DNA of 64,000 bases, taken from Haloprofundus halobius (GTDB taxonomy: Archaea; Halobacteriota; Halobacteria; Halobacteriales; Haloferacaceae). How positions within the stretch are numbered: the stretch's first letter is position 1; every line of letters starts with the position of its first letter. Under the pieces are notes generated by a model. It was not told where the DNA came from, did not search any database, and worked only from the letters and a program-made list of their open reading frames with translations. This document shows, in pieces, positions 1 through 64,000 of the stretch. The DNA lies in the NCBI RefSeq assembly GCF_020097835.1, contig NZ_CP083666.1, forward strand, positions 2,976,001 to 3,040,000. Direction: 5' to 3'. The position numbers were made by a program, and so were the translations under genes.

Positions 1-1
1 G

Positions 2-508
2 GACGAGCAGTACGTCGAGGTTGTCCATCGCCCAGAGACGGAGACTCCGCTGAAGAACAAGGAACGCGGCGAGCGGCTCGTCGCTCTCTCGGAACAGTTG
101 TGCGATCTATTGGACGACTGGATCGAACGCCAACGACCGAACGTAGAAGACGAGTACGAACGAGAGCCTCTACTGGCCACAGCCAATGGTCGAATTGGGG
201 CTAGCACTATCGCGAAGTACGTCTACCGGACTACTCGACCCTGCGTCTATACAGGTAAGTGTCCGCACGACCGTGATGTCGAGACGTGCGACGGAGCGAG
301 CGACGAACTCCCGTCAAAGTGCCCAACCAGTGTCTCTCCGCATGCTATCCGTCGGGGTTCGATTACGCACTCCTTGGAAGAAGGAACTCCTGACAAGGTG
401 ATTAGCGATCGAGCGAACGTGAGCCAAGAAATCCTCGACAAGCACTACGACCGGCGTGACGAACGTACGAAGATGGAACAGCGACGGGCGTATATTACTG
501 ATATGTAG
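2..508 (+). CDS. Tyrosine recombinase/integrase, C-terminal part (5' end outside window)
   Basis: The frame is open from base 2, so the gene starts left of the window. What remains is the C-terminal part of the catalytic domain of a haloarchaeal XerC/D-like integrase. Visible active-site elements are the HxxR box (HAIRRG, about residue 115) and the tyrosine nucleophile in KHYDRR near the end. The first catalytic arginine lies upstream of the window. A Cys-containing insert (CPHDRD...CD...KCP) precedes the HxxR box, and the same insert is present in the complete integrase at 7502-8710, so the two are clearly related. Such enzymes integrate or excise plasmid- and virus-like elements at attachment sites. 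No att repeat was identified here. Confidence 0.85.
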   Translation, partial: DEQYVEVVHRPETETPLKNKERGERLVALSEQLCDLLDDWIERQRPNVEDEYEREPLLATANGRIGASTIAKYVYRTTRPCVYTGKCPHDRDVETCDGASDELPSKCPTSVSPHAIRRGSITHSLEEGTPDKVISDRANVSQEILDKHYDRRDERTKMEQRRAYITDM

Positions 509-815
509 CGACTCTCTAATCATATTGAAACCTTGACAGTGTCACTACAGAATGTTCCAAGTGCGCGTTATTGAGGAGTCATAGGGAGGGTAAAACGCGC
601 TCTCGCATCTCAGTGCGTCGATCGGCGCGCTGGTTACAACCGAAATCAGAAGTTCGACAAGGCGACTGTATCAGTAGCTCCTTTTAGCCATACTACCCTA
701 AAAACGAAATCAGAATGCGTATCGAAAACTGGTCAGACTTGGGACGAGCATCCGAGATCATTGAAAATGATTTTCGGAGCGACATCCTTATGTCATCTAA
801 ATTTGAGTTACTTAT
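509..815. other. Intergenic region with probable promoter for the next gene
   Basis: No convincing coding frame is seen. Near the right end, CTTATG at about 787-792 lies roughly 25-30 bp before the start at 816, the spacing expected for a haloarchaeal TATA element driving a leaderless transcript. The segment contains the downstream junction of the integrase, so an attachment site could lie here, but I could not define one. Confidence 0.4.
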
Positions 816-2165
816 ATGCCAGTATGCGTCTCGTGCACTGCAAGTCTCCCATACGGAATAAGCCACTGTCGCGAGTGCAGACATGAAACTGGTTGGGTCA
901 GCTATCCTGAAACTGGGGATTGGTGGGAACAAGATACTGCGGAACAAATCGCCGAAGAAGCCGAGTCTAGTCTCGTTACCTACGAACGACTGACGACTCA
1001 AAAGAGTGGGTTCTTCACCCGATTATTCTCTTTGGAGCCACTCGAGAAGCATCGAACATACGATAGACCAATCATCGGGTATCTCCACCCCGGAGAGATC
1101 CTTCACTACATCTTTACAGGAAATCAAAATACGGTCATCAGAGATCGCCGGGAGTCGCGGTTTATCAGAGAAGAAAATAGCAGTACGGAACTACTTACTA
1201 GTCGTAGTTATAATCCACTGGTGCTCGTCACGAACAACCGAATTCTTTCAATAAGCACTGTTGAAGGGGGTGATTCGCTTGTCGAAGCTCCAATCGAGCG
1301 GATAGTGGATATTGAGATTCAAAGTAACTACGAACCGGACTTCGAGAACGAAGAATTTGTTCACACCTATCTGCTCAGAGTAGCAACTGTCGATTCGAAG
1401 TTTGAATTTCACATTGATACGAACCACGACGAATCTGAACTCAATCGGGCAGTTCGGCTTATCTCTTCTTTAGCAGTTACCTCAGACGAGGTCGGTCCTC
1501 TGTCGGAGCTCAGTGCTGGGACAGATAAGGTAAACACAGATACCACTACTCAGGCGACTGAATCGTCAGTAATCGAAAGGGAGGAAATAGAAGCAGTTCG
1601 CCACAGTAGAGACAGTATTGATTGGGGGGAAGTGCTCCAAACAGGTATAGAAGTGGGCGTGAAATCAGTCTCCGTTGCGAAGTATGCGCCGTACTCAACA
1701 CCACTCTTGGTTGGTGGTGCATCGCTGGGAGGTGCATTATTGAATGCTCATGGTCAGGTTACTGGGAAAAGTCGATCTGTTGATCCTGATGTCCTGATGG
1801 AGAGAGGGCTTAGTGGAGCAGATTTTGCAGAGCAGTATGAGATACCAGGTATTCAGGAGAAGCAGTTTGGTGGTACAGTAGGTGCCTCGCGTTATATCGC
1901 AGAGCAACTTACTCCAGAAAAGTACAACCACTGGGTTCTTCGAACGAATCCTGAGACAATCATAAAAGGTGCGAAAGCTGGATCTAATCTTGCAAGTCAC
2001 TCTGAATCACCCCTCTCTCCGAAGTCCGGAGCGATAGCAGGTGCGTGTGCTGGGCTTGCTTACAGCTACACTCCGCAAGACTCACCACTAAGAGAAATCG
2101 ACCCAAAACATCTATTTGAGGGAATTGAACTGGAAGAAGATACTACTTCCATCGATAGAATTTAG
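816..2165 (+). CDS. Zinc-ribbon protein with PH-like domain and Gly/Ala-rich C-terminal part
   Basis: This 449-aa protein begins with a short zinc ribbon (CVSC...CREC within the first 25 residues). From about residue 85 to 215 it has a beta-rich segment with the look of a bacterial/archaeal PH-like domain (GEILHYIFTGN, then PLVLVTNNRILSIS and an acidic strand region). A linker follows, then a region around residues 275-315 with a short hydrophobic Gly-rich stretch (PLLVGGASLGGALL) that could touch a membrane, and a second Gly/Ala-rich segment near residue 405. No enzymatic motif is visible. The gene stands alone, with about 110 bp to the next start. The PH call is based on pattern only; the function is unknown. 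Confidence 0.7.
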   Translation: MPVCVSCTASLPYGISHCRECRHETGWVSYPETGDWWEQDTAEQIAEEAESSLVTYERLTTQKSGFFTRLFSLEPLEKHRTYDRPIIGYLHPGEILHYIFTGNQNTVIRDRRESRFIREENSSTELLTSRSYNPLVLVTNNRILSISTVEGGDSLVEAPIERIVDIEIQSNYEPDFENEEFVHTYLLRVATVDSKFEFHIDTNHDESELNRAVRLISSLAVTSDEVGPLSELSAGTDKVNTDTTTQATESSVIEREEIEAVRHSRDSIDWGEVLQTGIEVGVKSVSVAKYAPYSTPLLVGGASLGGALLNAHGQVTGKSRSVDPDVLMERGLSGADFAEQYEIPGIQEKQFGGTVGASRYIAEQLTPEKYNHWVLRTNPETIIKGAKAGSNLASHSESPLSPKSGAIAGACAGLAYSYTPQDSPLREIDPKHLFEGIELEEDTTSIDRI

Positions 2166-2278
2166 AGCCCATTCGTTTTGGGACCAGATAACTCGTCCAT
2201 GCCGTATTTTTAGCCATCGGGGATGCGAACGTATTATCCTAAACAATTATCATGTCGTACTAGGATGAACGATGAAAC

Positions 2279-2608
2279 ATGGGAGATTTAGACGAAGATC
2301 TTGAGAAGTCTGCCGACGCCTCACTTGATGAGATGATGAAGCATCTTGATGCAGCGAAGGCGCGACGAAAGAAGCGAGCGGTGAGGAAACAGCGACGGAA
2401 ACGAGAACGTCGCAAGTACTCGGGTCTGGCATTCAAGGTTCGACAGCACCACAACGTCGCGGTCCTAACCAAGAACTACGAGGATCGCCTAGATGAACTT
2501 GTAAAGTACGATGCGATCACCCATCGGCACCCAAAAGAATGGACCGCTGCTAATCAGCTATCGAGGCTCACGGACAACTCCCTATCTACTATCGGACTGG
2601 AGACGTAG
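2279..2608 (+). CDS. Small basic protein of unknown function
   Basis: This 109-aa protein has an acidic N-terminus (residues 1-35) followed by a strongly basic block of Lys/Arg (about residues 30-50), suggesting nucleic-acid contact. It has no recognised domain. Its TAG stop shares one base with the GTG start of the next gene (TAGTG), so the two are probably translated together. The start codon is an ATG; two nearby ATGs upstream are in other frames. Confidence 0.6.
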   Translation: MGDLDEDLEKSADASLDEMMKHLDAAKARRKKRAVRKQRRKRERRKYSGLAFKVRQHHNVAVLTKNYEDRLDELVKYDAITHRHPKEWTAANQLSRLTDNSLSTIGLET

Positions 2609-2889
2609 TGACCCATACCGGGATTATCACCGATCTCATTCTCAACCCTGACCCGATGTCGGCAGAAGCCGAGAAGTTTCGGAATCACATCAGCAAACAA
2701 GACACGTACAGCGAACATAGTGCCGAGTTGGATAAAACTACATACCTCGTCAAGCAAGGCCAGAAACTCGATGAGCCGTTCCCAATGACAGACCTCATAA
2801 AAATAAGCGATAACGAGCCAATCAACCCGGGTTTCTGGCGGAGTGCACCAGCATACGTATTTCACCGTGACCGAGACTTCGACCAGTAA
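2608..2889 (+). CDS. Small hypothetical protein, coupled to upstream gene
   Basis: This is a 93-aa protein starting at a GTG that overlaps the preceding stop by one base. The sequence is mixed polar with no recognised motif, no membrane segment and no signal peptide. The overlap with the basic 109-aa protein is the main support that it is real and acts with it. I do not recognise a family. Confidence 0.5.
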   Translation: MTHTGIITDLILNPDPMSAEAEKFRNHISKQDTYSEHSAELDKTTYLVKQGQKLDEPFPMTDLIKISDNEPINPGFWRSAPAYVFHRDRDFDQ

Positions 2890-3251
2890 TTGAGATCCTG
2901 GCTCGTATGGTAGCGAATTGAGTTCTGCTAATCGTTGCATTGGTCGTCTGCACCGAAGGAGTCCTACTCACCTCGTGACCGATACGTACCTTATTTTATC
3001 AGTATAGGGAACACCACCGCCTTCGAAGTGAAGGGGGTGTTGTCGAAATGAGGACTCCATTATCGATATGAAATCGACACACTAGCTGCGAGGCAGGAGA
3101 TGACTATTATCACCACTGAAGGCCGCCCAGAACTCTACAGTATGACCTGAGTCAATTGACGTCATTTTTTCCCCGAATTCAGCAACTTCACGAAGTACAG
3201 AGACATTTCATCAGATCTATGAACTCAAACCATCCTGCTGCCTTCTATGTA
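2890..3251. other. Intergenic region between convergent genes
   Basis: No supported gene is seen. At 3151-3160 there is a perfect 10-bp palindrome (GTCAATTGAC), followed by a run of six T at 3165-3170. This could end plus-strand transcription coming from 2279-2889, although the stem is short and AT-rich. Confidence 0.35.
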
Positions 3252-3704
3252 TTACAGCAGGTCTTTGTCTCGGAAATACAGGTGGAGGCCAAGCGGTTCA
3301 TCACCATCCATCCACTCGATATCAATTGTGTGGCCATCTACATCAACAGCAGTGAGAAGTATTGAGCTCCACCAGTTTTCCACAAGTGCGTGGTAATCTC
3401 GTGCGACTTCTTCTTCGAACTCCTCATCACTCACATCATCGGGCAGCTGCAACTCAACTTCATGCCGTGTCTCCACGGGCGACGGACGATTCTCAACCCT
3501 CTCAACAAACTTTGAGATAGGAATGTAGCGGTCGGGGACCTCGAGCGCGTACTGACTCTGAAACTTGATGCTTCCTCTCTGTCGACCAGTTACCCCTTCG
3601 GCCTCGATGTACACGGGTTCAGGATTGCTGGATAGGCACGCATAATATCCGCGTCGGAACTCGTCAAAGTCGATAACGATGGTTTCGAGGTGTTGGTAGG
3701 TCAT
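3252..3704 (-). CDS. Hypothetical acidic protein
   Basis: This is a 150-aa soluble protein with the acidic character of haloarchaeal proteins (for example an SDEEFEEEVARDY block around residue 95). It has no recognised catalytic motif, Cys cluster or membrane segment. The start is an ATG at 3704. A TATA-like element on the minus strand around 3730-3738 (GATAAG) is at the right distance for a leaderless transcript. It is convergent with the two-gene unit to its left. Function unknown. Confidence 0.6.
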   Translation of the reverse strand: MTYQHLETIVIDFDEFRRGYYACLSSNPEPVYIEAEGVTGRQRGSIKFQSQYALEVPDRYIPISKFVERVENRPSPVETRHEVELQLPDDVSDEEFEEEVARDYHALVENWWSSILLTAVDVDGHTIDIEWMDGDEPLGLHLYFRDKDLL

Positions 3705-3939
3705 TAGGCAAAGCTGATTCGGAGGTCATCATACGCTTATCTATTTTCACCTCTGTCACCTGCGCTTTAGAGGGCGTAACTCGGTTATCTCATCCTTTGT
3801 TCTCGCTTTTGAGAATCGTCTAATTCATGGGGTAATGCGAGCGATGGAGGCTAACCGACCGATTAACACTGAACCCCTCTCCATGCACATATGGGGAAAC
3901 CATTAAGTGATGGGTCTGTGTACGCATGAAATAGAGTCA

Positions 3940-4539
3940 ATGTCTGAAGAACGAGAGCGGGCGAGCATTACACTGCCCACGTCGCTGAAAGAGAGGATCA
4001 AGGAGGATGGAAACATGTCTGAGACGATTGAGGAGGCGCTCGAACGGTACTTTGAGACATCGACTATCCACTATGTGAATACAAATGCCCAGTACGTGCC
4101 CGAAGGCGGGACGAAAATCTACTCCAATGGAGTCGTCGCGACGTACGGTGCCAAACGGTTTGGAGAATCGCTCCGCGAACTAAAGCCAGGTGATGGTGTC
4201 GTCTCATACGTAAGTGACTCATCGGTCAAGTACGACGGTGGGGCACGGGCCTTTGGCGTCGTACAAGCTCCGTGGAGCGGCTCGAGAGTTCCTGCTGAGG
4301 AGAACCTGTACAACCCTGGAGAGGAGGAGTCTCGAGAGTACCACGTCCCTGTGAAGTGGCTCGGGGTGCTCGGAGAGGAGTCAACGGTCAGCCCGAAAGA
4401 CATCCGCACCATTACGGGGCGAAAAACACCACAGCGAACGCTGGAGACTCCCGGAGATGAGTATCAGCACGGAATGCAACTGCTCGCGGAGGTCATTCTC
4501 GGGAGGACGATCCTTGCTGACCTGTTCCGAATCGAGTGA
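3940..4539 (+). CDS. Ribbon-helix-helix-like N-terminus plus EVE/PUA-like domain
   Basis: I prefer the ATG at 3940 (199 aa) because the conserved-looking sequence begins there; a GTG at 3907 and an ATG at 3910 are possible. Residues 1-45 (ASITLPTSLKERI... SETIEEALERYFE) resemble a ribbon-helix-helix DNA-binding or dimerisation module. Residues about 60-160 carry a pattern like the EVE/YTH-type PUA fold: a GDGVVSYV strand, then RAFGVVQAPW, then YHVPVKWLGVL. EVE domains in prokaryotes are associated with recognition of modified bases in restriction-like systems. The last 4 bases overlap the next gene (GTGA), indicating an operon. The EVE assignment is by pattern only. Confidence 0.55.
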   Translation: MSEERERASITLPTSLKERIKEDGNMSETIEEALERYFETSTIHYVNTNAQYVPEGGTKIYSNGVVATYGAKRFGESLRELKPGDGVVSYVSDSSVKYDGGARAFGVVQAPWSGSRVPAEENLYNPGEEESREYHVPVKWLGVLGEESTVSPKDIRTITGRKTPQRTLETPGDEYQHGMQLLAEVILGRTILADLFRIE

Positions 4540-5192
4540 ACACTATCAACCAGATACAATATATGCCATCCAGACCAACCTATCCGCCTGAAGAGCAGAT
4601 CATAATCGAGAGCGCCGCCCTGACCGCACGGACGCAGTTCTTCCACCACTGCTCCGGCTCAGCGCTTCCCGTACGCGATATCCCTGGTCGTGGGAAGACC
4701 GAACCGAACATCGAGTACGGCGCTGAGCAAGGCCTCAACACCGATGGTGAGATCATCGCCGCAGAGAACTATCACCACAGCTGCGTGCCACAAGCGATTG
4801 CATCCTTCCTCACCTCCGATGAGCAGTTCCTTGTGCTCATCACGAACCCCGATCAGCTGTCTGGCGGAAAGCAGATTGTTGGGTACATTGAGAAGAGAGA
4901 CTACCTAGACATGGGCGACCGATACGCGGTGACCGGCCCCGTGAAGCTGTACGGCCTCGCAGATGCAATCCCGGTGAATGAGGTCGGAGTCAACCCCCGT
5001 AGTGAGGCGAAACTTGGAGAAGCCGAGATGGAGACTATCCTCGATCACTTTGCCGGTTGTGAGGAGGCAACTGAGGAATGCCTTGAGGAGACGCTCCGGC
5101 TCAAAGAGAAGCATTCAGATACACCATCTACTGATGGTTGTGGATGCAGTTGTGACTCCGGCTTCGTCGAAGACGATACTAGCGGTTGTTGA
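4536..5192 (+). CDS. Hypothetical protein with Cys-rich tail, coupled to the EVE-like gene
   Basis: This 218-aa protein starts at a GTG overlapping the previous stop; an internal ATG at 4563 is an alternative. The central part is an ordinary soluble domain without recognised motifs. The last 25 residues contain a dense cysteine cluster (DGCGCSCDSG...SGC), and more cysteines lie at about 175-182, possibly a metal site. Because it is translationally coupled to the EVE-like gene, it probably acts with it, perhaps as the effector of a two-gene cassette. No known nuclease motif is visible. Confidence 0.6.
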   Translation: MNTINQIQYMPSRPTYPPEEQIIIESAALTARTQFFHHCSGSALPVRDIPGRGKTEPNIEYGAEQGLNTDGEIIAAENYHHSCVPQAIASFLTSDEQFLVLITNPDQLSGGKQIVGYIEKRDYLDMGDRYAVTGPVKLYGLADAIPVNEVGVNPRSEAKLGEAEMETILDHFAGCEEATEECLEETLRLKEKHSDTPSTDGCGCSCDSGFVEDDTSGC

Positions 5193-5413
5193 GCTGGGGG
5201 TGTGTTTTCCAAGTGTGACAACCTGCCGACGTGGCTCTGAAGTCACTCGAAGTAGCTGTGAGCCTGACCGATGTCGGCATATACATCACTGGCCATTTTA
5301 CACGAAGTAGCGACTCTAGCTGTCAGCGACCGTTAAAAGGCAATATGGGCAACCCAAAGACGGTCAAGTACCGCTGTTGAGACGAATTAGTACCAGACAG
5401 GGTAATCAATCCA

Positions 5414-5420
5414 ACTTATC
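5414..5420 (+). promoter_or_regulatory. TATA-like promoter element for the phosphoesterase gene
   Basis: ACTTATC lies 24-30 bp upstream of the ATG at 5444. This is the distance expected between a TATA box and a leaderless haloarchaeal start. Confidence 0.4.
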
Positions 5421-5443
5421 AATCTACACTGTTCAGTTTTCCT

Positions 5444-6466
5444 ATGGAGACGACATACGAGGATCTTGGGGAAGATGGTCAGTATGAAATTATTGTCCGT
5501 GTTCGTGATTACTCGCGGGCAAAAAAAGAGAACCGTGCATTTGAATTGAGCATAGAAGACTCCAATGGGACGCGGTTCCCCTTCATTGTCTGGGAGAAAT
5601 CAAAGAAAGGCAGGAACTATAACTGGCAGAAAGGATGTTGGTATCGCCTCAGTGGAGTTTCGGTGAACGAGTGGCCGTCTGGGAAAGTGCTTCATGGAAC
5701 CTCCGCTCTCAGAATCAAAAATCTCGGAACCCGACAGGGTAAAGACCGAGTCGATCTTCTCTATATGACCGACAGCCATCTCGGGAAGACCACTCACAGC
5801 TACAATGGACAAACTTGGTCAGTGTCACCCGACGAGGGATTCGGTGCTGCAATTGAATACGCAATTCAGAAGAACGTAAGCGCAGTTGTTCACGGGGGCG
5901 ATCTGTTTCACAACCCCGGGAGCGGGATTGATGAGGAAGAGATCGCCGTTTGTCGTGAAAACTTGACCAAGTTAGCAGAACATGATATTCCACTCTACTT
6001 CATCTACGGGAATCATGAACGTCAAGCTGGCCGACGGATTATGGAAAGATTCGTCGATGATGGGCTGGCTGTGCATCTGGGCCCCCGTTACGAAGTAATC
6101 GGAGACGCAATCGCCCTCTACGGTATCGACTACCGATCAAACTGGGATAATTTTGTTCTTGATTTTGAAGGTTTGACAAAGAGCCTGCCAACCATCCTCT
6201 GTATCCACCAGTCATTAGCACCATTCACAGCTAGTAGCAATCCCGAGTATTCACTCAGTAGGCTTCAAGAGACCTCAAATATCCCATTTGATTTGGTACT
6301 AGTCGGGCATACTCACTCCCGTTCAGAGCATCAGCTTGGCGAGTGTCGAGGGCTGTCTGGAGGAGCAACGGCACGGGTTGGTGAATCCAGAGACGAACTT
6401 CAACCGAGCGCCGAGCTAGTCACCATAGAAGGGGAACAAACGACGTTGCAGCGGAAATATCTCTGA
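5444..6466 (+). CDS. OB-fold plus calcineurin-like (Mre11/SbcD-type) phosphoesterase
   Basis: The 340-aa protein has an N-terminal beta-rich segment (residues 1-100) resembling an OB fold (YEIIVRVRDYSRAKKENRAF, FPFIVWEKS). A metallophosphoesterase domain of the Mre11/SbcD type follows. The metal-binding motifs are all present: DSHLG (about 109), GGDLFH (about 152), GNHE (about 190), a His in CIHQS, and GHTHSR (about 287). Mre11 family enzymes are Mn-dependent DNA nucleases that normally work with a Rad50/SbcC ATPase. No SMC-like partner gene lies nearby. The OB domain could provide single-strand DNA binding in place of a partner. It is a single-gene unit with its own promoter. Confidence 0.85.
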   Translation: METTYEDLGEDGQYEIIVRVRDYSRAKKENRAFELSIEDSNGTRFPFIVWEKSKKGRNYNWQKGCWYRLSGVSVNEWPSGKVLHGTSALRIKNLGTRQGKDRVDLLYMTDSHLGKTTHSYNGQTWSVSPDEGFGAAIEYAIQKNVSAVVHGGDLFHNPGSGIDEEEIAVCRENLTKLAEHDIPLYFIYGNHERQAGRRIMERFVDDGLAVHLGPRYEVIGDAIALYGIDYRSNWDNFVLDFEGLTKSLPTILCIHQSLAPFTASSNPEYSLSRLQETSNIPFDLVLVGHTHSRSEHQLGECRGLSGGATARVGESRDELQPSAELVTIEGEQTTLQRKYL

Positions 6467-6664
6467 TCCGGGGCGGAAGCTACGAACTCGAAGTGACGAA
6501 GGGGAAAGATACGACCGGCGAGTACGAAGGCGGGAAGCAACGCGAGACATGGATGACCCCCGAACAGTCGGTTCTGTGCCATCATGGACGGAAAGTTCGA
6601 CCGCGTGAAGAGGTACGACCGAGACTGGAGTGGAGGAATCTGTGCCGAGTGGGGATTCTGCCAC

Positions 6665-7348
6665 CTACGATCGAGGTGCGACGTCGTCGTTCAGCGTCGT
6701 CCCCATGTGAACGGGCTCGAACTCCTCACCGATGTCGGCGTAGTAGACAGCGAAGTTCGCTTCGAGGTCCGTGACGAGGTAGTGTTCGATCACATCGGTG
6801 AGGGTAGCCCGACGATCGTCGTCGCCTTCGTCGACAGCTTTGAGGTATGCAGGGCCGAGTTCTCTCCCGAACCTCTTGCTCGTCACCTCTGACCCCTGCC
6901 ACACAGTCGACGCCGGTTTCCAGCCGTAAGATTCGACGCACTCCTCTAAGCTTGGCCACTTCTGGTTCCTTCGACTGGCCTCTGTCTTCCGGTCCTCGAA
7001 CAGGTCGATGTGGGTGTCTTCCGTGTGTAGTGAGGTCTCGTGGTAGTCCTCGCCGGTTATGGAGAGTCGCTCAACGAGAAAGTCGATGTCGAAACCCCTG
7101 CCGTTGTAGGATACGAGCCCGTCTGCGCCGAATTCGTCGAGACGGCGAAACGCTCGTTTGATCATCTCTCCCTCCGTCTCCCCGTCTCGGTGGTACATCT
7201 CGTAAGTCGCCTCACTCCCGGCACTCTCTCGGTCGTGGACGCCGATCCCGATTGAGACAGTCTCGCCCTGCTCGGGATCGTAGTGAGTCGTTTCGATGTC
7301 GATGGTCGCAACGCGCTCGAACCCGTCGTCTTCCCTCGAATATTCCAT
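6665..7348 (-). CDS. DEDDy-family 3'-5' exonuclease (RNase H-like fold)
   Basis: This 227-aa protein has the three exonuclease motifs: ExoI DIETT near residue 17, ExoII NGRGFD near residue 80, and ExoIII YxxxD (YLVTD) near residue 190. The ExoII spacing and the absence of polymerase domains point to a stand-alone nuclease of the type related to the PolB exonuclease domain or the YprB RNase H-like domain. It probably degrades single-stranded DNA or RNA ends. It is transcribed toward the phosphoesterase gene (convergent). The 198 bp between them hold no clear gene. Confidence 0.8.
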   Translation of the reverse strand: MEYSREDDGFERVATIDIETTHYDPEQGETVSIGIGVHDRESAGSEATYEMYHRDGETEGEMIKRAFRRLDEFGADGLVSYNGRGFDIDFLVERLSITGEDYHETSLHTEDTHIDLFEDRKTEASRRNQKWPSLEECVESYGWKPASTVWQGSEVTSKRFGRELGPAYLKAVDEGDDDRRATLTDVIEHYLVTDLEANFAVYYADIGEEFEPVHMGTTLNDDVAPRS

Positions 7349-7376
7349 AGACGGATATCAGATGAACACACTATCA

Positions 7377-7387
7377 ATTTTATTAAA
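7377..7387 (-). promoter_or_regulatory. TATA-like element for the DEDDy exonuclease
   Basis: On the minus strand this reads GTTTAATAAAA, about 29-39 bp before the ATG at 7348. It is a good haloarchaeal TATA match in an otherwise AT-rich intergenic segment. Confidence 0.5.
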
Positions 7388-7501
7388 CAGATACTATCAG
7401 TAGCCTGCTTAAGTCGTGCAGAATACTCTCGTCGGTGAGAGAGATCCGTTATTGACGAAACCACGAATCACGCGCCAACACCGGAACGCGAAATCGTCGC
7501 T

Positions 7502-8710
7502 CTAACGGTCGACAGAGTCGCGGACCTCGTCCAGTACGAAGTCCTTCAGCATGTCCTGCCACATCGAGGCCAACCGCCGCTTCTCGGCGTGACTCCGTTC
7601 GTCGTAGTGTTTCTTCAGTACCTCGGGCGAGACGTCGTACATCTCGGAGATCATCTGTGGGAACGAACCCTCGTTGAGTTGCCACGTGAGCCGTCCACGC
7701 CGAATCGGGTGCGGCGAGACGCTGTCGGGACACTTCGACGCCCGGTCGTTCGTTTGGGCAGCCTCGCACTCGCTGACGTCACGGTCGAACGGACACTCGC
7801 CGGTAATCGCGCACGGACGCGACCACATGTACGCGTACTTCCGGATCGTCGAACCCGAGAGACGACCATGCTTAGTTGCGAACAGCGGCTCACGACCGTA
7901 GTCGTCGGTCACGTCAGGACGGTGGTGTTTGACGAAGTCGTCAATGACCTCTCGAACTTCCTCGTCCACTTCGACGTCACGCTCGCTGTTGTTTCCGTTC
8001 TTGAGACGAGTCCGTGTCTCTTCGCGGTTGCGGAACTTGATGACTGCCTTCCCCGTTTCCTCGTCCGGGACATAGTCATCGAAGTCGAGTGCTCGAAGTC
8101 CGCTGATACGGCACCCCGTCTTCCCGAGAACGAGCCACGCGCAGTGTTGTAACGTGGCGTACTCGAACTTCTCGAGGTACGAGAGAATCTCGTCGACCGT
8201 GTGCTGGCGGATGATTGTGTCCCTGCTCTCGTCTTCGGGATTGACCGTTGGGATGGGGACCTTCTTGGCGAGGTTCTCCGTCACCCACTCTGTCCTCTCG
8301 CAGTAGCGGAGGAACTTGCGCAGAGTCTTCATCTGAGTCTCTTCGGTGGTCACCTTCCAGCCGGATTCTGCGCGCCGCCAGTCGCGGAAGTCCTTGACAA
8401 GTTGGCCGTCGAGTTCGTGGAGGGAGGTGACGCGACGGGTACCGTCGTCGCCTTCTTGGCGGCACCAGTCGACGAAGAAGCCCAGCCTCGACTTGTGGTT
8501 GTCGTACGTCCCCTGCGAACTCTCTCGCTTCAGGTCCGCGAGATACTCGTCGACGGCCTCTTCGGGCTTCTTGTCGTTCAGCGACTCGCGGACACCGAAG
8601 TCGAGTCCCTCGAAACCATCGTCGATTCCGGCGAGACCTTCTTTCATCGCTTGCTGGACGATACGTTTCAAGACTTCTTCGTCGTCGATGGGAGAGCCAA
8701 CGCTACTCAT
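7502..8710 (-). CDS. Tyrosine recombinase/integrase, complete
   Basis: This 402-aa protein has an N-terminal SAM-like core-binding domain (about 50-160: YLADLKRESSQGTYDNHKSR) and a C-terminal catalytic domain. Active-site elements are the first Arg in GCRISGLR (about 210), the HxxR box HPIRRG (about 330) and the nucleophile in KKHYDER (about 367). It shares the Cys-bearing insert CPFDRD...KCPDSVSP with the truncated integrase at the left edge, so they are homologues facing opposite ways about 7 kb apart. It would integrate or excise an element whose ends were not located. The start is an ATG with an alternative within the first 15 residues. Confidence 0.93.
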   Translation of the reverse strand: MSSVGSPIDDEEVLKRIVQQAMKEGLAGIDDGFEGLDFGVRESLNDKKPEEAVDEYLADLKRESSQGTYDNHKSRLGFFVDWCRQEGDDGTRRVTSLHELDGQLVKDFRDWRRAESGWKVTTEETQMKTLRKFLRYCERTEWVTENLAKKVPIPTVNPEDESRDTIIRQHTVDEILSYLEKFEYATLQHCAWLVLGKTGCRISGLRALDFDDYVPDEETGKAVIKFRNREETRTRLKNGNNSERDVEVDEEVREVIDDFVKHHRPDVTDDYGREPLFATKHGRLSGSTIRKYAYMWSRPCAITGECPFDRDVSECEAAQTNDRASKCPDSVSPHPIRRGRLTWQLNEGSFPQMISEMYDVSPEVLKKHYDERSHAEKRRLASMWQDMLKDFVLDEVRDSVDR

Positions 8711-8882
8711 CTGCCGTCACCTCTCGGTTCGACGTGAGGAGCGGGCAGCCGGGCAATTGGTCAGCGGGCGGGCGTTCAGTGAGATGTATCTGTTCGTTCA
8801 TGTTTGTAGGTGGTTGTCACTCTTTTTCGATCGGGAACCGGGGGCCTGTCATGCACGTGCCCTGTCCGTCGGTGTCCAGGGG

Positions 8883-8979
8883 GATCTTCGCGCTCGCGCC
8901 CGGTTTTCAATTAGCCACCTGCAAGCGGGCGCAGGGCGCGGATCGTATCACGCGTTGAGCGGCGTGTCCGGCTTTTTTT
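8883..8979 (+). terminator. Long imperfect hairpin followed by a second hairpin and T-run
   Basis: Bases 8883-8902 and 8926-8944 form an imperfect GC-rich stem of about 19 bp. Just after it, CACGC (8949-8953) pairs with GCGTG (8962-8966) and is followed by seven T (8973-8979). On the plus strand this is terminator-like, yet no plus-strand gene lies upstream within the intergenic region. It could therefore be the end of an unannotated non-coding RNA. Structure is by eye only. Confidence 0.35.
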
Positions 8980-9216
8980 CTCCCGTTCTGGCCGGGAAGT
9001 ACGTGCATAGGAACATCAGCCACTTAAGAATGTTTGGAATGCTATGAGTTTGCATACCATACTAGTTCTCTGTAGTGAAAGGATATGTTGCTGCTCTGTT
9101 TCAGAAGCTGACAGATGTGCGCGTTGTCAAACGCGATTTGGTGACGGACGTGTCTACAAATACATTACAATTGTTGGCGAGCGTGGTTCTACCTGTTCAT
9201 ATTCTACTCCCAGATC

Positions 9217-9224
9217 TTTAAATA
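9217..9224 (+). promoter_or_regulatory. TATA box for the 9252 gene
   Basis: TTTAAATA sits 28-35 bp upstream of the ATG at 9252, a textbook spacing for a nearly leaderless haloarchaeal transcript. Confidence 0.6.
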
Positions 9225-9251
9225 CGCACTTTGGTATTATGAAGGGGCAAT

Positions 9252-10022
9252 ATGACCGCCCAACCTCCAAACGGTACACAGCAAGGCAACAGCACCCAGA
9301 CTCCTCCAAACGGGGGTATCTACGTCCCTCCACCTGTCTTCGCGCAACTCGAAGCACTCCGTGAATCGGGAGTCGTCAACATGTATACCGAGGTCCACGC
9401 TGGCCTCGAGCACTTTGGATTCGAAGAGGCTCGGGAGTGGCTCGAATCGAATCCTGAGTTGTACGTCGAAGGATTCACGAAGGGCTTTGCCCCGACCAAT
9501 CCAGATGCCGTCGAAGAGATCGACTCCGACGCGTTGCGCGAGTCGGTCCCCGACGAACCACCGTCGCCTACGCGCGCAGACGCGAGTACCCCTAACGAAC
9601 AGTATCTCTTGGACAATCTCCAGGGTCTGCGGCGCTTCTCGGAGCGAGCAGAGGAGTACTACAGCCACGGAACTTGGCGGGAGACCGCACCCCTGACAGA
9701 CGAAGAACTCGAACTGGCGGATCTGTTCGACGTCGCTGCTGACTGCGAACCCCAAATGTGTTACCGCAATGCGCTCCTCACGGCAGCGACCTTCGGCGAA
9801 TCCTACGACGTGACGTACGTCGAGGGCTACGTCAAGACCAGTTCGTTCGCTTCGTCGATCGAGCATGCTTGGGTCGAACTCCGAGGGAAGGTTGTCGAGT
9901 TGACGTTCCCCGAAGGACCGCAACCGGAAACCGACGCGGCGTACCTCGGGGTCGAATTCCCGGTCGAAGACGTCAAAGCGAAAATCTTCCGCGAAGGAAT
10001 CGCAGAACCACTGGTCGACTGA
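9252..10022 (+). CDS. Hypothetical protein with papain/transglutaminase-like C-terminal domain
   Basis: This 256-aa protein starts with a Pro/Gln/Asn-rich low-complexity leader (residues 1-22). A helical segment follows (about 25-80) with repeated acidic-aromatic pattern (GLEHFGFEEAREWLESNPEL). After a Pro-rich linker, the C-terminal part (about 150-250) has a Cys-Asn pair (QMCYRNAL) and then YVEGYV... IEHAWVEL... VVELTFP. That pattern of Cys, a GY strand and a His followed by an aromatic is typical of papain/transglutaminase-like folds seen in phage proteins. Candidate catalytic residues are the Cys in CYRN and the His in EHAW. It may be a protease or peptidase-like protein of a mobile element. 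Assignment is tentative. Confidence 0.6.
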   Translation: MTAQPPNGTQQGNSTQTPPNGGIYVPPPVFAQLEALRESGVVNMYTEVHAGLEHFGFEEAREWLESNPELYVEGFTKGFAPTNPDAVEEIDSDALRESVPDEPPSPTRADASTPNEQYLLDNLQGLRRFSERAEEYYSHGTWRETAPLTDEELELADLFDVAADCEPQMCYRNALLTAATFGESYDVTYVEGYVKTSSFASSIEHAWVELRGKVVELTFPEGPQPETDAAYLGVEFPVEDVKAKIFREGIAEPLVD

Positions 10023-10292
10023 CTTCCGGTCGTCAGTTAACTCGATTGTAAAGACCGCCTTTACACTCTGCTCAACGATTTGCCCGCTCGTTCTCCATGG
10101 GTAGTACTCGGGAACCCCCTAAAACGGGGCGGACCCCCAAGACGAACTCTGTACTGAGATAGGCGGCTAGTCGCAGAACTTTCGATGCACTCCAGGTCCA
10201 GATACTGACTGTAGTGGTAGACAGAGTAGAATGGTATCTCCAGCTCTTCGTGGTTGCAGGTGATTCGGTGCATCACTGAATGAGTTCCGAAT

Positions 10293-11033
10293 TCATCCAC
10301 TTGGGAGGACGATTTCCATCGAGACACCAAGGTTATCGTCTTTCTCCGAAACCCCTGTAGGCAGCGCAGGATACGCTGGCTCTTCCCGCCGAGGACCAAG
10401 GGTCAGTTGTTCAGCCGTATATGCAAGAATCGCCGCATCGATAACGTCGTCGAGACGGCCTTTCGAGATTCGATGATGCCACTCGCCTTCTTCCTCGCGT
10501 TCTTGAACGAGTTCCATAACCGTTTCCTGCAAATCCGAGGTGTCATTGAGTACCTCGAGACGCTCTTTTCGGCCCTCTACACTATTTTTCGATTCGAGCG
10601 AACGGCCAGTCAGCTCTGCGAAGCAGATCTCTGGATGACTCTCGTAGATTTTGTCTGTGGCCTCGGGATGTTCTTGGAGGAAGACGTCGACCTCTCGAAT
10701 CCGCGGGAAGAGCCACCAGCTCTGACTCCCGAGCGATTCGTCGTTCAGCTCTCGTGCGCGGTCGTAGTCGTCCATTTCGACCACCTCGCGAGACGGTATC
10801 GAGAAAACCGTGCTGCCCCGGTTAGTGAGGCGTTCCTTCGCTTCGACGTCACAGGCCCGGACTCCCGACTCGGGAAGCCCGATAGGGATGTCAACCAGGA
10901 TAGACCGTACATCTGCGCCATATTCATGCCACACATTCAAAATCGAGGGTTCGGTAGCAATCTTGGTCGTCTCACCAGTCTTTACGACGACCCAACAGCC
11001 TCCTGCCCAATCGACACCCAGATACGATGCCAT
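10293..11033 (-). CDS. DUF429 family protein (RNase H-like fold)
   Basis: I start this gene at the ATG at 11033 (246 aa) rather than the TTG at 11045. The N-terminus LGVDWAGG carries the conserved acidic residue of the first strand, followed by VDIPIGLP and RACDVEAKERL, then SHPEICFAEL (about 150) and DDVIDAAILAYTA near the C-terminus. These are hallmarks of DUF429 proteins, which have a predicted RNase H-like fold and are common in haloarchaea. The biochemical role is not established; a nuclease role is plausible from the fold. It is convergent with the 9252 gene and separated from it by about 270 bp that hold a short G/C hairpin but no gene. Confidence 0.8.
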   Translation of the reverse strand: MASYLGVDWAGGCWVVVKTGETTKIATEPSILNVWHEYGADVRSILVDIPIGLPESGVRACDVEAKERLTNRGSTVFSIPSREVVEMDDYDRARELNDESLGSQSWWLFPRIREVDVFLQEHPEATDKIYESHPEICFAELTGRSLESKNSVEGRKERLEVLNDTSDLQETVMELVQEREEEGEWHHRISKGRLDDVIDAAILAYTAEQLTLGPRREEPAYPALPTGVSEKDDNLGVSMEIVLPSG

Positions 11034-11143
11034 AGAGCCCCCCAACCAACGGTATGTCTTAACTGAAGGGGTAATGAGGTCCTCGCTTGGACGTTGGTAC
11101 CTTGTTCGACGGTGCTCGATCGATGGTCGTGATGTAAGTCGCT

Positions 11144-11812
11144 CTACTCGACGTGAGATAGATACCGTTCTTCGTTGTCTAGGATACGGGAAATAGTCCC
11201 GGCACTGACTCCGGTCTCATCTTCGATTTCAGACCACGTTGCACCGTTCTCGCGCATCTGAAGAACCGTGAGAGCAGTATCGAACTTCCCCGGATCTGGT
11301 TCGAGGTACCGTTTATCTGAATCGAGTCGGAACCCAAACGGTGGACGCCCCTGCCAGTACCCGTTGTCGACGCGTTCCTGGACCTTCTTCTTGGCTTTCT
11401 GTATCTCGCGACGTTTGGTGACGTCGTCCATGTAGTTCCGGATCATCTCGATGAGCCAGGACTCGTCGTCAGTGAATTCGACTCGTCCGTCGGTGGTCGT
11501 CCAGAGTTCGACGTCCCACTCGTCGAGGTCGTAGTAGAACATCGAACGTTCTCGCTTGTCTCGGGAGAGACGATCGCGGTCACGAACGACGAGTACGTCG
11601 ACTTCACCCGTTTCGAGCTCAGCTTGCATTTCGAGGTACTCAGGGCGCTCTGCATCGAAACCGGACGAACGCTGCCCGTCGTCGTAGATGTTTAGGAGTG
11701 CAAATCCCTCTCGATCGGCTAGGTTTCGGATTTCTCGCTTCTGATCGGGGATACTGGCGTCGCTGGTTTGGGAGAGACGAGTGTATCCGACGGCAGACTT
11801 CGTATCACTCAT
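11144..11812 (-). CDS. Serine recombinase (resolvase/invertase family)
   Basis: The ATG at 11812 gives 222 aa; a TTG at 11821 is the alternative. The N-terminal catalytic domain shows the nucleophile serine in YTRLSQ (about residue 14), the Arg-rich block VVRDRDRLSRDKRE (about 75-88), and the YxGxxR-like region QRSSGFDAERPEY. The C-terminal part (about 150-222) has a helix-turn-helix (ATWSEIEDETGVSAGTISRIL). Serine recombinases of this size perform resolution or inversion rather than large-element integration. Its start overlaps the stop of a short AbrB-like gene by 8 bases, so the two are probably co-translated. Confidence 0.9.
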   Translation of the reverse strand: MSDTKSAVGYTRLSQTSDASIPDQKREIRNLADREGFALLNIYDDGQRSSGFDAERPEYLEMQAELETGEVDVLVVRDRDRLSRDKRERSMFYYDLDEWDVELWTTTDGRVEFTDDESWLIEMIRNYMDDVTKRREIQKAKKKVQERVDNGYWQGRPPFGFRLDSDKRYLEPDPGKFDTALTVLQMRENGATWSEIEDETGVSAGTISRILDNEERYLSHVE

Positions 11813-11972
11813 CGTCTTCAACCACCTCCATCGTCAGCTTCGACGCGCTGGCTAGGTTCCACTCGACTGTTCTCCCGTCGAGATCGAGACTGTCGGCGAA
11901 GGCCTTCGGGATGGTGACTTTGTACTGTCCGTTCTTGCCCTGACTGACTCTCGTTTGGTTCGTTTTCGGCAT
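11805..11972 (-). CDS. AbrB/SpoVT-type DNA-binding protein (55 aa)
   Basis: This short gene reads from ATG at 11972 to TGA at 11805. The protein has the swapped-hairpin AbrB signature: TRVSQGKNGQYKVTIPKAFADSL followed by a second beta pair (VEWNLA... LTMEVVED). AbrB proteins bind DNA as dimers and typically regulate their own promoter or serve as antitoxin-like regulators. The stop lies inside the start of the serine recombinase, making a two-gene unit. The divergent region upstream (11973-12191) contains an inverted repeat that could be its operator. Confidence 0.75.
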   Translation of the reverse strand: MPKTNQTRVSQGKNGQYKVTIPKAFADSLDLDGRTVEWNLASASKLTMEVVEDDE

Positions 11973-12021
11973 CTCTCTTACTAGCCATTATACAATGCCT
12001 CAATTTAGGGCTATTGGAGAT

Positions 12022-12049
12022 CACTCCGAAAACCTGCATTTCTGGAGTG
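12022..12049. promoter_or_regulatory. Inverted repeat in divergent intergenic region, possible AbrB operator
   Basis: CACTCC (12022-12027) and GGAGTG (12044-12049) are perfect inverted copies separated by 16 bp. A GATC lies directly at the left arm (12019-12022). The region separates the AbrB-recombinase unit from the divergent adenine methylase gene, so a shared operator is plausible. This is inference from position only. Confidence 0.35.
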
Positions 12050-12191
12050 AGGGTTCTGAGAGATCTCGTCGAAGGCGAATTACACTTCCGAAAACTCCAT
12101 GTTCCGACACACCAGAGTCCACGATATATCTCCGCTGGAAGCGTCCAGCTCAATCGAAACATCCTCTTTGTAGGAACATATCTTCCAACAA

Positions 12192-13250
12192 GTGCCTACT
12201 CAGCGGGACCGAATCTGGTCTGCGACCCTTCAATTGATCGAATGGAACAGGTCGTTCACTGCATCTCAGGTCAGAGATGCGATTGACGGTAAGGCCCCCT
12301 CAGAGAGAACCGTACGGAACACACTCGACGCAATGGAATCTCTGGGCTTCTTGGAGAGTGACGGTGGGAGGGGGCGTGCACCCCGGGTCTTCTATCCCGT
12401 AGAGGCCGACCCAGCCGTCGAGACTCCGGGATACACACCACGGGCGAGCAACCAGTCTGGAACGTTTCCGTATCCTGGCTCCAAGAGTCACCTTTCGAGG
12501 TGGATTGTCGACGTCATGCCGACACACGATACTTACGTCGAGGTGTTCGGGGGTTCGGCAGGGGTACTCTACAACAAGCCCAACTCAAAGTACGAAGTCT
12601 ACAACGACGTCAACGACGATTTGACGCAGTTCTTCACTGTCCTCCGTGATCGCCCCGACGATCTTGCCGAGTGGCTTCAGACGGTCCCGTACTCGCGCAC
12701 ACAGTACAACACGTGGGTCGAAGAGTTCTACGCTGGGCATCGTCCAGACGATGCTATCGAACGAGCGGGCCGATTCTTTTCTCTGCGCTACATGCAAAGT
12801 CTCGGTGTTTCCAACGCTCCTAACGGCTTCAAGGTGCGCGCAAAACGGTCGCCGGCTCGGACGTTCGATAACGCCAAGCGACGAATTCCCGAGCTGGCAG
12901 ATCGGTTCCGTGATGTCACGATCGAAAACCAGCACTATCGAGAGATCCTGACAGGGTACGACGATTCGAGTGTAGACGTCCTCTTCTATGCTGATCCGCC
13001 CTATATCGGATCCGAGGACCACTACAACACCGAGTTCGATCACGAGGACTTCGTCGACTGCCTGCGGGAGGTAGACGGTGATTGGATCGTCTCGTACTCG
13101 ACTATACCGGACGGCCTTGAGGATTACACTGTCGTCGAACACCAGAGCCAGCATCGCATGCGTCGAGGTTCCGGTGCTATCGACGAGCACCTCGTCTGCA
13201 ACTTCGATCCGGCAGACCGGCTCTCATTCAGGGCTACAATCGGTGACTGA
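12192..13250 (+). CDS. Dam-family N6-adenine DNA methyltransferase with winged-helix N-terminus
   Basis: This 352-aa protein starts at GTG. Residues 1-75 form a winged-helix-like domain (FTASQVRDAI... SERTVRNTLDAMESLGFLE). The catalytic domain (about 88-352) is D12-class: the SAM-binding motif FPYPGSK (about 91), VEVFGGSAGV (about 118), and the catalytic DPPY motif (about 266) are present. It transfers methyl to adenine N6; relatives of this class often recognise GATC. No cognate endonuclease gene is adjacent, so it looks like an orphan methylase of a mobile element, possibly protecting or regulating it. Confidence 0.92.
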   Translation: MPTQRDRIWSATLQLIEWNRSFTASQVRDAIDGKAPSERTVRNTLDAMESLGFLESDGGRGRAPRVFYPVEADPAVETPGYTPRASNQSGTFPYPGSKSHLSRWIVDVMPTHDTYVEVFGGSAGVLYNKPNSKYEVYNDVNDDLTQFFTVLRDRPDDLAEWLQTVPYSRTQYNTWVEEFYAGHRPDDAIERAGRFFSLRYMQSLGVSNAPNGFKVRAKRSPARTFDNAKRRIPELADRFRDVTIENQHYREILTGYDDSSVDVLFYADPPYIGSEDHYNTEFDHEDFVDCLREVDGDWIVSYSTIPDGLEDYTVVEHQSQHRMRRGSGAIDEHLVCNFDPADRLSFRATIGD

Positions 13251-14075
13251 TTGTCCTTGCCTTCATGTTCTCGCTGTGAGATCCATGTTCGGAATCAGGC
13301 CTTCTATGAAGTATCCTCCCAGCGATAGAGATGGAAGACTAGTAGGAGATGTCGTGACGTTCGTTGAAGAGACGAGTCGGCCACCTAACTCGGGAATCAG
13401 AGAAGGCGGAGAACTATGAAAGAATTCGCTCATGATTGATGTCTGAGGATTAGGGACACACAGAGTGTGACTTCCAGTGTGGCCGCTCGAGAGGGGGGTC
13501 GGGGATGCCCGCGAGAATTTTCAGGCTCGATAGGTCCAAACAACTAATTGAAATACAATGTAATTAATTTGTATGTGTTCCCACTACGGGTTAGGTATGA
13601 GGTGGGTAGTAATAAGTGTATCTGCGTTATTAGTCTTGGCGAGGAGGGGTGGGACCCCCTTCGCGTAGGCTCAGACTGGAAGTGGCACTCTGTGTGTGTA
13701 TGTAGGCAGATTGACTTGACAAATTTCGTATCTCGGGCGGATAATTTCGGCAGTAAGGCCCCCGAGAAATTCTGCGGTCGTTCCCATTCGACTCTACCGG
13801 TGTTCTCCACCGCGAGAACTCCCCCGAGGGCGAGAACTGGAGCCGCTGCAAACCCAGCGCGAATACTCCTCTGAGGGTCGACGAACTCGAACTCGCCGCT
13901 GACACCGACGTGATTTCGACTCTAGTGAGAGTTTTCGGAACTCATCTCGCCGAGATTCCTCACCGGTCTGACGACCCGGTGTATCGAAGATTTCTGATGA
14001 CCGACCTCTCCACGTCACCATCATCAATATCACTCTCCACGAGGAACGATAGGACGATAGAGGATTCTGACTGAA
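13251..14075. other. 825-bp non-coding region carrying a MITE-like inverted repeat
   Basis: No gene is supported. The segment holds a large imperfect inverted repeat (13456-13699, listed separately) with an AT-rich centre. Frames of about 90-110 codons cross it but have no protein-like composition or promoter spacing. Confidence 0.5.
13456..13699. repeat. Imperfect inverted repeat about 45 bp long, MITE-like
   Basis: The left arm (about 13456-13500) and the right arm (about 13655-13699) are inverted copies with a few mismatches. The outer parts read ACACACAGAGTG and, on the other strand, ACACACACAGAGTG, followed by ACTTCCAG in both. The inner ends are G-rich and C-rich blocks that also pair. 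The total size of about 245 bp, non-coding content and AT-rich centre fit a miniature inverted-repeat element. I could not see a target-site duplication. Confidence 0.5.
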
Positions 14076-14309
14076 ATGATTGGAACTGAGCAGGAACAGA
14101 TCAACGGGGTACGTGACGTATTGGGACCTCGGCAGTGCGCAGTGTTACTCATCAGTACGGCGATGGTCGCAATTGGGTGTCTGGGTCTCGTTGGTGTGAT
14201 CGCAGCGAGTCCTCTGTTGATAGGGGGGCTTCTGGGAGCTACCGCTGTCCTCACTTTCTATACGGTCAGATTAGGCGCTCAAATTAGTGACTTGGATTCC
14301 TCGGGCTAG
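14076..14309 (+). CDS. Small membrane protein with two hydrophobic segments
   Basis: This 77-aa protein has a short polar N-terminus and two transmembrane-like stretches, about residues 22-44 (AVLLISTAMVAIGCLGLVGVIA) and 46-66. It is probably an inner-membrane protein of unknown role. There is no recognised family, and the only support is the membrane-like composition, so it could be spurious. Confidence 0.4.
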   Translation: MIGTEQEQINGVRDVLGPRQCAVLLISTAMVAIGCLGLVGVIAASPLLIGGLLGATAVLTFYTVRLGAQISDLDSSG

Positions 14310-14325
14310 CTAAATCTTCTCAGTT
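14306..14325 (+). repeat. Direct repeat copy 1 (20 bp)
   Basis: CTAGCTAAATCTTCTCAGTT recurs at 15777-15796 with one mismatch. The two copies flank the 14483-15541 gene at a distance of 1471 bp. Confidence 0.45.
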
Positions 14326-14454
14326 CCGTTCACCCGGATTTCAGTATGGTCTCCTCACAAAATTAGTGTGAGGAAAATCGCACGAGAGTAGTTTCGGGAT
14401 TTTCTCGTGACGAGTCAGTCTTGGACTGGTGTTCACTTCGAGAGACCAAAGCCG

Positions 14455-14460
14455 TTTATT
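14455..14460 (+). promoter_or_regulatory. TATA-like element for the 14483 gene
   Basis: TTTATT lies 23-28 bp upstream of the ATG at 14483, supporting that start over the longer frame beginning at 14429. Confidence 0.45.
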
Positions 14461-14482
14461 TCACCATGGCATTCTCAAATAT

Positions 14483-15541
14483 ATGTCCGCTAACCGAACC
14501 TCTCCTCTAAGTACTCGCGGTGAACGCCCTGCGTCCGATACTGACCAGATCCTCGTCCCAGTCGTGGATATCTCTGAAAACCCGACCGTTGACTGGTATA
14601 CGCCTCGGCAATTCGAACAGTTGTACGGATACCCTTACGACGCACCCGAGACGGTCGTCCATCCGCGAACGCTCGAAGAACTCGGTCGTGAACGACAACT
14701 CCGGCTGACTGAGCCCCGAATGGATGCCTTCCACCGACTCGCACGCCTCTGGAACGGAGAGGCCGTCAGACATGGCGATGTCCACCTGCTTGCCGACGCC
14801 ATCCCGTCTTGGAGTGATGTGTTCGGGGATCTCGATCAGGGACAGCTCGAAGCAATGAAGACGACGGTCACTCCTGCTGACGAGGTGTTCGTCCAAGCGT
14901 TCAGTGAGTACGACTGGGCGACGACGGAGCACCGGAATCGACAATTCCTGAAGCCAACGACGATACTGCGTCGAACGGTCGAGTACGATCTCGAGGAGCG
15001 TTGCCGGACGTTAATTAACGAGCGGGACGAGTTCCCAAGCCTCGTCGGAGATCCTCACGAAGGTCTGAAACACCGTGTCAGCGTCGGTCTCGAAGTGGCC
15101 AGAGCAACGTTCGAGCACGGTCGCGAGGTCGAGACGTACGTCGATTTCGGTATCAACCAGTACACCGTCGACATCGTGGAGCGAGAGGTGCACCGAACGG
15201 TTCTCGGCGAGGTGTTGACGGATCACAACAACAACCGCCTGTATCGCTCCACGATGGCGAAACTCGTCGACATCGGGTTACCAGCGGTGCTCGTCTTCGA
15301 CTCGCGTTCGACCCTCAGACGCGTCTGTAACCACTGGTACGACCGTGGTTACGACGTCCCGGGTGCTCCCTTTACAAGCGCACCACGAATGGGCTGGCTG
15401 CGAGAGAAGTTCCACGACGCGGCGCACGACAATACTCGTGATTGGGTCGTCGAGGACGTATTTACGATTACTCAACTCTGGGATCAAGTCTTCGCGGAGG
15501 ACCCACCGAGACGCAGAGATGTTATAGCATTAAACTGGTAG
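14483..15541 (+). CDS. Hypothetical protein, possible PD-(D/E)XK-like fold
   Basis: The ATG at 14483 (352 aa) is preferred because of the TATA element just upstream. The protein is soluble and acidic. The middle-to-C-terminal part (about 210-290) has alternating strands with acidic residues: ETYVDFGINQYTVDIVE, then TVLGEVLTDHNNN, then LPAVLVFDSRSTL. That order of Asp, Glu and a strand loosely recalls a restriction-endonuclease-like core, but no catalytic lysine is obvious. It stands alone between two copies of a 20-bp direct repeat. Function not recognised. Confidence 0.65.
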   Translation: MSANRTSPLSTRGERPASDTDQILVPVVDISENPTVDWYTPRQFEQLYGYPYDAPETVVHPRTLEELGRERQLRLTEPRMDAFHRLARLWNGEAVRHGDVHLLADAIPSWSDVFGDLDQGQLEAMKTTVTPADEVFVQAFSEYDWATTEHRNRQFLKPTTILRRTVEYDLEERCRTLINERDEFPSLVGDPHEGLKHRVSVGLEVARATFEHGREVETYVDFGINQYTVDIVEREVHRTVLGEVLTDHNNNRLYRSTMAKLVDIGLPAVLVFDSRSTLRRVCNHWYDRGYDVPGAPFTSAPRMGWLREKFHDAAHDNTRDWVVEDVFTITQLWDQVFAEDPPRRRDVIALNW

Positions 15542-16001
15542 GTTATGTTTCCACACTTACTCGGTCACTCGCGTGGATCGCAACACGTTACCCATATTTA
15601 ACTGGACTTTCAGACCGGCTAGCTTTCGTCAGAAACGGGTGTCTCAACCCTTTCCGAAGGCTGGAATCGGTGCGGAATGAGTTTTTGAGTTCTCAGACTA
15701 TGTAAAATATCCGACTGATATCAGAATCTTCTCGGTCAATACGTCTATCGTGAGGGTCCTGACGAGAGTAACCAGACTAGCTAAATATTCTCAGTTAGCT
15801 TCTCCAACTGGGAGTTCGCGAACCCCTTCGACTCTCAGTAGGTCTCGATCACTCTCAGTGAGGTTTGAGTGGCCAAGCACTCTCTGGCCAGAGACGAGTA
15901 GAATACGAGGAGATGATGTTGAAGCCGCTGTCCGCTGACAACTGTCGTCCTAGCTATTTCTTCTCGCTGCGTTGTGTCCCTCCCTCACCACCAACTGTTC
16001 T
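15542..16001. other. Intergenic region with second direct-repeat copy
   Basis: No gene is supported. It includes the second 20-bp repeat at 15777-15796. The right end is the downstream region of the convergent DUF7344 gene. Confidence 0.4.
15777..15796 (+). repeat. Direct repeat copy 2 (20 bp)
   Basis: CTAGCTAAATATTCTCAGTT matches 14306-14325 in 19 of 20 positions. It may mark the far end of an inserted segment holding the 14483 gene. Confidence 0.45.
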
Positions 16002-16436
16002 CTACTGAGGGAGCGATTCGAGAATAGCAGTATAGGTCTGCCACACACGGGTGAACTCGGGACCACGGTCGACGAGGCGGCTATCTGGGTCGTATGACAC
16101 GACGTCGCCATCGCGATAAGTGGGAAGATGGGATTGTACGAGGGCGATATAGACACGTTTTCGCTGGTCCGATTTTAGTTCCTCTGGACTGCACTCGTAT
16201 TCGGCGCAAGCGACACGTTCGGCGAGTGTCGAGGTAGACAATGGCGTCTGTTCGGCAGCGGCGAGTTCTTCCAGGATCAGCTGCCGGCGTTTGGGAGCGA
16301 TCAGTTCGAGTATTTCAGTCACAGGAAGGTCTTCGTCTTCCTGTGGTCGAAGATTTGACGACCCCGTGAAGAGCCGCACGAGGTATTGTACTGAACGGGT
16401 AAACAGCGATGTCTCTGATGGTGTTTTTGTCGTCAT
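16002..16436 (-). CDS. DUF7344-type winged-helix protein
   Basis: This 144-aa protein matches the haloarchaeal DUF7344 pattern. From about residue 42 it has a winged helix: LELIAPKRRQLILEELA, then LSTSTLAERVA, then KRVYIALVQSHLPTYRDGDVVSYD and VDRGPEF. It is probably a transcription regulator; the wing is the segment around DGDVVSYD. Such proteins often sit near recombination-prone or surface-related loci. It is a single gene starting at ATG 16436. Confidence 0.75.
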   Translation of the reverse strand: MTTKTPSETSLFTRSVQYLVRLFTGSSNLRPQEDEDLPVTEILELIAPKRRQLILEELAAAEQTPLSTSTLAERVACAEYECSPEELKSDQRKRVYIALVQSHLPTYRDGDVVSYDPDSRLVDRGPEFTRVWQTYTAILESLPQ

Positions 16437-16851
16437 CGTGTTCTGGGCGAGCGATCGGTGCTCGTCAGATTTCGACTGGCACCGACCGCGTCAGCCAATT
16501 CTTCAGGTCGACTAGCATTAAGTCCACGGACCAGCCCCTCTCGAAGCGGTCGCATGTTTCCTTTATCTCTCCCCCTGCTCAGATTGTTAGACCACCCCTG
16601 TGCTATCCGTTAGTTCGAATAACTACGTTAGAGCAGCGCTGGGCACTCTAAACGGTACTTAGGGTTTATGTCGAAACACCAGAGTGGTCCGTTCGAGGTG
16701 CTCGGGCTACGAACGCTACGGTACGAAGGGCCGGCGGAACTACCCGTGCTCCGAGAGAATGTATGCACCAGAAAACGCACACTTCCAACCATCGAGATAG
16801 ACGTATCACGCCGCTACACGACTACAGGACCCACACGCGGAGGTATCTCGC
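16437..16851. other. Intergenic region between divergent regulator and HNH gene
   Basis: No gene is clearly supported. A 65-codon frame at 16668-16865 runs into the HNH start but looks non-protein-like. The region should hold the minus-strand promoter of the DUF7344 gene and the plus-strand promoter of the HNH gene (GGGTTTATG near 16660-16670 is a candidate). Confidence 0.4.
16839..16844 (+). promoter_or_regulatory. Strong Shine-Dalgarno site deciding the GTG start at 16852
   Basis: GGAGGT ends 7 bases before the GTG at 16852. Most genes in this window look leaderless or lack such a site, so this strong ribosome-binding site supports the non-ATG start and implies a leadered transcript. Confidence 0.6.
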
Positions 16852-17568
16852 GTGAGTTCCCGTAGTCAGGTCCCACAGGCTGTCAGAGAGCAAATCCTCC
16901 AAGAGGTCGGTTACTGCTGTGAACTCTGTCCCGCACGGGGGACACAGGTCGGTGGAGACGCGAATCTCCACCTCCATCATCGCGAGTCGCCTCTTGTCGG
17001 TGGAAGTCACGACCGAGAGAACCTCGTGGTGCTCTGTGCAGACTGTCATCATCACCATCACAGTGGGCGGACTGATTCTGACGATATCGAAACTAACCTC
17101 GAAACAGTCGATATTGATCCCACACCTGCTGACTTCCGCCTCCTGAGCGCTATTGAGCAAATCGCCCCCGCGACAACTGGCGAACTTGCCGAGGAGGCAG
17201 GCATCAGCGACGTTCACGCTCTGCGGCGACTATACGCACTTGCAGCGGCGAGTGTCGTATGTAAAACCGCCGACCGAGAATGGGACCTCGCTGAACGTGT
17301 CGACGAACCACTCCGCGGTCAGTTACCTGACGACCCTGAACAGGCTGCTCGCCATGCTCGCGATAGTGTGATCAAACGAATGAATGACCACGGTCTCTCT
17401 ATCGCCGAGATTGCAGAAATCGTGGGACTCTCAGAGCGCACAATTCCTATCGCAATCAACCGCGCTCGTGCGTTCGATCCGCCATTGCCACCTGCCGACG
17501 GAGCAAGCGAGCCCGATATCGCTGATCTGGCACGGCGAGTTGCCTCGCTCGAACGGCAACTCAATTGA
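16852..17568 (+). CDS. HNH endonuclease with C-terminal helix-turn-helix
   Basis: This 238-aa protein begins with a beta-beta-alpha metal HNH nuclease domain: zinc-binding CELC (about 23-26), the catalytic His pair LHLHHRE (about 43-49), the Asn in RENLVVLC, and CADCHHHHH. Residues about 90-150 look like a winged helix (TGELAEEAGISDVHALRRL), and about 175-205 like a sigma-type HTH (GLSIAEIAEIVGLSERTIPIAINRA). The C-terminus is a short coiled coil. It could be a site-specific or modification-dependent nuclease or a homing-type enzyme. It is convergent with the next gene. Confidence 0.85.
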   Translation: MSSRSQVPQAVREQILQEVGYCCELCPARGTQVGGDANLHLHHRESPLVGGSHDRENLVVLCADCHHHHHSGRTDSDDIETNLETVDIDPTPADFRLLSAIEQIAPATTGELAEEAGISDVHALRRLYALAAASVVCKTADREWDLAERVDEPLRGQLPDDPEQAARHARDSVIKRMNDHGLSIAEIAEIVGLSERTIPIAINRARAFDPPLPPADGASEPDIADLARRVASLERQLN

Positions 17569-17610
17569 GACGTGTGAAGTGATCTTTTGAAGAAAACCAG
17601 CTTCGTCAAG

Positions 17611-17988
17611 CTATGGATTATTGAGACTCTTTTCTATCTCCAGTTGAAGGAAACGGATGGGACCGGCGATTGTCATATGGTCGGGGAGTATTTCCTCAAA
17701 CTGCTGGAGAGCTTTGAGGTAGTCTTCAAGCACAACGACAGGAAATTCGACCTCAACGGGCTCAGTGCCTAGCAGTCCGAAAGCCGCTTTTAATGAACTA
17801 TCGGAGTCTCCCTGATGGAGAACCGTCCAGTAGAGATCGACTGTGAACGTTGTAATTGCAAGGGCAGCTTCCGTGTTCAACTCATCGTAGGAGGCCAAGA
17901 CCGTACTCCAACTCTTGACATAGCCGACAGCCGACAGTGAGTGCGGCGTAAACGATACTGTGTGATTGTCTATTTCTTGTGTTGCCAT
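17611..17988 (-). CDS. Hypothetical protein
   Basis: The ATG at 17988 gives 125 aa and is preferred over a TTG at 18054, because a TATA element lies 27-33 bp before it. The protein is a compact mostly helical domain with two hydrophobic stretches (residues about 45-65 and 85-105), which look like a soluble core rather than membrane spans. There are no recognised motifs. It lies downstream of and on the same strand as the 404-aa HNH gene, and the TATA suggests independent expression. Confidence 0.5.
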   Translation of the reverse strand: MATQEIDNHTVSFTPHSLSAVGYVKSWSTVLASYDELNTEAALAITTFTVDLYWTVLHQGDSDSSLKAAFGLLGTEPVEVEFPVVVLEDYLKALQQFEEILPDHMTIAGPIRFLQLEIEKSLNNP

Positions 17989-18014
17989 GTCGGCCTTCCT
18001 CTTCCCAATTCCCG

Positions 18015-18021
18015 TATTAAA
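18015..18021 (-). promoter_or_regulatory. TATA element for the 17988 start
   Basis: Minus-strand TTTAATA is 27-33 bp upstream of the ATG at 17988, spacing typical for a leaderless haloarchaeal transcript. Confidence 0.5.
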
Positions 18022-18084
18022 CGATTTACATTGGTCTATGTTATCGTGAGTCAATGAGGCGGTGAAATGATCGAGTTCGCTGCT

Positions 18085-19299
18085 CTACCGGTCACTTGCT
18101 ATTTCTTGATTGTGATACTCCAGATATACCTGACCAACTGAGTGAGATTCTAGTTGTCTCAATTTCCGTCCATCGATTGCATCGTCGTAGGAATGCCTGA
18201 TAGTATACGACTCAGAGTCGACAGACAAGGTTCCATAATCAAAGTCAGCATGACACGTGGGACATACAACGACTATATTCTCACGAACATCTGGTCCATC
18301 CTCACCCAGCGGGTGAAGATGATGGCCTTCGGCATAGTATTCATGAGTACCCCTCTGTCGGCGGTCACCACAGACTTGACACCGATGCTCATGCTCTAAT
18401 TTCAAAGATTTCACCAATTTTGTATTCCGGATAATCCGGCTGGTGGCCGTCTCAACCCGTGCAGGTGGTTGCGCATCCCGTGTCCATTCATCGCAGTCCC
18501 GCCTTTCTCCCAGGTTAGGATTCTTCTGGGCCTGTTGGGTAGCCTCCTCCAAGAATGACGGTGTGAGTGCCCAGGTAAATTGCTCTGAGTTCTCCGAAAA
18601 CTCGAGACTCGATCGAGTCTTCCCCTTGGTCGTGAGAATCCCAGAATGCCAAAGCATCGACTTAAATTGATGTACAATCGAGGGTCGGTAGAGCTTTGGA
18701 TGCCACAGTTCATTAGGTGTCGAATCACTCCCAGCTGGCTTCCAATCGAAGGAATCAATCTGTTCTCTCTTCTCAGACGTGATGAAACAATTACGTGCGA
18801 ATTCAGGGTCACGGTGGTAGATCTCTTGGACGAGAAGTGGTAGAGGGATGGCAGAATTGCCTCGCTCTATCTGGATTTCCTGCATGAGCGTGACAAGTCG
18901 TGCAATCCCTGACTGGTTTCTCATCACTTCTTGTGTAATTGATCTCCACTCTGGGAACCTATCGAGGAATTTCGTTCGTCGCCTGTAGAGTGAGCGAAAA
19001 GCTTCGAGTGCAGCTTGTTTGCTCCCGTGTTCAGTCGTTCCAACAGTAACAACACGCTGACCTACGTCACTAATCATGTCGACGTCGGCGGTAGTCGTTA
19101 CCAAGCCCAGATTCCGAGCCCCATCTCGAGATCCCTCTACGTCACCGTTGATCTTCTTCCCATTCTCGTTTTCCATATTGAGGATAGTAGCCGCCTCAGT
19201 ATCTGGTTCTGATGCGGCACTCGCGACCGCAATTGTATAGCCGAAATAGTTTTTCGGGTGGTTAAGATTGAAATCGGGTATAACCGGACTATCTTGCAT
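18085..19299 (-). CDS. HNH endonuclease with large N-terminal domain (McrA-like)
   Basis: The 404-aa protein carries a C-terminal HNH domain (about 290-375): CQVCGD (about 315), a histidine-rich stretch AEGHHLHPLG (about 330), ENIVVVCPTCHADFDYG (about 345-360). This is the arrangement seen in McrA-like and other Type IV-associated HNH nucleases, which cut modified DNA. The N-terminal 280 residues contain no recognised motif and would be the specificity or regulatory part. It lies next to an EVE-like gene on the opposite strand (19525), a pairing that fits modified-base recognition, though they are not in one operon. Function is inferred from the domain. Confidence 0.8.
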   Translation of the reverse strand: MQDSPVIPDFNLNHPKNYFGYTIAVASAASEPDTEAATILNMENENGKKINGDVEGSRDGARNLGLVTTTADVDMISDVGQRVVTVGTTEHGSKQAALEAFRSLYRRRTKFLDRFPEWRSITQEVMRNQSGIARLVTLMQEIQIERGNSAIPLPLLVQEIYHRDPEFARNCFITSEKREQIDSFDWKPAGSDSTPNELWHPKLYRPSIVHQFKSMLWHSGILTTKGKTRSSLEFSENSEQFTWALTPSFLEEATQQAQKNPNLGERRDCDEWTRDAQPPARVETATSRIIRNTKLVKSLKLEHEHRCQVCGDRRQRGTHEYYAEGHHLHPLGEDGPDVRENIVVVCPTCHADFDYGTLSVDSESYTIRHSYDDAIDGRKLRQLESHSVGQVYLEYHNQEIASDR

Positions 19300-19524
19300 T
19301 TAGGTGCCAGCTCGATGTGTTATTATTTGAGTCTATCCTGATTGTCCGTCGTGTCAGGACCCAGCCAAAGGCTTCAGTTACGGAGCAACTCTACAGTGTA
19401 TAGTAAGACTCTTAGAGGCTCTCCAGTAGCCATGATTCTTCTATACCCCCGTACAGAAGCAATTATCATCTACACTAAGAAATAATGGCATACACTTATC
19501 GGCTGTATATTCAACCATTCCTAC

Positions 19525-20010
19525 ATGAGTTCGATATCTACCAACGTTTTCCTCGTACCGTGTGACCCCGGGAATTTTGACCGAACAGTTCGCTCTAAAG
19601 TAGATCTCAATGACTATCCTGACTGCCCGGATTCCTTTGCGGATTCAGGTGAGGTACATTTCTGGGGAGCTCGCGATGGCTCCAACAATCGGGCATACTT
19701 CGAGAAAATGAGTAAGGGGGACCTCGTTCTCTTCTACCAAAACGGGACCTACGTCGGAGTGGGATGGATCGGAACTACATTTGAGGACCAGAAAAACTGG
19801 GCAAGCACCACGTTTTGGCGCAATGCTCCCTCAAATCTCATCTATACGATTACAGAGTTTACAACCACTTCGGTTCCAAGAGCGGTTGTAAATGAGGTTT
19901 TCGACTATAACGCCACGTATTACCCACAAGGGCTAACTCGAGTTGCGGAAGGCCGAGTAGCCAACAGCCCAGAACGAATCAAATCCCGTATCGAAGGCTA
20001 CGGTCAGTAA
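19525..20010 (+). CDS. EVE/PUA-like domain protein
   Basis: This 161-aa single-domain protein resembles the EVE fold: NVFLVPCDPGNF at the N-terminus, GEVHFWGARDG (about 46-56), then MSKGDLVLFYQNGTYVGVGWIGTTF (about 66-90), and an aromatic-rich segment W...NLIYTITEF. The GDLVLFYQ/YVGVG pair matches the strand pattern of EVE domains attached to McrB- or HNH-type modified-DNA restriction proteins. No nuclease domain is fused. A TATA-like CTTATC lies 25-31 bp upstream of the ATG. It may act as a reader of modified bases. Confidence 0.65.
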   Translation: MSSISTNVFLVPCDPGNFDRTVRSKVDLNDYPDCPDSFADSGEVHFWGARDGSNNRAYFEKMSKGDLVLFYQNGTYVGVGWIGTTFEDQKNWASTTFWRNAPSNLIYTITEFTTTSVPRAVVNEVFDYNATYYPQGLTRVAEGRVANSPERIKSRIEGYGQ

Positions 20011-20067
20011 CGTAGTTGATTCTTACGAGACACTTCGTTTATAGGAGCTGGATTGGGTCCCTTGCTG

Positions 20068-20889
20068 CTAAACGTCGAACCCAGCTTCTCTCGCCGCATC
20101 AAGGATGCTTCCAAATTCGTTTCGATACTCAAGGTAGCCAAAGTCCGTCTGCTCGTCTAGTACCTCTGCACTGGGAAGACGACCAATGGTCTGGATGACG
20201 CCCGTCAACTGTACGAGCATCAGTTGTGTGTTCCTCACGCTCTCTCCCTTTTGTCCGCTAGAATCCATTACTGGGGTTGGAGAGGAAGATGTCCAGTCCA
20301 ATCCATGAGATCCTTCGTGGAGATTTTCGATGTTATCCTTTACCACTTCATGAGTAGATTTGGCGTCGTCCAGCGTTGGAAGTTTCACCGTAGCGCTGAT
20401 CCATGCACATGACTGGCAGAGTTCTAACCGCTGACTTGGGGTGACTTCCCAGTAGAGGAGTACCTCTGAGATACGTTTGTCGCACACGCTACAAACGTGG
20501 AAAGAGCCAGCAGCTGATTCACAACTGAACTCTTGGGCAATCTCTTCGAGAACCTCGTAACAGAGACTCGCAGACTCGTATTGCTCTAAAGCAGTCTCAT
20601 GATTCGACTGTTTGAAGGCACGGTCGCCTTTCGAAGTATAACGGTTGGCTCGTGATAGGAGGTATCGGAGTTGTCGATAGATTTTGAGCACATCTTTTAC
20701 TGGTTCATCGAAGTGACGTCGAAGATACTGGTAAGAAACTCTTCGCTGAAACTCGTCGCCATCCTTGAATCCAATCAACTCCCAATCGTGCTTCTCGTCT
20801 CGACATTCATCGAGATGAACCGCAACATCTTGAGGCGATGCCTCAAAGGGACAATCGGGTACTGGACAGGCGACTTTTTTAGCTATCAT
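20068..20889 (-). CDS. Zinc-finger protein ending in a homing-endonuclease-associated repeat
   Basis: ATG at 20889 gives 273 aa (a GTG at 20901 is possible). The N-terminus has a C2HC-like finger (CPVPDCPF... HLDEC). A helical tetratricopeptide-like stretch follows at about 80-125 (GDRAFKQSNHETALEQYESASLCYEVL). A second zinc site is CSVCDKR... CQSCAW (about 140-170). The last 50 residues (LTGVIQTIGRLPSAEVLDEQTDFGYLEYRNEFGSILDAAREAG) are one copy of the homing-endonuclease-associated repeat found in six copies in the 58434-60692 protein. The protein probably binds DNA or a partner protein. No catalytic motif is visible. Confidence 0.7.
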   Translation of the reverse strand: MIAKKVACPVPDCPFEASPQDVAVHLDECRDEKHDWELIGFKDGDEFQRRVSYQYLRRHFDEPVKDVLKIYRQLRYLLSRANRYTSKGDRAFKQSNHETALEQYESASLCYEVLEEIAQEFSCESAAGSFHVCSVCDKRISEVLLYWEVTPSQRLELCQSCAWISATVKLPTLDDAKSTHEVVKDNIENLHEGSHGLDWTSSSPTPVMDSSGQKGESVRNTQLMLVQLTGVIQTIGRLPSAEVLDEQTDFGYLEYRNEFGSILDAAREAGFDV

Positions 20890-21044
20890 CCTTATCCTCA
20901 CTTTTGAGAATACTTTCTCGAAGTAGACACTGACACATTCTTGGTCGTAGACGCTGCTTGTCTATATTAAGTGTTAATGGATAATAGTAAGCAAGATACC
21001 TATTCACGAATAGCTTAGTTTACATGCTAAAGAAAACGTGTTAG

Positions 21045-21665
21045 ATGAGAAGAAACAACCCACGACCGGAACAAGAGTCACTACAACTCCAGACTTACCG
21101 AGGCGGGAGTTCGTTACCGTGGCAGTTCTCAGTGACTAGAAAAACAGACAATATCGTCATCGAAGAGGCTCGTGGACCAACCGATCAATTTGAACCAGTT
21201 ACGAAAAAGTTCGCTATTGAGTCTCAGGAGCTTGGCTCTACATCCCTTTCGTTTGAGCACTCGGTGAGTCGACGAGTATGGCAAGAAGACGAGAGACAAC
21301 CAGCAGTACGGTCACAGCGAAGCCAAGGACGTGTTTTCGAAATTCTGTATCGTGCGTCTGATGGCTGGCACCTTGATCAACCTGAGCCATCAATCGACGA
21401 TGCACTCCCGGATACAGAGGGGACAATTGTACCAACACGCCATACTGGAATTTCTGTTAAAGCGACCTTTGTGCGGTCAGAGGTCGGCACCGACTTGAAG
21501 TTCACAGAGGAACGCGAATACTACATTACGAACGATATTTTCGACGACTACGAGACCATCTACGTCCTCTCGTACAACGAAGTCAACGAAGAATCGACGG
21601 AAAACCTCGTATGGACCGTGGACAACGCTACTGCTTACAAACTGATTCAAACGAGTGCTAAGTGA
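21045..21665 (+). CDS. Hypothetical protein
   Basis: This 206-aa protein is probably all-beta and soluble. There are no cysteines, membrane segments or recognised motifs. It reads as a complete single-domain protein with the Glu/Asp-rich composition of the other genes. The flanking intergenic segments (about 150 bp each side) are AT-rich. I do not recognise its family. Confidence 0.55.
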   Translation: MRRNNPRPEQESLQLQTYRGGSSLPWQFSVTRKTDNIVIEEARGPTDQFEPVTKKFAIESQELGSTSLSFEHSVSRRVWQEDERQPAVRSQRSQGRVFEILYRASDGWHLDQPEPSIDDALPDTEGTIVPTRHTGISVKATFVRSEVGTDLKFTEEREYYITNDIFDDYETIYVLSYNEVNEESTENLVWTVDNATAYKLIQTSAK

Positions 21666-21827
21666 AGAAGGTCCGAGTTCGCCGCTAAAGCGAGAATTCC
21701 TCTGAGGTAAGGCTCCTCAGTTACACCCCATGTTGGTCTCGCTTAGAGATGAGAAAATCCGAGGAAGCCATTTCAAATGTTGAAAACTAACAGAATCTGT
21801 TTATGTGTCACTTGTATATGATGATTC

Positions 21828-22121
21828 ATGGTTGATGCATCAGTCGTAGTGGTTCAAGCCATCAAGGTTGGGTACAAGACCGGGGGAATCAGGGGTGCTG
21901 TCGTAGCCGGTATCCTTGCGGGAGGCTCTGTTTTGGCGGTGGTTCAAGTCCTTCGTAGGTATACTGATGTAGAGGAAGAGAAATTGGCTACAAAACTAGA
22001 TAACCTGGCTGACGATGATGAACTTGCCGACATACTCGGAAACGAATTCGGCGATAAGCTGGACGAACTTCTCACTCGAATGTTTAGTGACCGTGCGGGT
22101 GGAGGAACAGGTAGTACCTAA
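21828..22121 (+). CDS. Small membrane-anchored protein with acidic tail
   Basis: This 97-aa protein has one hydrophobic Gly-rich span at about residues 18-41 (GGIRGAVVAGILAGGSVLAVV). An acidic, helical cytoplasmic tail follows, ending in a Gly/Thr-rich stretch. TTTATG at 21800-21805 is 23-28 bp upstream of the ATG, a fitting TATA position. Its function is unknown; the size and layout resemble small phage or toxin-like membrane proteins, but nothing specific supports that. Confidence 0.55.
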   Translation: MVDASVVVVQAIKVGYKTGGIRGAVVAGILAGGSVLAVVQVLRRYTDVEEEKLATKLDNLADDDELADILGNEFGDKLDELLTRMFSDRAGGGTGST

Positions 22122-22597
22122 GTTGGCAATTTAATCACAGTAAGCAACTGTCTATCTCTTTTATTCTTATCGTAAGAAATAGTATTTTTATCCGAAATTA
22201 GGGGGTAGCCTTCTATTCGAAAATGGGATGGCTCGCTAAGGTGATTGCTACTTTATTTCCCTCTCAACAGTTCTCAACCGTTAGTGAACGAGTCCTCCTT
22301 TAGGAGATGACCGAATAGGCGTCTATTCACATCTGCTCACTGGAGCTCCGTTGACGCTTGGGCTACGACTATCGCGACCGTACACTGTCTGACTCTGAGC
22401 CCAAAGCTACAATGCAGACATCGATGGTTTGTGTACTCTTCTGTCTCCCGTAGAATCGACCACAACAGTGGATCGGTCACTGGCTATCACGTGAGAGAAC
22501 AAACGACATTAGAGTGAAAACTACATCTCTATTTTCTGCAATGGAATGTATTTGTAGATAGATTTATAACCCACTATAGACAATAGGATGTTGTAAT
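22122..22597. other. Intergenic region with promoter of the 22598 gene
   Basis: No gene is supported. It starts with an AT-rich stretch after the small membrane protein and ends with the TATA element listed next. Confidence 0.45.
22563..22569 (+). promoter_or_regulatory. TATA box for the 22598 gene
   Basis: TTTATAA is 29-35 bp upstream of the ATG at 22598. Confidence 0.6.
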
Positions 22598-23173
22598 ATG
22601 GTGAATAACGACGACGTGATGGGCAATTTCTGCAAGAGTTCAGCTACAGAGGTAAGCTCGCGAGAAGGCTGGGAAAACTGTGGTGAGATGATTGCGGAGA
22701 AAACGCGACTTCAGTTCAGTGGAGAGTTCGTGACGCAGTACACGGTCAGGATCGACGGAGAGGTTGTTTCTCGTCTTTCAATTAGAGTCGACGGTACTCT
22801 GTACGACGTCGTATTGCCTGCAAGCCGTGCGAATGAACGGCACGATCTCAAGACCGGTGCAGAGTACATGATTAGCGGATACATCGTACACGCACCAAAC
22901 GCATTGCCGCGTCTCGATGCCAAATGCCCTGCATGCGAAGGTGAGCTTCGAGAATCCGGGCTCATAGACGAGTACGAAGTATTACGGACTGCTATTGATT
23001 CGCTTGGACTCACCGACAGCTTCGTCGTCTGTGACGATATAAAGCTCTGTAAACCAGCCGCAGAATCCCGAACTGAAAGTTCGGATTATAGCCGAGAATG
23101 TTTGAGTAAGTCGCTCGATGGCAAGTACGTCTGTACTTCGTGTGAGAATGAGTTCTCGGAACCTGACCTCTGA
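22598..23173 (+). CDS. Protein with OB-like strand region and zinc ribbon
   Basis: This 191-aa protein has a beta-rich segment (about 40-95: TQYTVRIDGEVVSRLSIRVDGTLYDVVLP... YMISGYIV) that may be an OB fold. CPACEGEL (about 108) and a C-terminal CTSCENEF (about 182) could together bind one zinc. The arrangement recalls single-strand nucleic-acid-binding proteins. It lies 140 bp upstream of the beta-CASP protein on the same strand, so they may be functionally linked. It has its own TATA box. Confidence 0.6.
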   Translation: MVNNDDVMGNFCKSSATEVSSREGWENCGEMIAEKTRLQFSGEFVTQYTVRIDGEVVSRLSIRVDGTLYDVVLPASRANERHDLKTGAEYMISGYIVHAPNALPRLDAKCPACEGELRESGLIDEYEVLRTAIDSLGLTDSFVVCDDIKLCKPAAESRTESSDYSRECLSKSLDGKYVCTSCENEFSEPDL

Positions 23174-23313
23174 ACGATGTCAGCATCAAAACATTTCGCT
23201 GTCAGCGAGGCGTACCGCTCGTTGAACACTACTTTCGGTAATGAGCAGGGAAGAGTAGCGTGTTCCCCGTTTACCTCCTTCGGTAGACATGCAAAGAGGA
23301 TAAGGATGAAACG

Positions 23314-25560
23314 ATGAGTACCGAGATCACGAGTGGTGATGACCATATATCGGCCAACATCGTCTCTAAAGTCTCGTTTCACCACGTCAACGTCGATGCT
23401 GGTAACGAGTCCATCCTCCTCCGGTTCGGATACGAAGGCCACGAGGAGACTGTCTGCGTGCTGGTCGATGCTGGCGAAAACGTCAATCTCGATTCGGTAC
23501 GACGGACGCACGACTCGCTGGCTGCCGTTTGTCTCACGCACGCACACGCAGACCACTATCAGTCGATTGGCGAAGTAGTTGAGGGCGACGTACCGATACT
23601 AACGTCACCCTCGACGGCTGCCATCCTTGATACTGTCCTTACGTCAGCCCGAGAAGTCGGATTCGTCTCCGATGTCGAACGACTGGCTGAGGCCGTCATT
23701 CCAATAGATGAGTGGACTGATGTCGCTCCTGGTGTCCGGGTCCATCCCGTCCCCGCTGGTCACGCACCTGGTGCTGTTGGATTCGTAGTGCGGTTCCGTG
23801 ACGCGAATGGTAAGCACGACATCCTGTTCACCGGTGATTTCACGCTCCACGCAGCAGGAGGATATCCAAGCTTCGACCCAGGTGTCGCTGTTGACGCTGA
23901 GGCGATGTTCTTGAGCGTTGCAACGGCAGACGCGTACAGTGACGAATTGACCGACGGTATCGGTCAGTCCCTTGAGCGGGCACACGGCGGTGCACGAGTT
24001 CTCGTCACCGCTGGTGGGCTCCAGAGCACTCATCTCGCTACACTCATTCGGGCAGTAACGAACGAGCTCACACTCAATGTACCTGTCCGCATCGTCGGAC
24101 AGGCAGCGAAACTTTACGACGAGCTCGGCTACGATGTCGACGGAGTTCAGTCGATCCCAGAGTTCGAACGCACGAAGTCGTGTCTTGAGGGTGGCGTGGT
24201 TACCATCGCCGGGCCAGACGTCCCGACAGAGGGGAGTGCTGGTCGGCTCTACGGAGCGATTAGGGACGACCCGAACGCCTGTCTCGTCCAATTTGTCTCC
24301 TCGGGAACTACTCCAGTATCTGGGGATGGTCAGTGCGCTACGTTCGAGTATCGACTATCGATGCATCCAACGGGAGCCGACCTCGACGCCGTCGTCGAAA
24401 CTATCGACCCAATCGAACTGATCACGCTCCACGAACACGGGGGTGGTGGGCGTCGCTACAACGATTGGAACTCGTGCGTCTGGTCACACGACGACAACCG
24501 AGAACTCCCGTTGTTCGAAGACGGTCGGTGGCTCACACCACCGTGGATGGACTCGACATACGCCCAAGTCGGGAGCCGAGCGGTGGATATCGGACACCTC
24601 GCGGGTGACGCCATCGGCGATGTTTCACTCGCATCACTCGACCGAGAGGAGACGATTGACCCGAGCCACGAAGGAATAGATATCAGTCGCATTTGTGACC
24701 GGCTACACCTCTCTGCACAGACTACCCAACCGACCTCCCTCACGTCACCGAAGATGACCAATTCAACCGACGACAAAACGAACCGCAGCACTACTGAACT
24801 GTACATGACCGTCGGCGCGAAGACTGACTCGGCAGGAACGCTCTCGACAGATTCACTCGCACCAAAGAACCTCATTGCTGCACGAGCACGAGCGAGTCTC
24901 GCTAAGGACGACACCGAGCAGGAATCCGACTCTCAACGAGAGGCCGACAAAGAGACGAGCACTCGAGGTCCGGTGTCCAAGGACGAAGTCACGAACACCG
25001 AGACCGCCGAAGACGGTGTGGCGCTCACCGAAGAAGCAGAGACAAGTGAAAAGTCGACTGACGAGTCGTTCGCAGAGACTGATACTGAACGCAGTTCCGG
25101 AGAGCCGACAGAGGAGACCACTGCCGAGACACGATTGAACGACCCTCCAGTCGTTGCTTTCGAAATCGACCCTCTCTTGCTCGCACTCGCCGAACAGGGT
25201 GTCGGTGCCGAATCGGTAGACGCATTTGTCGCTAAGGCAATGAACTCGTACCTCGAAGCGATTATCCGAGCGGGGACTTCGCCAGAGGGAACGGTCGATA
25301 GCCTCGATATGAACATCAACGTTGGTGAGCGCCTCGGAAACGTACTCTCCACTGTCACCGCTGAGGACGATTCGGTTTCGACGCTCGTCCGGACTGCCCT
25401 CACAGAGATGCTCGGCGAGAAGGAATCCGCGATCGTCGAAATCGCTGAACGTGATGTGAATTGTGTATTCGTCGATGCAGCGGTCGAAAACCCGGAATAT
25501 GGCTTCGAGACCCGCAGCGATTTTGTTGACGCTGCGGTGTTGTGGGCGCTTGATGGGTAA
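23314..25560 (+). CDS. Beta-CASP-type metallo-beta-lactamase with long acidic linker and repeated C-terminal module
   Basis: This is a 748-aa protein. The N-terminal 450 residues form a metallo-beta-lactamase fold: HAHADH (about 75-80), PAGHAPGA (about 147), the Asp in LFTGDFTL (about 172), and a late His in TLHEHGG (about 372), which corresponds to the beta-CASP motif C. Beta-CASP enzymes process RNA or DNA ends (aCPSF, Artemis). Residues about 470-610 are a Ser/Thr/Glu/Asp-rich disordered linker. The last 135 residues hold two similar helical modules (FEIDPLLLALAEQGVGAES... and MNINVGERLGNVLST...), possibly ribbon-helix-helix-like. A full nuclease site is visible, but the substrate is unknown. 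Confidence 0.8.
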   Translation: MSTEITSGDDHISANIVSKVSFHHVNVDAGNESILLRFGYEGHEETVCVLVDAGENVNLDSVRRTHDSLAAVCLTHAHADHYQSIGEVVEGDVPILTSPSTAAILDTVLTSAREVGFVSDVERLAEAVIPIDEWTDVAPGVRVHPVPAGHAPGAVGFVVRFRDANGKHDILFTGDFTLHAAGGYPSFDPGVAVDAEAMFLSVATADAYSDELTDGIGQSLERAHGGARVLVTAGGLQSTHLATLIRAVTNELTLNVPVRIVGQAAKLYDELGYDVDGVQSIPEFERTKSCLEGGVVTIAGPDVPTEGSAGRLYGAIRDDPNACLVQFVSSGTTPVSGDGQCATFEYRLSMHPTGADLDAVVETIDPIELITLHEHGGGGRRYNDWNSCVWSHDDNRELPLFEDGRWLTPPWMDSTYAQVGSRAVDIGHLAGDAIGDVSLASLDREETIDPSHEGIDISRICDRLHLSAQTTQPTSLTSPKMTNSTDDKTNRSTTELYMTVGAKTDSAGTLSTDSLAPKNLIAARARASLAKDDTEQESDSQREADKETSTRGPVSKDEVTNTETAEDGVALTEEAETSEKSTDESFAETDTERSSGEPTEETTAETRLNDPPVVAFEIDPLLLALAEQGVGAESVDAFVAKAMNSYLEAIIRAGTSPEGTVDSLDMNINVGERLGNVLSTVTAEDDSVSTLVRTALTEMLGEKESAIVEIAERDVNCVFVDAAVENPEYGFETRSDFVDAAVLWALDG

Positions 25561-25642
25561 TCGTTGCAACGACTTCGTGGTGTGAGTTACTCCCAACGCT
25601 ACCACACCGGGACGGTTCGTAGAATAAGAATTGTAATTATAC

Positions 25643-25648
25643 TTTATA
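25643..25648 (+). promoter_or_regulatory. TATA box deciding the start at 25675
   Basis: TTTATA is 27-32 bp upstream of the ATG at 25675, supporting that start rather than the frame's earlier one at 25564. Confidence 0.55.
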
Positions 25649-25674
25649 CTATCAATTCAATATCCAGATCAAAT

Positions 25675-26733
25675 ATGCATAAACCGACCCGACTAATCGA
25701 GGATGCCACAGGGCGAAAGAAGCTCAAAGTATCTCTTCCTGGTGGTCGTTATCAACTCTCTCTAAACGATGGCGCGATCGTACTACTTATGGACGACCTC
25801 GGACTGACCCTTGGTAATACCGTCCCCGAGCCATTTGTTCCAATTTTAGTTGCGACTCGTAATGCGTGGTTCCCTCACGAGAAGGATGTCGATAACATCA
25901 TCAAGGGCTTGCCAACCAAGGGCGAGATGACTGAAGACGAAAGAGTGGCACTTGTAAATTATCTCACTACCACCTGGATCGGTTCCCGAGACGAAGAGCG
26001 TGTCATTGAGGTAGTAAACAGGTCGCCAATTGCGGACGAAGTCGACTTGTCGCAACTCCGGGTGAAATCATTACCATCACTTCCCCAGGGGATCGATTTT
26101 GGCGTCGACCAGGGAACGACTTGCGAGAATGTATCGTCCGGTAAAACAGAGATGGCGTCCGCAGCGGAGAACGTTAGCTCTGAAACTACTCCACAAGTCG
26201 GAGAGAATCAGGACACGGCAGTCGAAGAATTACAAGAAGTCCCAGGTATCGGAGAGAAGCGTGCGAACGATATCCTGTCACTAGGTATCACTACTCTCCA
26301 AGATCTCGCTGAGATGCGCCCCGCGGACTTGGCAGAAGCACCAGGTCTCTCTTACGAATTGGCGTTGGTCGCTGTCGAAGGAGCTCGTGAGGTGACCGGA
26401 GGAAAGCGCTCAACCGCAGATCGTCTCGCTGAGGAGACAGGATGTGACGTCTCAACGTTCGAAGCGGCACTCTCCTCGCTTGCCGCCTCTGGTGTTCCAC
26501 CATCAGAGGCCGCTGCCGTCCTCCGAACTCTCTATGGGCCAACTGTTGCTGATATTGATTACGTCACAGGCCAGCAAGCGTATTTCCTGTGGCGAGAAGG
26601 TTACCAAACCCCCACAGATGTCATTCAAGCCTCTGTTGATGAACTTCTGGAAGTTCCTCAGTTAGGTGCCAAAACTGCGCCACAGATTAAGGCTGCGGCT
26701 GAGGAACTGGTAGCAGAATTGAGAATCAACTGA
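25675..26733 (+). CDS. Helix-hairpin-helix DNA-binding protein
   Basis: The ATG at 25675 gives 352 aa. The N-terminal 150 residues are an unrecognised domain with a helical core. After a Ser/Thr/Glu-rich linker comes a helix-hairpin-helix pair (about 185-235: LQEVPGIGEKRANDILSLGITTLQDLAEM... LAEAPGLSYELALVAVEGA). A second set lies at the C-terminus (about 300-345: LWREGYQTPTDVIQASVDELLEVPQLGAKTAPQIKAAAEEL). HhH modules bind duplex or junction DNA without sequence preference. A similar HhH module ends the repeat protein at 58434-60692. The protein may recruit partners to DNA; no nuclease motif is visible. Confidence 0.75.
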   Translation: MHKPTRLIEDATGRKKLKVSLPGGRYQLSLNDGAIVLLMDDLGLTLGNTVPEPFVPILVATRNAWFPHEKDVDNIIKGLPTKGEMTEDERVALVNYLTTTWIGSRDEERVIEVVNRSPIADEVDLSQLRVKSLPSLPQGIDFGVDQGTTCENVSSGKTEMASAAENVSSETTPQVGENQDTAVEELQEVPGIGEKRANDILSLGITTLQDLAEMRPADLAEAPGLSYELALVAVEGAREVTGGKRSTADRLAEETGCDVSTFEAALSSLAASGVPPSEAAAVLRTLYGPTVADIDYVTGQQAYFLWREGYQTPTDVIQASVDELLEVPQLGAKTAPQIKAAAEELVAELRIN

Positions 26734-26893
26734 CGGTTGACTACCGCTCAGTTGAGGACTGTAAGTTAAATTTTGACCGATTTCCGATTGGCACCTCTTC
26801 AGAAGCTCGTGAGATGCACTGGTTTCACTGCGCTGATTGATTTCCCACTATGACGCCTAGTGAACCTACAGACATTACTCAATGGACATATGA

Positions 26894-28651
26894 TTAGCAG
26901 ATGAGTAGATACAGCCAGAACGGAAGCCGACAGAGTGTCTTATTTGCCGAAAGTTCCGTCACAAGCGATCCGTCGCCGTCGTGTGGCCGTCGGTCGTCAG
27001 TCACCACGAACCGAACTGGCGCTTCGTACGATACCGCTTCGTCGTGAGAACCCACGCTTGGGTCAAACGACTCTGCAACGTTACTAGCGTACCCCGTGAG
27101 AGGTTGATAATCGAGGATGAACGGATACACGGTACCGTGGTCGTGGATGACGAAATCGACCGGCCCATCGTCGGTGACGTAGTACTCTACCCGTTCTCGG
27201 TCCTCTTTCGGATACCCCCGTCGGATGACGAACGAGAGGCGCACGGCGTGGTCGAACCCCGCTGTGAGAGCGAGCGATCGTTCGAACGTCTGGTTGGGGG
27301 AGATGGTCCCATTGTACGTATCGCGGAACGACTCGAATCCCTCGTGGTCCTTCAGTTGAGAGAGCAGAATCACATGTCGAGTATCTCGGAGGTACAACCG
27401 TGTCTCGCGGTGTTTCTGGAGCGAGAAATCCTTCGACTGTTTCAAAACGAGAGCGTCTTCGAGTGCGTCGAGATACGAACCAACCGTTCGCCGGTCGACA
27501 CCGATCATCTCTGCGAGTTCGGTGAATTTGTACTCCGGCGGTGACTTCTTCGCGCCGAACGAGCACAGCTTGTACAGTCGCTCCGACCGCTCAATCGAGT
27601 GATGGGGTGCGATTTCCTCGTGGATCTCGACGTGAAGACGAGCCTTGATGAGGTCGTTAACAATCTCGTCGATTGCCTGCCGTGTCCCGGTAGTGAGCTC
27701 GGGGATTTTGTCTAAGTCCTGAGGGATGCCGAAATCGGGTTGTGAGAGCAGTCCTCCCTTTACAATGTACTCTTTTGCATAGTCGTGCAGATCCTCACGG
27801 TCGGCAACGTCGAGTTCGTCCCAGTAGAAGGCGTCAATGGCCGTTAACAGCGATTCAAAGTCGTTCGTCTCAAACCCCTGTCTGATCTCCTTGATGTATG
27901 GCTCACGCTCTCCGATACTGCTTGACTGGTACTCCTTGATGCGAGATTCGAGCCCCTCCTCGTCTGCTTCTTCGGCCTGCATTTTCACGAAATCGACGAA
28001 CTTCAGGGGTAACATCCCGACTGGGTCGAAATCAGCATCATAGTAGATCCCACGTTCTTCTGGCCATGTACCGAAGTCGACGAGTGACTTGGTTCCACCA
28101 GCGACGAATAGATAGGTGTTTTCTCCGACGATGTCCAACAGACGCTCTTTCACATCGTTCGTCTCTATGGCACCGATATCGTCGAGGAAAACGTACTCTG
28201 GACGGGTGCTTTTTGCGACGTGAGACCGAAAGTAGTCTACGACATTCTCTAACTCGTCGAGCGCGTGTTCTGGAGTTTCAAGGCGATACATAGAGGCGTC
28301 GAGCGGGAGATATAGAATCTGCGTCGGGGGGACAGAGCCGATGAACTGCCGTAACGTCTCTCGGCTCGCAGAGAACTCACGTTGGAGATTTGGTTCCCCT
28401 TCGATCATCGCTGCAATCGCTTGCAAAAACATCGTCGTCTTTCCGATGCCAGTCTGCCCGGCTACAGAGGTGACGGCACGTTCAACATCCTCTTGTCTCC
28501 AACGTGCTACTTTTTCGATGAACCTCGAGAGGTCAGACCGAAAGGGGTACTCCGCGACTCTCTCGAGCCCTCCTCGGTCGTTCTCCCACCAGGAGTTATG
28601 AGCGATAGCGTCTTCGATGAAATCACTCCGTTCGCTCGTGAGTCGTCTCAT
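26894..28651 (-). CDS. AAA ATPase with C-terminal DUF4143-like domain
   Basis: ATG at 28651 (585 aa) is chosen over a TTG at 28672 because a TATA element lies 24-34 bp upstream. The ATPase domain shows the P-loop GQTGIGKTT (about 66-73) and Walker B EYVFLDDIG (about 155-160). A winged helix (about 370-410: FTELAEMIGVDRRTVGSYLDALEDAL) precedes a DUF4143-like C-terminal part with FERSLALTAGF, VEYYVTDDGPVDFVI. Such ATPases are common in archaeal genomes and are thought to act with DNA or as toxin-like defence components. It is transcribed divergently from the AddB-like gene with a short shared promoter region. Its role in the neighbouring island is unknown. Confidence 0.85.
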   Translation of the reverse strand: MRRLTSERSDFIEDAIAHNSWWENDRGGLERVAEYPFRSDLSRFIEKVARWRQEDVERAVTSVAGQTGIGKTTMFLQAIAAMIEGEPNLQREFSASRETLRQFIGSVPPTQILYLPLDASMYRLETPEHALDELENVVDYFRSHVAKSTRPEYVFLDDIGAIETNDVKERLLDIVGENTYLFVAGGTKSLVDFGTWPEERGIYYDADFDPVGMLPLKFVDFVKMQAEEADEEGLESRIKEYQSSSIGEREPYIKEIRQGFETNDFESLLTAIDAFYWDELDVADREDLHDYAKEYIVKGGLLSQPDFGIPQDLDKIPELTTGTRQAIDEIVNDLIKARLHVEIHEEIAPHHSIERSERLYKLCSFGAKKSPPEYKFTELAEMIGVDRRTVGSYLDALEDALVLKQSKDFSLQKHRETRLYLRDTRHVILLSQLKDHEGFESFRDTYNGTISPNQTFERSLALTAGFDHAVRLSFVIRRGYPKEDRERVEYYVTDDGPVDFVIHDHGTVYPFILDYQPLTGYASNVAESFDPSVGSHDEAVSYEAPVRFVVTDDRRPHDGDGSLVTELSANKTLCRLPFWLYLLIC

Positions 28652-28674
28652 AATCACCCCTTGCGTAGTCAAAC

Positions 28675-28685
28675 CATATATCTAT
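28675..28685 (-). promoter_or_regulatory. TATA element for the AAA-DUF4143 gene
   Basis: The minus strand reads AATAGATATAT at this place, 24-34 bp before the ATG at 28651. Confidence 0.5.
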
Positions 28686-28827
28686 TCATTAGGATGTCGT
28701 GTAGTTCCCGATTTCTGGAATTACATATGTGATATTTGGCACCGAGTGGTGTTGCTCGCCTCAGTTGCATGCGAAGGTTTCAGCGAAGACAATACTTTCT
28801 TCACATACTACTGTATCTGTGTTGTCA

Positions 28828-31800
28828 ATGTCTGTCACCGTCTCGCAGGGGTCCCTCCTCACCTTCTTAGAAAACGAGGCATCCGGGTCGAGGAACATTC
28901 GGACGACCGGGAACGGTCTCTGTCTCCTCATCGGTGAGACTGCTATTCGAAATCTGCGGTCTGCACTCATCTCACGTTCTATCGAGCCAAAACAGGTCGC
29001 TGAACTCGAAACCCTCCAAAACGTCGCGCGTACGCTCCTCGAAGAGTGGAGTCGTCCCCGAGTGCTGAACGAACGAGTCAAGGGTCGGCTGGTGAAGGCA
29101 ACAATCGAGGCAGCTCGTGAGGGTGAAGGTCCATCGGCGATACGGTACCTCGCAGAGAGAGTTGGCTCTGAGTGGGACGACGATACGTACGATGCCCTCA
29201 TCGGAGAACTTGAGACGTACTGGCGATCGACTGATGCAGGGTCCGACCACGACTACGTTAGGAGCGTCATCGAAACGATGGACGACCCGTACGGAAAGTA
29301 CCGGTCGAAAAAGGCCTTAGAGGCGTTCGATGCCCTCCACTCCGTTCTTCAGCGTCGAACCGAAGCACTTCCCGAAGGAGTCTACCTTTCAGAGAGCCAC
29401 CTCATCAAACGAGCTCGAGAACGGCTTGAGCAGCGGTGGGAGACTGTTTTTTCGTATGTCGACTGGATTGCTGTCGGATCGATCAAAGCTCTCGATAATG
29501 GTGCGCTCCGGTTCATCACTGAACTCGTATCGCTGCCGAACGGACCTGACGTCCATTTCTTTTTCAATGAAGGCACGTCTGAACTAATGCGCGACCGAAT
29601 TCAGCGAGCCGGTGTTTGCTTGGATTCTCCCCCAGAGGAAGCTCTCGAAGGCACCTCTCCTGCGTTCGTCGACTCTCTGATACAGAGTGCCTCAACTGGC
29701 CAACAGCCAGTTGATTCGATCGATGCAATCGACTTCGTTGAGGCGCCTGACGCACGTCGTGAGTTTGAACAGGTTGCACGTGAGATTGAACGACGATGCG
29801 ATCAACCCCACTCTGCGCTTACTCCTGGAGATTTCTTGCTCGTCGTTCGGGAAGTAACACCATATCTCTCGACCCTTGAGGACGTCTTCACCACGCACGA
29901 GCTTCCGTTTCACGTAGAGGCACAGCGGCCAACGGCGCAGGTAATTGCCTACCGGCTCGTAAAAGCAACGCTTGACCTCGTTGCCGCGTCTGCTGAGAAG
30001 GACCTCGTTACGTATCACGATCTTGTCGATCCACTTCGGTTAGGGTACTGCCCTCTCTCGGACGCACCTGGCTCTTGGCCGGTCGACGATGCATCGTTTC
30101 TGGAACTCGAGGAGCGCCTCCATGGGATTCAATCAGAATACGGGAACGTGCTGGAAGAGGCGACTGACGGACGAACCGTTTCAGAGTGGGAGTCAGTCGT
30201 TGACGAAATTGCGACGGAGAGAGGGGGTGTCTGGCACCAACTTCTCTACTTCCTCGATTGGGTACTCGAACTGGGAGCAGAGTCGCCAGAGAATGGAACT
30301 CCAGTTGAAACGGTTCTTCGTGGTCTAGTTGAGGAGCACCTGATGCATACAGCAGGAGCGGCAGTCCGCTCTTCATCGGGTCCCGGCGTCGATACGACTC
30401 GAACAGACGTTGACGAAAAACACCCGACTTACAGAGCGAAAAAAGCGGTACTCGACAAGCTCGCGAAGGTACGACAGTATTACAATTACATCGTAGATCT
30501 CGAACTAGGGTCTCCCGGCTGGGAACTCGCTGCGCAGGCACTCGGAGAAACGCTTGGGACTGACCAGTACTCTGTACCCAACCGAGACGGGAATGCGGTC
30601 CGTGTCGTCATACCTGCGAACACATATTTCCTCGATGCAGAGCATCTATTCATCGTTGGTCTCGGCGCTGACGAGTTCCCTTCGCAGCAACCCAATCCCA
30701 CGTTCCTTCACGAGCGTTTCTACGAGGCGGTTTGGGAGTATTCGAAGTCATCCGAAGACGAAGTTGCCCCGTTTCTGTACGTCCCCGCTCGTGAAGAGGT
30801 CTACCAGCGCGAGTTGGATGACTTCGAGGCGACGCTCCGTGCGACTAAACGGAGCGTAACGTTTTCTCAACACTACCGTGACGCAGACGGCGACGAAGTG
30901 ACGTGGTCTCCATTCGTCGATGCCGTAGCGACGGCGTACTCCGACGACGATTCACAGCATCGACGAATTCGTCTGAGCCAATGGCTCCCTGGCCCTGGGT
31001 GGTACGGGAATTGGATGGAGACCACGAACCGAGCGACGATGCGTGACCGGCTGCGTCTCGCCGTCCATCACTTACGCGAGGGTGTGGTCGGAGAGGCATT
31101 CTATCCACGACTCTCCTCAGAGTCGATCGCCGACGGAGAGACGCTCATTCGACTCCTCCTGAGTGTCGACGGTGAGGAGTACGAGGACGTGAAACCGCTC
31201 CATCAGCGATTCAGTTCACCACAGCTCAATGTGACGGTTGCTACTGACGAATCAACGTTTGACGGAGCGGTCTCACTATTCGACATCGTCGGTAATCCAG
31301 TGCGGGCACACGAGGTTGATCTCTTCTCGCAGTGTCAGCTGAAATACTACTTCTACCAGTTCCTCTTCTCTGTCGATGGTACGACGCTCACGCGAGATTC
31401 GTGGCCGACGTCAGAGTCACCGTACGCCCAAAAGCTGTTTCCGAGTGTTCCAGCCGTTCTCCAAAACCATTATGCACCACAGTCGTATCGAGAGGCGATG
31501 GGTCGCTTGATACGGCAGTATCTCCCCGACCGACAGGCGGACCTTGGTGTGTATGCCGACGTGAGCGCACTCAGAGCCGATTTCCAGTCTTGGAACGAAA
31601 ATGACGTGGCTCTCTCTGAGTCGGTGTTCCAAACGCTCGTCGGTGAGTATCTCACCGTAACACAAGAGGTCAGTCGCGGTGTCGTCCGCCAGTGGGAGTG
31701 GGTGGAGGGCGAAGAACGTGAGGTGTCGATTGGTGACCACACTGTCCTGCTTCCCGCCCACCGCCGTGACGTCATCACGAACAACGACGACAGCGAAATC

Positions 31801-32313
31801 TCTGTTTTCGGCAGTGCGAGACAGGGAGGCGCACGAGCCGCACTGAAAAACTGCTGGAGCAACGACCGAGATGGTGCATTGAGAGGTGAGCGAAGTAGTG
31901 ACGTTTGCCAATCTTGTGGGAAGCGTGAGCGTTGTACGATTCCGACAAAGGGTGTACTCGATACCCGTGCTCGGGCAACGGCGGTAGCGACCAATCAACT
32001 CGGTGCACTCATCTTGGACCGTTATCAGAGCTCGCCCTCGGGCCGACAGGGGTTCGTACGAGATGATGGCCGTTTCGAGCCAGCCCCACACGAGCAGAAC
32101 TTGGAGCGGATCAACGCAAGCATGTGGAGTATGCGAACGAACAGGTGGGGTCGTGACCTCCGACGCTTGCTTGATGAGATGTCTGTCAACCCCGACGGTA
32201 CAGTCGAATACAGTGTAGGTCGCGAGTTTGTAGAAAACGGTGGGTGTGAAGGATGTGTGTTCAGAGATCTATGTCTCGTTCCCAACCACTTCGACGAGGG
32301 GGTGAGTAACTGA
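28828..32313 (+). CDS. AddB-like nuclease/helicase-family protein (RecB-nuclease fold with Cys cluster)
   Basis: I place the start at ATG 28828 (1161 aa); the frame is open from GTG 28729. The protein resembles AddB/RexB-type subunits: a middle segment LFIVGLGADEFPSQQPNPTF (about residue 610) matches the GLNxGxFP-type motif of this family, and HEVDLFSQCQLKYYFYQFLF (about 830) opens a RecB-like nuclease fold. C-terminal cysteines CQSCGKRERC (about 1030) and CEGCVFRDLC (about 1140), with the upstream Cys, could bind an Fe-S cluster. No N-terminal P-loop is visible and the expected Asp-Glu-X-Lys core is not obvious, so it may be a structural partner. Its stop overlaps the AddA-like start by one base (TGATG). 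Confidence 0.78.
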   Translation: MSVTVSQGSLLTFLENEASGSRNIRTTGNGLCLLIGETAIRNLRSALISRSIEPKQVAELETLQNVARTLLEEWSRPRVLNERVKGRLVKATIEAAREGEGPSAIRYLAERVGSEWDDDTYDALIGELETYWRSTDAGSDHDYVRSVIETMDDPYGKYRSKKALEAFDALHSVLQRRTEALPEGVYLSESHLIKRARERLEQRWETVFSYVDWIAVGSIKALDNGALRFITELVSLPNGPDVHFFFNEGTSELMRDRIQRAGVCLDSPPEEALEGTSPAFVDSLIQSASTGQQPVDSIDAIDFVEAPDARREFEQVAREIERRCDQPHSALTPGDFLLVVREVTPYLSTLEDVFTTHELPFHVEAQRPTAQVIAYRLVKATLDLVAASAEKDLVTYHDLVDPLRLGYCPLSDAPGSWPVDDASFLELEERLHGIQSEYGNVLEEATDGRTVSEWESVVDEIATERGGVWHQLLYFLDWVLELGAESPENGTPVETVLRGLVEEHLMHTAGAAVRSSSGPGVDTTRTDVDEKHPTYRAKKAVLDKLAKVRQYYNYIVDLELGSPGWELAAQALGETLGTDQYSVPNRDGNAVRVVIPANTYFLDAEHLFIVGLGADEFPSQQPNPTFLHERFYEAVWEYSKSSEDEVAPFLYVPAREEVYQRELDDFEATLRATKRSVTFSQHYRDADGDEVTWSPFVDAVATAYSDDDSQHRRIRLSQWLPGPGWYGNWMETTNRATMRDRLRLAVHHLREGVVGEAFYPRLSSESIADGETLIRLLLSVDGEEYEDVKPLHQRFSSPQLNVTVATDESTFDGAVSLFDIVGNPVRAHEVDLFSQCQLKYYFYQFLFSVDGTTLTRDSWPTSESPYAQKLFPSVPAVLQNHYAPQSYREAMGRLIRQYLPDRQADLGVYADVSALRADFQSWNENDVALSESVFQTLVGEYLTVTQEVSRGVVRQWEWVEGEEREVSIGDHTVLLPAHRRDVITNNDDSEISVFGSARQGGARAALKNCWSNDRDGALRGERSSDVCQSCGKRERCTIPTKGVLDTRARATAVATNQLGALILDRYQSSPSGRQGFVRDDGRFEPAPHEQNLERINASMWSMRTNRWGRDLRRLLDEMSVNPDGTVEYSVGREFVENGGCEGCVFRDLCLVPNHFDEGVSN

Positions 32314-35300
32314 TGAGCTACGTCGATCAGATGTCGCTTCAGTTCGGTGCAGATGATGATACGCCCGTAGCGGACCAAGAAGCGGTCATTCGTGCCTTCC
32401 ACGATGGAACTGGACGGGTCGTCGTCGATGCCGCGGCAGGTACAGGGAAGACGACCACGATGCTAACGACTGTCGCAGAAGTCGTCGTTCGAGAGGTTGA
32501 GAACGGGAACAACCCGTTCAGAAAACTCGTCCTCACGACGTTCACGAAAGATGCCGCTGGGGAACTGAAATCACGACTCAAGGCGATACTCAGAAACCAC
32601 GTTGATGCCGGAGGAGAACTCCCCGGAGATGTCTTTCGCTGGATCGAAACGGACAGCCAGATCAGGACTATCGACTCGCTGTTTCACGAACTTCTCAGCG
32701 AAGTTTCGGTCGAGGCTGGGTTACCATCGAACTTCGAAATCGAGGACGGTGAGGAGCTCGCGGTGATCCGTGACGAACTCTTCAGCGAACTCCGCGGAGA
32801 CTACTACGATGTCTTTCAGCGTCTCGAAACAGCCTATCCTGACGAATCGTGGCGTTCGTATCCGCCGTCTTCTGTTCGCGAGATGATCGAAGAGGCACAG
32901 CAGAAGTGCCGCGAATTCTGTATCACGCCGGCAGTGGCTCGACAACAGATGCTCATCAATCTCGATTCTGGACACGGGGGGTACACACCCCCAGAGTCGT
33001 TCGACGAGGTTCGGCAGCTTCTCCAAGAGGTCGTTTCCCAAGGTGCGTCTCTCTCGGTTGACGTGACATCCGACGAGGACCGTGAGGCAGTCGAACAAGA
33101 GTTCCTTGAGCACGTCAAAGGGACTTACGAACACTCCCGGCAGCTCGTTGAGGACTTCACGACGATACTCACCGAATACGAACAACGCTACGACGACCGA
33201 ACGCGGGAGGCAGGTCTGCTCACGTACATGGACGTCACGCACGTCCTCAGAGAGTTCGTCGAAGAACACGAAACACACCCGTTCGTCCAGAGCCTCAGGT
33301 CACGGTTCAAATACGTTTTCGTCGACGAGTTCCAGGATACGAGTACGGCACAGGCACGAGTGTTACGCGAGCTCGTCTCGAAGTCGAACCCACGGACGAA
33401 TCTCCTCGTTATAGGAGACGTTAAGCAATCGATCTACCAGTGGAGATCAGCCGACCCGAATCTCTTCAGCGACATCATTGAGCGTGTCCGAGGTACTGAC
33501 GGAGGTGCGCGGATCCCGTACTTTGAGGTCGACGATGTCGTCTACCGTCCGTTAACTTCGAACTTCAGAAGCCATCCTGACCTCGTTCGAGCAGCGAACT
33601 ACGTTTTCGACGGGGTATTCGACGACTCTGGTCGAGGTGCGATTAGCGACGTGAACATCGACTACGTGACCGTCGATGCGGCTAGTGGCAGACGATTTTG
33701 GACAGCTGACGACAGCCACCTTCACGTCTTAGATTTGGACCTCGAGGAGAGTGGGTACCCGAAACGTGATCAGTGGACTGCGCTCGAAGCAGAGCGAGTC
33801 GCAGCAACCATCGACGCCATTGTCGACGATGAGACCGAAACACCCGTCGAAATATTCGAAACGGCAGACGAAGTTCGCGGAACTGTTTCGACCCGGAACC
33901 CGGTTCCAGGAGATATCACACTCCTGTTCCGGACTACCACGTACATGCATCAATACGCCGCAGCACTCCGTGAACGCGGAATCGACGCTGCGCCGAAGAT
34001 CAACGACGACCTCTTCGACCGACCGGAAATCTCGGTTCTCGTAGACATCCTCTACTGGTTCAGTAATCCACACGAAGAGGGGTCGTTACTCCGAATTCTC
34101 CGATCGCCGTTGGTCGCGTGTTCGGACGCGACGCTTCGGGCTGTCGCCAGACACGAGTTCTTCCTCTCAGCGCTCCTCGAAGGCGATTCGTGGCCATCCG
34201 AGCTTCCCGACGATGACCGAGAACGAATCCAGGATCTGTTGAAACTTCGCGACAACCTTCGATGGGATAGAGAAGGATCGAAATCGGGGCTCATCAATCG
34301 AACGCTCCGACACTCGGCATTCGACGCTGTCGTTCTCGCCGATGAGGATGGGCTTCGACGGTACGGCAATCTCTGGCTACTCACAGAACTCGTAGATAGC
34401 TGGGAAGAAGAGGAACTCCTGTCGTATCGAGAGTTCGTCAATCGTCTCGTCCGCATCCGTGAACGAGCACAGTCGAACAGTGGCGAGCCCGACTACGAAG
34501 TCACCGAAATCGCCGACCCTGGCGACGAAACGACGGTTACGCTAACTACGGTCCACGCAGCCAAGGGACGTGAGTTCCCGGTCGTGTTTCTATGTGATCT
34601 ATTCAAGAAATCTGCGTTCCCCATGAAGCAGCACGAGCGGCTGGTTGCTGACCGTCGACGTGGGTTTGTCTTGCGCCCGAAGGCGGGAGATGCTCCACTC
34701 CCGTCTAACGTTTCCTTCGACACCCCCGACAGTAAGGGCGACAGTCACTGGATACACGACGACCGTGACGCCGGCGACTATCTCGACCTCACCGGACCAA
34801 TCTGGATTTCCGACGAGCGAGTCGAAGAGACGGGGGAGTTCTACTACAGTTCCCCGCTGAACGAGTTCCTCGGTCCGAGCGAGTCTGAGTTCTGGCGTAT
34901 GTTCTACGTCGCGTTCACTCGAGCCGCTGACCACCTCTTCATCGGCCAAAGTTCGATAGGCGAGTGGCCCACGAAGAAAACCCGCTGGACGACGTGGATG
35001 ACGACGCTCAACGAGTATTTGGAACCCGACGATGGATGGGGTTCGCATCGGGGAACGACGGTCAACGTCGGAGATGAGTCGGACACAGATTCGTTCCCAA
35101 TCGGTATCGACGACGTGTCGACAAAAGACGACGCTGCCCTCCCGCAGATAGATATACCCGACTTCGAGCAGTTCCTTACGAACGAACCGATGAACGTTCC
35201 GGAGACGGTTCCGTATCGACCGCTCCGCATCTCACCGTCCCGGATTCACGACCTCGTCGAGTGTCCCCGTCGCTATCAGTATCAACACGTCCAGCAAGTC

Positions 35301-36020
35301 GCCCCGTACTACAAATCCATGATCGAATTTGACCGCGACGGAGAACGGTCGGCGGCGACGTCGAGTCCGGGAGGTGTCGCCCCCAACGAATGGGGAACTG
35401 CGGTCCACGACGCTCTCGAACACCGACTCGATGGAAAAGAAGCGCTGTCATCGTACGTATCTCAGCTGGAAGACCCACAGCGTGAGTACGTTCTCTGGGT
35501 CGTCGAAACACTTCGTCGTGAGGTCGATACGTATCGAACGGCACTCGAGGACTCCGTCGAAGCGTATCCCGAATTTTCAGCTTCGACTGTCCTCGATGTC
35601 GGGGGCCGGCGCGTCCACGTTACTGGTGATGTTGACTTACTCTACGAGTACGAGGGGGAATGGCACATGGTCGACTACAAGACCACTAAAGTCCCCAGTG
35701 CGGATTCGTACAAAGCAGGGAAGTACAACCGCCAACTGCGGACTTATGCGTGGCTCCTTGCGAGGGAGTACGACGTACGGGTCTCCTCTGCGTCGCTACT
35801 GTACATCGATGTCGATGACGAAGCCGGCGAAGTGACGACTGACTCGGTTAGTGTCCAACTCCCAACTGACGAAGATGCGTACGAGAAAGAACTCTGTGAG
35901 TCACTTCAAACGGTAACCGTCGAATCACCGAACGGCCTCAGCGCACGCCCGTCTCCGGTGCGATGTGATTCCTGCCCCTATGCTGCATCTCGCGGGGGCC
36001 CGTGTGAACACGGCGACTGA
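32313..36020 (+). CDS. AddA-like UvrD-family helicase-nuclease
   Basis: This 1235-aa protein is an SF1A helicase fused to a RecB-like nuclease. Motifs are AAAGTGKTT (about 40), VFVDEFQD (about 335), GDVKQSIYQWR (about 367), TTVHAAKGREFPVVF (about 745) and YVAFTRAADH (about 866). The nuclease domain runs from ISPSRIHDLVECP (about 970) through GTAVHDALEH (about 1028) to DVDLLYEYEGEWHMVDYKT (about 1103-1124), which contains the Asp, Glu/Asp and Lys active site. CDSCPY... C at the end, with the earlier Cys, suggests an Fe-S cluster. AddAB complexes resect double-strand breaks and destroy foreign DNA. It is co-translated with the AddB-like gene. Confidence 0.9.
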   Translation: MSYVDQMSLQFGADDDTPVADQEAVIRAFHDGTGRVVVDAAAGTGKTTTMLTTVAEVVVREVENGNNPFRKLVLTTFTKDAAGELKSRLKAILRNHVDAGGELPGDVFRWIETDSQIRTIDSLFHELLSEVSVEAGLPSNFEIEDGEELAVIRDELFSELRGDYYDVFQRLETAYPDESWRSYPPSSVREMIEEAQQKCREFCITPAVARQQMLINLDSGHGGYTPPESFDEVRQLLQEVVSQGASLSVDVTSDEDREAVEQEFLEHVKGTYEHSRQLVEDFTTILTEYEQRYDDRTREAGLLTYMDVTHVLREFVEEHETHPFVQSLRSRFKYVFVDEFQDTSTAQARVLRELVSKSNPRTNLLVIGDVKQSIYQWRSADPNLFSDIIERVRGTDGGARIPYFEVDDVVYRPLTSNFRSHPDLVRAANYVFDGVFDDSGRGAISDVNIDYVTVDAASGRRFWTADDSHLHVLDLDLEESGYPKRDQWTALEAERVAATIDAIVDDETETPVEIFETADEVRGTVSTRNPVPGDITLLFRTTTYMHQYAAALRERGIDAAPKINDDLFDRPEISVLVDILYWFSNPHEEGSLLRILRSPLVACSDATLRAVARHEFFLSALLEGDSWPSELPDDDRERIQDLLKLRDNLRWDREGSKSGLINRTLRHSAFDAVVLADEDGLRRYGNLWLLTELVDSWEEEELLSYREFVNRLVRIRERAQSNSGEPDYEVTEIADPGDETTVTLTTVHAAKGREFPVVFLCDLFKKSAFPMKQHERLVADRRRGFVLRPKAGDAPLPSNVSFDTPDSKGDSHWIHDDRDAGDYLDLTGPIWISDERVEETGEFYYSSPLNEFLGPSESEFWRMFYVAFTRAADHLFIGQSSIGEWPTKKTRWTTWMTTLNEYLEPDDGWGSHRGTTVNVGDESDTDSFPIGIDDVSTKDDAALPQIDIPDFEQFLTNEPMNVPETVPYRPLRISPSRIHDLVECPRRYQYQHVQQVAPYYKSMIEFDRDGERSAATSSPGGVAPNEWGTAVHDALEHRLDGKEALSSYVSQLEDPQREYVLWVVETLRREVDTYRTALEDSVEAYPEFSASTVLDVGGRRVHVTGDVDLLYEYEGEWHMVDYKTTKVPSADSYKAGKYNRQLRTYAWLLAREYDVRVSSASLLYIDVDDEAGEVTTDSVSVQLPTDEDAYEKELCESLQTVTVESPNGLSARPSPVRCDSCPYAASRGGPCEHGD

Positions 36021-36033
36021 GAATCGACGACTG

Positions 36034-36483
36034 CTACTTTACGACTGACCCGAGACCCAGCTCCGACTTCAGATACGTCGCTACGTCCTCGTACTGATTC
36101 TCAACGATTTCACAAAGCTCTCGGTTCGTCAGAAGGCCACCACGAGTGATGTTTGCGGATCCGATATAGACGTATCCGTCTGTGACGATCGCTTTCGCGT
36201 GCAGGTCGTCGACTTCAGTGACCGTTGCGGACTGACCCATCCGTGAGAGAATGAACTCGTTGTGAGATTCTCCCTGTCTCACGTAGACATTTAGCTCGGT
36301 CTCGAATCGACGGAGTGCCTCCGAGAGGAGCATTCGTCTATTCTGGAGGTCTGTTCCGAGTGGGAGGCGAAGTTCGACATCGCTCAGCCACGGTGAACAG
36401 ATCGCCACGCGGTCGGCGTGGACGAGTGAGTATCCAAGCAGATACCGGAGCCCGCTAGAGGGTAACGAAAACGCTCGTACCAT
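36034..36483 (-). CDS. Phospholipase D-like (HKD) nuclease, DpdK/DrmC-like
   Basis: ATG at 36483 gives 149 aa; the longer frame upstream merely overlaps the helicase gene. The protein has one HKD motif, HAKAIVTD (about residue 95), followed by GSANITRGG, the standard PLD nuclease signature. The N-terminal part has RVAICSPWLSD, the usual first strand. A single-HKD protein would act as a dimer. The start lies 29 bases inside the 3' end of the helicase gene, so the pair is tightly linked. Helicase-PLD pairs occur in bacterial dpd (dpdJ-dpdK) and DISARM systems. It probably cuts DNA or RNA. Confidence 0.85.
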   Translation of the reverse strand: MVRAFSLPSSGLRYLLGYSLVHADRVAICSPWLSDVELRLPLGTDLQNRRMLLSEALRRFETELNVYVRQGESHNEFILSRMGQSATVTEVDDLHAKAIVTDGYVYIGSANITRGGLLTNRELCEIVENQYEDVATYLKSELGLGSVVK

Positions 36484-39400
36484 CGTAATCACCTCCCGGG
36501 AGTGCCTCGATGTCGAAGATGCGCGTGACGACTTCGTCGCTAGGAACTCGTTCGATAATCTGCTCTCGAAGGAATTCGAGGAAGACGTAACTGAGTGCAT
36601 CCGATTGGTCGTGAGGGGAAATACATTCGGAGAGATGGAGATTATCGACACAGCCGTCGATGTCCGGCGAGAAGAACAGTCGTTCCGCACGTTCGTACCC
36701 GTCGAAGTCCGGATCGAGTTCTGAGACTGCTGCACGCGGGAACTCGTCGTTTCCAGCGACGCGCTCGCGTGCAACCACGTGTTTTATCTGATATGCTGTG
36801 CGGCGGGACGTCGTCTCCTCTTTTGCGAGCTGGCCTGCCCGGTCGATCGAGGACCGTACTTCTTCGACGACGAGGTCAACGATGTGGTCGAATATGGGAA
36901 CGACATCGGACTCTCGCACGAGTGTTTCGATTGTCTCTCGATCAGGTGATACGGGGGGTAATTTTGCGACGAACTCCGAGTCGGCCCACAGACGTTCGTT
37001 GAGCACCTGCGGGTTGTACGAGATCCGAGTGATCGACTCGAGAGCAGTTGCGGGGTCTTCACGGAGGTCGTCGAAGACCATGTCCGCGATTCCTTGTCCT
37101 CCCTGCGAGCGCTCGAACACGTACACCTCTTCGTTGTCAAGGTCGACACCGTAGAAGAGGCTGTTCGGACTGATTCCTGCAAGGTCGGCGACGAACTGCG
37201 TGTAGAAGTGAGCAGCCGTGTGTGCGGCTACGTAGGTCGGCGAAGTTTCGTCGAAATTCTTGTATTGACGTACTCGTTCCTGTATCTCGTCGTCTGTCGC
37301 AGCGTCAAGGAACGTACTGATATCGAATAAGAGACCACGTGTGTCGAGGGTGAATCCGAGTGTCTGCTGAGGTGCTTCTATTTCTCGCTTGATTCGGTCA
37401 CCACCGGTGAAGATGTATTCATTCGAGCTTCGATTGTACGTTGCAGGCGTAATCTCGAGAGATGTACCTGTCAGTCGTACCTTCCCAGAGATGTCTGCGA
37501 GCGTCACTCCCCCTCTCGTCTGCTCCTCGCTTCGTTCGGTTAACGACGTTTCGACGTTTGGACTGGCGTGAATCTTGCCCAGCTTCGAATCATTGTGACG
37601 GAGGCAGCTACTGTCGTCGATAATCTGGAGGCACTGCGGACAGTAGCGAACGATGTTGAGCGCTTGAGTGCCACTCAGGTCCGTAATGTCGGTGAGAACA
37701 ACAGATTCCGGTATCAGCAGATCAGGGCGTTCTTCACCGTCGATGTCGCTAAAGTCGAAGCGGACTGTACCGTCCTCGATGATGGTCTTTGGTACGAAGG
37801 CTTGGAGGTGACCTGCGTCCTGTTGATACTCACTACGAAGCGGTGTGTACGAGTGGACGAGTTTGTCGATCGGTTCTTCTGCCCCCCCGATCCGATTCTC
37901 GTCGCTGAAGACGGTGAAGTACTTACCCGCGTCGTCGAAGTAGTTGTCCGGAATGTACCACACCTCGTCGCTCAACGTTTTTCCGCTCGCGCGAAGGAAC
38001 CGATCGTAGTAGTAGCCACCCCGAAGGAGGTGTTTGATGTAGTAGAGACTGAGGTAGTTCGGCTCGATTTTGTGATACTTGTGCACCTCCTCGAGTGCCT
38101 GCATCAGGTAGTAGACCTGTTTCTGTTGACGTTCGAGCTTCTCAATCTCGTCGTCATCAGTTAGCTCTCTCAGCTCCGTGACCTGCTCTTGGATATCCTG
38201 CGCTTGGAACTGGAACCCTCCGACGTCGACGCCCTGGCTCTGGGCGTGATTAGTCACGAGCATCACGTCGCCGGTGATATGGAAGAGGTTCGGGAGCAGA
38301 GCTTGGAACTGATCGGCAGGAGCGTCAGTTTTCCCTGCATCGTCGGTAGCTGCTGCTCTTAACGACTCCAGCTTCTCTTCGAGTTCCGACAGCTCACTCT
38401 CCTCCAGTATCTTACTCGGGTGAGACCGACACGTATCGATCATCTCTATGCGTTCCTGGACAAATCGAAGGATGTTCTCGCGAACTGCTTCGGTGAGGGA
38501 GACAACCACCTCGGTACCTCTGCTCCCGTCGGTACCGGCGATGCTCGTCCGTTGATTCAATCGCTCTCGTTCCCCCTCTAAGGTGGCGAGGAGGTTCATA
38601 ACCGGTCGCTGTCCTGTGAGTGCGTCAAATGACTCATAGATGTCGAACTCGCGAGAGAAAATCTTTGAAGGGTCAGTGAGTAACGTATAGTAATCTTCCC
38701 ACCCGAGCTCGTCTACGAGGAACGCTTTGTAGAACGCGTCTTTGTCCTGTTGCGTCGAAATGTACCCTTCGTCAAGTATACCGCTCATGACGGTATAGAA
38801 CGTCTCGAACTGGTCGTGAATCCACTCTACAACCTCGTTATCTGTTTTGAGTGGGGTTCTAATCTCAGACCCGAGGAATCGGTCAGCGCGGTAGAACATG
38901 TTGGAGTCGGCTGTGAGGTCTGAGAGAAAGACGAAGATGTGAGAATCGGTCCCCTCTTTGCGTGCTGCGCGTCCGGCACGTTGGACGAACGAGGAGAGAT
39001 TCCACGGCGTTCGGTACTGAGTCACAATCGTAATGTCCCCGACGTCGATACCCACTTCGAGGAAGTTCGTCGAGAGGAGAACATCGCTCTCGGTAACGGA
39101 TGCATCGAACCCTACGTCAGAGTAGACAGAAGCAAAATCGAGGTTCTCGTTGAGGAAATCGTAGCCCATCTCCTCAGCCACACGTTCCCAATCGTCTGCT
39201 TCTCCCGATCCGACGTGGTACTCCCAGAGCTGTCTGTTCTGATCGGCGTCCTCCAGTTGGGTTCTCTTCTGATTTACCTGACTGATGCTGTCTATGAACG
39301 AGAGAATCTTTCCTTGAGGTGCGTCGTTCTGTTGCAGCAGACCATGACCGAGTAGCATGATCTGTTGGATGAACATCGACGACACTCCTGGACCGTCTGC

Positions 39401-40504
39401 CGTCGATTTCAGGAAGTAGTAGTGTTCCTCGTCGTTGTGGTCTGTGTCGAAATCAGACTCGGCGGGGGAGACCGACTCGATTCGGCTCGTCGGAACCGGG
39501 AAGATCTTCCCTGCGAAGCGTTTTGCATCGTCTACGGTGGCGCTCGAGCCAAGCCAGAGAAGGGCGTCTTCGGTGACTGACTCGATGTTTTTCACGATGT
39601 TCGCAGTGTGCGCACCTCTGAGCCCAGTGTAGAGGTGGATCTCGTCGAAGACGATCGTATCTGCGTAGTCTATGATGTCGTAGTTGGGCTTCAGCCCGAA
39701 GAGTTCTAGTGACTCTAACGTAGTCAGTAGAAGATTCGGGTGTCCGCCGTGACGCATGTCGGTCCGATTGAGAATCAGTTCACGGCTGGTGAAGGAGTGA
39801 GAGGGGTCGTTCTCACAGACGAGTTCGTATCCATCGTCCCCACCAGTGAAGATGAACGAGTGATTCTCATCGTCGTCTCCGCACCAACAGTTAGCCAAAC
39901 GGAATTCGTTTCTTCCGTTCGACCGTTCGAAGAGCGCAGATTGGTTTTCGACATCCGATCGTTCGTACGGCGTGTCCCCGGTCCAGATCCCGGCAGAGAG
40001 TTGGTCGTCACTGGTCGTTTTGATCTGATGAAGGTGTTTGAGTATTCGACCGAGTTGGTCTTGGAGGAGGGCACGGCTCGGATAGACGAGGATTGCCATC
40101 TCCTGGCTACCGTCACGGAGTAGTTGGTATAACGGTCCGAGAAACGCCTCCGTCTTTCCAAAACCAGTCGGTGCAGAGAAAATCGCACCTTGCGAGCGAT
40201 TATCTCTTTGCCGTGTCGCATCGAGATCACGAACCAACCGCCAGCTGTCTGCCTGGAAGTCGAGCGGATCGAATCCAAATATCTCGACGATTTCGTCGAT
40301 GAACGGGTCCTCTCCCCTATGCTTGTTCTCTTCTACGTCTCGCCGCTTCTGTGGCTTCCGGGTGTACTTTAGCGCGTCTGTGACGTACCGAGGGTTTTCA
40401 TCGTCCGGTCCGAAGATCTGCGTGTTCTCTAAGAGGCCCCGCAGGAGCGGTCGAATATTCTCGTCCATCCGTGAGGGATTTGAATTACGGTCGAAATACT
40501 TCAT
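36455..40504 (-). CDS. Large DEAD/DEAH-type helicase with DUF1998-like end, DpdJ-like
   Basis: ATG at 40504 (1349 aa) is preferred to a TTG at 40525. Helicase motifs are APTGFGKTEAF (about 110), VFDEIHLYTG (about 285), GSSATVDDA (about 320), LLSTNFLEVGIDVG (about 475) and FVQRAGRAARKE (about 510). Near residue 975, CPQCLQIIDDSSC looks like a zinc site. The C-terminal part has YVFERSQGGQGIADMVFDDL (about 1165), the Gly-rich segment found in DUF1998/MrfA-type helicases. An ATP-dependent DNA translocase is expected. It is followed, with a 29-bp overlap, by the HKD nuclease. Size and partner match the DpdJ role, which is why I link it to the island's defence function; identity needs a search. Confidence 0.85.
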   Translation of the reverse strand: MKYFDRNSNPSRMDENIRPLLRGLLENTQIFGPDDENPRYVTDALKYTRKPQKRRDVEENKHRGEDPFIDEIVEIFGFDPLDFQADSWRLVRDLDATRQRDNRSQGAIFSAPTGFGKTEAFLGPLYQLLRDGSQEMAILVYPSRALLQDQLGRILKHLHQIKTTSDDQLSAGIWTGDTPYERSDVENQSALFERSNGRNEFRLANCWCGDDDENHSFIFTGGDDGYELVCENDPSHSFTSRELILNRTDMRHGGHPNLLLTTLESLELFGLKPNYDIIDYADTIVFDEIHLYTGLRGAHTANIVKNIESVTEDALLWLGSSATVDDAKRFAGKIFPVPTSRIESVSPAESDFDTDHNDEEHYYFLKSTADGPGVSSMFIQQIMLLGHGLLQQNDAPQGKILSFIDSISQVNQKRTQLEDADQNRQLWEYHVGSGEADDWERVAEEMGYDFLNENLDFASVYSDVGFDASVTESDVLLSTNFLEVGIDVGDITIVTQYRTPWNLSSFVQRAGRAARKEGTDSHIFVFLSDLTADSNMFYRADRFLGSEIRTPLKTDNEVVEWIHDQFETFYTVMSGILDEGYISTQQDKDAFYKAFLVDELGWEDYYTLLTDPSKIFSREFDIYESFDALTGQRPVMNLLATLEGERERLNQRTSIAGTDGSRGTEVVVSLTEAVRENILRFVQERIEMIDTCRSHPSKILEESELSELEEKLESLRAAATDDAGKTDAPADQFQALLPNLFHITGDVMLVTNHAQSQGVDVGGFQFQAQDIQEQVTELRELTDDDEIEKLERQQKQVYYLMQALEEVHKYHKIEPNYLSLYYIKHLLRGGYYYDRFLRASGKTLSDEVWYIPDNYFDDAGKYFTVFSDENRIGGAEEPIDKLVHSYTPLRSEYQQDAGHLQAFVPKTIIEDGTVRFDFSDIDGEERPDLLIPESVVLTDITDLSGTQALNIVRYCPQCLQIIDDSSCLRHNDSKLGKIHASPNVETSLTERSEEQTRGGVTLADISGKVRLTGTSLEITPATYNRSSNEYIFTGGDRIKREIEAPQQTLGFTLDTRGLLFDISTFLDAATDDEIQERVRQYKNFDETSPTYVAAHTAAHFYTQFVADLAGISPNSLFYGVDLDNEEVYVFERSQGGQGIADMVFDDLREDPATALESITRISYNPQVLNERLWADSEFVAKLPPVSPDRETIETLVRESDVVPIFDHIVDLVVEEVRSSIDRAGQLAKEETTSRRTAYQIKHVVARERVAGNDEFPRAAVSELDPDFDGYERAERLFFSPDIDGCVDNLHLSECISPHDQSDALSYVFLEFLREQIIERVPSDEVVTRIFDIEALPGGDYDGTSVFVTL

Positions 40505-41680
40505 CAGGCTGCTTACTCCTTGCAAGTAGTGACTTCCTGTTCAATGCTTCGACAAGCAGCGTTTGTTCCGATCGAGAAAAGGTAGTACCGATGACTACAC
40601 CACCAGCGAATTTATGTACTCTATCCCTCACTTCATGGTTTTGAAAGGGGTATGGCGAACGCCAATTATTAATTCTGCCAAATTTCGGGAGATTAAATGG
40701 GTATTGTGTACTCTCGCTGCACTGGTGGTTCTGAGGAGCTCATACTGACACGATTAGGTATGCTGGGGCGCATAGAGACGAAATTGTTTCTCAAGAGAGA
40801 AGAGAGCGAATCTGTTCTGACCCATAAATACGAGCGATTAGAAACAGAATGTAACCCTGAACCCTGTAGTTTAGTCAAATGTGACGAATTAACGGATTAG
40901 AATGGTATATGTGAGGACATAATCGCAGGCTGTTTTCTGAAAAGCGACATTACCACTGCGGAATAAATGTCCGAAATCAGAAGACGGGTTTTTGAGTATA
41001 ATCTACAATCAATTTCTTATTTGGACAAGATTTAAATGGGAAGGACTCGTCGGTAGATGTAGCTAAGATAGGTGATACAGTGCCCGCGTGACGTTCACAC
41101 CCTGCCAGGTCCGTCGTCACGGGGGCCAACAACCCGGCATTATGGCGAAGTATCCGCCTCACCGAGTACAAAGAGTGCTACGTGTGGGATTCGGATAACT
41201 CCTTCGCTGTTTTGGCGGCCTGAAAAACGGACCCTCGCGAACCCAGGAGGTGCGTTCATGACGGACGACTTCCTGGTGCGTGGGTCGATGTAAGCCCCTT
41301 TCGTCAGAGCTACTCGACTTGCTATTGGGTGACGTCCGATATACTGTGGGAGATGGCTGTTTGGTTTCTCCTGACAGTCGCAGTAGTACTTGACACTCTA
41401 CGTGTTCGGCTGAGAAGGTCGTAGTGCCGACTCTGCCGGGCTCCGTAGATCTTACCACAGACAAAATTGGGGATGTCACGCCCGCGGCGCCGAACAAGGC
41501 CCGTTTGGTCCCAGAACCGTATGGGTGGCCTCACAAATCTGTCGGTTAAGAGCGATCAGATTAGCACCGTATAGAAATTATCCGATCTCTATTTCGGACT
41601 TCAAGAGAATTCTCGGAGAAACCATTATGACACATATTCACAATCCCGCACCCAGGCGTGCACAAGAAGAGGTACCGTAG
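40505..41680. other. 1.2-kb region without a supported gene
   Basis: Several short frames (up to about 110 codons on the minus strand around 41159-41497) cross it, but none has a plausible start context or recognised motif. AT-rich patches alternate with GC-rich ones, so it may contain a decayed gene or insertion. It separates the divergent DpdJ-like helicase and the Cas4-SF1 gene. A ribosome-binding site, GAGGT, is seen at 41669-41673 before the next start. Confidence 0.4.
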
Positions 41681-44600
41681 ATGAACGACCAAAACGGAGA
41701 CTCCCGGCGACATACCGTCCATCCGAGTGTCATCGCTCAGTACTACAGTCTTCAGCAGTGTCCGATGTACCTCTACCAACGGTACGTCGATAACTCGTTC
41801 GGGGGAATCGGCGACGTACCGTTGAGCCCTTTGTATGCCCAAACGGGCATCGAATTCGAGGAGACGCAGTTCGCAAAACTTCTCGAAGCAAACGTATGCG
41901 GCATCGGTCCAAGAGACTCTGACCTCACACTCGAAGAAACGTGGTCTGGTGATGTCGAAGCCGACGTCAGGCGATTGGTGCACATCGTACGCGAAGTCGT
42001 CGATGGTGACCGAGACCGTCCTGTACTGGCGTACCAGACACCACTCGAATCAGAAGTAGAAGCCTGGCCGGTCCGCGGCGATGTTGACGGTGTACTCGTC
42101 GTTCCCCAGAAAGTCGGTGACGAGTGGGGTGCTCACATCCGCGTCCTCGAAGTGAAGTCTTCGCAGACCGCGAAGACGAATCACCAGATTCAGGCTGCAA
42201 TCTACAGCCTCCAACTGAAGTCGCTGCTGTCCGAGATGCCGGTTAAAATCTCAGCCAGCATCGTCACTCGGGATAATGTCGTAGACACGATGGTCAAGTC
42301 GCGGATCGACCTCCACGAGCTCGACACCTTCGAGCTATCGACTAGAGAGAACGACGTGAGACTCTTGCTCGAAGAGGGAGGGACGCTCGATACAGCACTG
42401 CTCGGCGAGGACGGTGACCCGCTCGCAGACCACGACGATCCTGACCAACCGAACTATCGTATCGACGCCCGATGTGACGGCTGTTCAAACCAAGCTCGAT
42501 GTGTCGCGTACGCGGCGTTCAACCACGATCTCGCCCTCCTCGGCTTCTCAGAGGGCGTCCAGGAGAGTCTTCGGAAGCACGGTATCGAGAAGATCGACGA
42601 CTTAGTCGACCTCTTCGAGTACCCAACCGGAGAGTGGGACCGCCAACCCACCTCTCGAACGCACCCAAAACCAAAAGACCCTGAACGCGTCGCACAGATA
42701 CAAACATCGACAGATATCTCCAATCTCGTCCACCGGGCACAGATCGCTCATCGATTCCTGCGACAGATTGACCCGGAGTATGAGAAACAGTGGCAAAAGA
42801 AGGCCGAGGGAGTCGGGCCGTGGAGCGAGTATCTCGTTGGAAGCGGACGGAACCTTCCCGATGACGACCCGAACGACGACTCGTGGCAGCGACCGTGGAA
42901 CGACTATCCGCGGAAGTCGCTCGTTCGCGTCTACCCCTACGTTCAGCACGACCACATTCGCGACCGTCTAGTCCTGTTAGCAGCGAAGGTTGCTTGCTCG
43001 AGAGACGACAGTGAGGGGGAGTTCGTCGTCGTTACTACGGAGGGCCTTTCAGAGGACCTCGAGGCGAAAAACGACGCCGAACGAGCGCTGCTAGCGGAGT
43101 TCTACAGTAAACTCACCGATGCAATCGAGAGCGTTCGTCCCGACCTTACCGCGGAGGGAAAACGACCCGAAGAGGGGTATTTGCACCTCTATCCGTACAG
43201 TGGGACTCAGCGTCGGTATCTCGTCGATGCAGCGAAACGTCACCCAGACACCGAAGCGAGTCAGACACTCCGGACGCTGCTCGGATACCGCGAAGACATC
43301 GATCAAGAGATGGTCTCTGTCCTTCAAGAGGACTTCCGGAGCCGTCACGTGTTCCGGTATCCGGGTCTCGGCGTCGTTCAGACCGTTGCTCAGTTCTACT
43401 CGCGCGAGTACTCGTTCGAGTGGGAAGACAAGCGAGACGAGTACGAGACGCCGCTGAAGGACGTCTTCGCCCTCGGTTTCTTCGAAACGGGAGTTCCGTA
43501 CACCGAAGTAGGCGAACACATCGTACCCGACGCGAAAAACGGTCTTCAAGTTCCTAACGACAATCTCACCAAATTCTACCCGCTGGTCGGGCGACACGTG
43601 GACGTCGTTCCGCTCGAGTATCTGTATGCGTGTGAGGAGTTCGACGTTCTCGACACCGATTGGGCGGACAACGAGGAGACACGGGCTGACATCATGCGCT
43701 ACCGTCACCACGGCGGGAAAGATTCGGCACGAGTCTCTCTCAGCGACATCAAGGACCTCGCACGCGCCATATGCGCTGCGTACGAGTATATTGAACGCTG
43801 TACGCGTGGGAAGAACGCGAAAACCGAGAAACAACCGCTAAACCTGGCGAACATGGGCGAGAACTCGTTGGGGGGCTCGGAACTACAGCAGACGCTCATC
43901 GAGTACCAAAAACTCGAATTCGGGTCTAAACGGCGAGCGCTGGAGAGCCGTTATCGCGAACCCCTCGGACAGCGGACAGCCAACGGTGACGCCATCCCCT
44001 TTGAAGTCGTTGACGCACCAGAAAGCTCTGACGCAGAGGATAAAACACTGACTGGACGGATACTCCGTCAACTCGGTAACGGTGTTCCCGGACTATCGAG
44101 CCAGACGTCGTTGTCGCTCGAATCGGGTACGTACGTCGTACTCACCCCGCTGGAGGCTACTGCCGAAGGAACGCTCACTGAGACTGAGAAGTCCCCGACT
44201 CGGTACGCGAACAAGGTGTTGGGTGTAATCTCCTGGGTCGATACCTCAAAGGGAACGGTTGGCATCTCCTTGAACTGGCCACGAAACCGAAGTAAGGAGC
44301 CACACCTCCCCAATCACGTGGGGTGGACACGCGACGCCGACGACGAGTGGAACCGACAACTCATCGAAGAGGGAATGACCTTCGTCGCCGACGAGGCGCT
44401 CGACAACTTCCCCGCTAATCGTGCTCGGAGCGCACTCCAGCACGCCGGGACGAACGACATCCACAACCGCCTCCTCGGAGTGTACGAAGCGACCGATCCC
44501 ACGGCGCTGCGATACGACGAGCCGTTTTGTGATTCGGAGGCCATTGAATCCTTCCTCGAAGCGTTCGACGATGCGATGCCCGAGAGGACGAACGCACAGC

Positions 44601-46114
44601 AGAAGTCGTTCGTTCGTCGACTCCACCACTCGGTGAGTGGTCTACAGGGGCCACCAGGAACGGGGAAGACAAGTTACGCATCGGCGCCCGCCATCTTGTC
44701 ACGTGCTTACGCTAACCACGACGGCGACAAATCGTTCATCGGTGTCGGCGCGGCACATTCGAACACCGCCGTCGACGAAATCGCCTCTGCGGTCGGAGAA
44801 GCCCAAGAGGCGCTCGAAGCGGCGGGAAAGAGCAAGCCGGTGACGCTCGTGCGCGTTCGGTCTGGTTCTCCGACTGGGGTGCTCCCAAAAAACGTTGTCG
44901 AGCTGAGCGCCTACGAGGACCGCGACGAACTCGTCGGCCTCTTCGAGTTAGCGCTCGATGGGGGCGACCCACTCGTGGTGTTCTCGACACCCGTCTCACT
45001 CCGAAACACGGTGGCGTCGATTCGCGACCTCTTGGATTCGGACGCGGGCGATGTCGAAGAACTCATGTCCGCCGGCACGGCGCGAGTCTTCGACTACGCG
45101 CTCATCGACGAGGCGAGCATGATGGACCTCCCACTGGTTTTCCTCCTCGGTGCGTTCCTCCGAGAGCACCGGCAGATACAGCTCGTCGGGGACCATCGGC
45201 AGATGCAGCCGATTCAGTCGCACGACTGGGAGTCAGAGGACCGGCAGACCATCGAAGAGCACACGCCGGCTGTGTCTGCACTCGACTTCGTTCGCTTCCT
45301 TCGCGGAGAGACCCAAGACGAACTCGAGTACCTCAAGCGCGAACCCCCGTCGTGGGACGATCCCGACAACGTTCTGCCGATGGACCGTCTCGTCACCACC
45401 TATCGGCTACCACCGGCGATGGCGCGTCTCGAAACGGAGCTGTTCTACCACCGTGATGGAATCGAACTCGAGTCCGCTGCCTCCGGGAAGCGTCTCCCCG
45501 ACATCCGGACCTCTGAAACCCCGGAGTGGCTTCGGGCTGCCCTCGACCCGTCGACTCGAGTGACGCTACTGCTTCACGACGACCAGCAGTTCACCAAGGA
45601 CAGCCCGGTAGAAGCGTATCTTGCTGAGTGTCTGCTCCGCGACCTCCCGACGGTCGCCAGTGGCCCAGGCCCTGATGAAGTGTCGGCGGGGATCGTCGTC
45701 CCGTTCCGTCTGATGCGCCGACGGCTCCAGGAAGACCATATCGGTGTTCCCGTCGACACCGTCGAACGGTATCAGGGGAACGAGAAGGACGTGATGGTTC
45801 TCGCCATGACCGCTGGTAACCAGGGGTACGTCAATAGCCGTGCCGAGTTTCTCCTCGACGCGAACCGGTTCAACGTCGGGGCGAGTCGGATGAAACGGAA
45901 GCTGTTCATCATCGCCTCGAAGGCGCTTTTCAAGGCGGTTAGCCCAGACGTGAAGCGATACGAGGACCAGAAAGCCTGGAAGCAGTTGTATCGCGCCCTC
46001 GCTGTGAGTGAGACGGCCAATCCGCCGTCGGTAACGCTGACGTCGGCTGAGGTCCCTGAACTCGTAGACGGACGAGAGGTCACAGTGGAGGTATACACCG
46101 GATTCAGAGACTGA
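41681..46114 (+). CDS. Cas4-like nuclease fused to SF1 (Dna2-like) helicase
   Basis: This is a 1477-aa protein. Residues 1-280 form a RecB/Cas4-type nuclease: QQCPMYLYQRY (Cys27), DVDGVLVV (about 133) and LEVKSS (about 156), with three more cysteines in CDGCSNQARC (about 266-275) completing a likely 4Fe-4S cluster. An unrecognised middle region of about 700 residues follows. The C-terminal part is an SF1B helicase: GPPGTGKTS (about 990), IDEASMM (about 1143), VGDHRQMQPI (about 1168), ERYQGNEKDVMV (about 1365) and NVGASRMKRKLFI (about 1398). This is the layout of Dna2 and related defence nucleases. A Shine-Dalgarno GAGGT precedes the ATG by 7 bases. It sits upstream of the DUF1998 helicase operon on the same strand. 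Confidence 0.9.
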   Translation: MNDQNGDSRRHTVHPSVIAQYYSLQQCPMYLYQRYVDNSFGGIGDVPLSPLYAQTGIEFEETQFAKLLEANVCGIGPRDSDLTLEETWSGDVEADVRRLVHIVREVVDGDRDRPVLAYQTPLESEVEAWPVRGDVDGVLVVPQKVGDEWGAHIRVLEVKSSQTAKTNHQIQAAIYSLQLKSLLSEMPVKISASIVTRDNVVDTMVKSRIDLHELDTFELSTRENDVRLLLEEGGTLDTALLGEDGDPLADHDDPDQPNYRIDARCDGCSNQARCVAYAAFNHDLALLGFSEGVQESLRKHGIEKIDDLVDLFEYPTGEWDRQPTSRTHPKPKDPERVAQIQTSTDISNLVHRAQIAHRFLRQIDPEYEKQWQKKAEGVGPWSEYLVGSGRNLPDDDPNDDSWQRPWNDYPRKSLVRVYPYVQHDHIRDRLVLLAAKVACSRDDSEGEFVVVTTEGLSEDLEAKNDAERALLAEFYSKLTDAIESVRPDLTAEGKRPEEGYLHLYPYSGTQRRYLVDAAKRHPDTEASQTLRTLLGYREDIDQEMVSVLQEDFRSRHVFRYPGLGVVQTVAQFYSREYSFEWEDKRDEYETPLKDVFALGFFETGVPYTEVGEHIVPDAKNGLQVPNDNLTKFYPLVGRHVDVVPLEYLYACEEFDVLDTDWADNEETRADIMRYRHHGGKDSARVSLSDIKDLARAICAAYEYIERCTRGKNAKTEKQPLNLANMGENSLGGSELQQTLIEYQKLEFGSKRRALESRYREPLGQRTANGDAIPFEVVDAPESSDAEDKTLTGRILRQLGNGVPGLSSQTSLSLESGTYVVLTPLEATAEGTLTETEKSPTRYANKVLGVISWVDTSKGTVGISLNWPRNRSKEPHLPNHVGWTRDADDEWNRQLIEEGMTFVADEALDNFPANRARSALQHAGTNDIHNRLLGVYEATDPTALRYDEPFCDSEAIESFLEAFDDAMPERTNAQQKSFVRRLHHSVSGLQGPPGTGKTSYASAPAILSRAYANHDGDKSFIGVGAAHSNTAVDEIASAVGEAQEALEAAGKSKPVTLVRVRSGSPTGVLPKNVVELSAYEDRDELVGLFELALDGGDPLVVFSTPVSLRNTVASIRDLLDSDAGDVEELMSAGTARVFDYALIDEASMMDLPLVFLLGAFLREHRQIQLVGDHRQMQPIQSHDWESEDRQTIEEHTPAVSALDFVRFLRGETQDELEYLKREPPSWDDPDNVLPMDRLVTTYRLPPAMARLETELFYHRDGIELESAASGKRLPDIRTSETPEWLRAALDPSTRVTLLLHDDQQFTKDSPVEAYLAECLLRDLPTVASGPGPDEVSAGIVVPFRLMRRRLQEDHIGVPVDTVERYQGNEKDVMVLAMTAGNQGYVNSRAEFLLDANRFNVGASRMKRKLFIIASKALFKAVSPDVKRYEDQKAWKQLYRALAVSETANPPSVTLTSAEVPELVDGREVTVEVYTGFRD

Positions 46115-46143
46115 CGCCGTCGCCGAATCGCTCGTGAAGTAGA

Positions 46144-46150
46144 TTTAATA
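46144..46150 (+). promoter_or_regulatory. TATA element for the DUF1998 helicase operon
   Basis: TTTAATA lies 34-40 bp upstream of the ATG at 46184, allowing a short leader. It suggests that the five-gene operon has its own promoter although the Cas4-SF1 gene ends only 69 bp earlier. Confidence 0.5.
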
Positions 46151-46183
46151 GCTCACTCAAAAGGTAGCAACAACAACAATAGA

Positions 46184-49100
46184 ATGCAATCTCCACAAGA
46201 CACTCTCGACGCGGCAGTCGGTAGGGCCGCCGAAATCACGTGGTGGAATCGCCGTATGACGAAACTCACAGGCATTGACGGAATCTCGAACGCACAGTCG
46301 TTCGTCTCCGAAGAGCTCATCGAACGAAAGGGTCCGTTCGTCGAGTTCGTCGATGCTCCGAAGTTCCACGAACAGACAGCCGCCGCGTTCCTCGACGAAC
46401 TCGGCTACGACGAAACGATTACAGAGACGATCATCGCCGAGCTGTTCGGTGGTAACGAATCCGGATCGCTGTATCAACACCAAGCCGAGATGATTCGGCA
46501 AATCGAGACGACTAACCGTGACAATATCCTCGCAGTGCCTACGGCAGCTGGTAAGACGGAGGCGTTCTTCCTACCGATTCTCAACTATTGCCTCTCGACA
46601 GACGAGGAAGGGCTGAAGTCGATCATCCTGTATCCAATGAAGACGCTGGGTGTCGACCAGTTGAACCGGTTCATTACCTACCTCGATCACATCAATCGAT
46701 CACGCGATCCTGACGACCGGATTACGATCGGCATCTGGGACTCCGACACCCCACAACGAGTTGGAACACGGAGTTACGAAGTTGAAGAGGGATCGTACAT
46801 CAGAGGTCTCGTTGATCCCCGGGATGAGAGTGAAAAGCTTCGGGTCCTCAGTAACACGAGTGTCGGAACGGACGACAACCAGTACTCGTGGATTCGAGTC
46901 ACCCGCGAGGCCATCCGACAGGGGGTTGATATCCTCCTGACTGTTCCGGAAGCACTCGATTACATGTTCGTCTCGAACAACGACGAGACGAGAGGTCTGC
47001 TCGGTGATAACCCCGGTGATCAACCCCTCAAGCATATCGTCTACGACGAAGCACACGTCTGGAGCGGGATACAGGGGGCGGCAGTCTCGCTCTTGTCCCA
47101 GCGGTTAAAAGCATTTTACGCCGAGAACGATCCGCAGGTGACGATGGTTTCAGCGACAGTCGATAACCCACGATCACTTGCTGCATCACTAGCTGGCGTG
47201 GAGACTGAGCCCGCGGATATCAACGCTGTCGAGTTCACTCCGCGGGGTTTCCGGATCAACGGTGAGCCTTCGTTCGACCGCTTCGCTCCTTGCGATTTGA
47301 GCGACCTCGTCCACGCGCTCGCAGTCGCCGCGCTCGATGTCGAGAACGCTGAAGCTCTCGTTGAGGAGTTGGACGTTGCGAACGGAATTGCAACACTCGC
47401 TGAAGTCGGTCTCGTTGACAGCGACCAACTTACGGTCTCTTCGGATACACCTGAGTGGGCTGTCAAGCCCATTGTGAGAACTGTCGCGGAGCTACGAGAA
47501 CAGGACGAATTCACAGATGCTGACGACGTTCTTCGGTCGAAGTCGGGACGAAGCCGAATCGTAGAGACCGTAATCGAAGAGAGCGGATTCACGAGCGGCT
47601 GGTACGACTACGTCATCGACTCCGTTCCCGAAGTGGCTGCGTTCACCGAGTGGTTCGACACGGGAACGACTGGTGTTGTCGGGTTCAAAGCGTACGATGC
47701 GTTGCTCGAGGACGCCGCAGAACGAGGCGCAGACGTACCGAAGGGTACCGTCGAGACCGTTATGGCGTTCGGTCGACTCGCTGGCATCGTGACCGAGAAG
47801 TACCATGTGTTCCTCAAGCCACCGCACAGGGTCTTCTGGTGTCGTAGATGCGAGAGGCTCACGCGAGACGAACGGTGTTCGGAGTGTGGGGACGCGCTTC
47901 CCGAGGTCCGATTCTGTCGAACCTGTCACGAGCCGTACGTGGAACTCGAAACCGAGGAGGATGAGGTATTCGTACCAATCGACTCGGCGTCACGGTCTGA
48001 GCACTGTCCCGGATGTGGTGGACGTCCAAAGCTCAACGACGTGGGCGTGCCGACATCTTCGCTTCTCTCGTACATGCTGACCGAAGTCTGCCACGTGACT
48101 CCGTCGAAGAAGACCCTCGTCTTTTCCGACTCTCACAGCGCAGCGGAGAGCGTCGGTGACACGATTATCGAGACGGAGTACGGCCTCATGGCGCAGACGC
48201 TCTACCTCGAAGAACTCATCGAGGAGGGTGGAAGGGCCGATAACTACGACCTGTACGTGACGGTCGCATCGCGGCTTCAGTCGGAGTACTGGGACCCGCT
48301 CGTCCAGAACCAGATCGACGAAGACTCTGAGGCGTACAACTTCCTGCAACCGCTCCAGAAGACGATCAGGAACCACGCCGGTCTCTCAAACTGCGATTCG
48401 CTCCTCGATAGCGCACTCGTCACTGGAGACGTCGTCGCCGACCGCTCAGACCCTGTCGAGATGACAGTCGCTCACGAAATGTACAAACAGTTCGTACTGA
48501 ACAACGCGTCGTTCACGTACAACAGAGTCTCGTTCAACGGTCTAACACGGTCGAAGCTTCTCGATAGATTAGACGACCGACTTACACTCGAACGTGGGCG
48601 AATCGACGATATCGTTGACGACGTGCTCGCGGACATGCTCGAAGCGGGTATCGTCTCGATCATGCCCTTCGACGACGTCAAACAATCTGTAGACTCGTCG
48701 AACGCAGACGGTTCCAAGCTCGAAGAGCTTCGGACGTACCTTGAGTCAGCACGAGAGCAAGTCAACCAGATGGGCGTTCTCGACGAGCCGGCTGATAGCG
48801 GTATCTTCACTAGGATTATCACGAAGGACCGTTCTGAACTCGTTCTTCTCTCGGAAGTCGCGTTCTGCGAGGAGTGCTATTCGTCACATCCGGTGACCCA
48901 AGATGGGGATGCAGTTGACCGCTGTCAGCATTGCGGTAATCCGATCTACGTGTACCGCCGGTTCTCCGAGACGAGTGACGGCACGCTCACCGCAACGCCT
49001 GGCTACGCTGATGTCGACTCAGAGTGGGAGTACGCCCTCGACCACTGGGCACACGACGTAACGCGACCGATTCAGAACGGGCAATCTCCAGAGTTCGTAA

Positions 49101-50917
49101 CAGTCGGGATCCATAAAGGGAACATCCCGCACACCGTCCGGGGGGCAATTGAGGAGAGTTTCCGGAAGGAAGACCCCGACGTAAACATCGTGAGTTCGAC
49201 ACCGACGATGGAACTCGGTGTGGACATCGGGAGCCTCGACACAGTCGCTCAAGTCGGAGTCCCGCCGACGCTGACGAACTACGTACAGCGGTCGGGGCGT
49301 ACGGGACGGACGCGGGGTAGTTCTTCGCTCGTCATGACCGTCGTTCGTGGCCAGCACCCTGTCGACGGGCACTACTACGCCAACCTCGACAGCTACCTCG
49401 GTGGCTTCGAACCAGTCCGTGTCCCCCATCCGTACGATTTCGACGAACTACTCGCCGGTCACGTCGCGACCGAAGTGTTCGCCTACCTCGCGCGGAACCC
49501 ACACGAGACGAACGTCTTCATGCGTATGTACAGCATTCCGGAACCCGAACGTGAGAATCTTACCAAGTTTGTCTCTGCCGTCCAGGAGCGGCTCGGAATT
49601 CTTACGGAGTTCATCACGGAAGAGAGAGCAGATGTTCTTCGTGAGCACGTCGACGAAGTGTTCGGTGAACGCGGCGTCGAGGTGTTCGATCGAATCTTCT
49701 TGGACGGGGGACCACTCTCTCTGTCGACTCGTAGCGAACAGACGTTCGGTCGGCTGCGAACTATGTCGAGCGGTGCGACGGCGAATCGTGACCTCACGCA
49801 GAATGCGAGCCGACTCGACCAGTGGCTCGACAGACTCGGCTACCTCGCCAACTATCGGTCGTTCGGTCAATCCTTCCCAGTCAAGTTCAGCGGGTACAGT
49901 GACGAGATCTCGTTCGAGAGTAGCGGACGACTTTACGACATGTACCCCGGTGAGGAGAACGACCTCGGAGCGTTAGTCACTCTCCACGGAACTGACTACC
50001 TCGTCGGCGACGTCCGCGGAACTCCAACGGCGCTCGCCGAGGTCGCCATCTGCGACAACGAGGAGTGTGACCGTCGCTTCCAGAGTTACGATACCAGTGA
50101 AGTAGAATGCCCCCACTGTGATTCGGAGCTCAAGACGACCGAGGTTCACGGAATTGCCAACGTAGAGTGTCAACTCGCCCGTGGGGCACAGAGTGGTTGG
50201 CGGACACACGGCCAGATGTCGACGTACATCGAAACCATCGACGACGGGGGGATGGAGACGAAGGAGACGACACTCTTCGGGCTTCCGTGTGAAGTCGAAT
50301 ACGGGCAGTACGAAATCACCGACTTCGTCTACGCCTTCGAACGAGGTCACTCGACCAGTCCGGATACCACGGTCATCCGGTCTGAAGCGCTGATCGAAGA
50401 GGACGAGAGTGAGACCTCGTCGTCGAGTGGTCTTTCGTGGCGTGACCGCCTCAACGAGGCGGAGGCACAGAAGTACCGCCCAGTAGGGCAACAGTACCAC
50501 ACTCAGGGGCTCACCCTTCGATTCGACCGCAAAGCACTCGAAGAACGCTACAACCACGTGAGCCACGACACGAAATCATGGCCACAGGCGCTCACCAGCT
50601 TGGAACAAGCGCTTCAGCGTGCTGTTGCGATTGTTGCCGAATGTGACCGTAGTGACTTCCGGATCAAATCGACGACGACTGGCGACACCGTAAAAATCTC
50701 CCTGGTCGACAGTCGGCAAGGTGGTAACGGCATCACGTGGCGCGTCCAAGAGAGCCTCACTCAGGTTGGAGCACGGGTCGACGAAATCGCCGACTGCGAC
50801 TGTGTCTCCTACTGCGACGAGTGTCTCCTCCTCTCGCGGACGCCGGCTCACTACCTCGAGAACGACTTGCTCGACCACCGGTCACTCGCTGCAATCATCG
50901 GGGTGGCGAGCGCGTGA
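46184..50917 (+). CDS. Very large DEAD/DEAH helicase with zinc fingers and DUF1998 C-terminus
   Basis: This 1577-aa helicase has motif I PTAAGKTEAF (about 120), DEAH in VYDEAHVWSG (about 286), SATVDN (about 322), STPTMELGVDIG (about 1005) and QRSGRTGRTRG (about 1035). Three zinc-binding areas are visible: CRRCERL... CSECGD... CRTC... CPGCGG (about 550-612), CEECY... CQHCGN (about 898-920), and CDNEECD... CPHCDS (about 1290-1313). The end (about 1455-1565), with SRQGGNGITW and CDCVSYCDECLLL, is a DUF1998/MrfA-type zinc-binding domain. Related helicases occur in DISARM, Druantia and dpd systems. The stop overlaps the next gene by 4 bases. Likely an ATP-driven DNA translocase that unwinds targets for the nucleases. 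Confidence 0.88.
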   Translation: MQSPQDTLDAAVGRAAEITWWNRRMTKLTGIDGISNAQSFVSEELIERKGPFVEFVDAPKFHEQTAAAFLDELGYDETITETIIAELFGGNESGSLYQHQAEMIRQIETTNRDNILAVPTAAGKTEAFFLPILNYCLSTDEEGLKSIILYPMKTLGVDQLNRFITYLDHINRSRDPDDRITIGIWDSDTPQRVGTRSYEVEEGSYIRGLVDPRDESEKLRVLSNTSVGTDDNQYSWIRVTREAIRQGVDILLTVPEALDYMFVSNNDETRGLLGDNPGDQPLKHIVYDEAHVWSGIQGAAVSLLSQRLKAFYAENDPQVTMVSATVDNPRSLAASLAGVETEPADINAVEFTPRGFRINGEPSFDRFAPCDLSDLVHALAVAALDVENAEALVEELDVANGIATLAEVGLVDSDQLTVSSDTPEWAVKPIVRTVAELREQDEFTDADDVLRSKSGRSRIVETVIEESGFTSGWYDYVIDSVPEVAAFTEWFDTGTTGVVGFKAYDALLEDAAERGADVPKGTVETVMAFGRLAGIVTEKYHVFLKPPHRVFWCRRCERLTRDERCSECGDALPEVRFCRTCHEPYVELETEEDEVFVPIDSASRSEHCPGCGGRPKLNDVGVPTSSLLSYMLTEVCHVTPSKKTLVFSDSHSAAESVGDTIIETEYGLMAQTLYLEELIEEGGRADNYDLYVTVASRLQSEYWDPLVQNQIDEDSEAYNFLQPLQKTIRNHAGLSNCDSLLDSALVTGDVVADRSDPVEMTVAHEMYKQFVLNNASFTYNRVSFNGLTRSKLLDRLDDRLTLERGRIDDIVDDVLADMLEAGIVSIMPFDDVKQSVDSSNADGSKLEELRTYLESAREQVNQMGVLDEPADSGIFTRIITKDRSELVLLSEVAFCEECYSSHPVTQDGDAVDRCQHCGNPIYVYRRFSETSDGTLTATPGYADVDSEWEYALDHWAHDVTRPIQNGQSPEFVTVGIHKGNIPHTVRGAIEESFRKEDPDVNIVSSTPTMELGVDIGSLDTVAQVGVPPTLTNYVQRSGRTGRTRGSSSLVMTVVRGQHPVDGHYYANLDSYLGGFEPVRVPHPYDFDELLAGHVATEVFAYLARNPHETNVFMRMYSIPEPERENLTKFVSAVQERLGILTEFITEERADVLREHVDEVFGERGVEVFDRIFLDGGPLSLSTRSEQTFGRLRTMSSGATANRDLTQNASRLDQWLDRLGYLANYRSFGQSFPVKFSGYSDEISFESSGRLYDMYPGEENDLGALVTLHGTDYLVGDVRGTPTALAEVAICDNEECDRRFQSYDTSEVECPHCDSELKTTEVHGIANVECQLARGAQSGWRTHGQMSTYIETIDDGGMETKETTLFGLPCEVEYGQYEITDFVYAFERGHSTSPDTTVIRSEALIEEDESETSSSSGLSWRDRLNEAEAQKYRPVGQQYHTQGLTLRFDRKALEERYNHVSHDTKSWPQALTSLEQALQRAVAIVAECDRSDFRIKSTTTGDTVKISLVDSRQGGNGITWRVQESLTQVGARVDEIADCDCVSYCDECLLLSRTPAHYLENDLLDHRSLAAIIGVASA

Positions 50918-51846
50918 AGCTTGCTGCGGTCAAACGTCGTCTCGAGGCGAACGAAGTCGCCTTCATCCACGACCCAGAGGGTAGTGTCCACTTCTGGAAA
51001 CTCCGTTCACTCCCGGCGCTTCAGCACCTCGGCGTCGGAGATTTCACGTATCCAACGTCGTGGCGACAACTGAAGCAGACGTGGGAGTACGAAAAAGGAG
51101 GGCGGCAGTACGAGTTCCCTGGATGCGACTACCACGTCGTCGGGAATATGGACCTCACAGCTGACGATAATCTCGCCGTAGTCACGACGAGCTACTACGA
51201 GCATCAGACGAAGTATTCGATCAAACAACTGGTGGATCGATACACCGTCAGCGAGGGGACGCTAGTCGTCGTCGCGGACGACCGCACGTTTCAACCCGTC
51301 GGCGGAACTCGTCCGCTATACCAAGAGCAATTTGTCGACCGTGTCGGGTCGTACGAACGTGTCTACGAGGCAATCGAAGAGTCGTACGCCGACGCCGGCT
51401 GGCAGCTCCCGCTTCGAGATACGAAGAACCTCTTCGCACAGGACAATGCAGTTCTCTACAAGTTCGTAGAGGGGACTCGCCTCACGACTGTCGAGGAGCT
51501 CCTCGATGTGTTACCGGATGCGCCTTATCTGCCAATGTACGGGACCTTCTGTGAAATCTTCGCGGCAGCAGATGCACAGGGGAGTGGGCCACTCGAGAAT
51601 GACGACAAAATCGAGGCGCTAGGTGGGTGGCTCAGACGACGCATCGAGTGGGACCGTCAGGAGAGCATCCAAATCGCGCGAGAACTGAATCGGGCTGTCG
51701 CTGATGACGTCGAAACGTTCGATCTTTCGTATGCAGCGCGGAGCCCCAAACATCGAAAAGCGAAAGAGGCGGCGAGAGAATTGACTCCCGAAGAGAATGA
51801 CATCGAATCGAAATATCACGACTGGTTAACGAACGATCTACCATGA
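50914..51846 (+). CDS. Hypothetical protein of the helicase operon
   Basis: GTG at 50914 overlaps the previous stop (GTGA), so I use this start (310 aa) rather than the longer open frame. The sequence is mixed alpha/beta with HDPEGSVHFWKL near the start, a long strand-rich core (VVGNMDLTADDNLAVVTTSYY... GTLVVVADDRTFQPVGG) and a charged helical tail. No catalytic motif, zinc site or nucleotide-binding loop is seen. Its stop overlaps the next ATG (ATGA). The tight coupling to the helicase implies a shared complex. Not recognised; candidate small partner subunit. Confidence 0.75.
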   Translation: MKLAAVKRRLEANEVAFIHDPEGSVHFWKLRSLPALQHLGVGDFTYPTSWRQLKQTWEYEKGGRQYEFPGCDYHVVGNMDLTADDNLAVVTTSYYEHQTKYSIKQLVDRYTVSEGTLVVVADDRTFQPVGGTRPLYQEQFVDRVGSYERVYEAIEESYADAGWQLPLRDTKNLFAQDNAVLYKFVEGTRLTTVEELLDVLPDAPYLPMYGTFCEIFAAADAQGSGPLENDDKIEALGGWLRRRIEWDRQESIQIARELNRAVADDVETFDLSYAARSPKHRKAKEAARELTPEENDIESKYHDWLTNDLP

Positions 51847-52670
51847 GCGAAACTGAAGGTTACATACTGAACACGGTACAGACACCGGCGCCATTACAGA
51901 CCGTCTATCGATCGATCAAGCGCGGCAACACGACGAAAGAGTCAGTCCAAGACGATACTGACCTTCCAGAGAATCTCCTCTCGCAAGGGTTTGGAGGCCT
52001 ACAACAGATCGGTCTAATCGGGCGCGAGGAGCCCGACTACTACACCGTCGACTACCCCTGGGAGACCGGAGATGACGATTTGAACTTTCGTCTGGCCGCC
52101 CTTCACCAGCTCGCGTCGAATGCAACGCCGGACAGCTGGGGGAAACAGTCAGTCGTCCTGCTGAACTACCAATATTTGCTCGAAGAGAACATTCAGACGT
52201 TCAAGTCAAATTCCGAATCCACTTATTCCCGAATGAATCGCTTCGCGAGAGAGCGAGGGTACGAACCCCGCTCTCAACAGGGCCCAATTGAGATGAATGA
52301 GCCTAAAATGATCAACTGGTCCCGCTTAGCGAGGTTTCTGGGTCTCATCTACAAAGCCAGTGGTCGTGTCTATACGACGTATCCAGATGAAGAGTTGGTT
52401 TTCGAGTCAATCAGACTCGCCTCGAACGCCGCTGGCCGTGAGAGAATCACGATCCAGTTCTACGAAGAGTGGCTCAACGACAATTTGCTCCTCGTAGACA
52501 TGGGCCCAGATGGTGTTCCTGCCCCGCTCTCGCGTGTTCTGTTCAACCTTGTCGCAAACGACCGGATTAGAATCATCGAGTCAGGGGACGCTGGGGCAAT
52601 CAATCTCCAACAGGTTCCCCTTCGACGAGGGATCGACAGTCAGGCAAACTCTATCGAGGTACTCTCATGA
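51843..52670 (+). CDS. Possible winged-helix subunit of the operon (DpdG-like by position)
   Basis: This 275-aa protein begins with a winged-helix-like segment (residues about 5-65: LQTVYRSIKRGNTTKESVQDDTDLPENLLSQGFGGLQQIGLI). The rest is helical with an RLARFLGLIYKASGR segment near 165 and a second possible winged helix at the C-terminus (VPAPLSRVLFNLVANDRIRIIES). It overlaps both neighbours by 4 bases. Its place directly before a large P-loop ATPase recalls the DpdG-DpdH gene order of bacterial dpd clusters. That match is from memory of gene order only, not sequence. Confidence 0.7.
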   Translation: MSETEGYILNTVQTPAPLQTVYRSIKRGNTTKESVQDDTDLPENLLSQGFGGLQQIGLIGREEPDYYTVDYPWETGDDDLNFRLAALHQLASNATPDSWGKQSVVLLNYQYLLEENIQTFKSNSESTYSRMNRFARERGYEPRSQQGPIEMNEPKMINWSRLARFLGLIYKASGRVYTTYPDEELVFESIRLASNAAGRERITIQFYEEWLNDNLLLVDMGPDGVPAPLSRVLFNLVANDRIRIIESGDAGAINLQQVPLRRGIDSQANSIEVLS

Positions 52671-55603
52671 GCAACTATGCGACACCGGTAGAGAGTGAGA
52701 ACGGACGCTGTCCTCACTTCGATGCGGTCGATGAAAAGACGCTACGAAGACTCTTCAGCAAGGTCGCTGCCGTTCGGTCTGAGGACTACGACCTCTTTTC
52801 GTTCACACACCGTCCGATGGAGGTGTACGACGGGTCCGACCCACGCGCTGAACGGACAGTGAGCGAGGACCACGTCTACAGGCAATTCTCCGAAGAACGA
52901 GAGGGGAACTTCGTCGTCGTTATCGAAGGTGTAGTTGGAACGGGTAAATCCGAACTCTGCGCGTATCTCTCGCACCGGCTCGAAACAGAGGACGACCGGC
53001 CAACTCTTCACATCGACAAGAACGACGACCTGATGACGATCCTCTCCGATCGTATTCCCGAATTCTACGAGGAACACTTCGGTGAGGAACTTCCGGGTGC
53101 GAGCGAGTTCAAGAACCTCAAATCAGACATCGAACACAACCCACAGACGGTCGCTAACAATGCAACGTCTGGTGCAATCTTGAATCTCCGACGGTTGGAC
53201 TACGAAGTCGAGACGACCGCAGACCAAGAGAACGAGATCCGTGATTACGTCGCGGACAAACTCGTACAACTCGTCCAGCGAGGAGAGTACGACCGGAAAG
53301 TCCAGTTCGTCGGCGAGAAGGAGTTCGAACAGAACGATTACTTACAGATCTTCGAAGGCGATATTCAATCCAGTGAGGCGGCGAGCGCCTTCGATGCAGA
53401 GCTCTGGCGAGAGATTCGAGATCGGTACGACACCGCCTCACTAGATCAAGTCCTAGAGCGAGTCGGTGAACGATTCGAGGATACACGTCCAGTACTCGTC
53501 TTCGAGGACTTCTCGATCGCTGCGATGGAAGCAAAGAAGCTCCGGAATTATATGGAGCGTGATAAAACGAGTGACAACTGGGACTTCATCATTGCCGGTA
53601 CGCACGACTCGACGGAAGTTCTCCACACACAGACTGCGGGAGACCGTTTCGAGTTCTACCAAACGAACACCCCTAACTCCAACAGTGTACCTTTCCTCAC
53701 CGAACAAACAGCGGTGGACTTCGTTCGGCCATATCTCGGCTATATAAAGAATCACGACGAGAGTGTTCGGTACGACCGAGACGACGACTCGTTCGACCTG
53801 AAATCTGCACCGGCAGGATCGATCTGCGCCGGGTGCGGATTCTGCGACGAGTCATTCCGCGATCTCTTCCCGTTCAACGAACCGTTCCTCCGGAGAATCT
53901 ACACGAGCCTCGAAGAAGATCAACAGTCGCCGCGCGAGTTGATCATGGTCGTGTTCGAAGTTCTTCGGGATTTCTACGACGGAATCATCGAAGTACCGTC
54001 AAGCGCTGATGTTCTCAAGCCGCTCCGGAACACCGTTTCCGTCGCAGACGCCGTCTACGACGAAGCTGAGGAGTACGCTGACTTGGCGAAGTGGTACGGC
54101 GTCGAAGAGGATACCGTAGTAGTCATCGACCGAAAATTTGTCGATGCCTTTGGCCTGTCTGTCGACGGACTCCCCGATGAGATTGAAGTTGGTTCTCAGG
54201 AGGTGCGCGTAAACAAAACTGGTGGCACTAACCCTCCACCAGAGGGATGTCCAAACTGTCATGCACCAGTGTCGAAGTTTATCACTGAATCTGATGGGAC
54301 AATTAAATGCGGCGAATGCAGTGAAATAATAAGTAGGGGGCGTAGCTCTCTTGAGATAAAGGTAGAAGAGGCGAAACAAGAGGTCGACTCTTGGCTCGAA
54401 AAACCTCGAAAGTACCCAGACACGAATATGTATATTCGGCGGGGGCTCAGAGACCTTCTAAAGGATCTCACTGACGACTTCAGACTCTACGAGGGCCAGC
54501 CCCTGCGATACAATCTCAGCAGCGAAAAAGCCCCGTACGTCTACCCGGACTCGAACGATGCACCTCAGTGGGATCAAATCCTCCTCAATCGGGAGGATTT
54601 CCAGCGGTCAGACCTCCGGCAGTTAGTTGAATTTGGCGTTCGGCGAGTTGAGAAGCCACGAAGCGCCAACTACGAGAAGATGCGTGAGCGCATCGGCACG
54701 CAATTAACTGGATACGCAAAACGGTGGCGTCAGCGTATCTTCGAAACACAGCTCGATAATGAGAACGTGTTGTACAAGCAACACGCACAACTGAATTTCT
54801 CTGACTTCCTGCTCGCGTCGTACGCGACGCTCGTTCTTCTCGACGACCCAACGAAGCCAGTAACCGCCGAACGACTCAACGAACGGTACCAAAGCGATGA
54901 GGACCTCTCACTTGATTCGGACCTTAAAAAGGCGCTAAAAGGAGTAGTCGACAAAGCTGACTATCCCCACTTCTCGAATGCGATGGAAGACGCAGCGTAC
55001 GTCGAATCACTAGTTGGAGAGATCTTCGGCGTTTCTGCAAGCGCCCTTGACGTGCCGAAAGTTCGTCGACGGTTGGACCGTAACCCACCATACAAAGTGT
55101 TACAGATGCTCGGTCGCGGCTACATTCAGAACATCGAGGCACGAGTTCGGTTCGAAACCGGACACAACGTCAAGGACTTCGCAGATACGATGTACGACGT
55201 GCGGAAGGTACTCGACGAGGTTGTGAAGCGAGGATACGACGATGAGACGGTGGACTACGTTACATCGACCGTAGAAGGGACAGATATGGACCGAGTCGGC
55301 GAAATATACGATAGCCTGCGAACATACGATGGTGTCGACGCAGAGTTCCGTGAGGCGCTCGGGAAGGTCTGTCGCCACTCGAACGAGGACGTCGTGGCTG
55401 CGGGGGAGACCGCTCGACTCGCCCATGAGTTATCGTCTGGAGACAACTTCGATCAGATTACAGCTGCTCTCGCAAGTCAGAAGCTCTCGAACCTCAAGGT
55501 AGTTACGCGCTTCCGAGAGGTCCCCTTTGCAGGCAAGGGAGGAAGTAGCGGCGACTCGATCGGTGGCCTGTTCCAGGAGGTGAGTTCGCACTATGTCGAG
55601 TAA
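52667..55603 (+). CDS. Large P-loop ATPase with zinc sites (DpdH-like by context)
   Basis: This 978-aa protein has a P-loop GVVGTGKSE (about 89-97) and a Walker B VLVFEDFS (about 276), marking a STAND/AAA-like ATPase. CAGCGFC (about 387) is one metal site. A second, CPNCHAPV... CGECSE (about 527-550), lies in a stretch whose DNA is much richer in A/T than the rest of the gene (54190-54380). The C-terminal half is helical without known motifs. It is coupled by 4 bases to the 275-aa protein before it and overlaps the coiled-coil gene after it by 11 bases. Likely an energy-dependent sensor or loader of the restriction complex. Confidence 0.8.
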   Translation: MSNYATPVESENGRCPHFDAVDEKTLRRLFSKVAAVRSEDYDLFSFTHRPMEVYDGSDPRAERTVSEDHVYRQFSEEREGNFVVVIEGVVGTGKSELCAYLSHRLETEDDRPTLHIDKNDDLMTILSDRIPEFYEEHFGEELPGASEFKNLKSDIEHNPQTVANNATSGAILNLRRLDYEVETTADQENEIRDYVADKLVQLVQRGEYDRKVQFVGEKEFEQNDYLQIFEGDIQSSEAASAFDAELWREIRDRYDTASLDQVLERVGERFEDTRPVLVFEDFSIAAMEAKKLRNYMERDKTSDNWDFIIAGTHDSTEVLHTQTAGDRFEFYQTNTPNSNSVPFLTEQTAVDFVRPYLGYIKNHDESVRYDRDDDSFDLKSAPAGSICAGCGFCDESFRDLFPFNEPFLRRIYTSLEEDQQSPRELIMVVFEVLRDFYDGIIEVPSSADVLKPLRNTVSVADAVYDEAEEYADLAKWYGVEEDTVVVIDRKFVDAFGLSVDGLPDEIEVGSQEVRVNKTGGTNPPPEGCPNCHAPVSKFITESDGTIKCGECSEIISRGRSSLEIKVEEAKQEVDSWLEKPRKYPDTNMYIRRGLRDLLKDLTDDFRLYEGQPLRYNLSSEKAPYVYPDSNDAPQWDQILLNREDFQRSDLRQLVEFGVRRVEKPRSANYEKMRERIGTQLTGYAKRWRQRIFETQLDNENVLYKQHAQLNFSDFLLASYATLVLLDDPTKPVTAERLNERYQSDEDLSLDSDLKKALKGVVDKADYPHFSNAMEDAAYVESLVGEIFGVSASALDVPKVRRRLDRNPPYKVLQMLGRGYIQNIEARVRFETGHNVKDFADTMYDVRKVLDEVVKRGYDDETVDYVTSTVEGTDMDRVGEIYDSLRTYDGVDAEFREALGKVCRHSNEDVVAAGETARLAHELSSGDNFDQITAALASQKLSNLKVVTRFREVPFAGKGGSSGDSIGGLFQEVSSHYVE

Positions 55604-56270
55604 ATCGTTCGAGCAGAGGCTTGAGAAGGTTTACAAGAAGTATCAACACAGCGAACTCGAAAACCGGTTGAACGATGTCGCCCAGACGATGGAAGAGACG
55701 GTCCTTCAGCGGGTTCTCGCTGAGGAGTTCCTTCATACGGACATCGAAATCGACGAGAGAGCAAAAGAAGCCGTCGAAGATGCGAAAGCACACCTGAACG
55801 ACGGCGACCTCGATTCACTCTCGGAGGAGATTGAGGAGTTAGAGCAGATGGTCGACGAAGAGGAGCGTAAGGTAGACAACCGTATCCAGGAAGCCCGAAT
55901 CTCGATGTCGAAGAAGATGAACGGGATGCAGCGGTTGAACCAGCGTGTCGAGCGAGTTAGCGAAATTAAGCTGGAATCAATTGCTAGTCTTCTCGACGAC
56001 TGGAATTGGAAAGAGCAGGTCTACCGCAACGACGACGCAGCTATCGAGACGCTCAAAGACCGTTCCCGTGAGTACGGTTCTGACATGCGACGGTTCTACG
56101 AAGAAGCGAAAGCAGATCTCTTCGGACCGTACAAGGACACTCCGCTGGAGGGAATCGTGGACGGTCTACTCGACGATGAGCGCTTTGCACTTGACGACTT
56201 GAGCGACGCCCAACTCCAACAACTCCGAGACTCGGACTTGGAAGAGCACGTAGAGTTGTCACTATCGTAG
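55593..56270 (+). CDS. Coiled-coil protein, last gene of the operon
   Basis: This 225-aa protein is almost entirely helical and highly charged, with strong heptad-like patterns at about residues 60-140 (LDSLSEEIEELEQMVDEEERKVDNRIQEA). It has no cysteines or catalytic motif. It starts 11 bases inside the ATPase gene, so it is surely co-expressed. It may be a dimerising adaptor in the ATPase complex, comparable by position to the small gene after dpdH in bacterial clusters. Its end is convergent with the TGT gene, with 44 bp between. Confidence 0.75.
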   Translation: MSSKSFEQRLEKVYKKYQHSELENRLNDVAQTMEETVLQRVLAEEFLHTDIEIDERAKEAVEDAKAHLNDGDLDSLSEEIEELEQMVDEEERKVDNRIQEARISMSKKMNGMQRLNQRVERVSEIKLESIASLLDDWNWKEQVYRNDDAAIETLKDRSREYGSDMRRFYEEAKADLFGPYKDTPLEGIVDGLLDDERFALDDLSDAQLQQLRDSDLEEHVELSLS

Positions 56271-56314
56271 CGGCCATCTGTAGAAATCCTTTCTTCATCC
56301 CTGACTCGCGTGGA

Positions 56315-58366
56315 CTAATCTAGTATCTTCGAAGACTCGATGTCGGAGGACGAAGCGGCTGGATGTTCTTGGAGATAGTCGATGAGCTGCTGAATATTCT
56401 CGTTGCGGAAGTGTTCCGTCAGTTGGAGTGCACGGGGGTCGCGGGGGAAAATTTCACCTCGACCGTACGCCTCGAACGCGTCTTCGATTACCTGTCGGTA
56501 GTTTGAGCTCGCCACATACCCGACGATATAGTCGTACGCATCACCGTGCGTCTCGAGATATTGCGTCACTCGCTTCGTCACGAGCTCACGCTGTCTCGTG
56601 TCTTCGTTCGCCAGCACGTACTCGTACTCAAGAACGGGGTCCCGTTGCTCCATCTCCTGAGGAACTGGACCGTACATCCCCGAAACAGTCACCTTGTGTA
56701 TGCGGTCCGACTGGCTCCCTAACTTGTCCCAGAGGACGGAATGCGTCCGCGATTCTGAGTACGGCTTAACTTGACTGCACGGTATCATGAGGAGTACGTC
56801 TTTGTTCTTCGGTGGCTCGTACCTCATCTGAAGAATATCGAAATCGCTTGGTCGGTGCTTGAGCGAAATCGTCTGAGTCATCTCCAGGTCTTCTACGCCA
56901 CCGCCCCATTCGGTGAGCCGCTTCTGATCGGTCTTTAGCCCAGGCCCTGGTATAAGGTCCTCTGCGCCGATTTCTCGAAGGTCCTTTGTAAGTTGATTCG
57001 TTGGGTCCTGTACCTGTGCCTGTTTCAGTCCTTTAGCGATGTCGGGATGTTCGCGAGCGAGTCCGACGACGTACTCAAGGAGTCGTCCATCTGATATCGC
57101 ATCCCGGACGCGCTGTAACTCGTCGTTGTAGACCTCGAAATTGTGGCCGGCAAGGAGTGCGTAGTAGTCGCTTTTGATCCATTCGTCGTTCTCCTTTCGA
57201 GCTTCGCGTTCGTGATAATCGAGGTTGAGGTTGAGCTCCTCGTTCAGGAGGGTGTAATCGACATTGTATTCACCGCTACACAACGGACAGTTCTCGAGTG
57301 CACACGGGAATTCTCCTCCCTCGAGATACGCATCGAGATCGTCGAGCTTGACGTGTTCCCACGTGTCCGGAACGAGGTACTTCTTGTACATCGCGGTCTG
57401 CATGTGGCTCGAACAGTCGAACGAGTCCGCACCGAGCAGCGAGAGTAGCCCGACCTGTTTCCCACCGATACCGAATACGTGAAGACCGACGTCGTCGTCG
57501 AGCCCTTTCTGTTTTATCGCTTGTTTCGCACCATTGACGATGTTGACTAAGATATCAATACTACTTCGGAGGGGAACGAGCGATCCGATCGCGAATCCCT
57601 CGAACGAGTCTTCGAGGCCCTCTTCTTCGACCCGTTCGATAAATTTCTGAACGTACCAACTGACCCACTCGTCATCGTGTCCGTGGATGGCGATGTAGAC
57701 ACCGGGCCTCTCTTGACCACCCTTTGTGGGATCGAAACCCCCAGTCTGGATTCGCTCGGCCACAGTCGGATTGAGGAGCGTGTCGGTGTCGAACTGGTCA
57801 GGGTTGTCGAGTAATTGGAGACAGCGTATCGAACTCTCGATGCTCTTCCACATCCGTTCTTCGCGCTCTTCAGCGTTCAGGTTCGGCGGAACGGGATAGT
57901 CGAGCGTCGCAACGATATCGGCACCAAAGTCGAGTTGGAGACCGAGGATACTTTCTGGATTCGTGTACAGCCCCCACTCGTTCTCTGCACCGCCCTCTGA
58001 CGGTGCTGCACCGAACGTATCGGAGTTCATGAGCTTGAATCCACCAGAATCGATGAAAATCGGGGCATTCAGGCTCTCGTATTTTTCGTGGAACGTTTCG
58101 GTTCGCCAGAAGTTGTTTAGATTGTCAGGAGAGACGCCATAATCCGTGAAGCTCATGGCTTGAAACATAACTCCTTGGAGATGATCCGCAGAGATGAGTC
58201 GGTCACGCATTCGACTCCATACACCGCCAGATGCCTTTGTTGTCCCTCCGATGAGATTGATAACGGGAAACAGAGCAGGTGTATCGACGGAGTAAGAGGG
58301 GAGGTCGAGAGTCCCGAGTCTCCCGTACCCATCGTCACCCTCCTCCTCGACACGAAAGACAGACAT
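56315..58366 (-). CDS. TGT-like base transglycosylase fused to archaeosine-synthase DUF5591 domain (DpdA-like)
   Basis: This is a 683-aa protein. Residues about 20-400 form a tRNA-guanine-transglycosylase barrel: FIDSGGFKL (about 103, substrate-binding Asp), ATLDYPVPP (about 155), AIGSLVPL (about 255), the likely nucleophile region ADSFDCSS (about 315) and a zinc site CALENCPLC with a later His (about 357-390). The C-terminal part (about 515-655) has LLMIPCSQVKPYS and VSGMYGPVPQEME, the signature of the DUF5591 domain of archaeosine synthase (ArcS). Host tRNA enzymes also carry these domains, but this context (helicases, PLD nuclease, second TGT) and the unusual N-terminal sequence favour a DNA-modifying DpdA-type enzyme using preQ0. 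The exact product is unknown. Confidence 0.85.
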   Translation of the reverse strand: MSVFRVEEEGDDGYGRLGTLDLPSYSVDTPALFPVINLIGGTTKASGGVWSRMRDRLISADHLQGVMFQAMSFTDYGVSPDNLNNFWRTETFHEKYESLNAPIFIDSGGFKLMNSDTFGAAPSEGGAENEWGLYTNPESILGLQLDFGADIVATLDYPVPPNLNAEEREERMWKSIESSIRCLQLLDNPDQFDTDTLLNPTVAERIQTGGFDPTKGGQERPGVYIAIHGHDDEWVSWYVQKFIERVEEEGLEDSFEGFAIGSLVPLRSSIDILVNIVNGAKQAIKQKGLDDDVGLHVFGIGGKQVGLLSLLGADSFDCSSHMQTAMYKKYLVPDTWEHVKLDDLDAYLEGGEFPCALENCPLCSGEYNVDYTLLNEELNLNLDYHEREARKENDEWIKSDYYALLAGHNFEVYNDELQRVRDAISDGRLLEYVVGLAREHPDIAKGLKQAQVQDPTNQLTKDLREIGAEDLIPGPGLKTDQKRLTEWGGGVEDLEMTQTISLKHRPSDFDILQMRYEPPKNKDVLLMIPCSQVKPYSESRTHSVLWDKLGSQSDRIHKVTVSGMYGPVPQEMEQRDPVLEYEYVLANEDTRQRELVTKRVTQYLETHGDAYDYIVGYVASSNYRQVIEDAFEAYGRGEIFPRDPRALQLTEHFRNENIQQLIDYLQEHPAASSSDIESSKILD

Positions 58367-58433
58367 CGCTTTCCTTGGTTATTCAGCGTAGGTTGTTAGT
58401 CGCTTTGCTTTGCGTTATCGGTCGGTCCGTCAA

Positions 58434-60692
58434 CTATACACCTCCAACGTCTGCTTTCATTCTGAAAGCTAGACCTTCTGAAATTGCATCTACTCGAACG
58501 AGTTCATCGAGTGTCGCTTGTTTTAGGTCTGCGACTGATTCAAAGCCAGCAGCAATGAGAGATTCGGCTTCTCCCTCTTCGATACCACCGACGGTACAGA
58601 GTTCTGAGACCGCTTGTGTGGACCCATCTCCAGATGAGCCCGACATGTCATGTGAGTCATCGTCTCGGGGTGTCACATCACCCTCATCGACCCACTCCCA
58701 TCCGTCTACTGATGGACGCTCGGGGAACTTAGCGAGGGCTTTCTTGACGCGTGTGAGTTCGTGTTCTGTCTCAACGAACACTGGAAGTGGCTCAGCGGTA
58801 TCGGGTATCACAGGTACGCGAAGCGACCGTCCCGCATCGACTTTGTCGAGGCTTTCGAGGAGATCTCCAATAACTGGGTCAACTACCGCTGTTTCGATTA
58901 CCTGAAACTCGGTCACGGAGCCACCGTCGCCATACGTAGCTCGATACTCCTTCATGCTAACCTCTGATCGATCCGACTGTTGGGGCCCATACCCGTCTTT
59001 CCATCCCTCCAACCCTGACGAAAGGAACTGTGACAGAAGATCTCGCCACTGACACATCGGTGAATCTGGATTTTCTGGATCGACGTGTTCTACGAGCCCA
59101 TCCACTGCCCGGCTGAGTTGCCAAAATTCCTCATATCGTTCAGCGAGTTCGGATGGCGAGATTGAATGTGAACTAGGGTCCTCTGGAGATTCAGTGTCGC
59201 CAGCTTGTAGAAGGGCATCGACCTCTGACTGTGTCGAAACTCCCGCTGCTGTCTTCAGTTCTGGCCAGGAGTCACAGTATCGGTAAACGTCTTGAGGATT
59301 GTATCTTCCGTACGTGGTCTGTTGCCCAAGTGTTGGAGGCTGTTCGACTTTCTTAGCGACTTCGCGGACGTCCTTGATTAGGTCTGGCTCTGGATCGAGG
59401 TCAGTAGCCACGATTGCCTCGTACCAGCTACCAAATTCGTCTGTGACCTCGTGTTGCTCGAATTTGCCGTGCTCCTCCATGTGAGAACCGTTCGGAACCC
59501 TACCGACTGAATCAGCCAGCCCTTCGAGGGAAGTGATCATCTCGTCGCGTCTCTCGGTCGGATCTCCCTCTTGTGGTTCTGGTACTTCGATCGCTTCCTT
59601 CGCTTCGTCCCAAGAATCGAAGTGGTTGTAGACATCTCCCGACGAGTAGGTCCCGTGTTTGTCCATCTCTGTCGTCGTCGGTAAACGGCCCAAAGACTTC
59701 GCGACAGCTTCTAAATCGTCGAGTACATCCGATCGATAGTCCAGGCTCGTCTCTTCGACCGCAGCCAGCCAACTTCCGAATCGATCGGCATAGAGCTGGG
59801 AGTTGTAGAGGCCATGTTGGTCCATCTGACGTGCAGTCGGAACACGCCCACGTTCCTCGGCCAACTTCTCGATTGCATTACAGAGGTCTTCGTTCGTCGC
59901 GGGATCGACCCGAGATGCCTCTAAAGCTCTCGTCCAAGTTCCGAAAGCTCGTTTTAGCCGGCTGAGTGTGTACTCTCCGTGAACGCCGTATTCGGCGGAA
60001 GTGGGCCGTTTTCCTAATTTCTCGCTAACCGATCGGAGATCATCAAGGAAAACCGCATAATGTCCAATATCCGTCGCTTTGATGACACCCGACCACGAAC
60101 CGAAGTGATCGTAATAGGTGTTGAGATTGTACCTTCCTTCGAGTCTCATATCCTCGTGAGATGGGATACGGTTGAGCTGGTTGGCAAGTTGCTCCACGTG
60201 AGACAGAAGCTCGTCTCGAGATGGCTCGTGGGCTTCGTGTTTGCGTAGTAGGTTTCGAAGATGATGCGAAAACTGATCAAAAGATTCGTCGCTCAGCCCC
60301 TTCGTCTGACCCACAGCAGGTAGATCTCGAATATCATCCAGGAAATCTCGAACTTGAACGGTGTCACTTTCTGAGAGCGGACCAGCTGAATTACTGGATC
60401 GACCCGTCAATTCTACGAGTACCCGTTCGTCGGCAGCGATGAGTTCGGCGTACTCTTCTAGCCTTTTGATATCCTCTTTCAGTGAATCGATGCGCTGACG
60501 TGAGGTTCCATCACTACCAGGCGCGCTCGATCTGAGTGAGTTGAGCGCAGCACAGAGTGAACTATGTGCATTGAGGACTGAGCGATACACTTCGTTCGGG
60601 TCTTCGTGGGCTTTAGAGATTGACTCAAGCGATTGATTCGCATCGTGGATGTACTCGTTCACACCCTCGTCATGGCTACGTGTTCGGGACAC
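58434..60692 (-). CDS. Protein with six homing-endonuclease-associated repeats and C-terminal HhH
   Basis: This 752-aa protein starts at GTG, with an AGGAGA ribosome-binding site inside the preceding gene. A helical N-terminus (1-150) is followed by six repeats of about 52 residues (about 156-485). Each has the form E-L-A-x(3)-G-R-x-P-T-x(4)-M-x(2)-H-G-x-Y then FGSW-x(2)-A. This matches the homing-endonuclease-associated repeat, thought to bind DNA with helix-turn-helix-like units. The rest is unrecognised, and the last 55 residues are a helix-hairpin-helix (ELCTVGGIEEGEAESLIAAG). No nuclease motif is seen. It sits between the 95-aa gene and the TGT in one operon, and could present specific DNA sites to the TGT. 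Confidence 0.8.
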   Translation of the reverse strand: MSRTRSHDEGVNEYIHDANQSLESISKAHEDPNEVYRSVLNAHSSLCAALNSLRSSAPGSDGTSRQRIDSLKEDIKRLEEYAELIAADERVLVELTGRSSNSAGPLSESDTVQVRDFLDDIRDLPAVGQTKGLSDESFDQFSHHLRNLLRKHEAHEPSRDELLSHVEQLANQLNRIPSHEDMRLEGRYNLNTYYDHFGSWSGVIKATDIGHYAVFLDDLRSVSEKLGKRPTSAEYGVHGEYTLSRLKRAFGTWTRALEASRVDPATNEDLCNAIEKLAEERGRVPTARQMDQHGLYNSQLYADRFGSWLAAVEETSLDYRSDVLDDLEAVAKSLGRLPTTTEMDKHGTYSSGDVYNHFDSWDEAKEAIEVPEPQEGDPTERRDEMITSLEGLADSVGRVPNGSHMEEHGKFEQHEVTDEFGSWYEAIVATDLDPEPDLIKDVREVAKKVEQPPTLGQQTTYGRYNPQDVYRYCDSWPELKTAAGVSTQSEVDALLQAGDTESPEDPSSHSISPSELAERYEEFWQLSRAVDGLVEHVDPENPDSPMCQWRDLLSQFLSSGLEGWKDGYGPQQSDRSEVSMKEYRATYGDGGSVTEFQVIETAVVDPVIGDLLESLDKVDAGRSLRVPVIPDTAEPLPVFVETEHELTRVKKALAKFPERPSVDGWEWVDEGDVTPRDDDSHDMSGSSGDGSTQAVSELCTVGGIEEGEAESLIAAGFESVADLKQATLDELVRVDAISEGLAFRMKADVGGV

Positions 60693-60696
60693 CGTG

Positions 60697-60984
60697 TCAC
60701 ATCTCTCCTTGGGGTAGATTGTACGTCAGATCAGATAAACGTACACTCTGCCGTACGTGTTTTGAGGACACGGTGACGGTTTTCATCCGCGGTACATACT
60801 CGCAGTGGTGGACAGTCACTTCTACGGGTGATTTGAATTCGTGAACGAAGGTTACACTACCGTCCCTACTCCTCTCGTGGTCTGCGTACTCCCCAGAAAT
60901 CACGGAAATGAAAACATCACTTAGACGCTCACCGTCCTCCGAGATCACGTCAATGGTCAACTTCTTTTGTTGACTCTTGGTCAT
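60697..60984 (-). CDS. Small beta-sandwich-like protein at head of the TGT operon
   Basis: This 95-aa protein has an alternating-strand pattern (KLTIDVISEDGERLSDVFISV... GSVTFVHEF... VEVTVHHCEY... KTVTVSS), resembling a carboxypeptidase-regulatory-like or PEGA beta-sandwich domain. It has no signal peptide, so it is probably cytoplasmic. It is 4 bases upstream of the repeat protein, forming the first gene of the minus-strand operon. It may aid binding or stability of the complex; function not recognised. Confidence 0.6.
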   Translation of the reverse strand: MTKSQQKKLTIDVISEDGERLSDVFISVISGEYADHERSRDGSVTFVHEFKSPVEVTVHHCEYVPRMKTVTVSSKHVRQSVRLSDLTYNLPQGEM

Positions 60985-61234
60985 CTGTCACAACCAAACC
61001 GGTCCTTGCACTTATCACTTTACTTTAGCTTTTAGCTGACACCAGTGTTCTCTACCGAGTTCCCGGTTAGCGCAGTTTCTGCGGATGTGCCGAACTAACT
61101 ATTCACTTTCCACGTAGTCAAGAACCCCCGCACCAGGCAATTTCTGAGAATTTCGAGTGGGGCTGGCCTTTCAAGCTAGTGAAGACGAATCTTTGGTAGT
61201 AAAGAATAAGGCCTCGGCGAAGAGAGACCAGTTA

Positions 61235-61696
61235 ATGTCTTTACTATTGGTCCAATCTTGCTCAAATTCGAAGGTAGAGGCCCCAGGAAGACACCCTGCA
61301 TTGGAATTGTACTCCGGATACTTCTATAAAATAATCAAAAAATCGATAAGAGAGGACGAGTGGCGGTCTGACATGGAGTTGCGAATCCTCTCGGCTGAAC
61401 ACGGCCTTCTTAGACCAGATGATCAGATTAGTTACTACGACCGACGAATGGATACAAAACGCGCCGAAGAACTGCGACCAGAAGTCGTCGCCGAACTCAG
61501 GAGGCTTATTACTGATGAAGAATACGACCGCATTATCGTCAATATGGGGCGCGAATACAGGGCAGCAATAGAGGACTTCGACCGCGGGCTCGACGTCACC
61601 ACAGAGTTCGTCGAAGGGGATGGGATCGGATACAAGGGGCAGGTCCTCAAGCGAGTCATCCGTGGTGACGACACGGCTCTCAAGGTGTCTGCCTGA
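61235..61696 (+). CDS. YaaA/DUF6884-like protein
   Basis: ATG at 61235 (153 aa) is preferred over a GTG at 61157, because the recognised domain starts at once: LLLVQSCSNSKVEAPG, then PALELYSGYFYKIIKKS, then LRILSAEHGLLRPDDQI and YDRRMD. This is the YaaA/DUF6884 pattern. Its SCSxxK motif resembles the PCSxxKPYS motif of the DUF5591 domain fused to the other TGT, so it may do a comparable step on a 7-deazaguanine base. The stop is followed at once by the TGT start (TGAATG). In bacterial dpd clusters a separate protein converts dPreQ0 to an amide; this gene is a candidate analogue, not a proven one. Confidence 0.75.
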   Translation: MSLLLVQSCSNSKVEAPGRHPALELYSGYFYKIIKKSIREDEWRSDMELRILSAEHGLLRPDDQISYYDRRMDTKRAEELRPEVVAELRRLITDEEYDRIIVNMGREYRAAIEDFDRGLDVTTEFVEGDGIGYKGQVLKRVIRGDDTALKVSA

Positions 61697-62941
61697 ATGT
61701 CGTTTGACGTCCCAGAAACCAAAGTAGCTAACTTCGATGTCAAATCCACAATTGGAGATGCTCGATCGGGTACGCTTCGAATAAAGGATACCGAACTCGA
61801 GACGCCTAATCTCCTGCCTGTGCTGAATTTCTACGCCGGAGGGTTGGCACGGAGTCTCTACGGTGGCGGAATCCATCGAACGATGAAGGAGTTCATGACT
61901 GGTGACGACGTAATCGGTGGGGGTGATTACAGCGAGTACTTCGATGGCGTCATGACCTCTGTCGGCTCACTCACCGATTACAACATTTCTCGAGAACGGT
62001 ACGAGGACTACATCGCAGAGCCGGTCAAAGAACGTGAGGTCTTCGAGGAGTTCAATGGGACCTTGTTTTTAGATTCTGGAGGATTCAAATTCCTCGGTGG
62101 ATACGAACTCGACGGCAGCAATTTCGAAGTCGAGATTGATCAAGCGAAAATCTTCGAGATTCAACAGCGGATGGGTGGCGATATCATCGTCAACTTAGAC
62201 CGCCCAATCGCACCGGACGACGACTACGAAACCAGGGTCGAGAAGGCCCGACGGACCGCAGAGAACGTCGTTGAATTTCTCAATCTCTCAGAAGGGACGA
62301 TGAGTGCGCGCTTCTTGACGCTCCATGGGTACAACTACTCCATGCTGGACACCTTTCTCGGGGAAATCGACGATATAGTCGGTGCTTCGCGAGTACACGA
62401 CGAGTTCGATGGTGTGGCGTTGGGTAGCCTCGTTCCGCTCAAGGATAACAAGGGTCGCCTCATAGACGCGATTCAGGACTGCCGGTCCATACTGAAGGAC
62501 TGGGGGTTCGACGACTTGCCGCTTCACGTACTGGGAATTTCGTCGAGTGCGATCCCCCTCTTAGCAGCGGTTGGCGCGGACTCTTTCGACTCCTCGTCGT
62601 ACCTTCACTCTGCAATCAACGGAAAGTACAATACCTCTTTGACAGGGTCGAAATCGATTGACGAAGTCGATTTTAGCAAGTGCAACTGTCCAGTCTGCTC
62701 TAACGAGGTACTGGTGAGTCGAATGAAGGGTAATGCCGAATACCGAAAAGACGAACTCGGACCAGTAGCGATGCATAATCTCATCGTCCAAAAACGCGAG
62801 GTGGCCTATATCAGGGACTGCATCCGCTCACCGGGAACAGACGACCTCATCGAATATCTCGAATCGACACTCGGACAGAACAAATCAATGCGGCTGTTTG
62901 CACACCGCGTTGTAAACGAATCGCTCGGCGGGTACTTCTAA
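61697..62941 (+). CDS. Second TGT-like base transglycosylase (DpdA-like)
   Basis: This 414-aa protein has a TGT barrel: LFLDSGGFKFLG (about 123), IIVNLDRPIAP (about 165), VALGSLVPLKD (about 243), the likely nucleophile region ADSFDSSSYLH (about 295) and a CNCPVC zinc motif with a His in AMHNL (about 331-359). It shares many blocks with the TGT at 56315-58366 (for example LTDYNIS versus FTDYGVS), so the two are paralogues. It has no PUA or DUF5591 domain; the adjacent YaaA-like gene may supply that activity in trans. It directly follows that gene and is one base from the GHKL ATPase gene. It likely exchanges a guanine in DNA for a preQ0-type base. Confidence 0.85.
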   Translation: MSFDVPETKVANFDVKSTIGDARSGTLRIKDTELETPNLLPVLNFYAGGLARSLYGGGIHRTMKEFMTGDDVIGGGDYSEYFDGVMTSVGSLTDYNISRERYEDYIAEPVKEREVFEEFNGTLFLDSGGFKFLGGYELDGSNFEVEIDQAKIFEIQQRMGGDIIVNLDRPIAPDDDYETRVEKARRTAENVVEFLNLSEGTMSARFLTLHGYNYSMLDTFLGEIDDIVGASRVHDEFDGVALGSLVPLKDNKGRLIDAIQDCRSILKDWGFDDLPLHVLGISSSAIPLLAAVGADSFDSSSYLHSAINGKYNTSLTGSKSIDEVDFSKCNCPVCSNEVLVSRMKGNAEYRKDELGPVAMHNLIVQKREVAYIRDCIRSPGTDDLIEYLESTLGQNKSMRLFAHRVVNESLGGYF

Positions 62942-62942
62942 C

Positions 62943-64000
62943 ATGCAAGAAACGACTCCAGAGAAACAGACGAGGAAACGACCGAAAGTCAACGAGGTAA
63001 ACGAGTTTTTGGAGATTGCGAGCGACTTCGAGGACCCGCTCGAAGTTATTCGTGAAGCGCTTTCGAACAGTTACGACGCTGGGGCGACGGAGGTAGAAAT
63101 CAGTATTAAGAGCCGTGCTCAGGAGTCAGAAATCATCATCGAGGATAACGGTCGAGGTATGTCTGAGTCGGATCTCGAATCGTTCTTCGACCTCGGTAAT
63201 TCAACGAAGAGTGATCCTGAGCACGACTCAATTGGATACAAGGGGCACGGAACAAAGATTCTCTACAAGAGTAACCAAATCATCGTTGACACGGCCCAAG
63301 AGGGGAAAAACCTCCACGCTGTGATGGACAAGCCGTGGGACACACTCAACAATCGAGAGCTCCCTGAGTACGAGGTTACTGAGTCAACGACGCGTCCGGG
63401 TAATGATGGAACGCGCATCAAGGTAACCGGCTTTAAATCTGGTCGCGGCTTCGCGCCTGAGTCACTCACATACAACAAAATCGAACACTACCTCAAGTGG
63501 AAGACGTTAGCTGGGTCGACGAAGTATCACTTCCATCCAGAGCAGTTCCGTGATCTCGAAATCACCGTAAGGCTTGACGACGGGATCGACGACTCGCGAG
63601 AGAGGTTAGTCACGAACAACAAGCTGGAGTTCCCGGAGGAACAGCTTGATCCCGGTGAGGAGCCGTTCCCGGAAGCTCGGATGTGTAAGCATTACGGGCC
63701 GAAAACCCTCCAGATAGAGGCGGATAACGGTGAGACGACTGAATTGGAGGTCGTCGGAATGGTTGGGGGTAAGGATGCTAGAGATGAGCTTCCGACGTAC
63801 GGTCGACACTCCGCGCAATTCGGGATCTGGCTCGCTAAAGATCACATCAAGGTTGAACGGCTCAACGAGGCAATATCGCACGATAACGAGTTTATTCACT
63901 TCCTCTTCATCGCGAACTCCCAAGACATAGAACTCTCGGCGAACCGAGAGAAGATTCGTAACAAGTCGAGCGCCATCTACCAAGCGATCGAAACGGAACT
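62943..64000 (+). CDS. GHKL ATPase (MutL/Hsp90/MORC superfamily), 3' end outside window
   Basis: Starting at ATG 62943, the frame stays open to the window end (352 codons). The Bergerat fold is clear: EALSNSYDAGA (N box, about 40), EDNGRGM (about 68) and GYKGHGTK (about 100). A transducer-like region follows from about 200. GHKL ATPases in this form (MutL, Hsp90, MORC) act as ATP-gated clamps on DNA or clients and recur in defence islands. It begins one base after the second TGT gene stop, so it belongs to that operon. What the missing C-terminus contains (nuclease or coiled coil) decides its type. Confidence 0.9.
   Translation, partial: MQETTPEKQTRKRPKVNEVNEFLEIASDFEDPLEVIREALSNSYDAGATEVEISIKSRAQESEIIIEDNGRGMSESDLESFFDLGNSTKSDPEHDSIGYKGHGTKILYKSNQIIVDTAQEGKNLHAVMDKPWDTLNNRELPEYEVTESTTRPGNDGTRIKVTGFKSGRGFAPESLTYNKIEHYLKWKTLAGSTKYHFHPEQFRDLEITVRLDDGIDDSRERLVTNNKLEFPEEQLDPGEEPFPEARMCKHYGPKTLQIEADNGETTELEVVGMVGGKDARDELPTYGRHSAQFGIWLAKDHIKVERLNEAISHDNEFIHFLFIANSQDIELSANREKIRNKSSAIYQAIETE

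Follow-up and report, generated by a model that had tools for sequence, protein, structure and literature searches.

The question raised by this locus is what a tRNA-guanine transglycosylase (TGT) barrel gains from being joined to the core domain of ArcS, and on which nucleic acid the resulting protein acts. The window, that is, the whole stretch of DNA analysed, comprises 64,000 nucleotides of the haloarchaeon Haloprofundus halobius, and the gene in question (TGT1-DUF5591, here called the fusion) lies on its minus strand at 56315..58366, where it starts with ATG and is predicted to encode a DNA-guanine transglycosylase carrying an ArcS-type nitrile-processing domain. The first-pass annotation had described a 683-aa open reading frame with a TGT and a C-terminal DUF5591 domain, and this architecture was borne out by Pfam, which places the TGT barrel at residues 13-441 (57044..58330, minus strand; E 5.4e-22) and the DUF5591/ArcS core at residues 512-636 (56459..56833, minus strand; E 1.1e-19; hhalign against the host ArcS, probability 97.9, E 3.7e-13). 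Both matches are well above the curated cut-offs, and their strength excludes chance. The ArcS-type motifs that had been quoted were also located, PCSQVKPYSESRTH at residues 529-542 (56741..56782, minus strand; residue conservation assessed over 46 sequences) and GMYGPVPQE at 563-571; the former is the complete form of the ArcS motif, PC-x3-KPY-x2-S-x2-H. Alignments of the family were built from 20 full-length haloarchaeal sequences and 26 from other groups, and because the full-length form recurs across these genomes the fusion is no accident of assembly. Modelling against arcTGT, which had been proposed as a check, gave an AlphaFold model with a mean pLDDT of 87 and arcTGT itself (1iq8, E 3e-20) as the best PDB match, and the fusion-family profile matches the DUF5591 structure AF0587 (2q07) over positions 514-637 (E 4e-10). 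No match to a PUA domain was found in the fusion, which stops shortly past DUF5591. Seven genomes (G115, G106, G177, G002, G123, G146 and G253) show an internal stop inside the span matching the fusion; these could be run-past alignments or pseudogenes.

Both halves of the protein appear equipped for catalysis. When aligned with the host arcTGT and a bacterial Tgt, the barrel was found to retain the catalytic aspartate pair D106 and D317, the substrate aspartate D156 and the zinc ligands C355, C360, C363 and H408; D106, D317, C360 and H408 are identical in 46/46 fusion sequences, archaeal and bacterial. The DUF5591 residues C530, K534, P535, Y536 and S539 are identical in the same 46, with H542 present in 41 of them. 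As the catalytic and DUF5591 residues are invariant in this way, neither the TGT nor the ArcS part of TGT1-DUF5591 has decayed; the DSGG segment, missing from the host ArcS, is kept in TGT1. The base-pocket segment of TGT1, G-S-[LM]-V-P, resembles the GAVVP of arcTGT, unlike the GGLAV of bacterial Tgt, and, judged from established TGT structures, would fit preQ0 as the incoming base. The glutamine of tRNA TGTs is replaced by histidine (H228) in TGT1, as it is in the second transglycosylase of the locus, TGT2 (H210). The conserved histidine of DpdA, position 196 in phage 9g numbering (PMC6884629), aligns with H296 of TGT1 (46/46) and H277 of TGT2 (18/18), a correspondence that is non-exclusive because arcTGT has a histidine there too.

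The host possesses a separate set of tRNA enzymes. Its genome (five contigs, 99.7% complete) carries adjacent arcTGT and ArcS genes at C1:184842-187644, away from the fusion, together with RaSEA at C1:219242 and QueC at C1:963881, and no RaSEA was found in the annotated local gene set around the fusion. A host in which the fusion was the sole ArcS gene had been named as the observation that would count against a role on DNA; a canonical ArcS is present as well in all 23 of the archaeal fusion hosts examined, and RaSEA was found in 23/23. Phylogenetic trees place the TGT1 and TGT2 barrels apart from arcTGT, ArcS and bacterial Tgt (split support 84, with some long branches) and split the fused DUF5591 domains from ArcS with a support of 100. 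The fusion is thus not the tRNA enzyme of its host, since arcTGT, ArcS and RaSEA are separate, the PUA tail is lacking and both domains stand apart in the trees.

The fusion has two notable neighbours 3 kb away, a second TGT and a DpdC-like gene, both on the plus strand. TGT2 (414 aa; 61697..62941; Pfam TGT 6.5e-25) holds all the catalytic and zinc residues, with key sites identical in 18/18 sequences, and is matched by the PADLOC DpdA models at 9.5e-6, the fusion being unmatched by them. The DUF6884 protein, which is DpdC/YaaA-like (61157..61696; Pfam DUF6884 1.9e-15, YaaA 7.8e-10), probably starts in truth at 61235, an ATG where its relatives begin, and ends at the base before TGT2. All 16 tested members of its family match PADLOC DpdC, and in the PDB only E. 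coli YaaA (5caj) and AF0587 (2q07) match its model (pLDDT 91) below 1e-3. The YaaA family, DUF328, is the Pfam family of DpdC (PMC12839542). Comparison of DUF5591 with DUF6884 by hhalign superposed CSQVK on CSNSK (probability 74.5, E 2.7e-5), which, together with the PDB matches, indicates a common fold and a common Cys-Lys motif for the two proteins of the locus on the nitrile side. A TGT2 orthologue, defined as a genome-wide match at E below 1e-100, is present in 37/38 fusion carriers versus 42/391 Halobacteria genomes overall (Fisher p 3e-45, uncorrected for shared ancestry), and both TGT2 and the DUF6884 gene occur in 17 of 20 haloarchaeal fusion neighbourhoods. Several related arrangements were also observed. 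On a Haladaptatus plasmid (L145:28767-30731) the fusion is adjoined by a third TGT, which is itself a TGT-DUF5591 fusion but of a second subtype. The Haloferax plasmid pBNX82-4 (L143:8934-13835) encodes a 964-aa protein in which DpdA is joined to a DpdC/DUF6884 domain, and then a 345-aa second TGT; this pair of a long and a short TGT, in another haloarchaeal system, parallels the one described here. The TGT2 profile weakly matches PDB 9ntn 'Cap10' (8.6e-5), a hint of a TGT-like protein serving another defence system. An Aeromonas sequence (NZ_AP026896, H15) considered as a Dpd reference was dropped, as it is an ordinary-looking bacterial Tgt.

The surrounding genes have the character of a restriction island, predicted to serve in defence against viruses. 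A YprA-family helicase with an MZB domain, of Druantia/ARMADA-like type (46184..50917, plus strand; PADLOC DruE3 1.7e-41, DpdJ lower), is accompanied by a second YprA-family helicase of the Dpd branch (DpdJ-like; 36455..40525, minus strand; PADLOC DpdJ 3.7e-47), the end of which is overlapped by a DpdK-like PLD-family nuclease (36034..36486, minus strand; Pfam PLDc_2 2.9e-7, PADLOC DpdK 1.3e-10, tblastn) whose start (MVRAFSLP) was inferred from relatives. The former type of helicase is found in 12/20 haloarchaeal fusion neighbourhoods, the DpdJ-like type in 9/20 and both in 8/20. A four-gene block on the plus strand, conserved in 10 of the 20, consists of a 978-aa DpdH-like ATPase (52667..55603; PADLOC DpdH 5.6e-5 here and 1.2e-6 in a relative) and genes at 50737..51846 (start uncertain), 51843..52670 and 55593..56270 (225 aa), for which PADLOC gave no meaningful match. 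Further members are less certain: an SF1 helicase (41681..46114, plus strand; Pfam AAA_11/AAA_12) is a probable accessory that lies close to the fusion in 4/20 haloarchaea and adjoins it in L127 and L134, with a distant homologue in L127 that bears a PD-(D/E)XK domain, and the membership of an HNH_repeat/HHH protein (58434..60692, minus strand; Pfam 1.1e-80), similar to a protein in 6/20 neighbourhoods, is uncertain. Neither a preQ0 operon nor DpdB was recognised among the window genes scanned. At 28729-36020 the window also holds a 1194-aa protein and a UvrD/PD-(D/E)XK helicase-nuclease, AddAB-like, a combination that adjoins the fusion in G361 as well.

The fusion is sporadically distributed amongst Halobacteria, where it is present in 38/391 genomes and 25 of the 86 sampled genera, with plasmid-borne copies in Haladaptatus and Natrinema. 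A profile scan of GTDB found it, unexpectedly, in Cyanobacteria, Poribacteria and Chloroflexota, and also in a Thermodesulfovibrio, a Deinococcales metagenome-assembled genome and others. Each of the 16 bacterial hosts checked has a normal Tgt and a single DUF5591 gene, all but one have a strong QueC match, and none of the 16 has RaSEA above the cut-off. One of them, Desulfovirgula (L142:8559-10456), has the bacterial split form, a TGT gene adjoining a standalone DUF5591 gene, which is also seen in a Peptococcaceae genome (L141:887-2783). A DpdJ-like helicase adjoins the bacterial fusion in four loci (L108, L112, L130 and L132), L130 having the order DpdJ, DpdK, unknown, fusion, QueD, QueE, QueC; elsewhere the fusion adjoins DISARM DrmA/DrmB (L136), and the cyanobacterial loci contain a GmrSD-type gene and a HEPN gene. 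No DUF6884-like BLAST match was found in the bacterial neighbourhoods examined. In many Poribacteria (L110-L123) the fusion sits amid ordinary metabolic genes with no recognised helicase or nuclease neighbours, so a defence island is not the setting of every family member.

Unfused counterparts are found in viruses, where no direct homologue of the fusion was detected by sequence in phages or IMG/VR. In the Sulfolobus viruses STSV1, STSV2 and STSV4 a TGT-like ORF overlaps a DUF5591 ORF, both annotated as hypothetical (L189:2058-3399, L188:1989-3399 and L190:2004-3417, respectively); the TGT-like ORF was recognised by hhalign (probability 98, E 9e-14; reversed control 0.2%), and the pair is a candidate guanine-modification pair of crenarchaeal viruses. 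The DNA of STSV1 is unusually modified. This is not used as support here, because the modification reported for it affects cytosine (PMC11208441). The fusion model also matches the Vibrio phage nt-1 proteins R9TGF0 and R9TEI9 (DUF5591). Phage nt-1 encodes an ArcS homologue, and its DNA contains mainly dPreQ0, alongside dADG and a low level of dG+, a base also known from phage 9g (PMC6884629). That the two proteins are fused in one lineage and neighbours in another supports their joint action on DNA. In Vibrio phage GR7B (L187:11482-20037) a DUF5591 protein, two QueC genes, genes of GNAT-like type and a radical SAM enzyme resembling lysine-2,3-aminomutase stand in a row, possibly for a lysine-based 7-deazaguanine hypermodification; no TGT was recognised among the DUF5591 neighbours tested. 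A DUF5591-like match in a Synechococcus phage was rejected as a TGT pair, the adjacent gene not being TGT-like by eye.

Taken together, the fusion is best read as a DNA transglycosylase of the DpdA type, one that puts preQ0 into DNA and alters the nitrile of this base, and it probably combines DNA modification with nitrile processing in a Dpd-like restriction-modification island of BRIGADE type I. The fusion, its intact motifs, the co-occurrence of genes and their context are read from the sequence, and we infer DNA as the substrate, preQ0 as the incoming base, the order of steps, the TGT1-TGT2 partnership and the end product. The TGT1 barrel, probably with TGT2, would take guanine out of the cell's own DNA and put in preQ0 supplied by the host's housekeeping pathway. 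The ArcS-type domain would then use its conserved Cys-Lys-Tyr motif on preQ0 already bound in DNA, attacking the nitrile so that lysine, ammonia or water is added; the DpdC-like DUF6884 protein may carry out a similar reaction, either on that DNA or on what TGT2 produces. The finished base would act as a self mark, and the YprA helicases, the DpdH-like ATPase and the PLD nuclease would attack DNA that lacks it. The earlier proposal that preQ0 is inserted and turned into archaeosine on DNA thus divides in two: context, phylogeny, TGT2, the bacterial occurrence and the unfused viral counterparts lend good support to DNA as the target, whereas archaeosine as the product is not supported, since the best-studied ArcS needs RaSEA (PMC11298593), which is absent from the annotated local gene set and, above the cut-off, from the 16 bacterial hosts. 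Those ArcS enzymes go no further than attaching lysine, and the radical-SAM enzyme RaSEA completes archaeosine; the ArcS of Thermococcus kodakarensis transfers lysine, accepting even the preQ0 nucleoside, with RaSEA needed in complex for activity and G+ (PMC11298593). In bacterial carriers, which lack RaSEA, a family-wide reaction would end at the lysine adduct, at direct amidation or at hydration.

As to the finished base, a lysine or other amine adduct, dG+ and dADG are each possible and to the same degree, and some other product is unlikely. A preQ0-lysine or related amine adduct might be the final mark of cellular DNA in archaea and bacteria alike, with the ArcS domain transferring lysine unaided by RaSEA and with TGT1 and TGT2 working on DNA as a heterodimer, although this fuller proposal is rather speculative. 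That the fusion makes deoxyarchaeosine in DNA, with the host RaSEA finishing the lysine adduct or with direct amidation, is conceivable if somewhat doubtful: the ArcS motif is intact, every archaeal host has RaSEA and dG+ is known in the two phages, one of which bears an ArcS homologue, but the 16 bacterial hosts have no RaSEA above the cut-off and nt-1 DNA is mainly dPreQ0. It is a tentative possibility that the base is dPreQ0 or dADG, formed in the manner of bacterial Dpd by TGT1/TGT2 together with the DpdC-like DUF6884 protein, leaving DUF5591 as a second amide-former or a binding aid. The high frequency of the DUF6884 gene in the neighbourhoods, the DpdC matches of its family and its YaaA/DUF328-like fold agree with this, and in Dpd it is DpdC that makes dADG, according to the summary in PMC12839542. 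Against it, the active-site motif of DUF5591 is as invariant as the catalytic residues of the TGT, and the bacterial fusions have no DUF6884-like BLAST match in their examined surroundings.

Two further explanations would remove DNA modification from the account. TGT and ArcS are tRNA enzymes, and this, with the ordinary gene neighbourhoods of the Poribacterial copies, counts for the fusion being a second archaeosine-type enzyme of tRNA or other RNA. Such a role is improbable given the separate arcTGT in its own genome, the ArcS of every archaeal host examined, the missing PUA tail, the sporadic spread (38/391), the Tgt owned by the bacterial hosts and the defence and DpdJ context; it is further weakened because bacteria, which to our knowledge make no tRNA archaeosine, carry the fusion. 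A decayed or moonlighting protein with no role in modification, for example a subunit that binds DNA for the restriction arm, might be suspected from the internal stops in the matched span of some relatives, but the conservation of all catalytic residues across archaea and bacteria makes it very improbable.

With the DpdA-type DNA transglycosylase as the preferred reading, BRIGADE, a defence class named in 2025 without a chemistry, gains a specific and testable one. A 7-deazaguanine hypermodified by a single fused enzyme is predicted in the DNA of many haloarchaea and of some cyanobacteria, Poribacteria and Chloroflexota. DUF6884/DpdC on DNA and DUF5591/ArcS on tRNA appear to be one fold working on the preQ0 nitrile, which joins two biochemical stories.

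Comparison with known systems places the locus amongst several relatives. From arcTGT (1iq8) it takes the TGT fold, the catalytic Asp and zinc residues and a preQ0-type pocket, but arcTGT is a tRNA enzyme with C-terminal domains including PUA, and its glutamine is H228 in the fusion. ArcS likewise joins a TGT-like region to a DUF5591 core that bears PC-x3-KPY-x2-S-x2-H, but in ArcS the TGT-like region is degenerate and there is a PUA tail; the fusion has intact TGT residues, no PUA and a clade of its own. The DpdA2 and ArcS homologue of nt-1 similarly bring a TGT-like and a DUF5591 protein into one DNA-modifying genome, although as separate phage proteins with no restriction arm (PMC6884629). 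Dpd (DpdA-DpdK) shares a TGT-type DpdA, a DpdC-like protein and relatives of DpdJ, DpdK and DpdH, whereas the island has two TGT paralogues, one with an ArcS core, and no recognised DpdB. With its two YprA helicases, PLD nuclease and DpdH-like ATPase the island fits BRIGADE type I, which the preprint by Bell et al. 2025 describes from halophilic archaea only (PMC12458937). The two agree in the ARMADA/Druantia-like and Dpd-branch YprA helicases (assigned here by best PADLOC matches, DruE3 and DpdJ), the PLD nuclease, the predicted 7-deazaguanine cluster (here TGT1, TGT2 and DUF6884) and the halophilic archaeal host, and differ in that the modifying enzyme found here is also present in several bacterial phyla. 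The main text of the preprint gives no enzyme identities and no TGT or DpdA for that cluster (PMC12458937); what is added to BRIGADE here is a DpdA-like TGT with its catalytic residues and an ArcS core, a near-obligate second TGT, a DpdC-like partner and a spread into bacteria.
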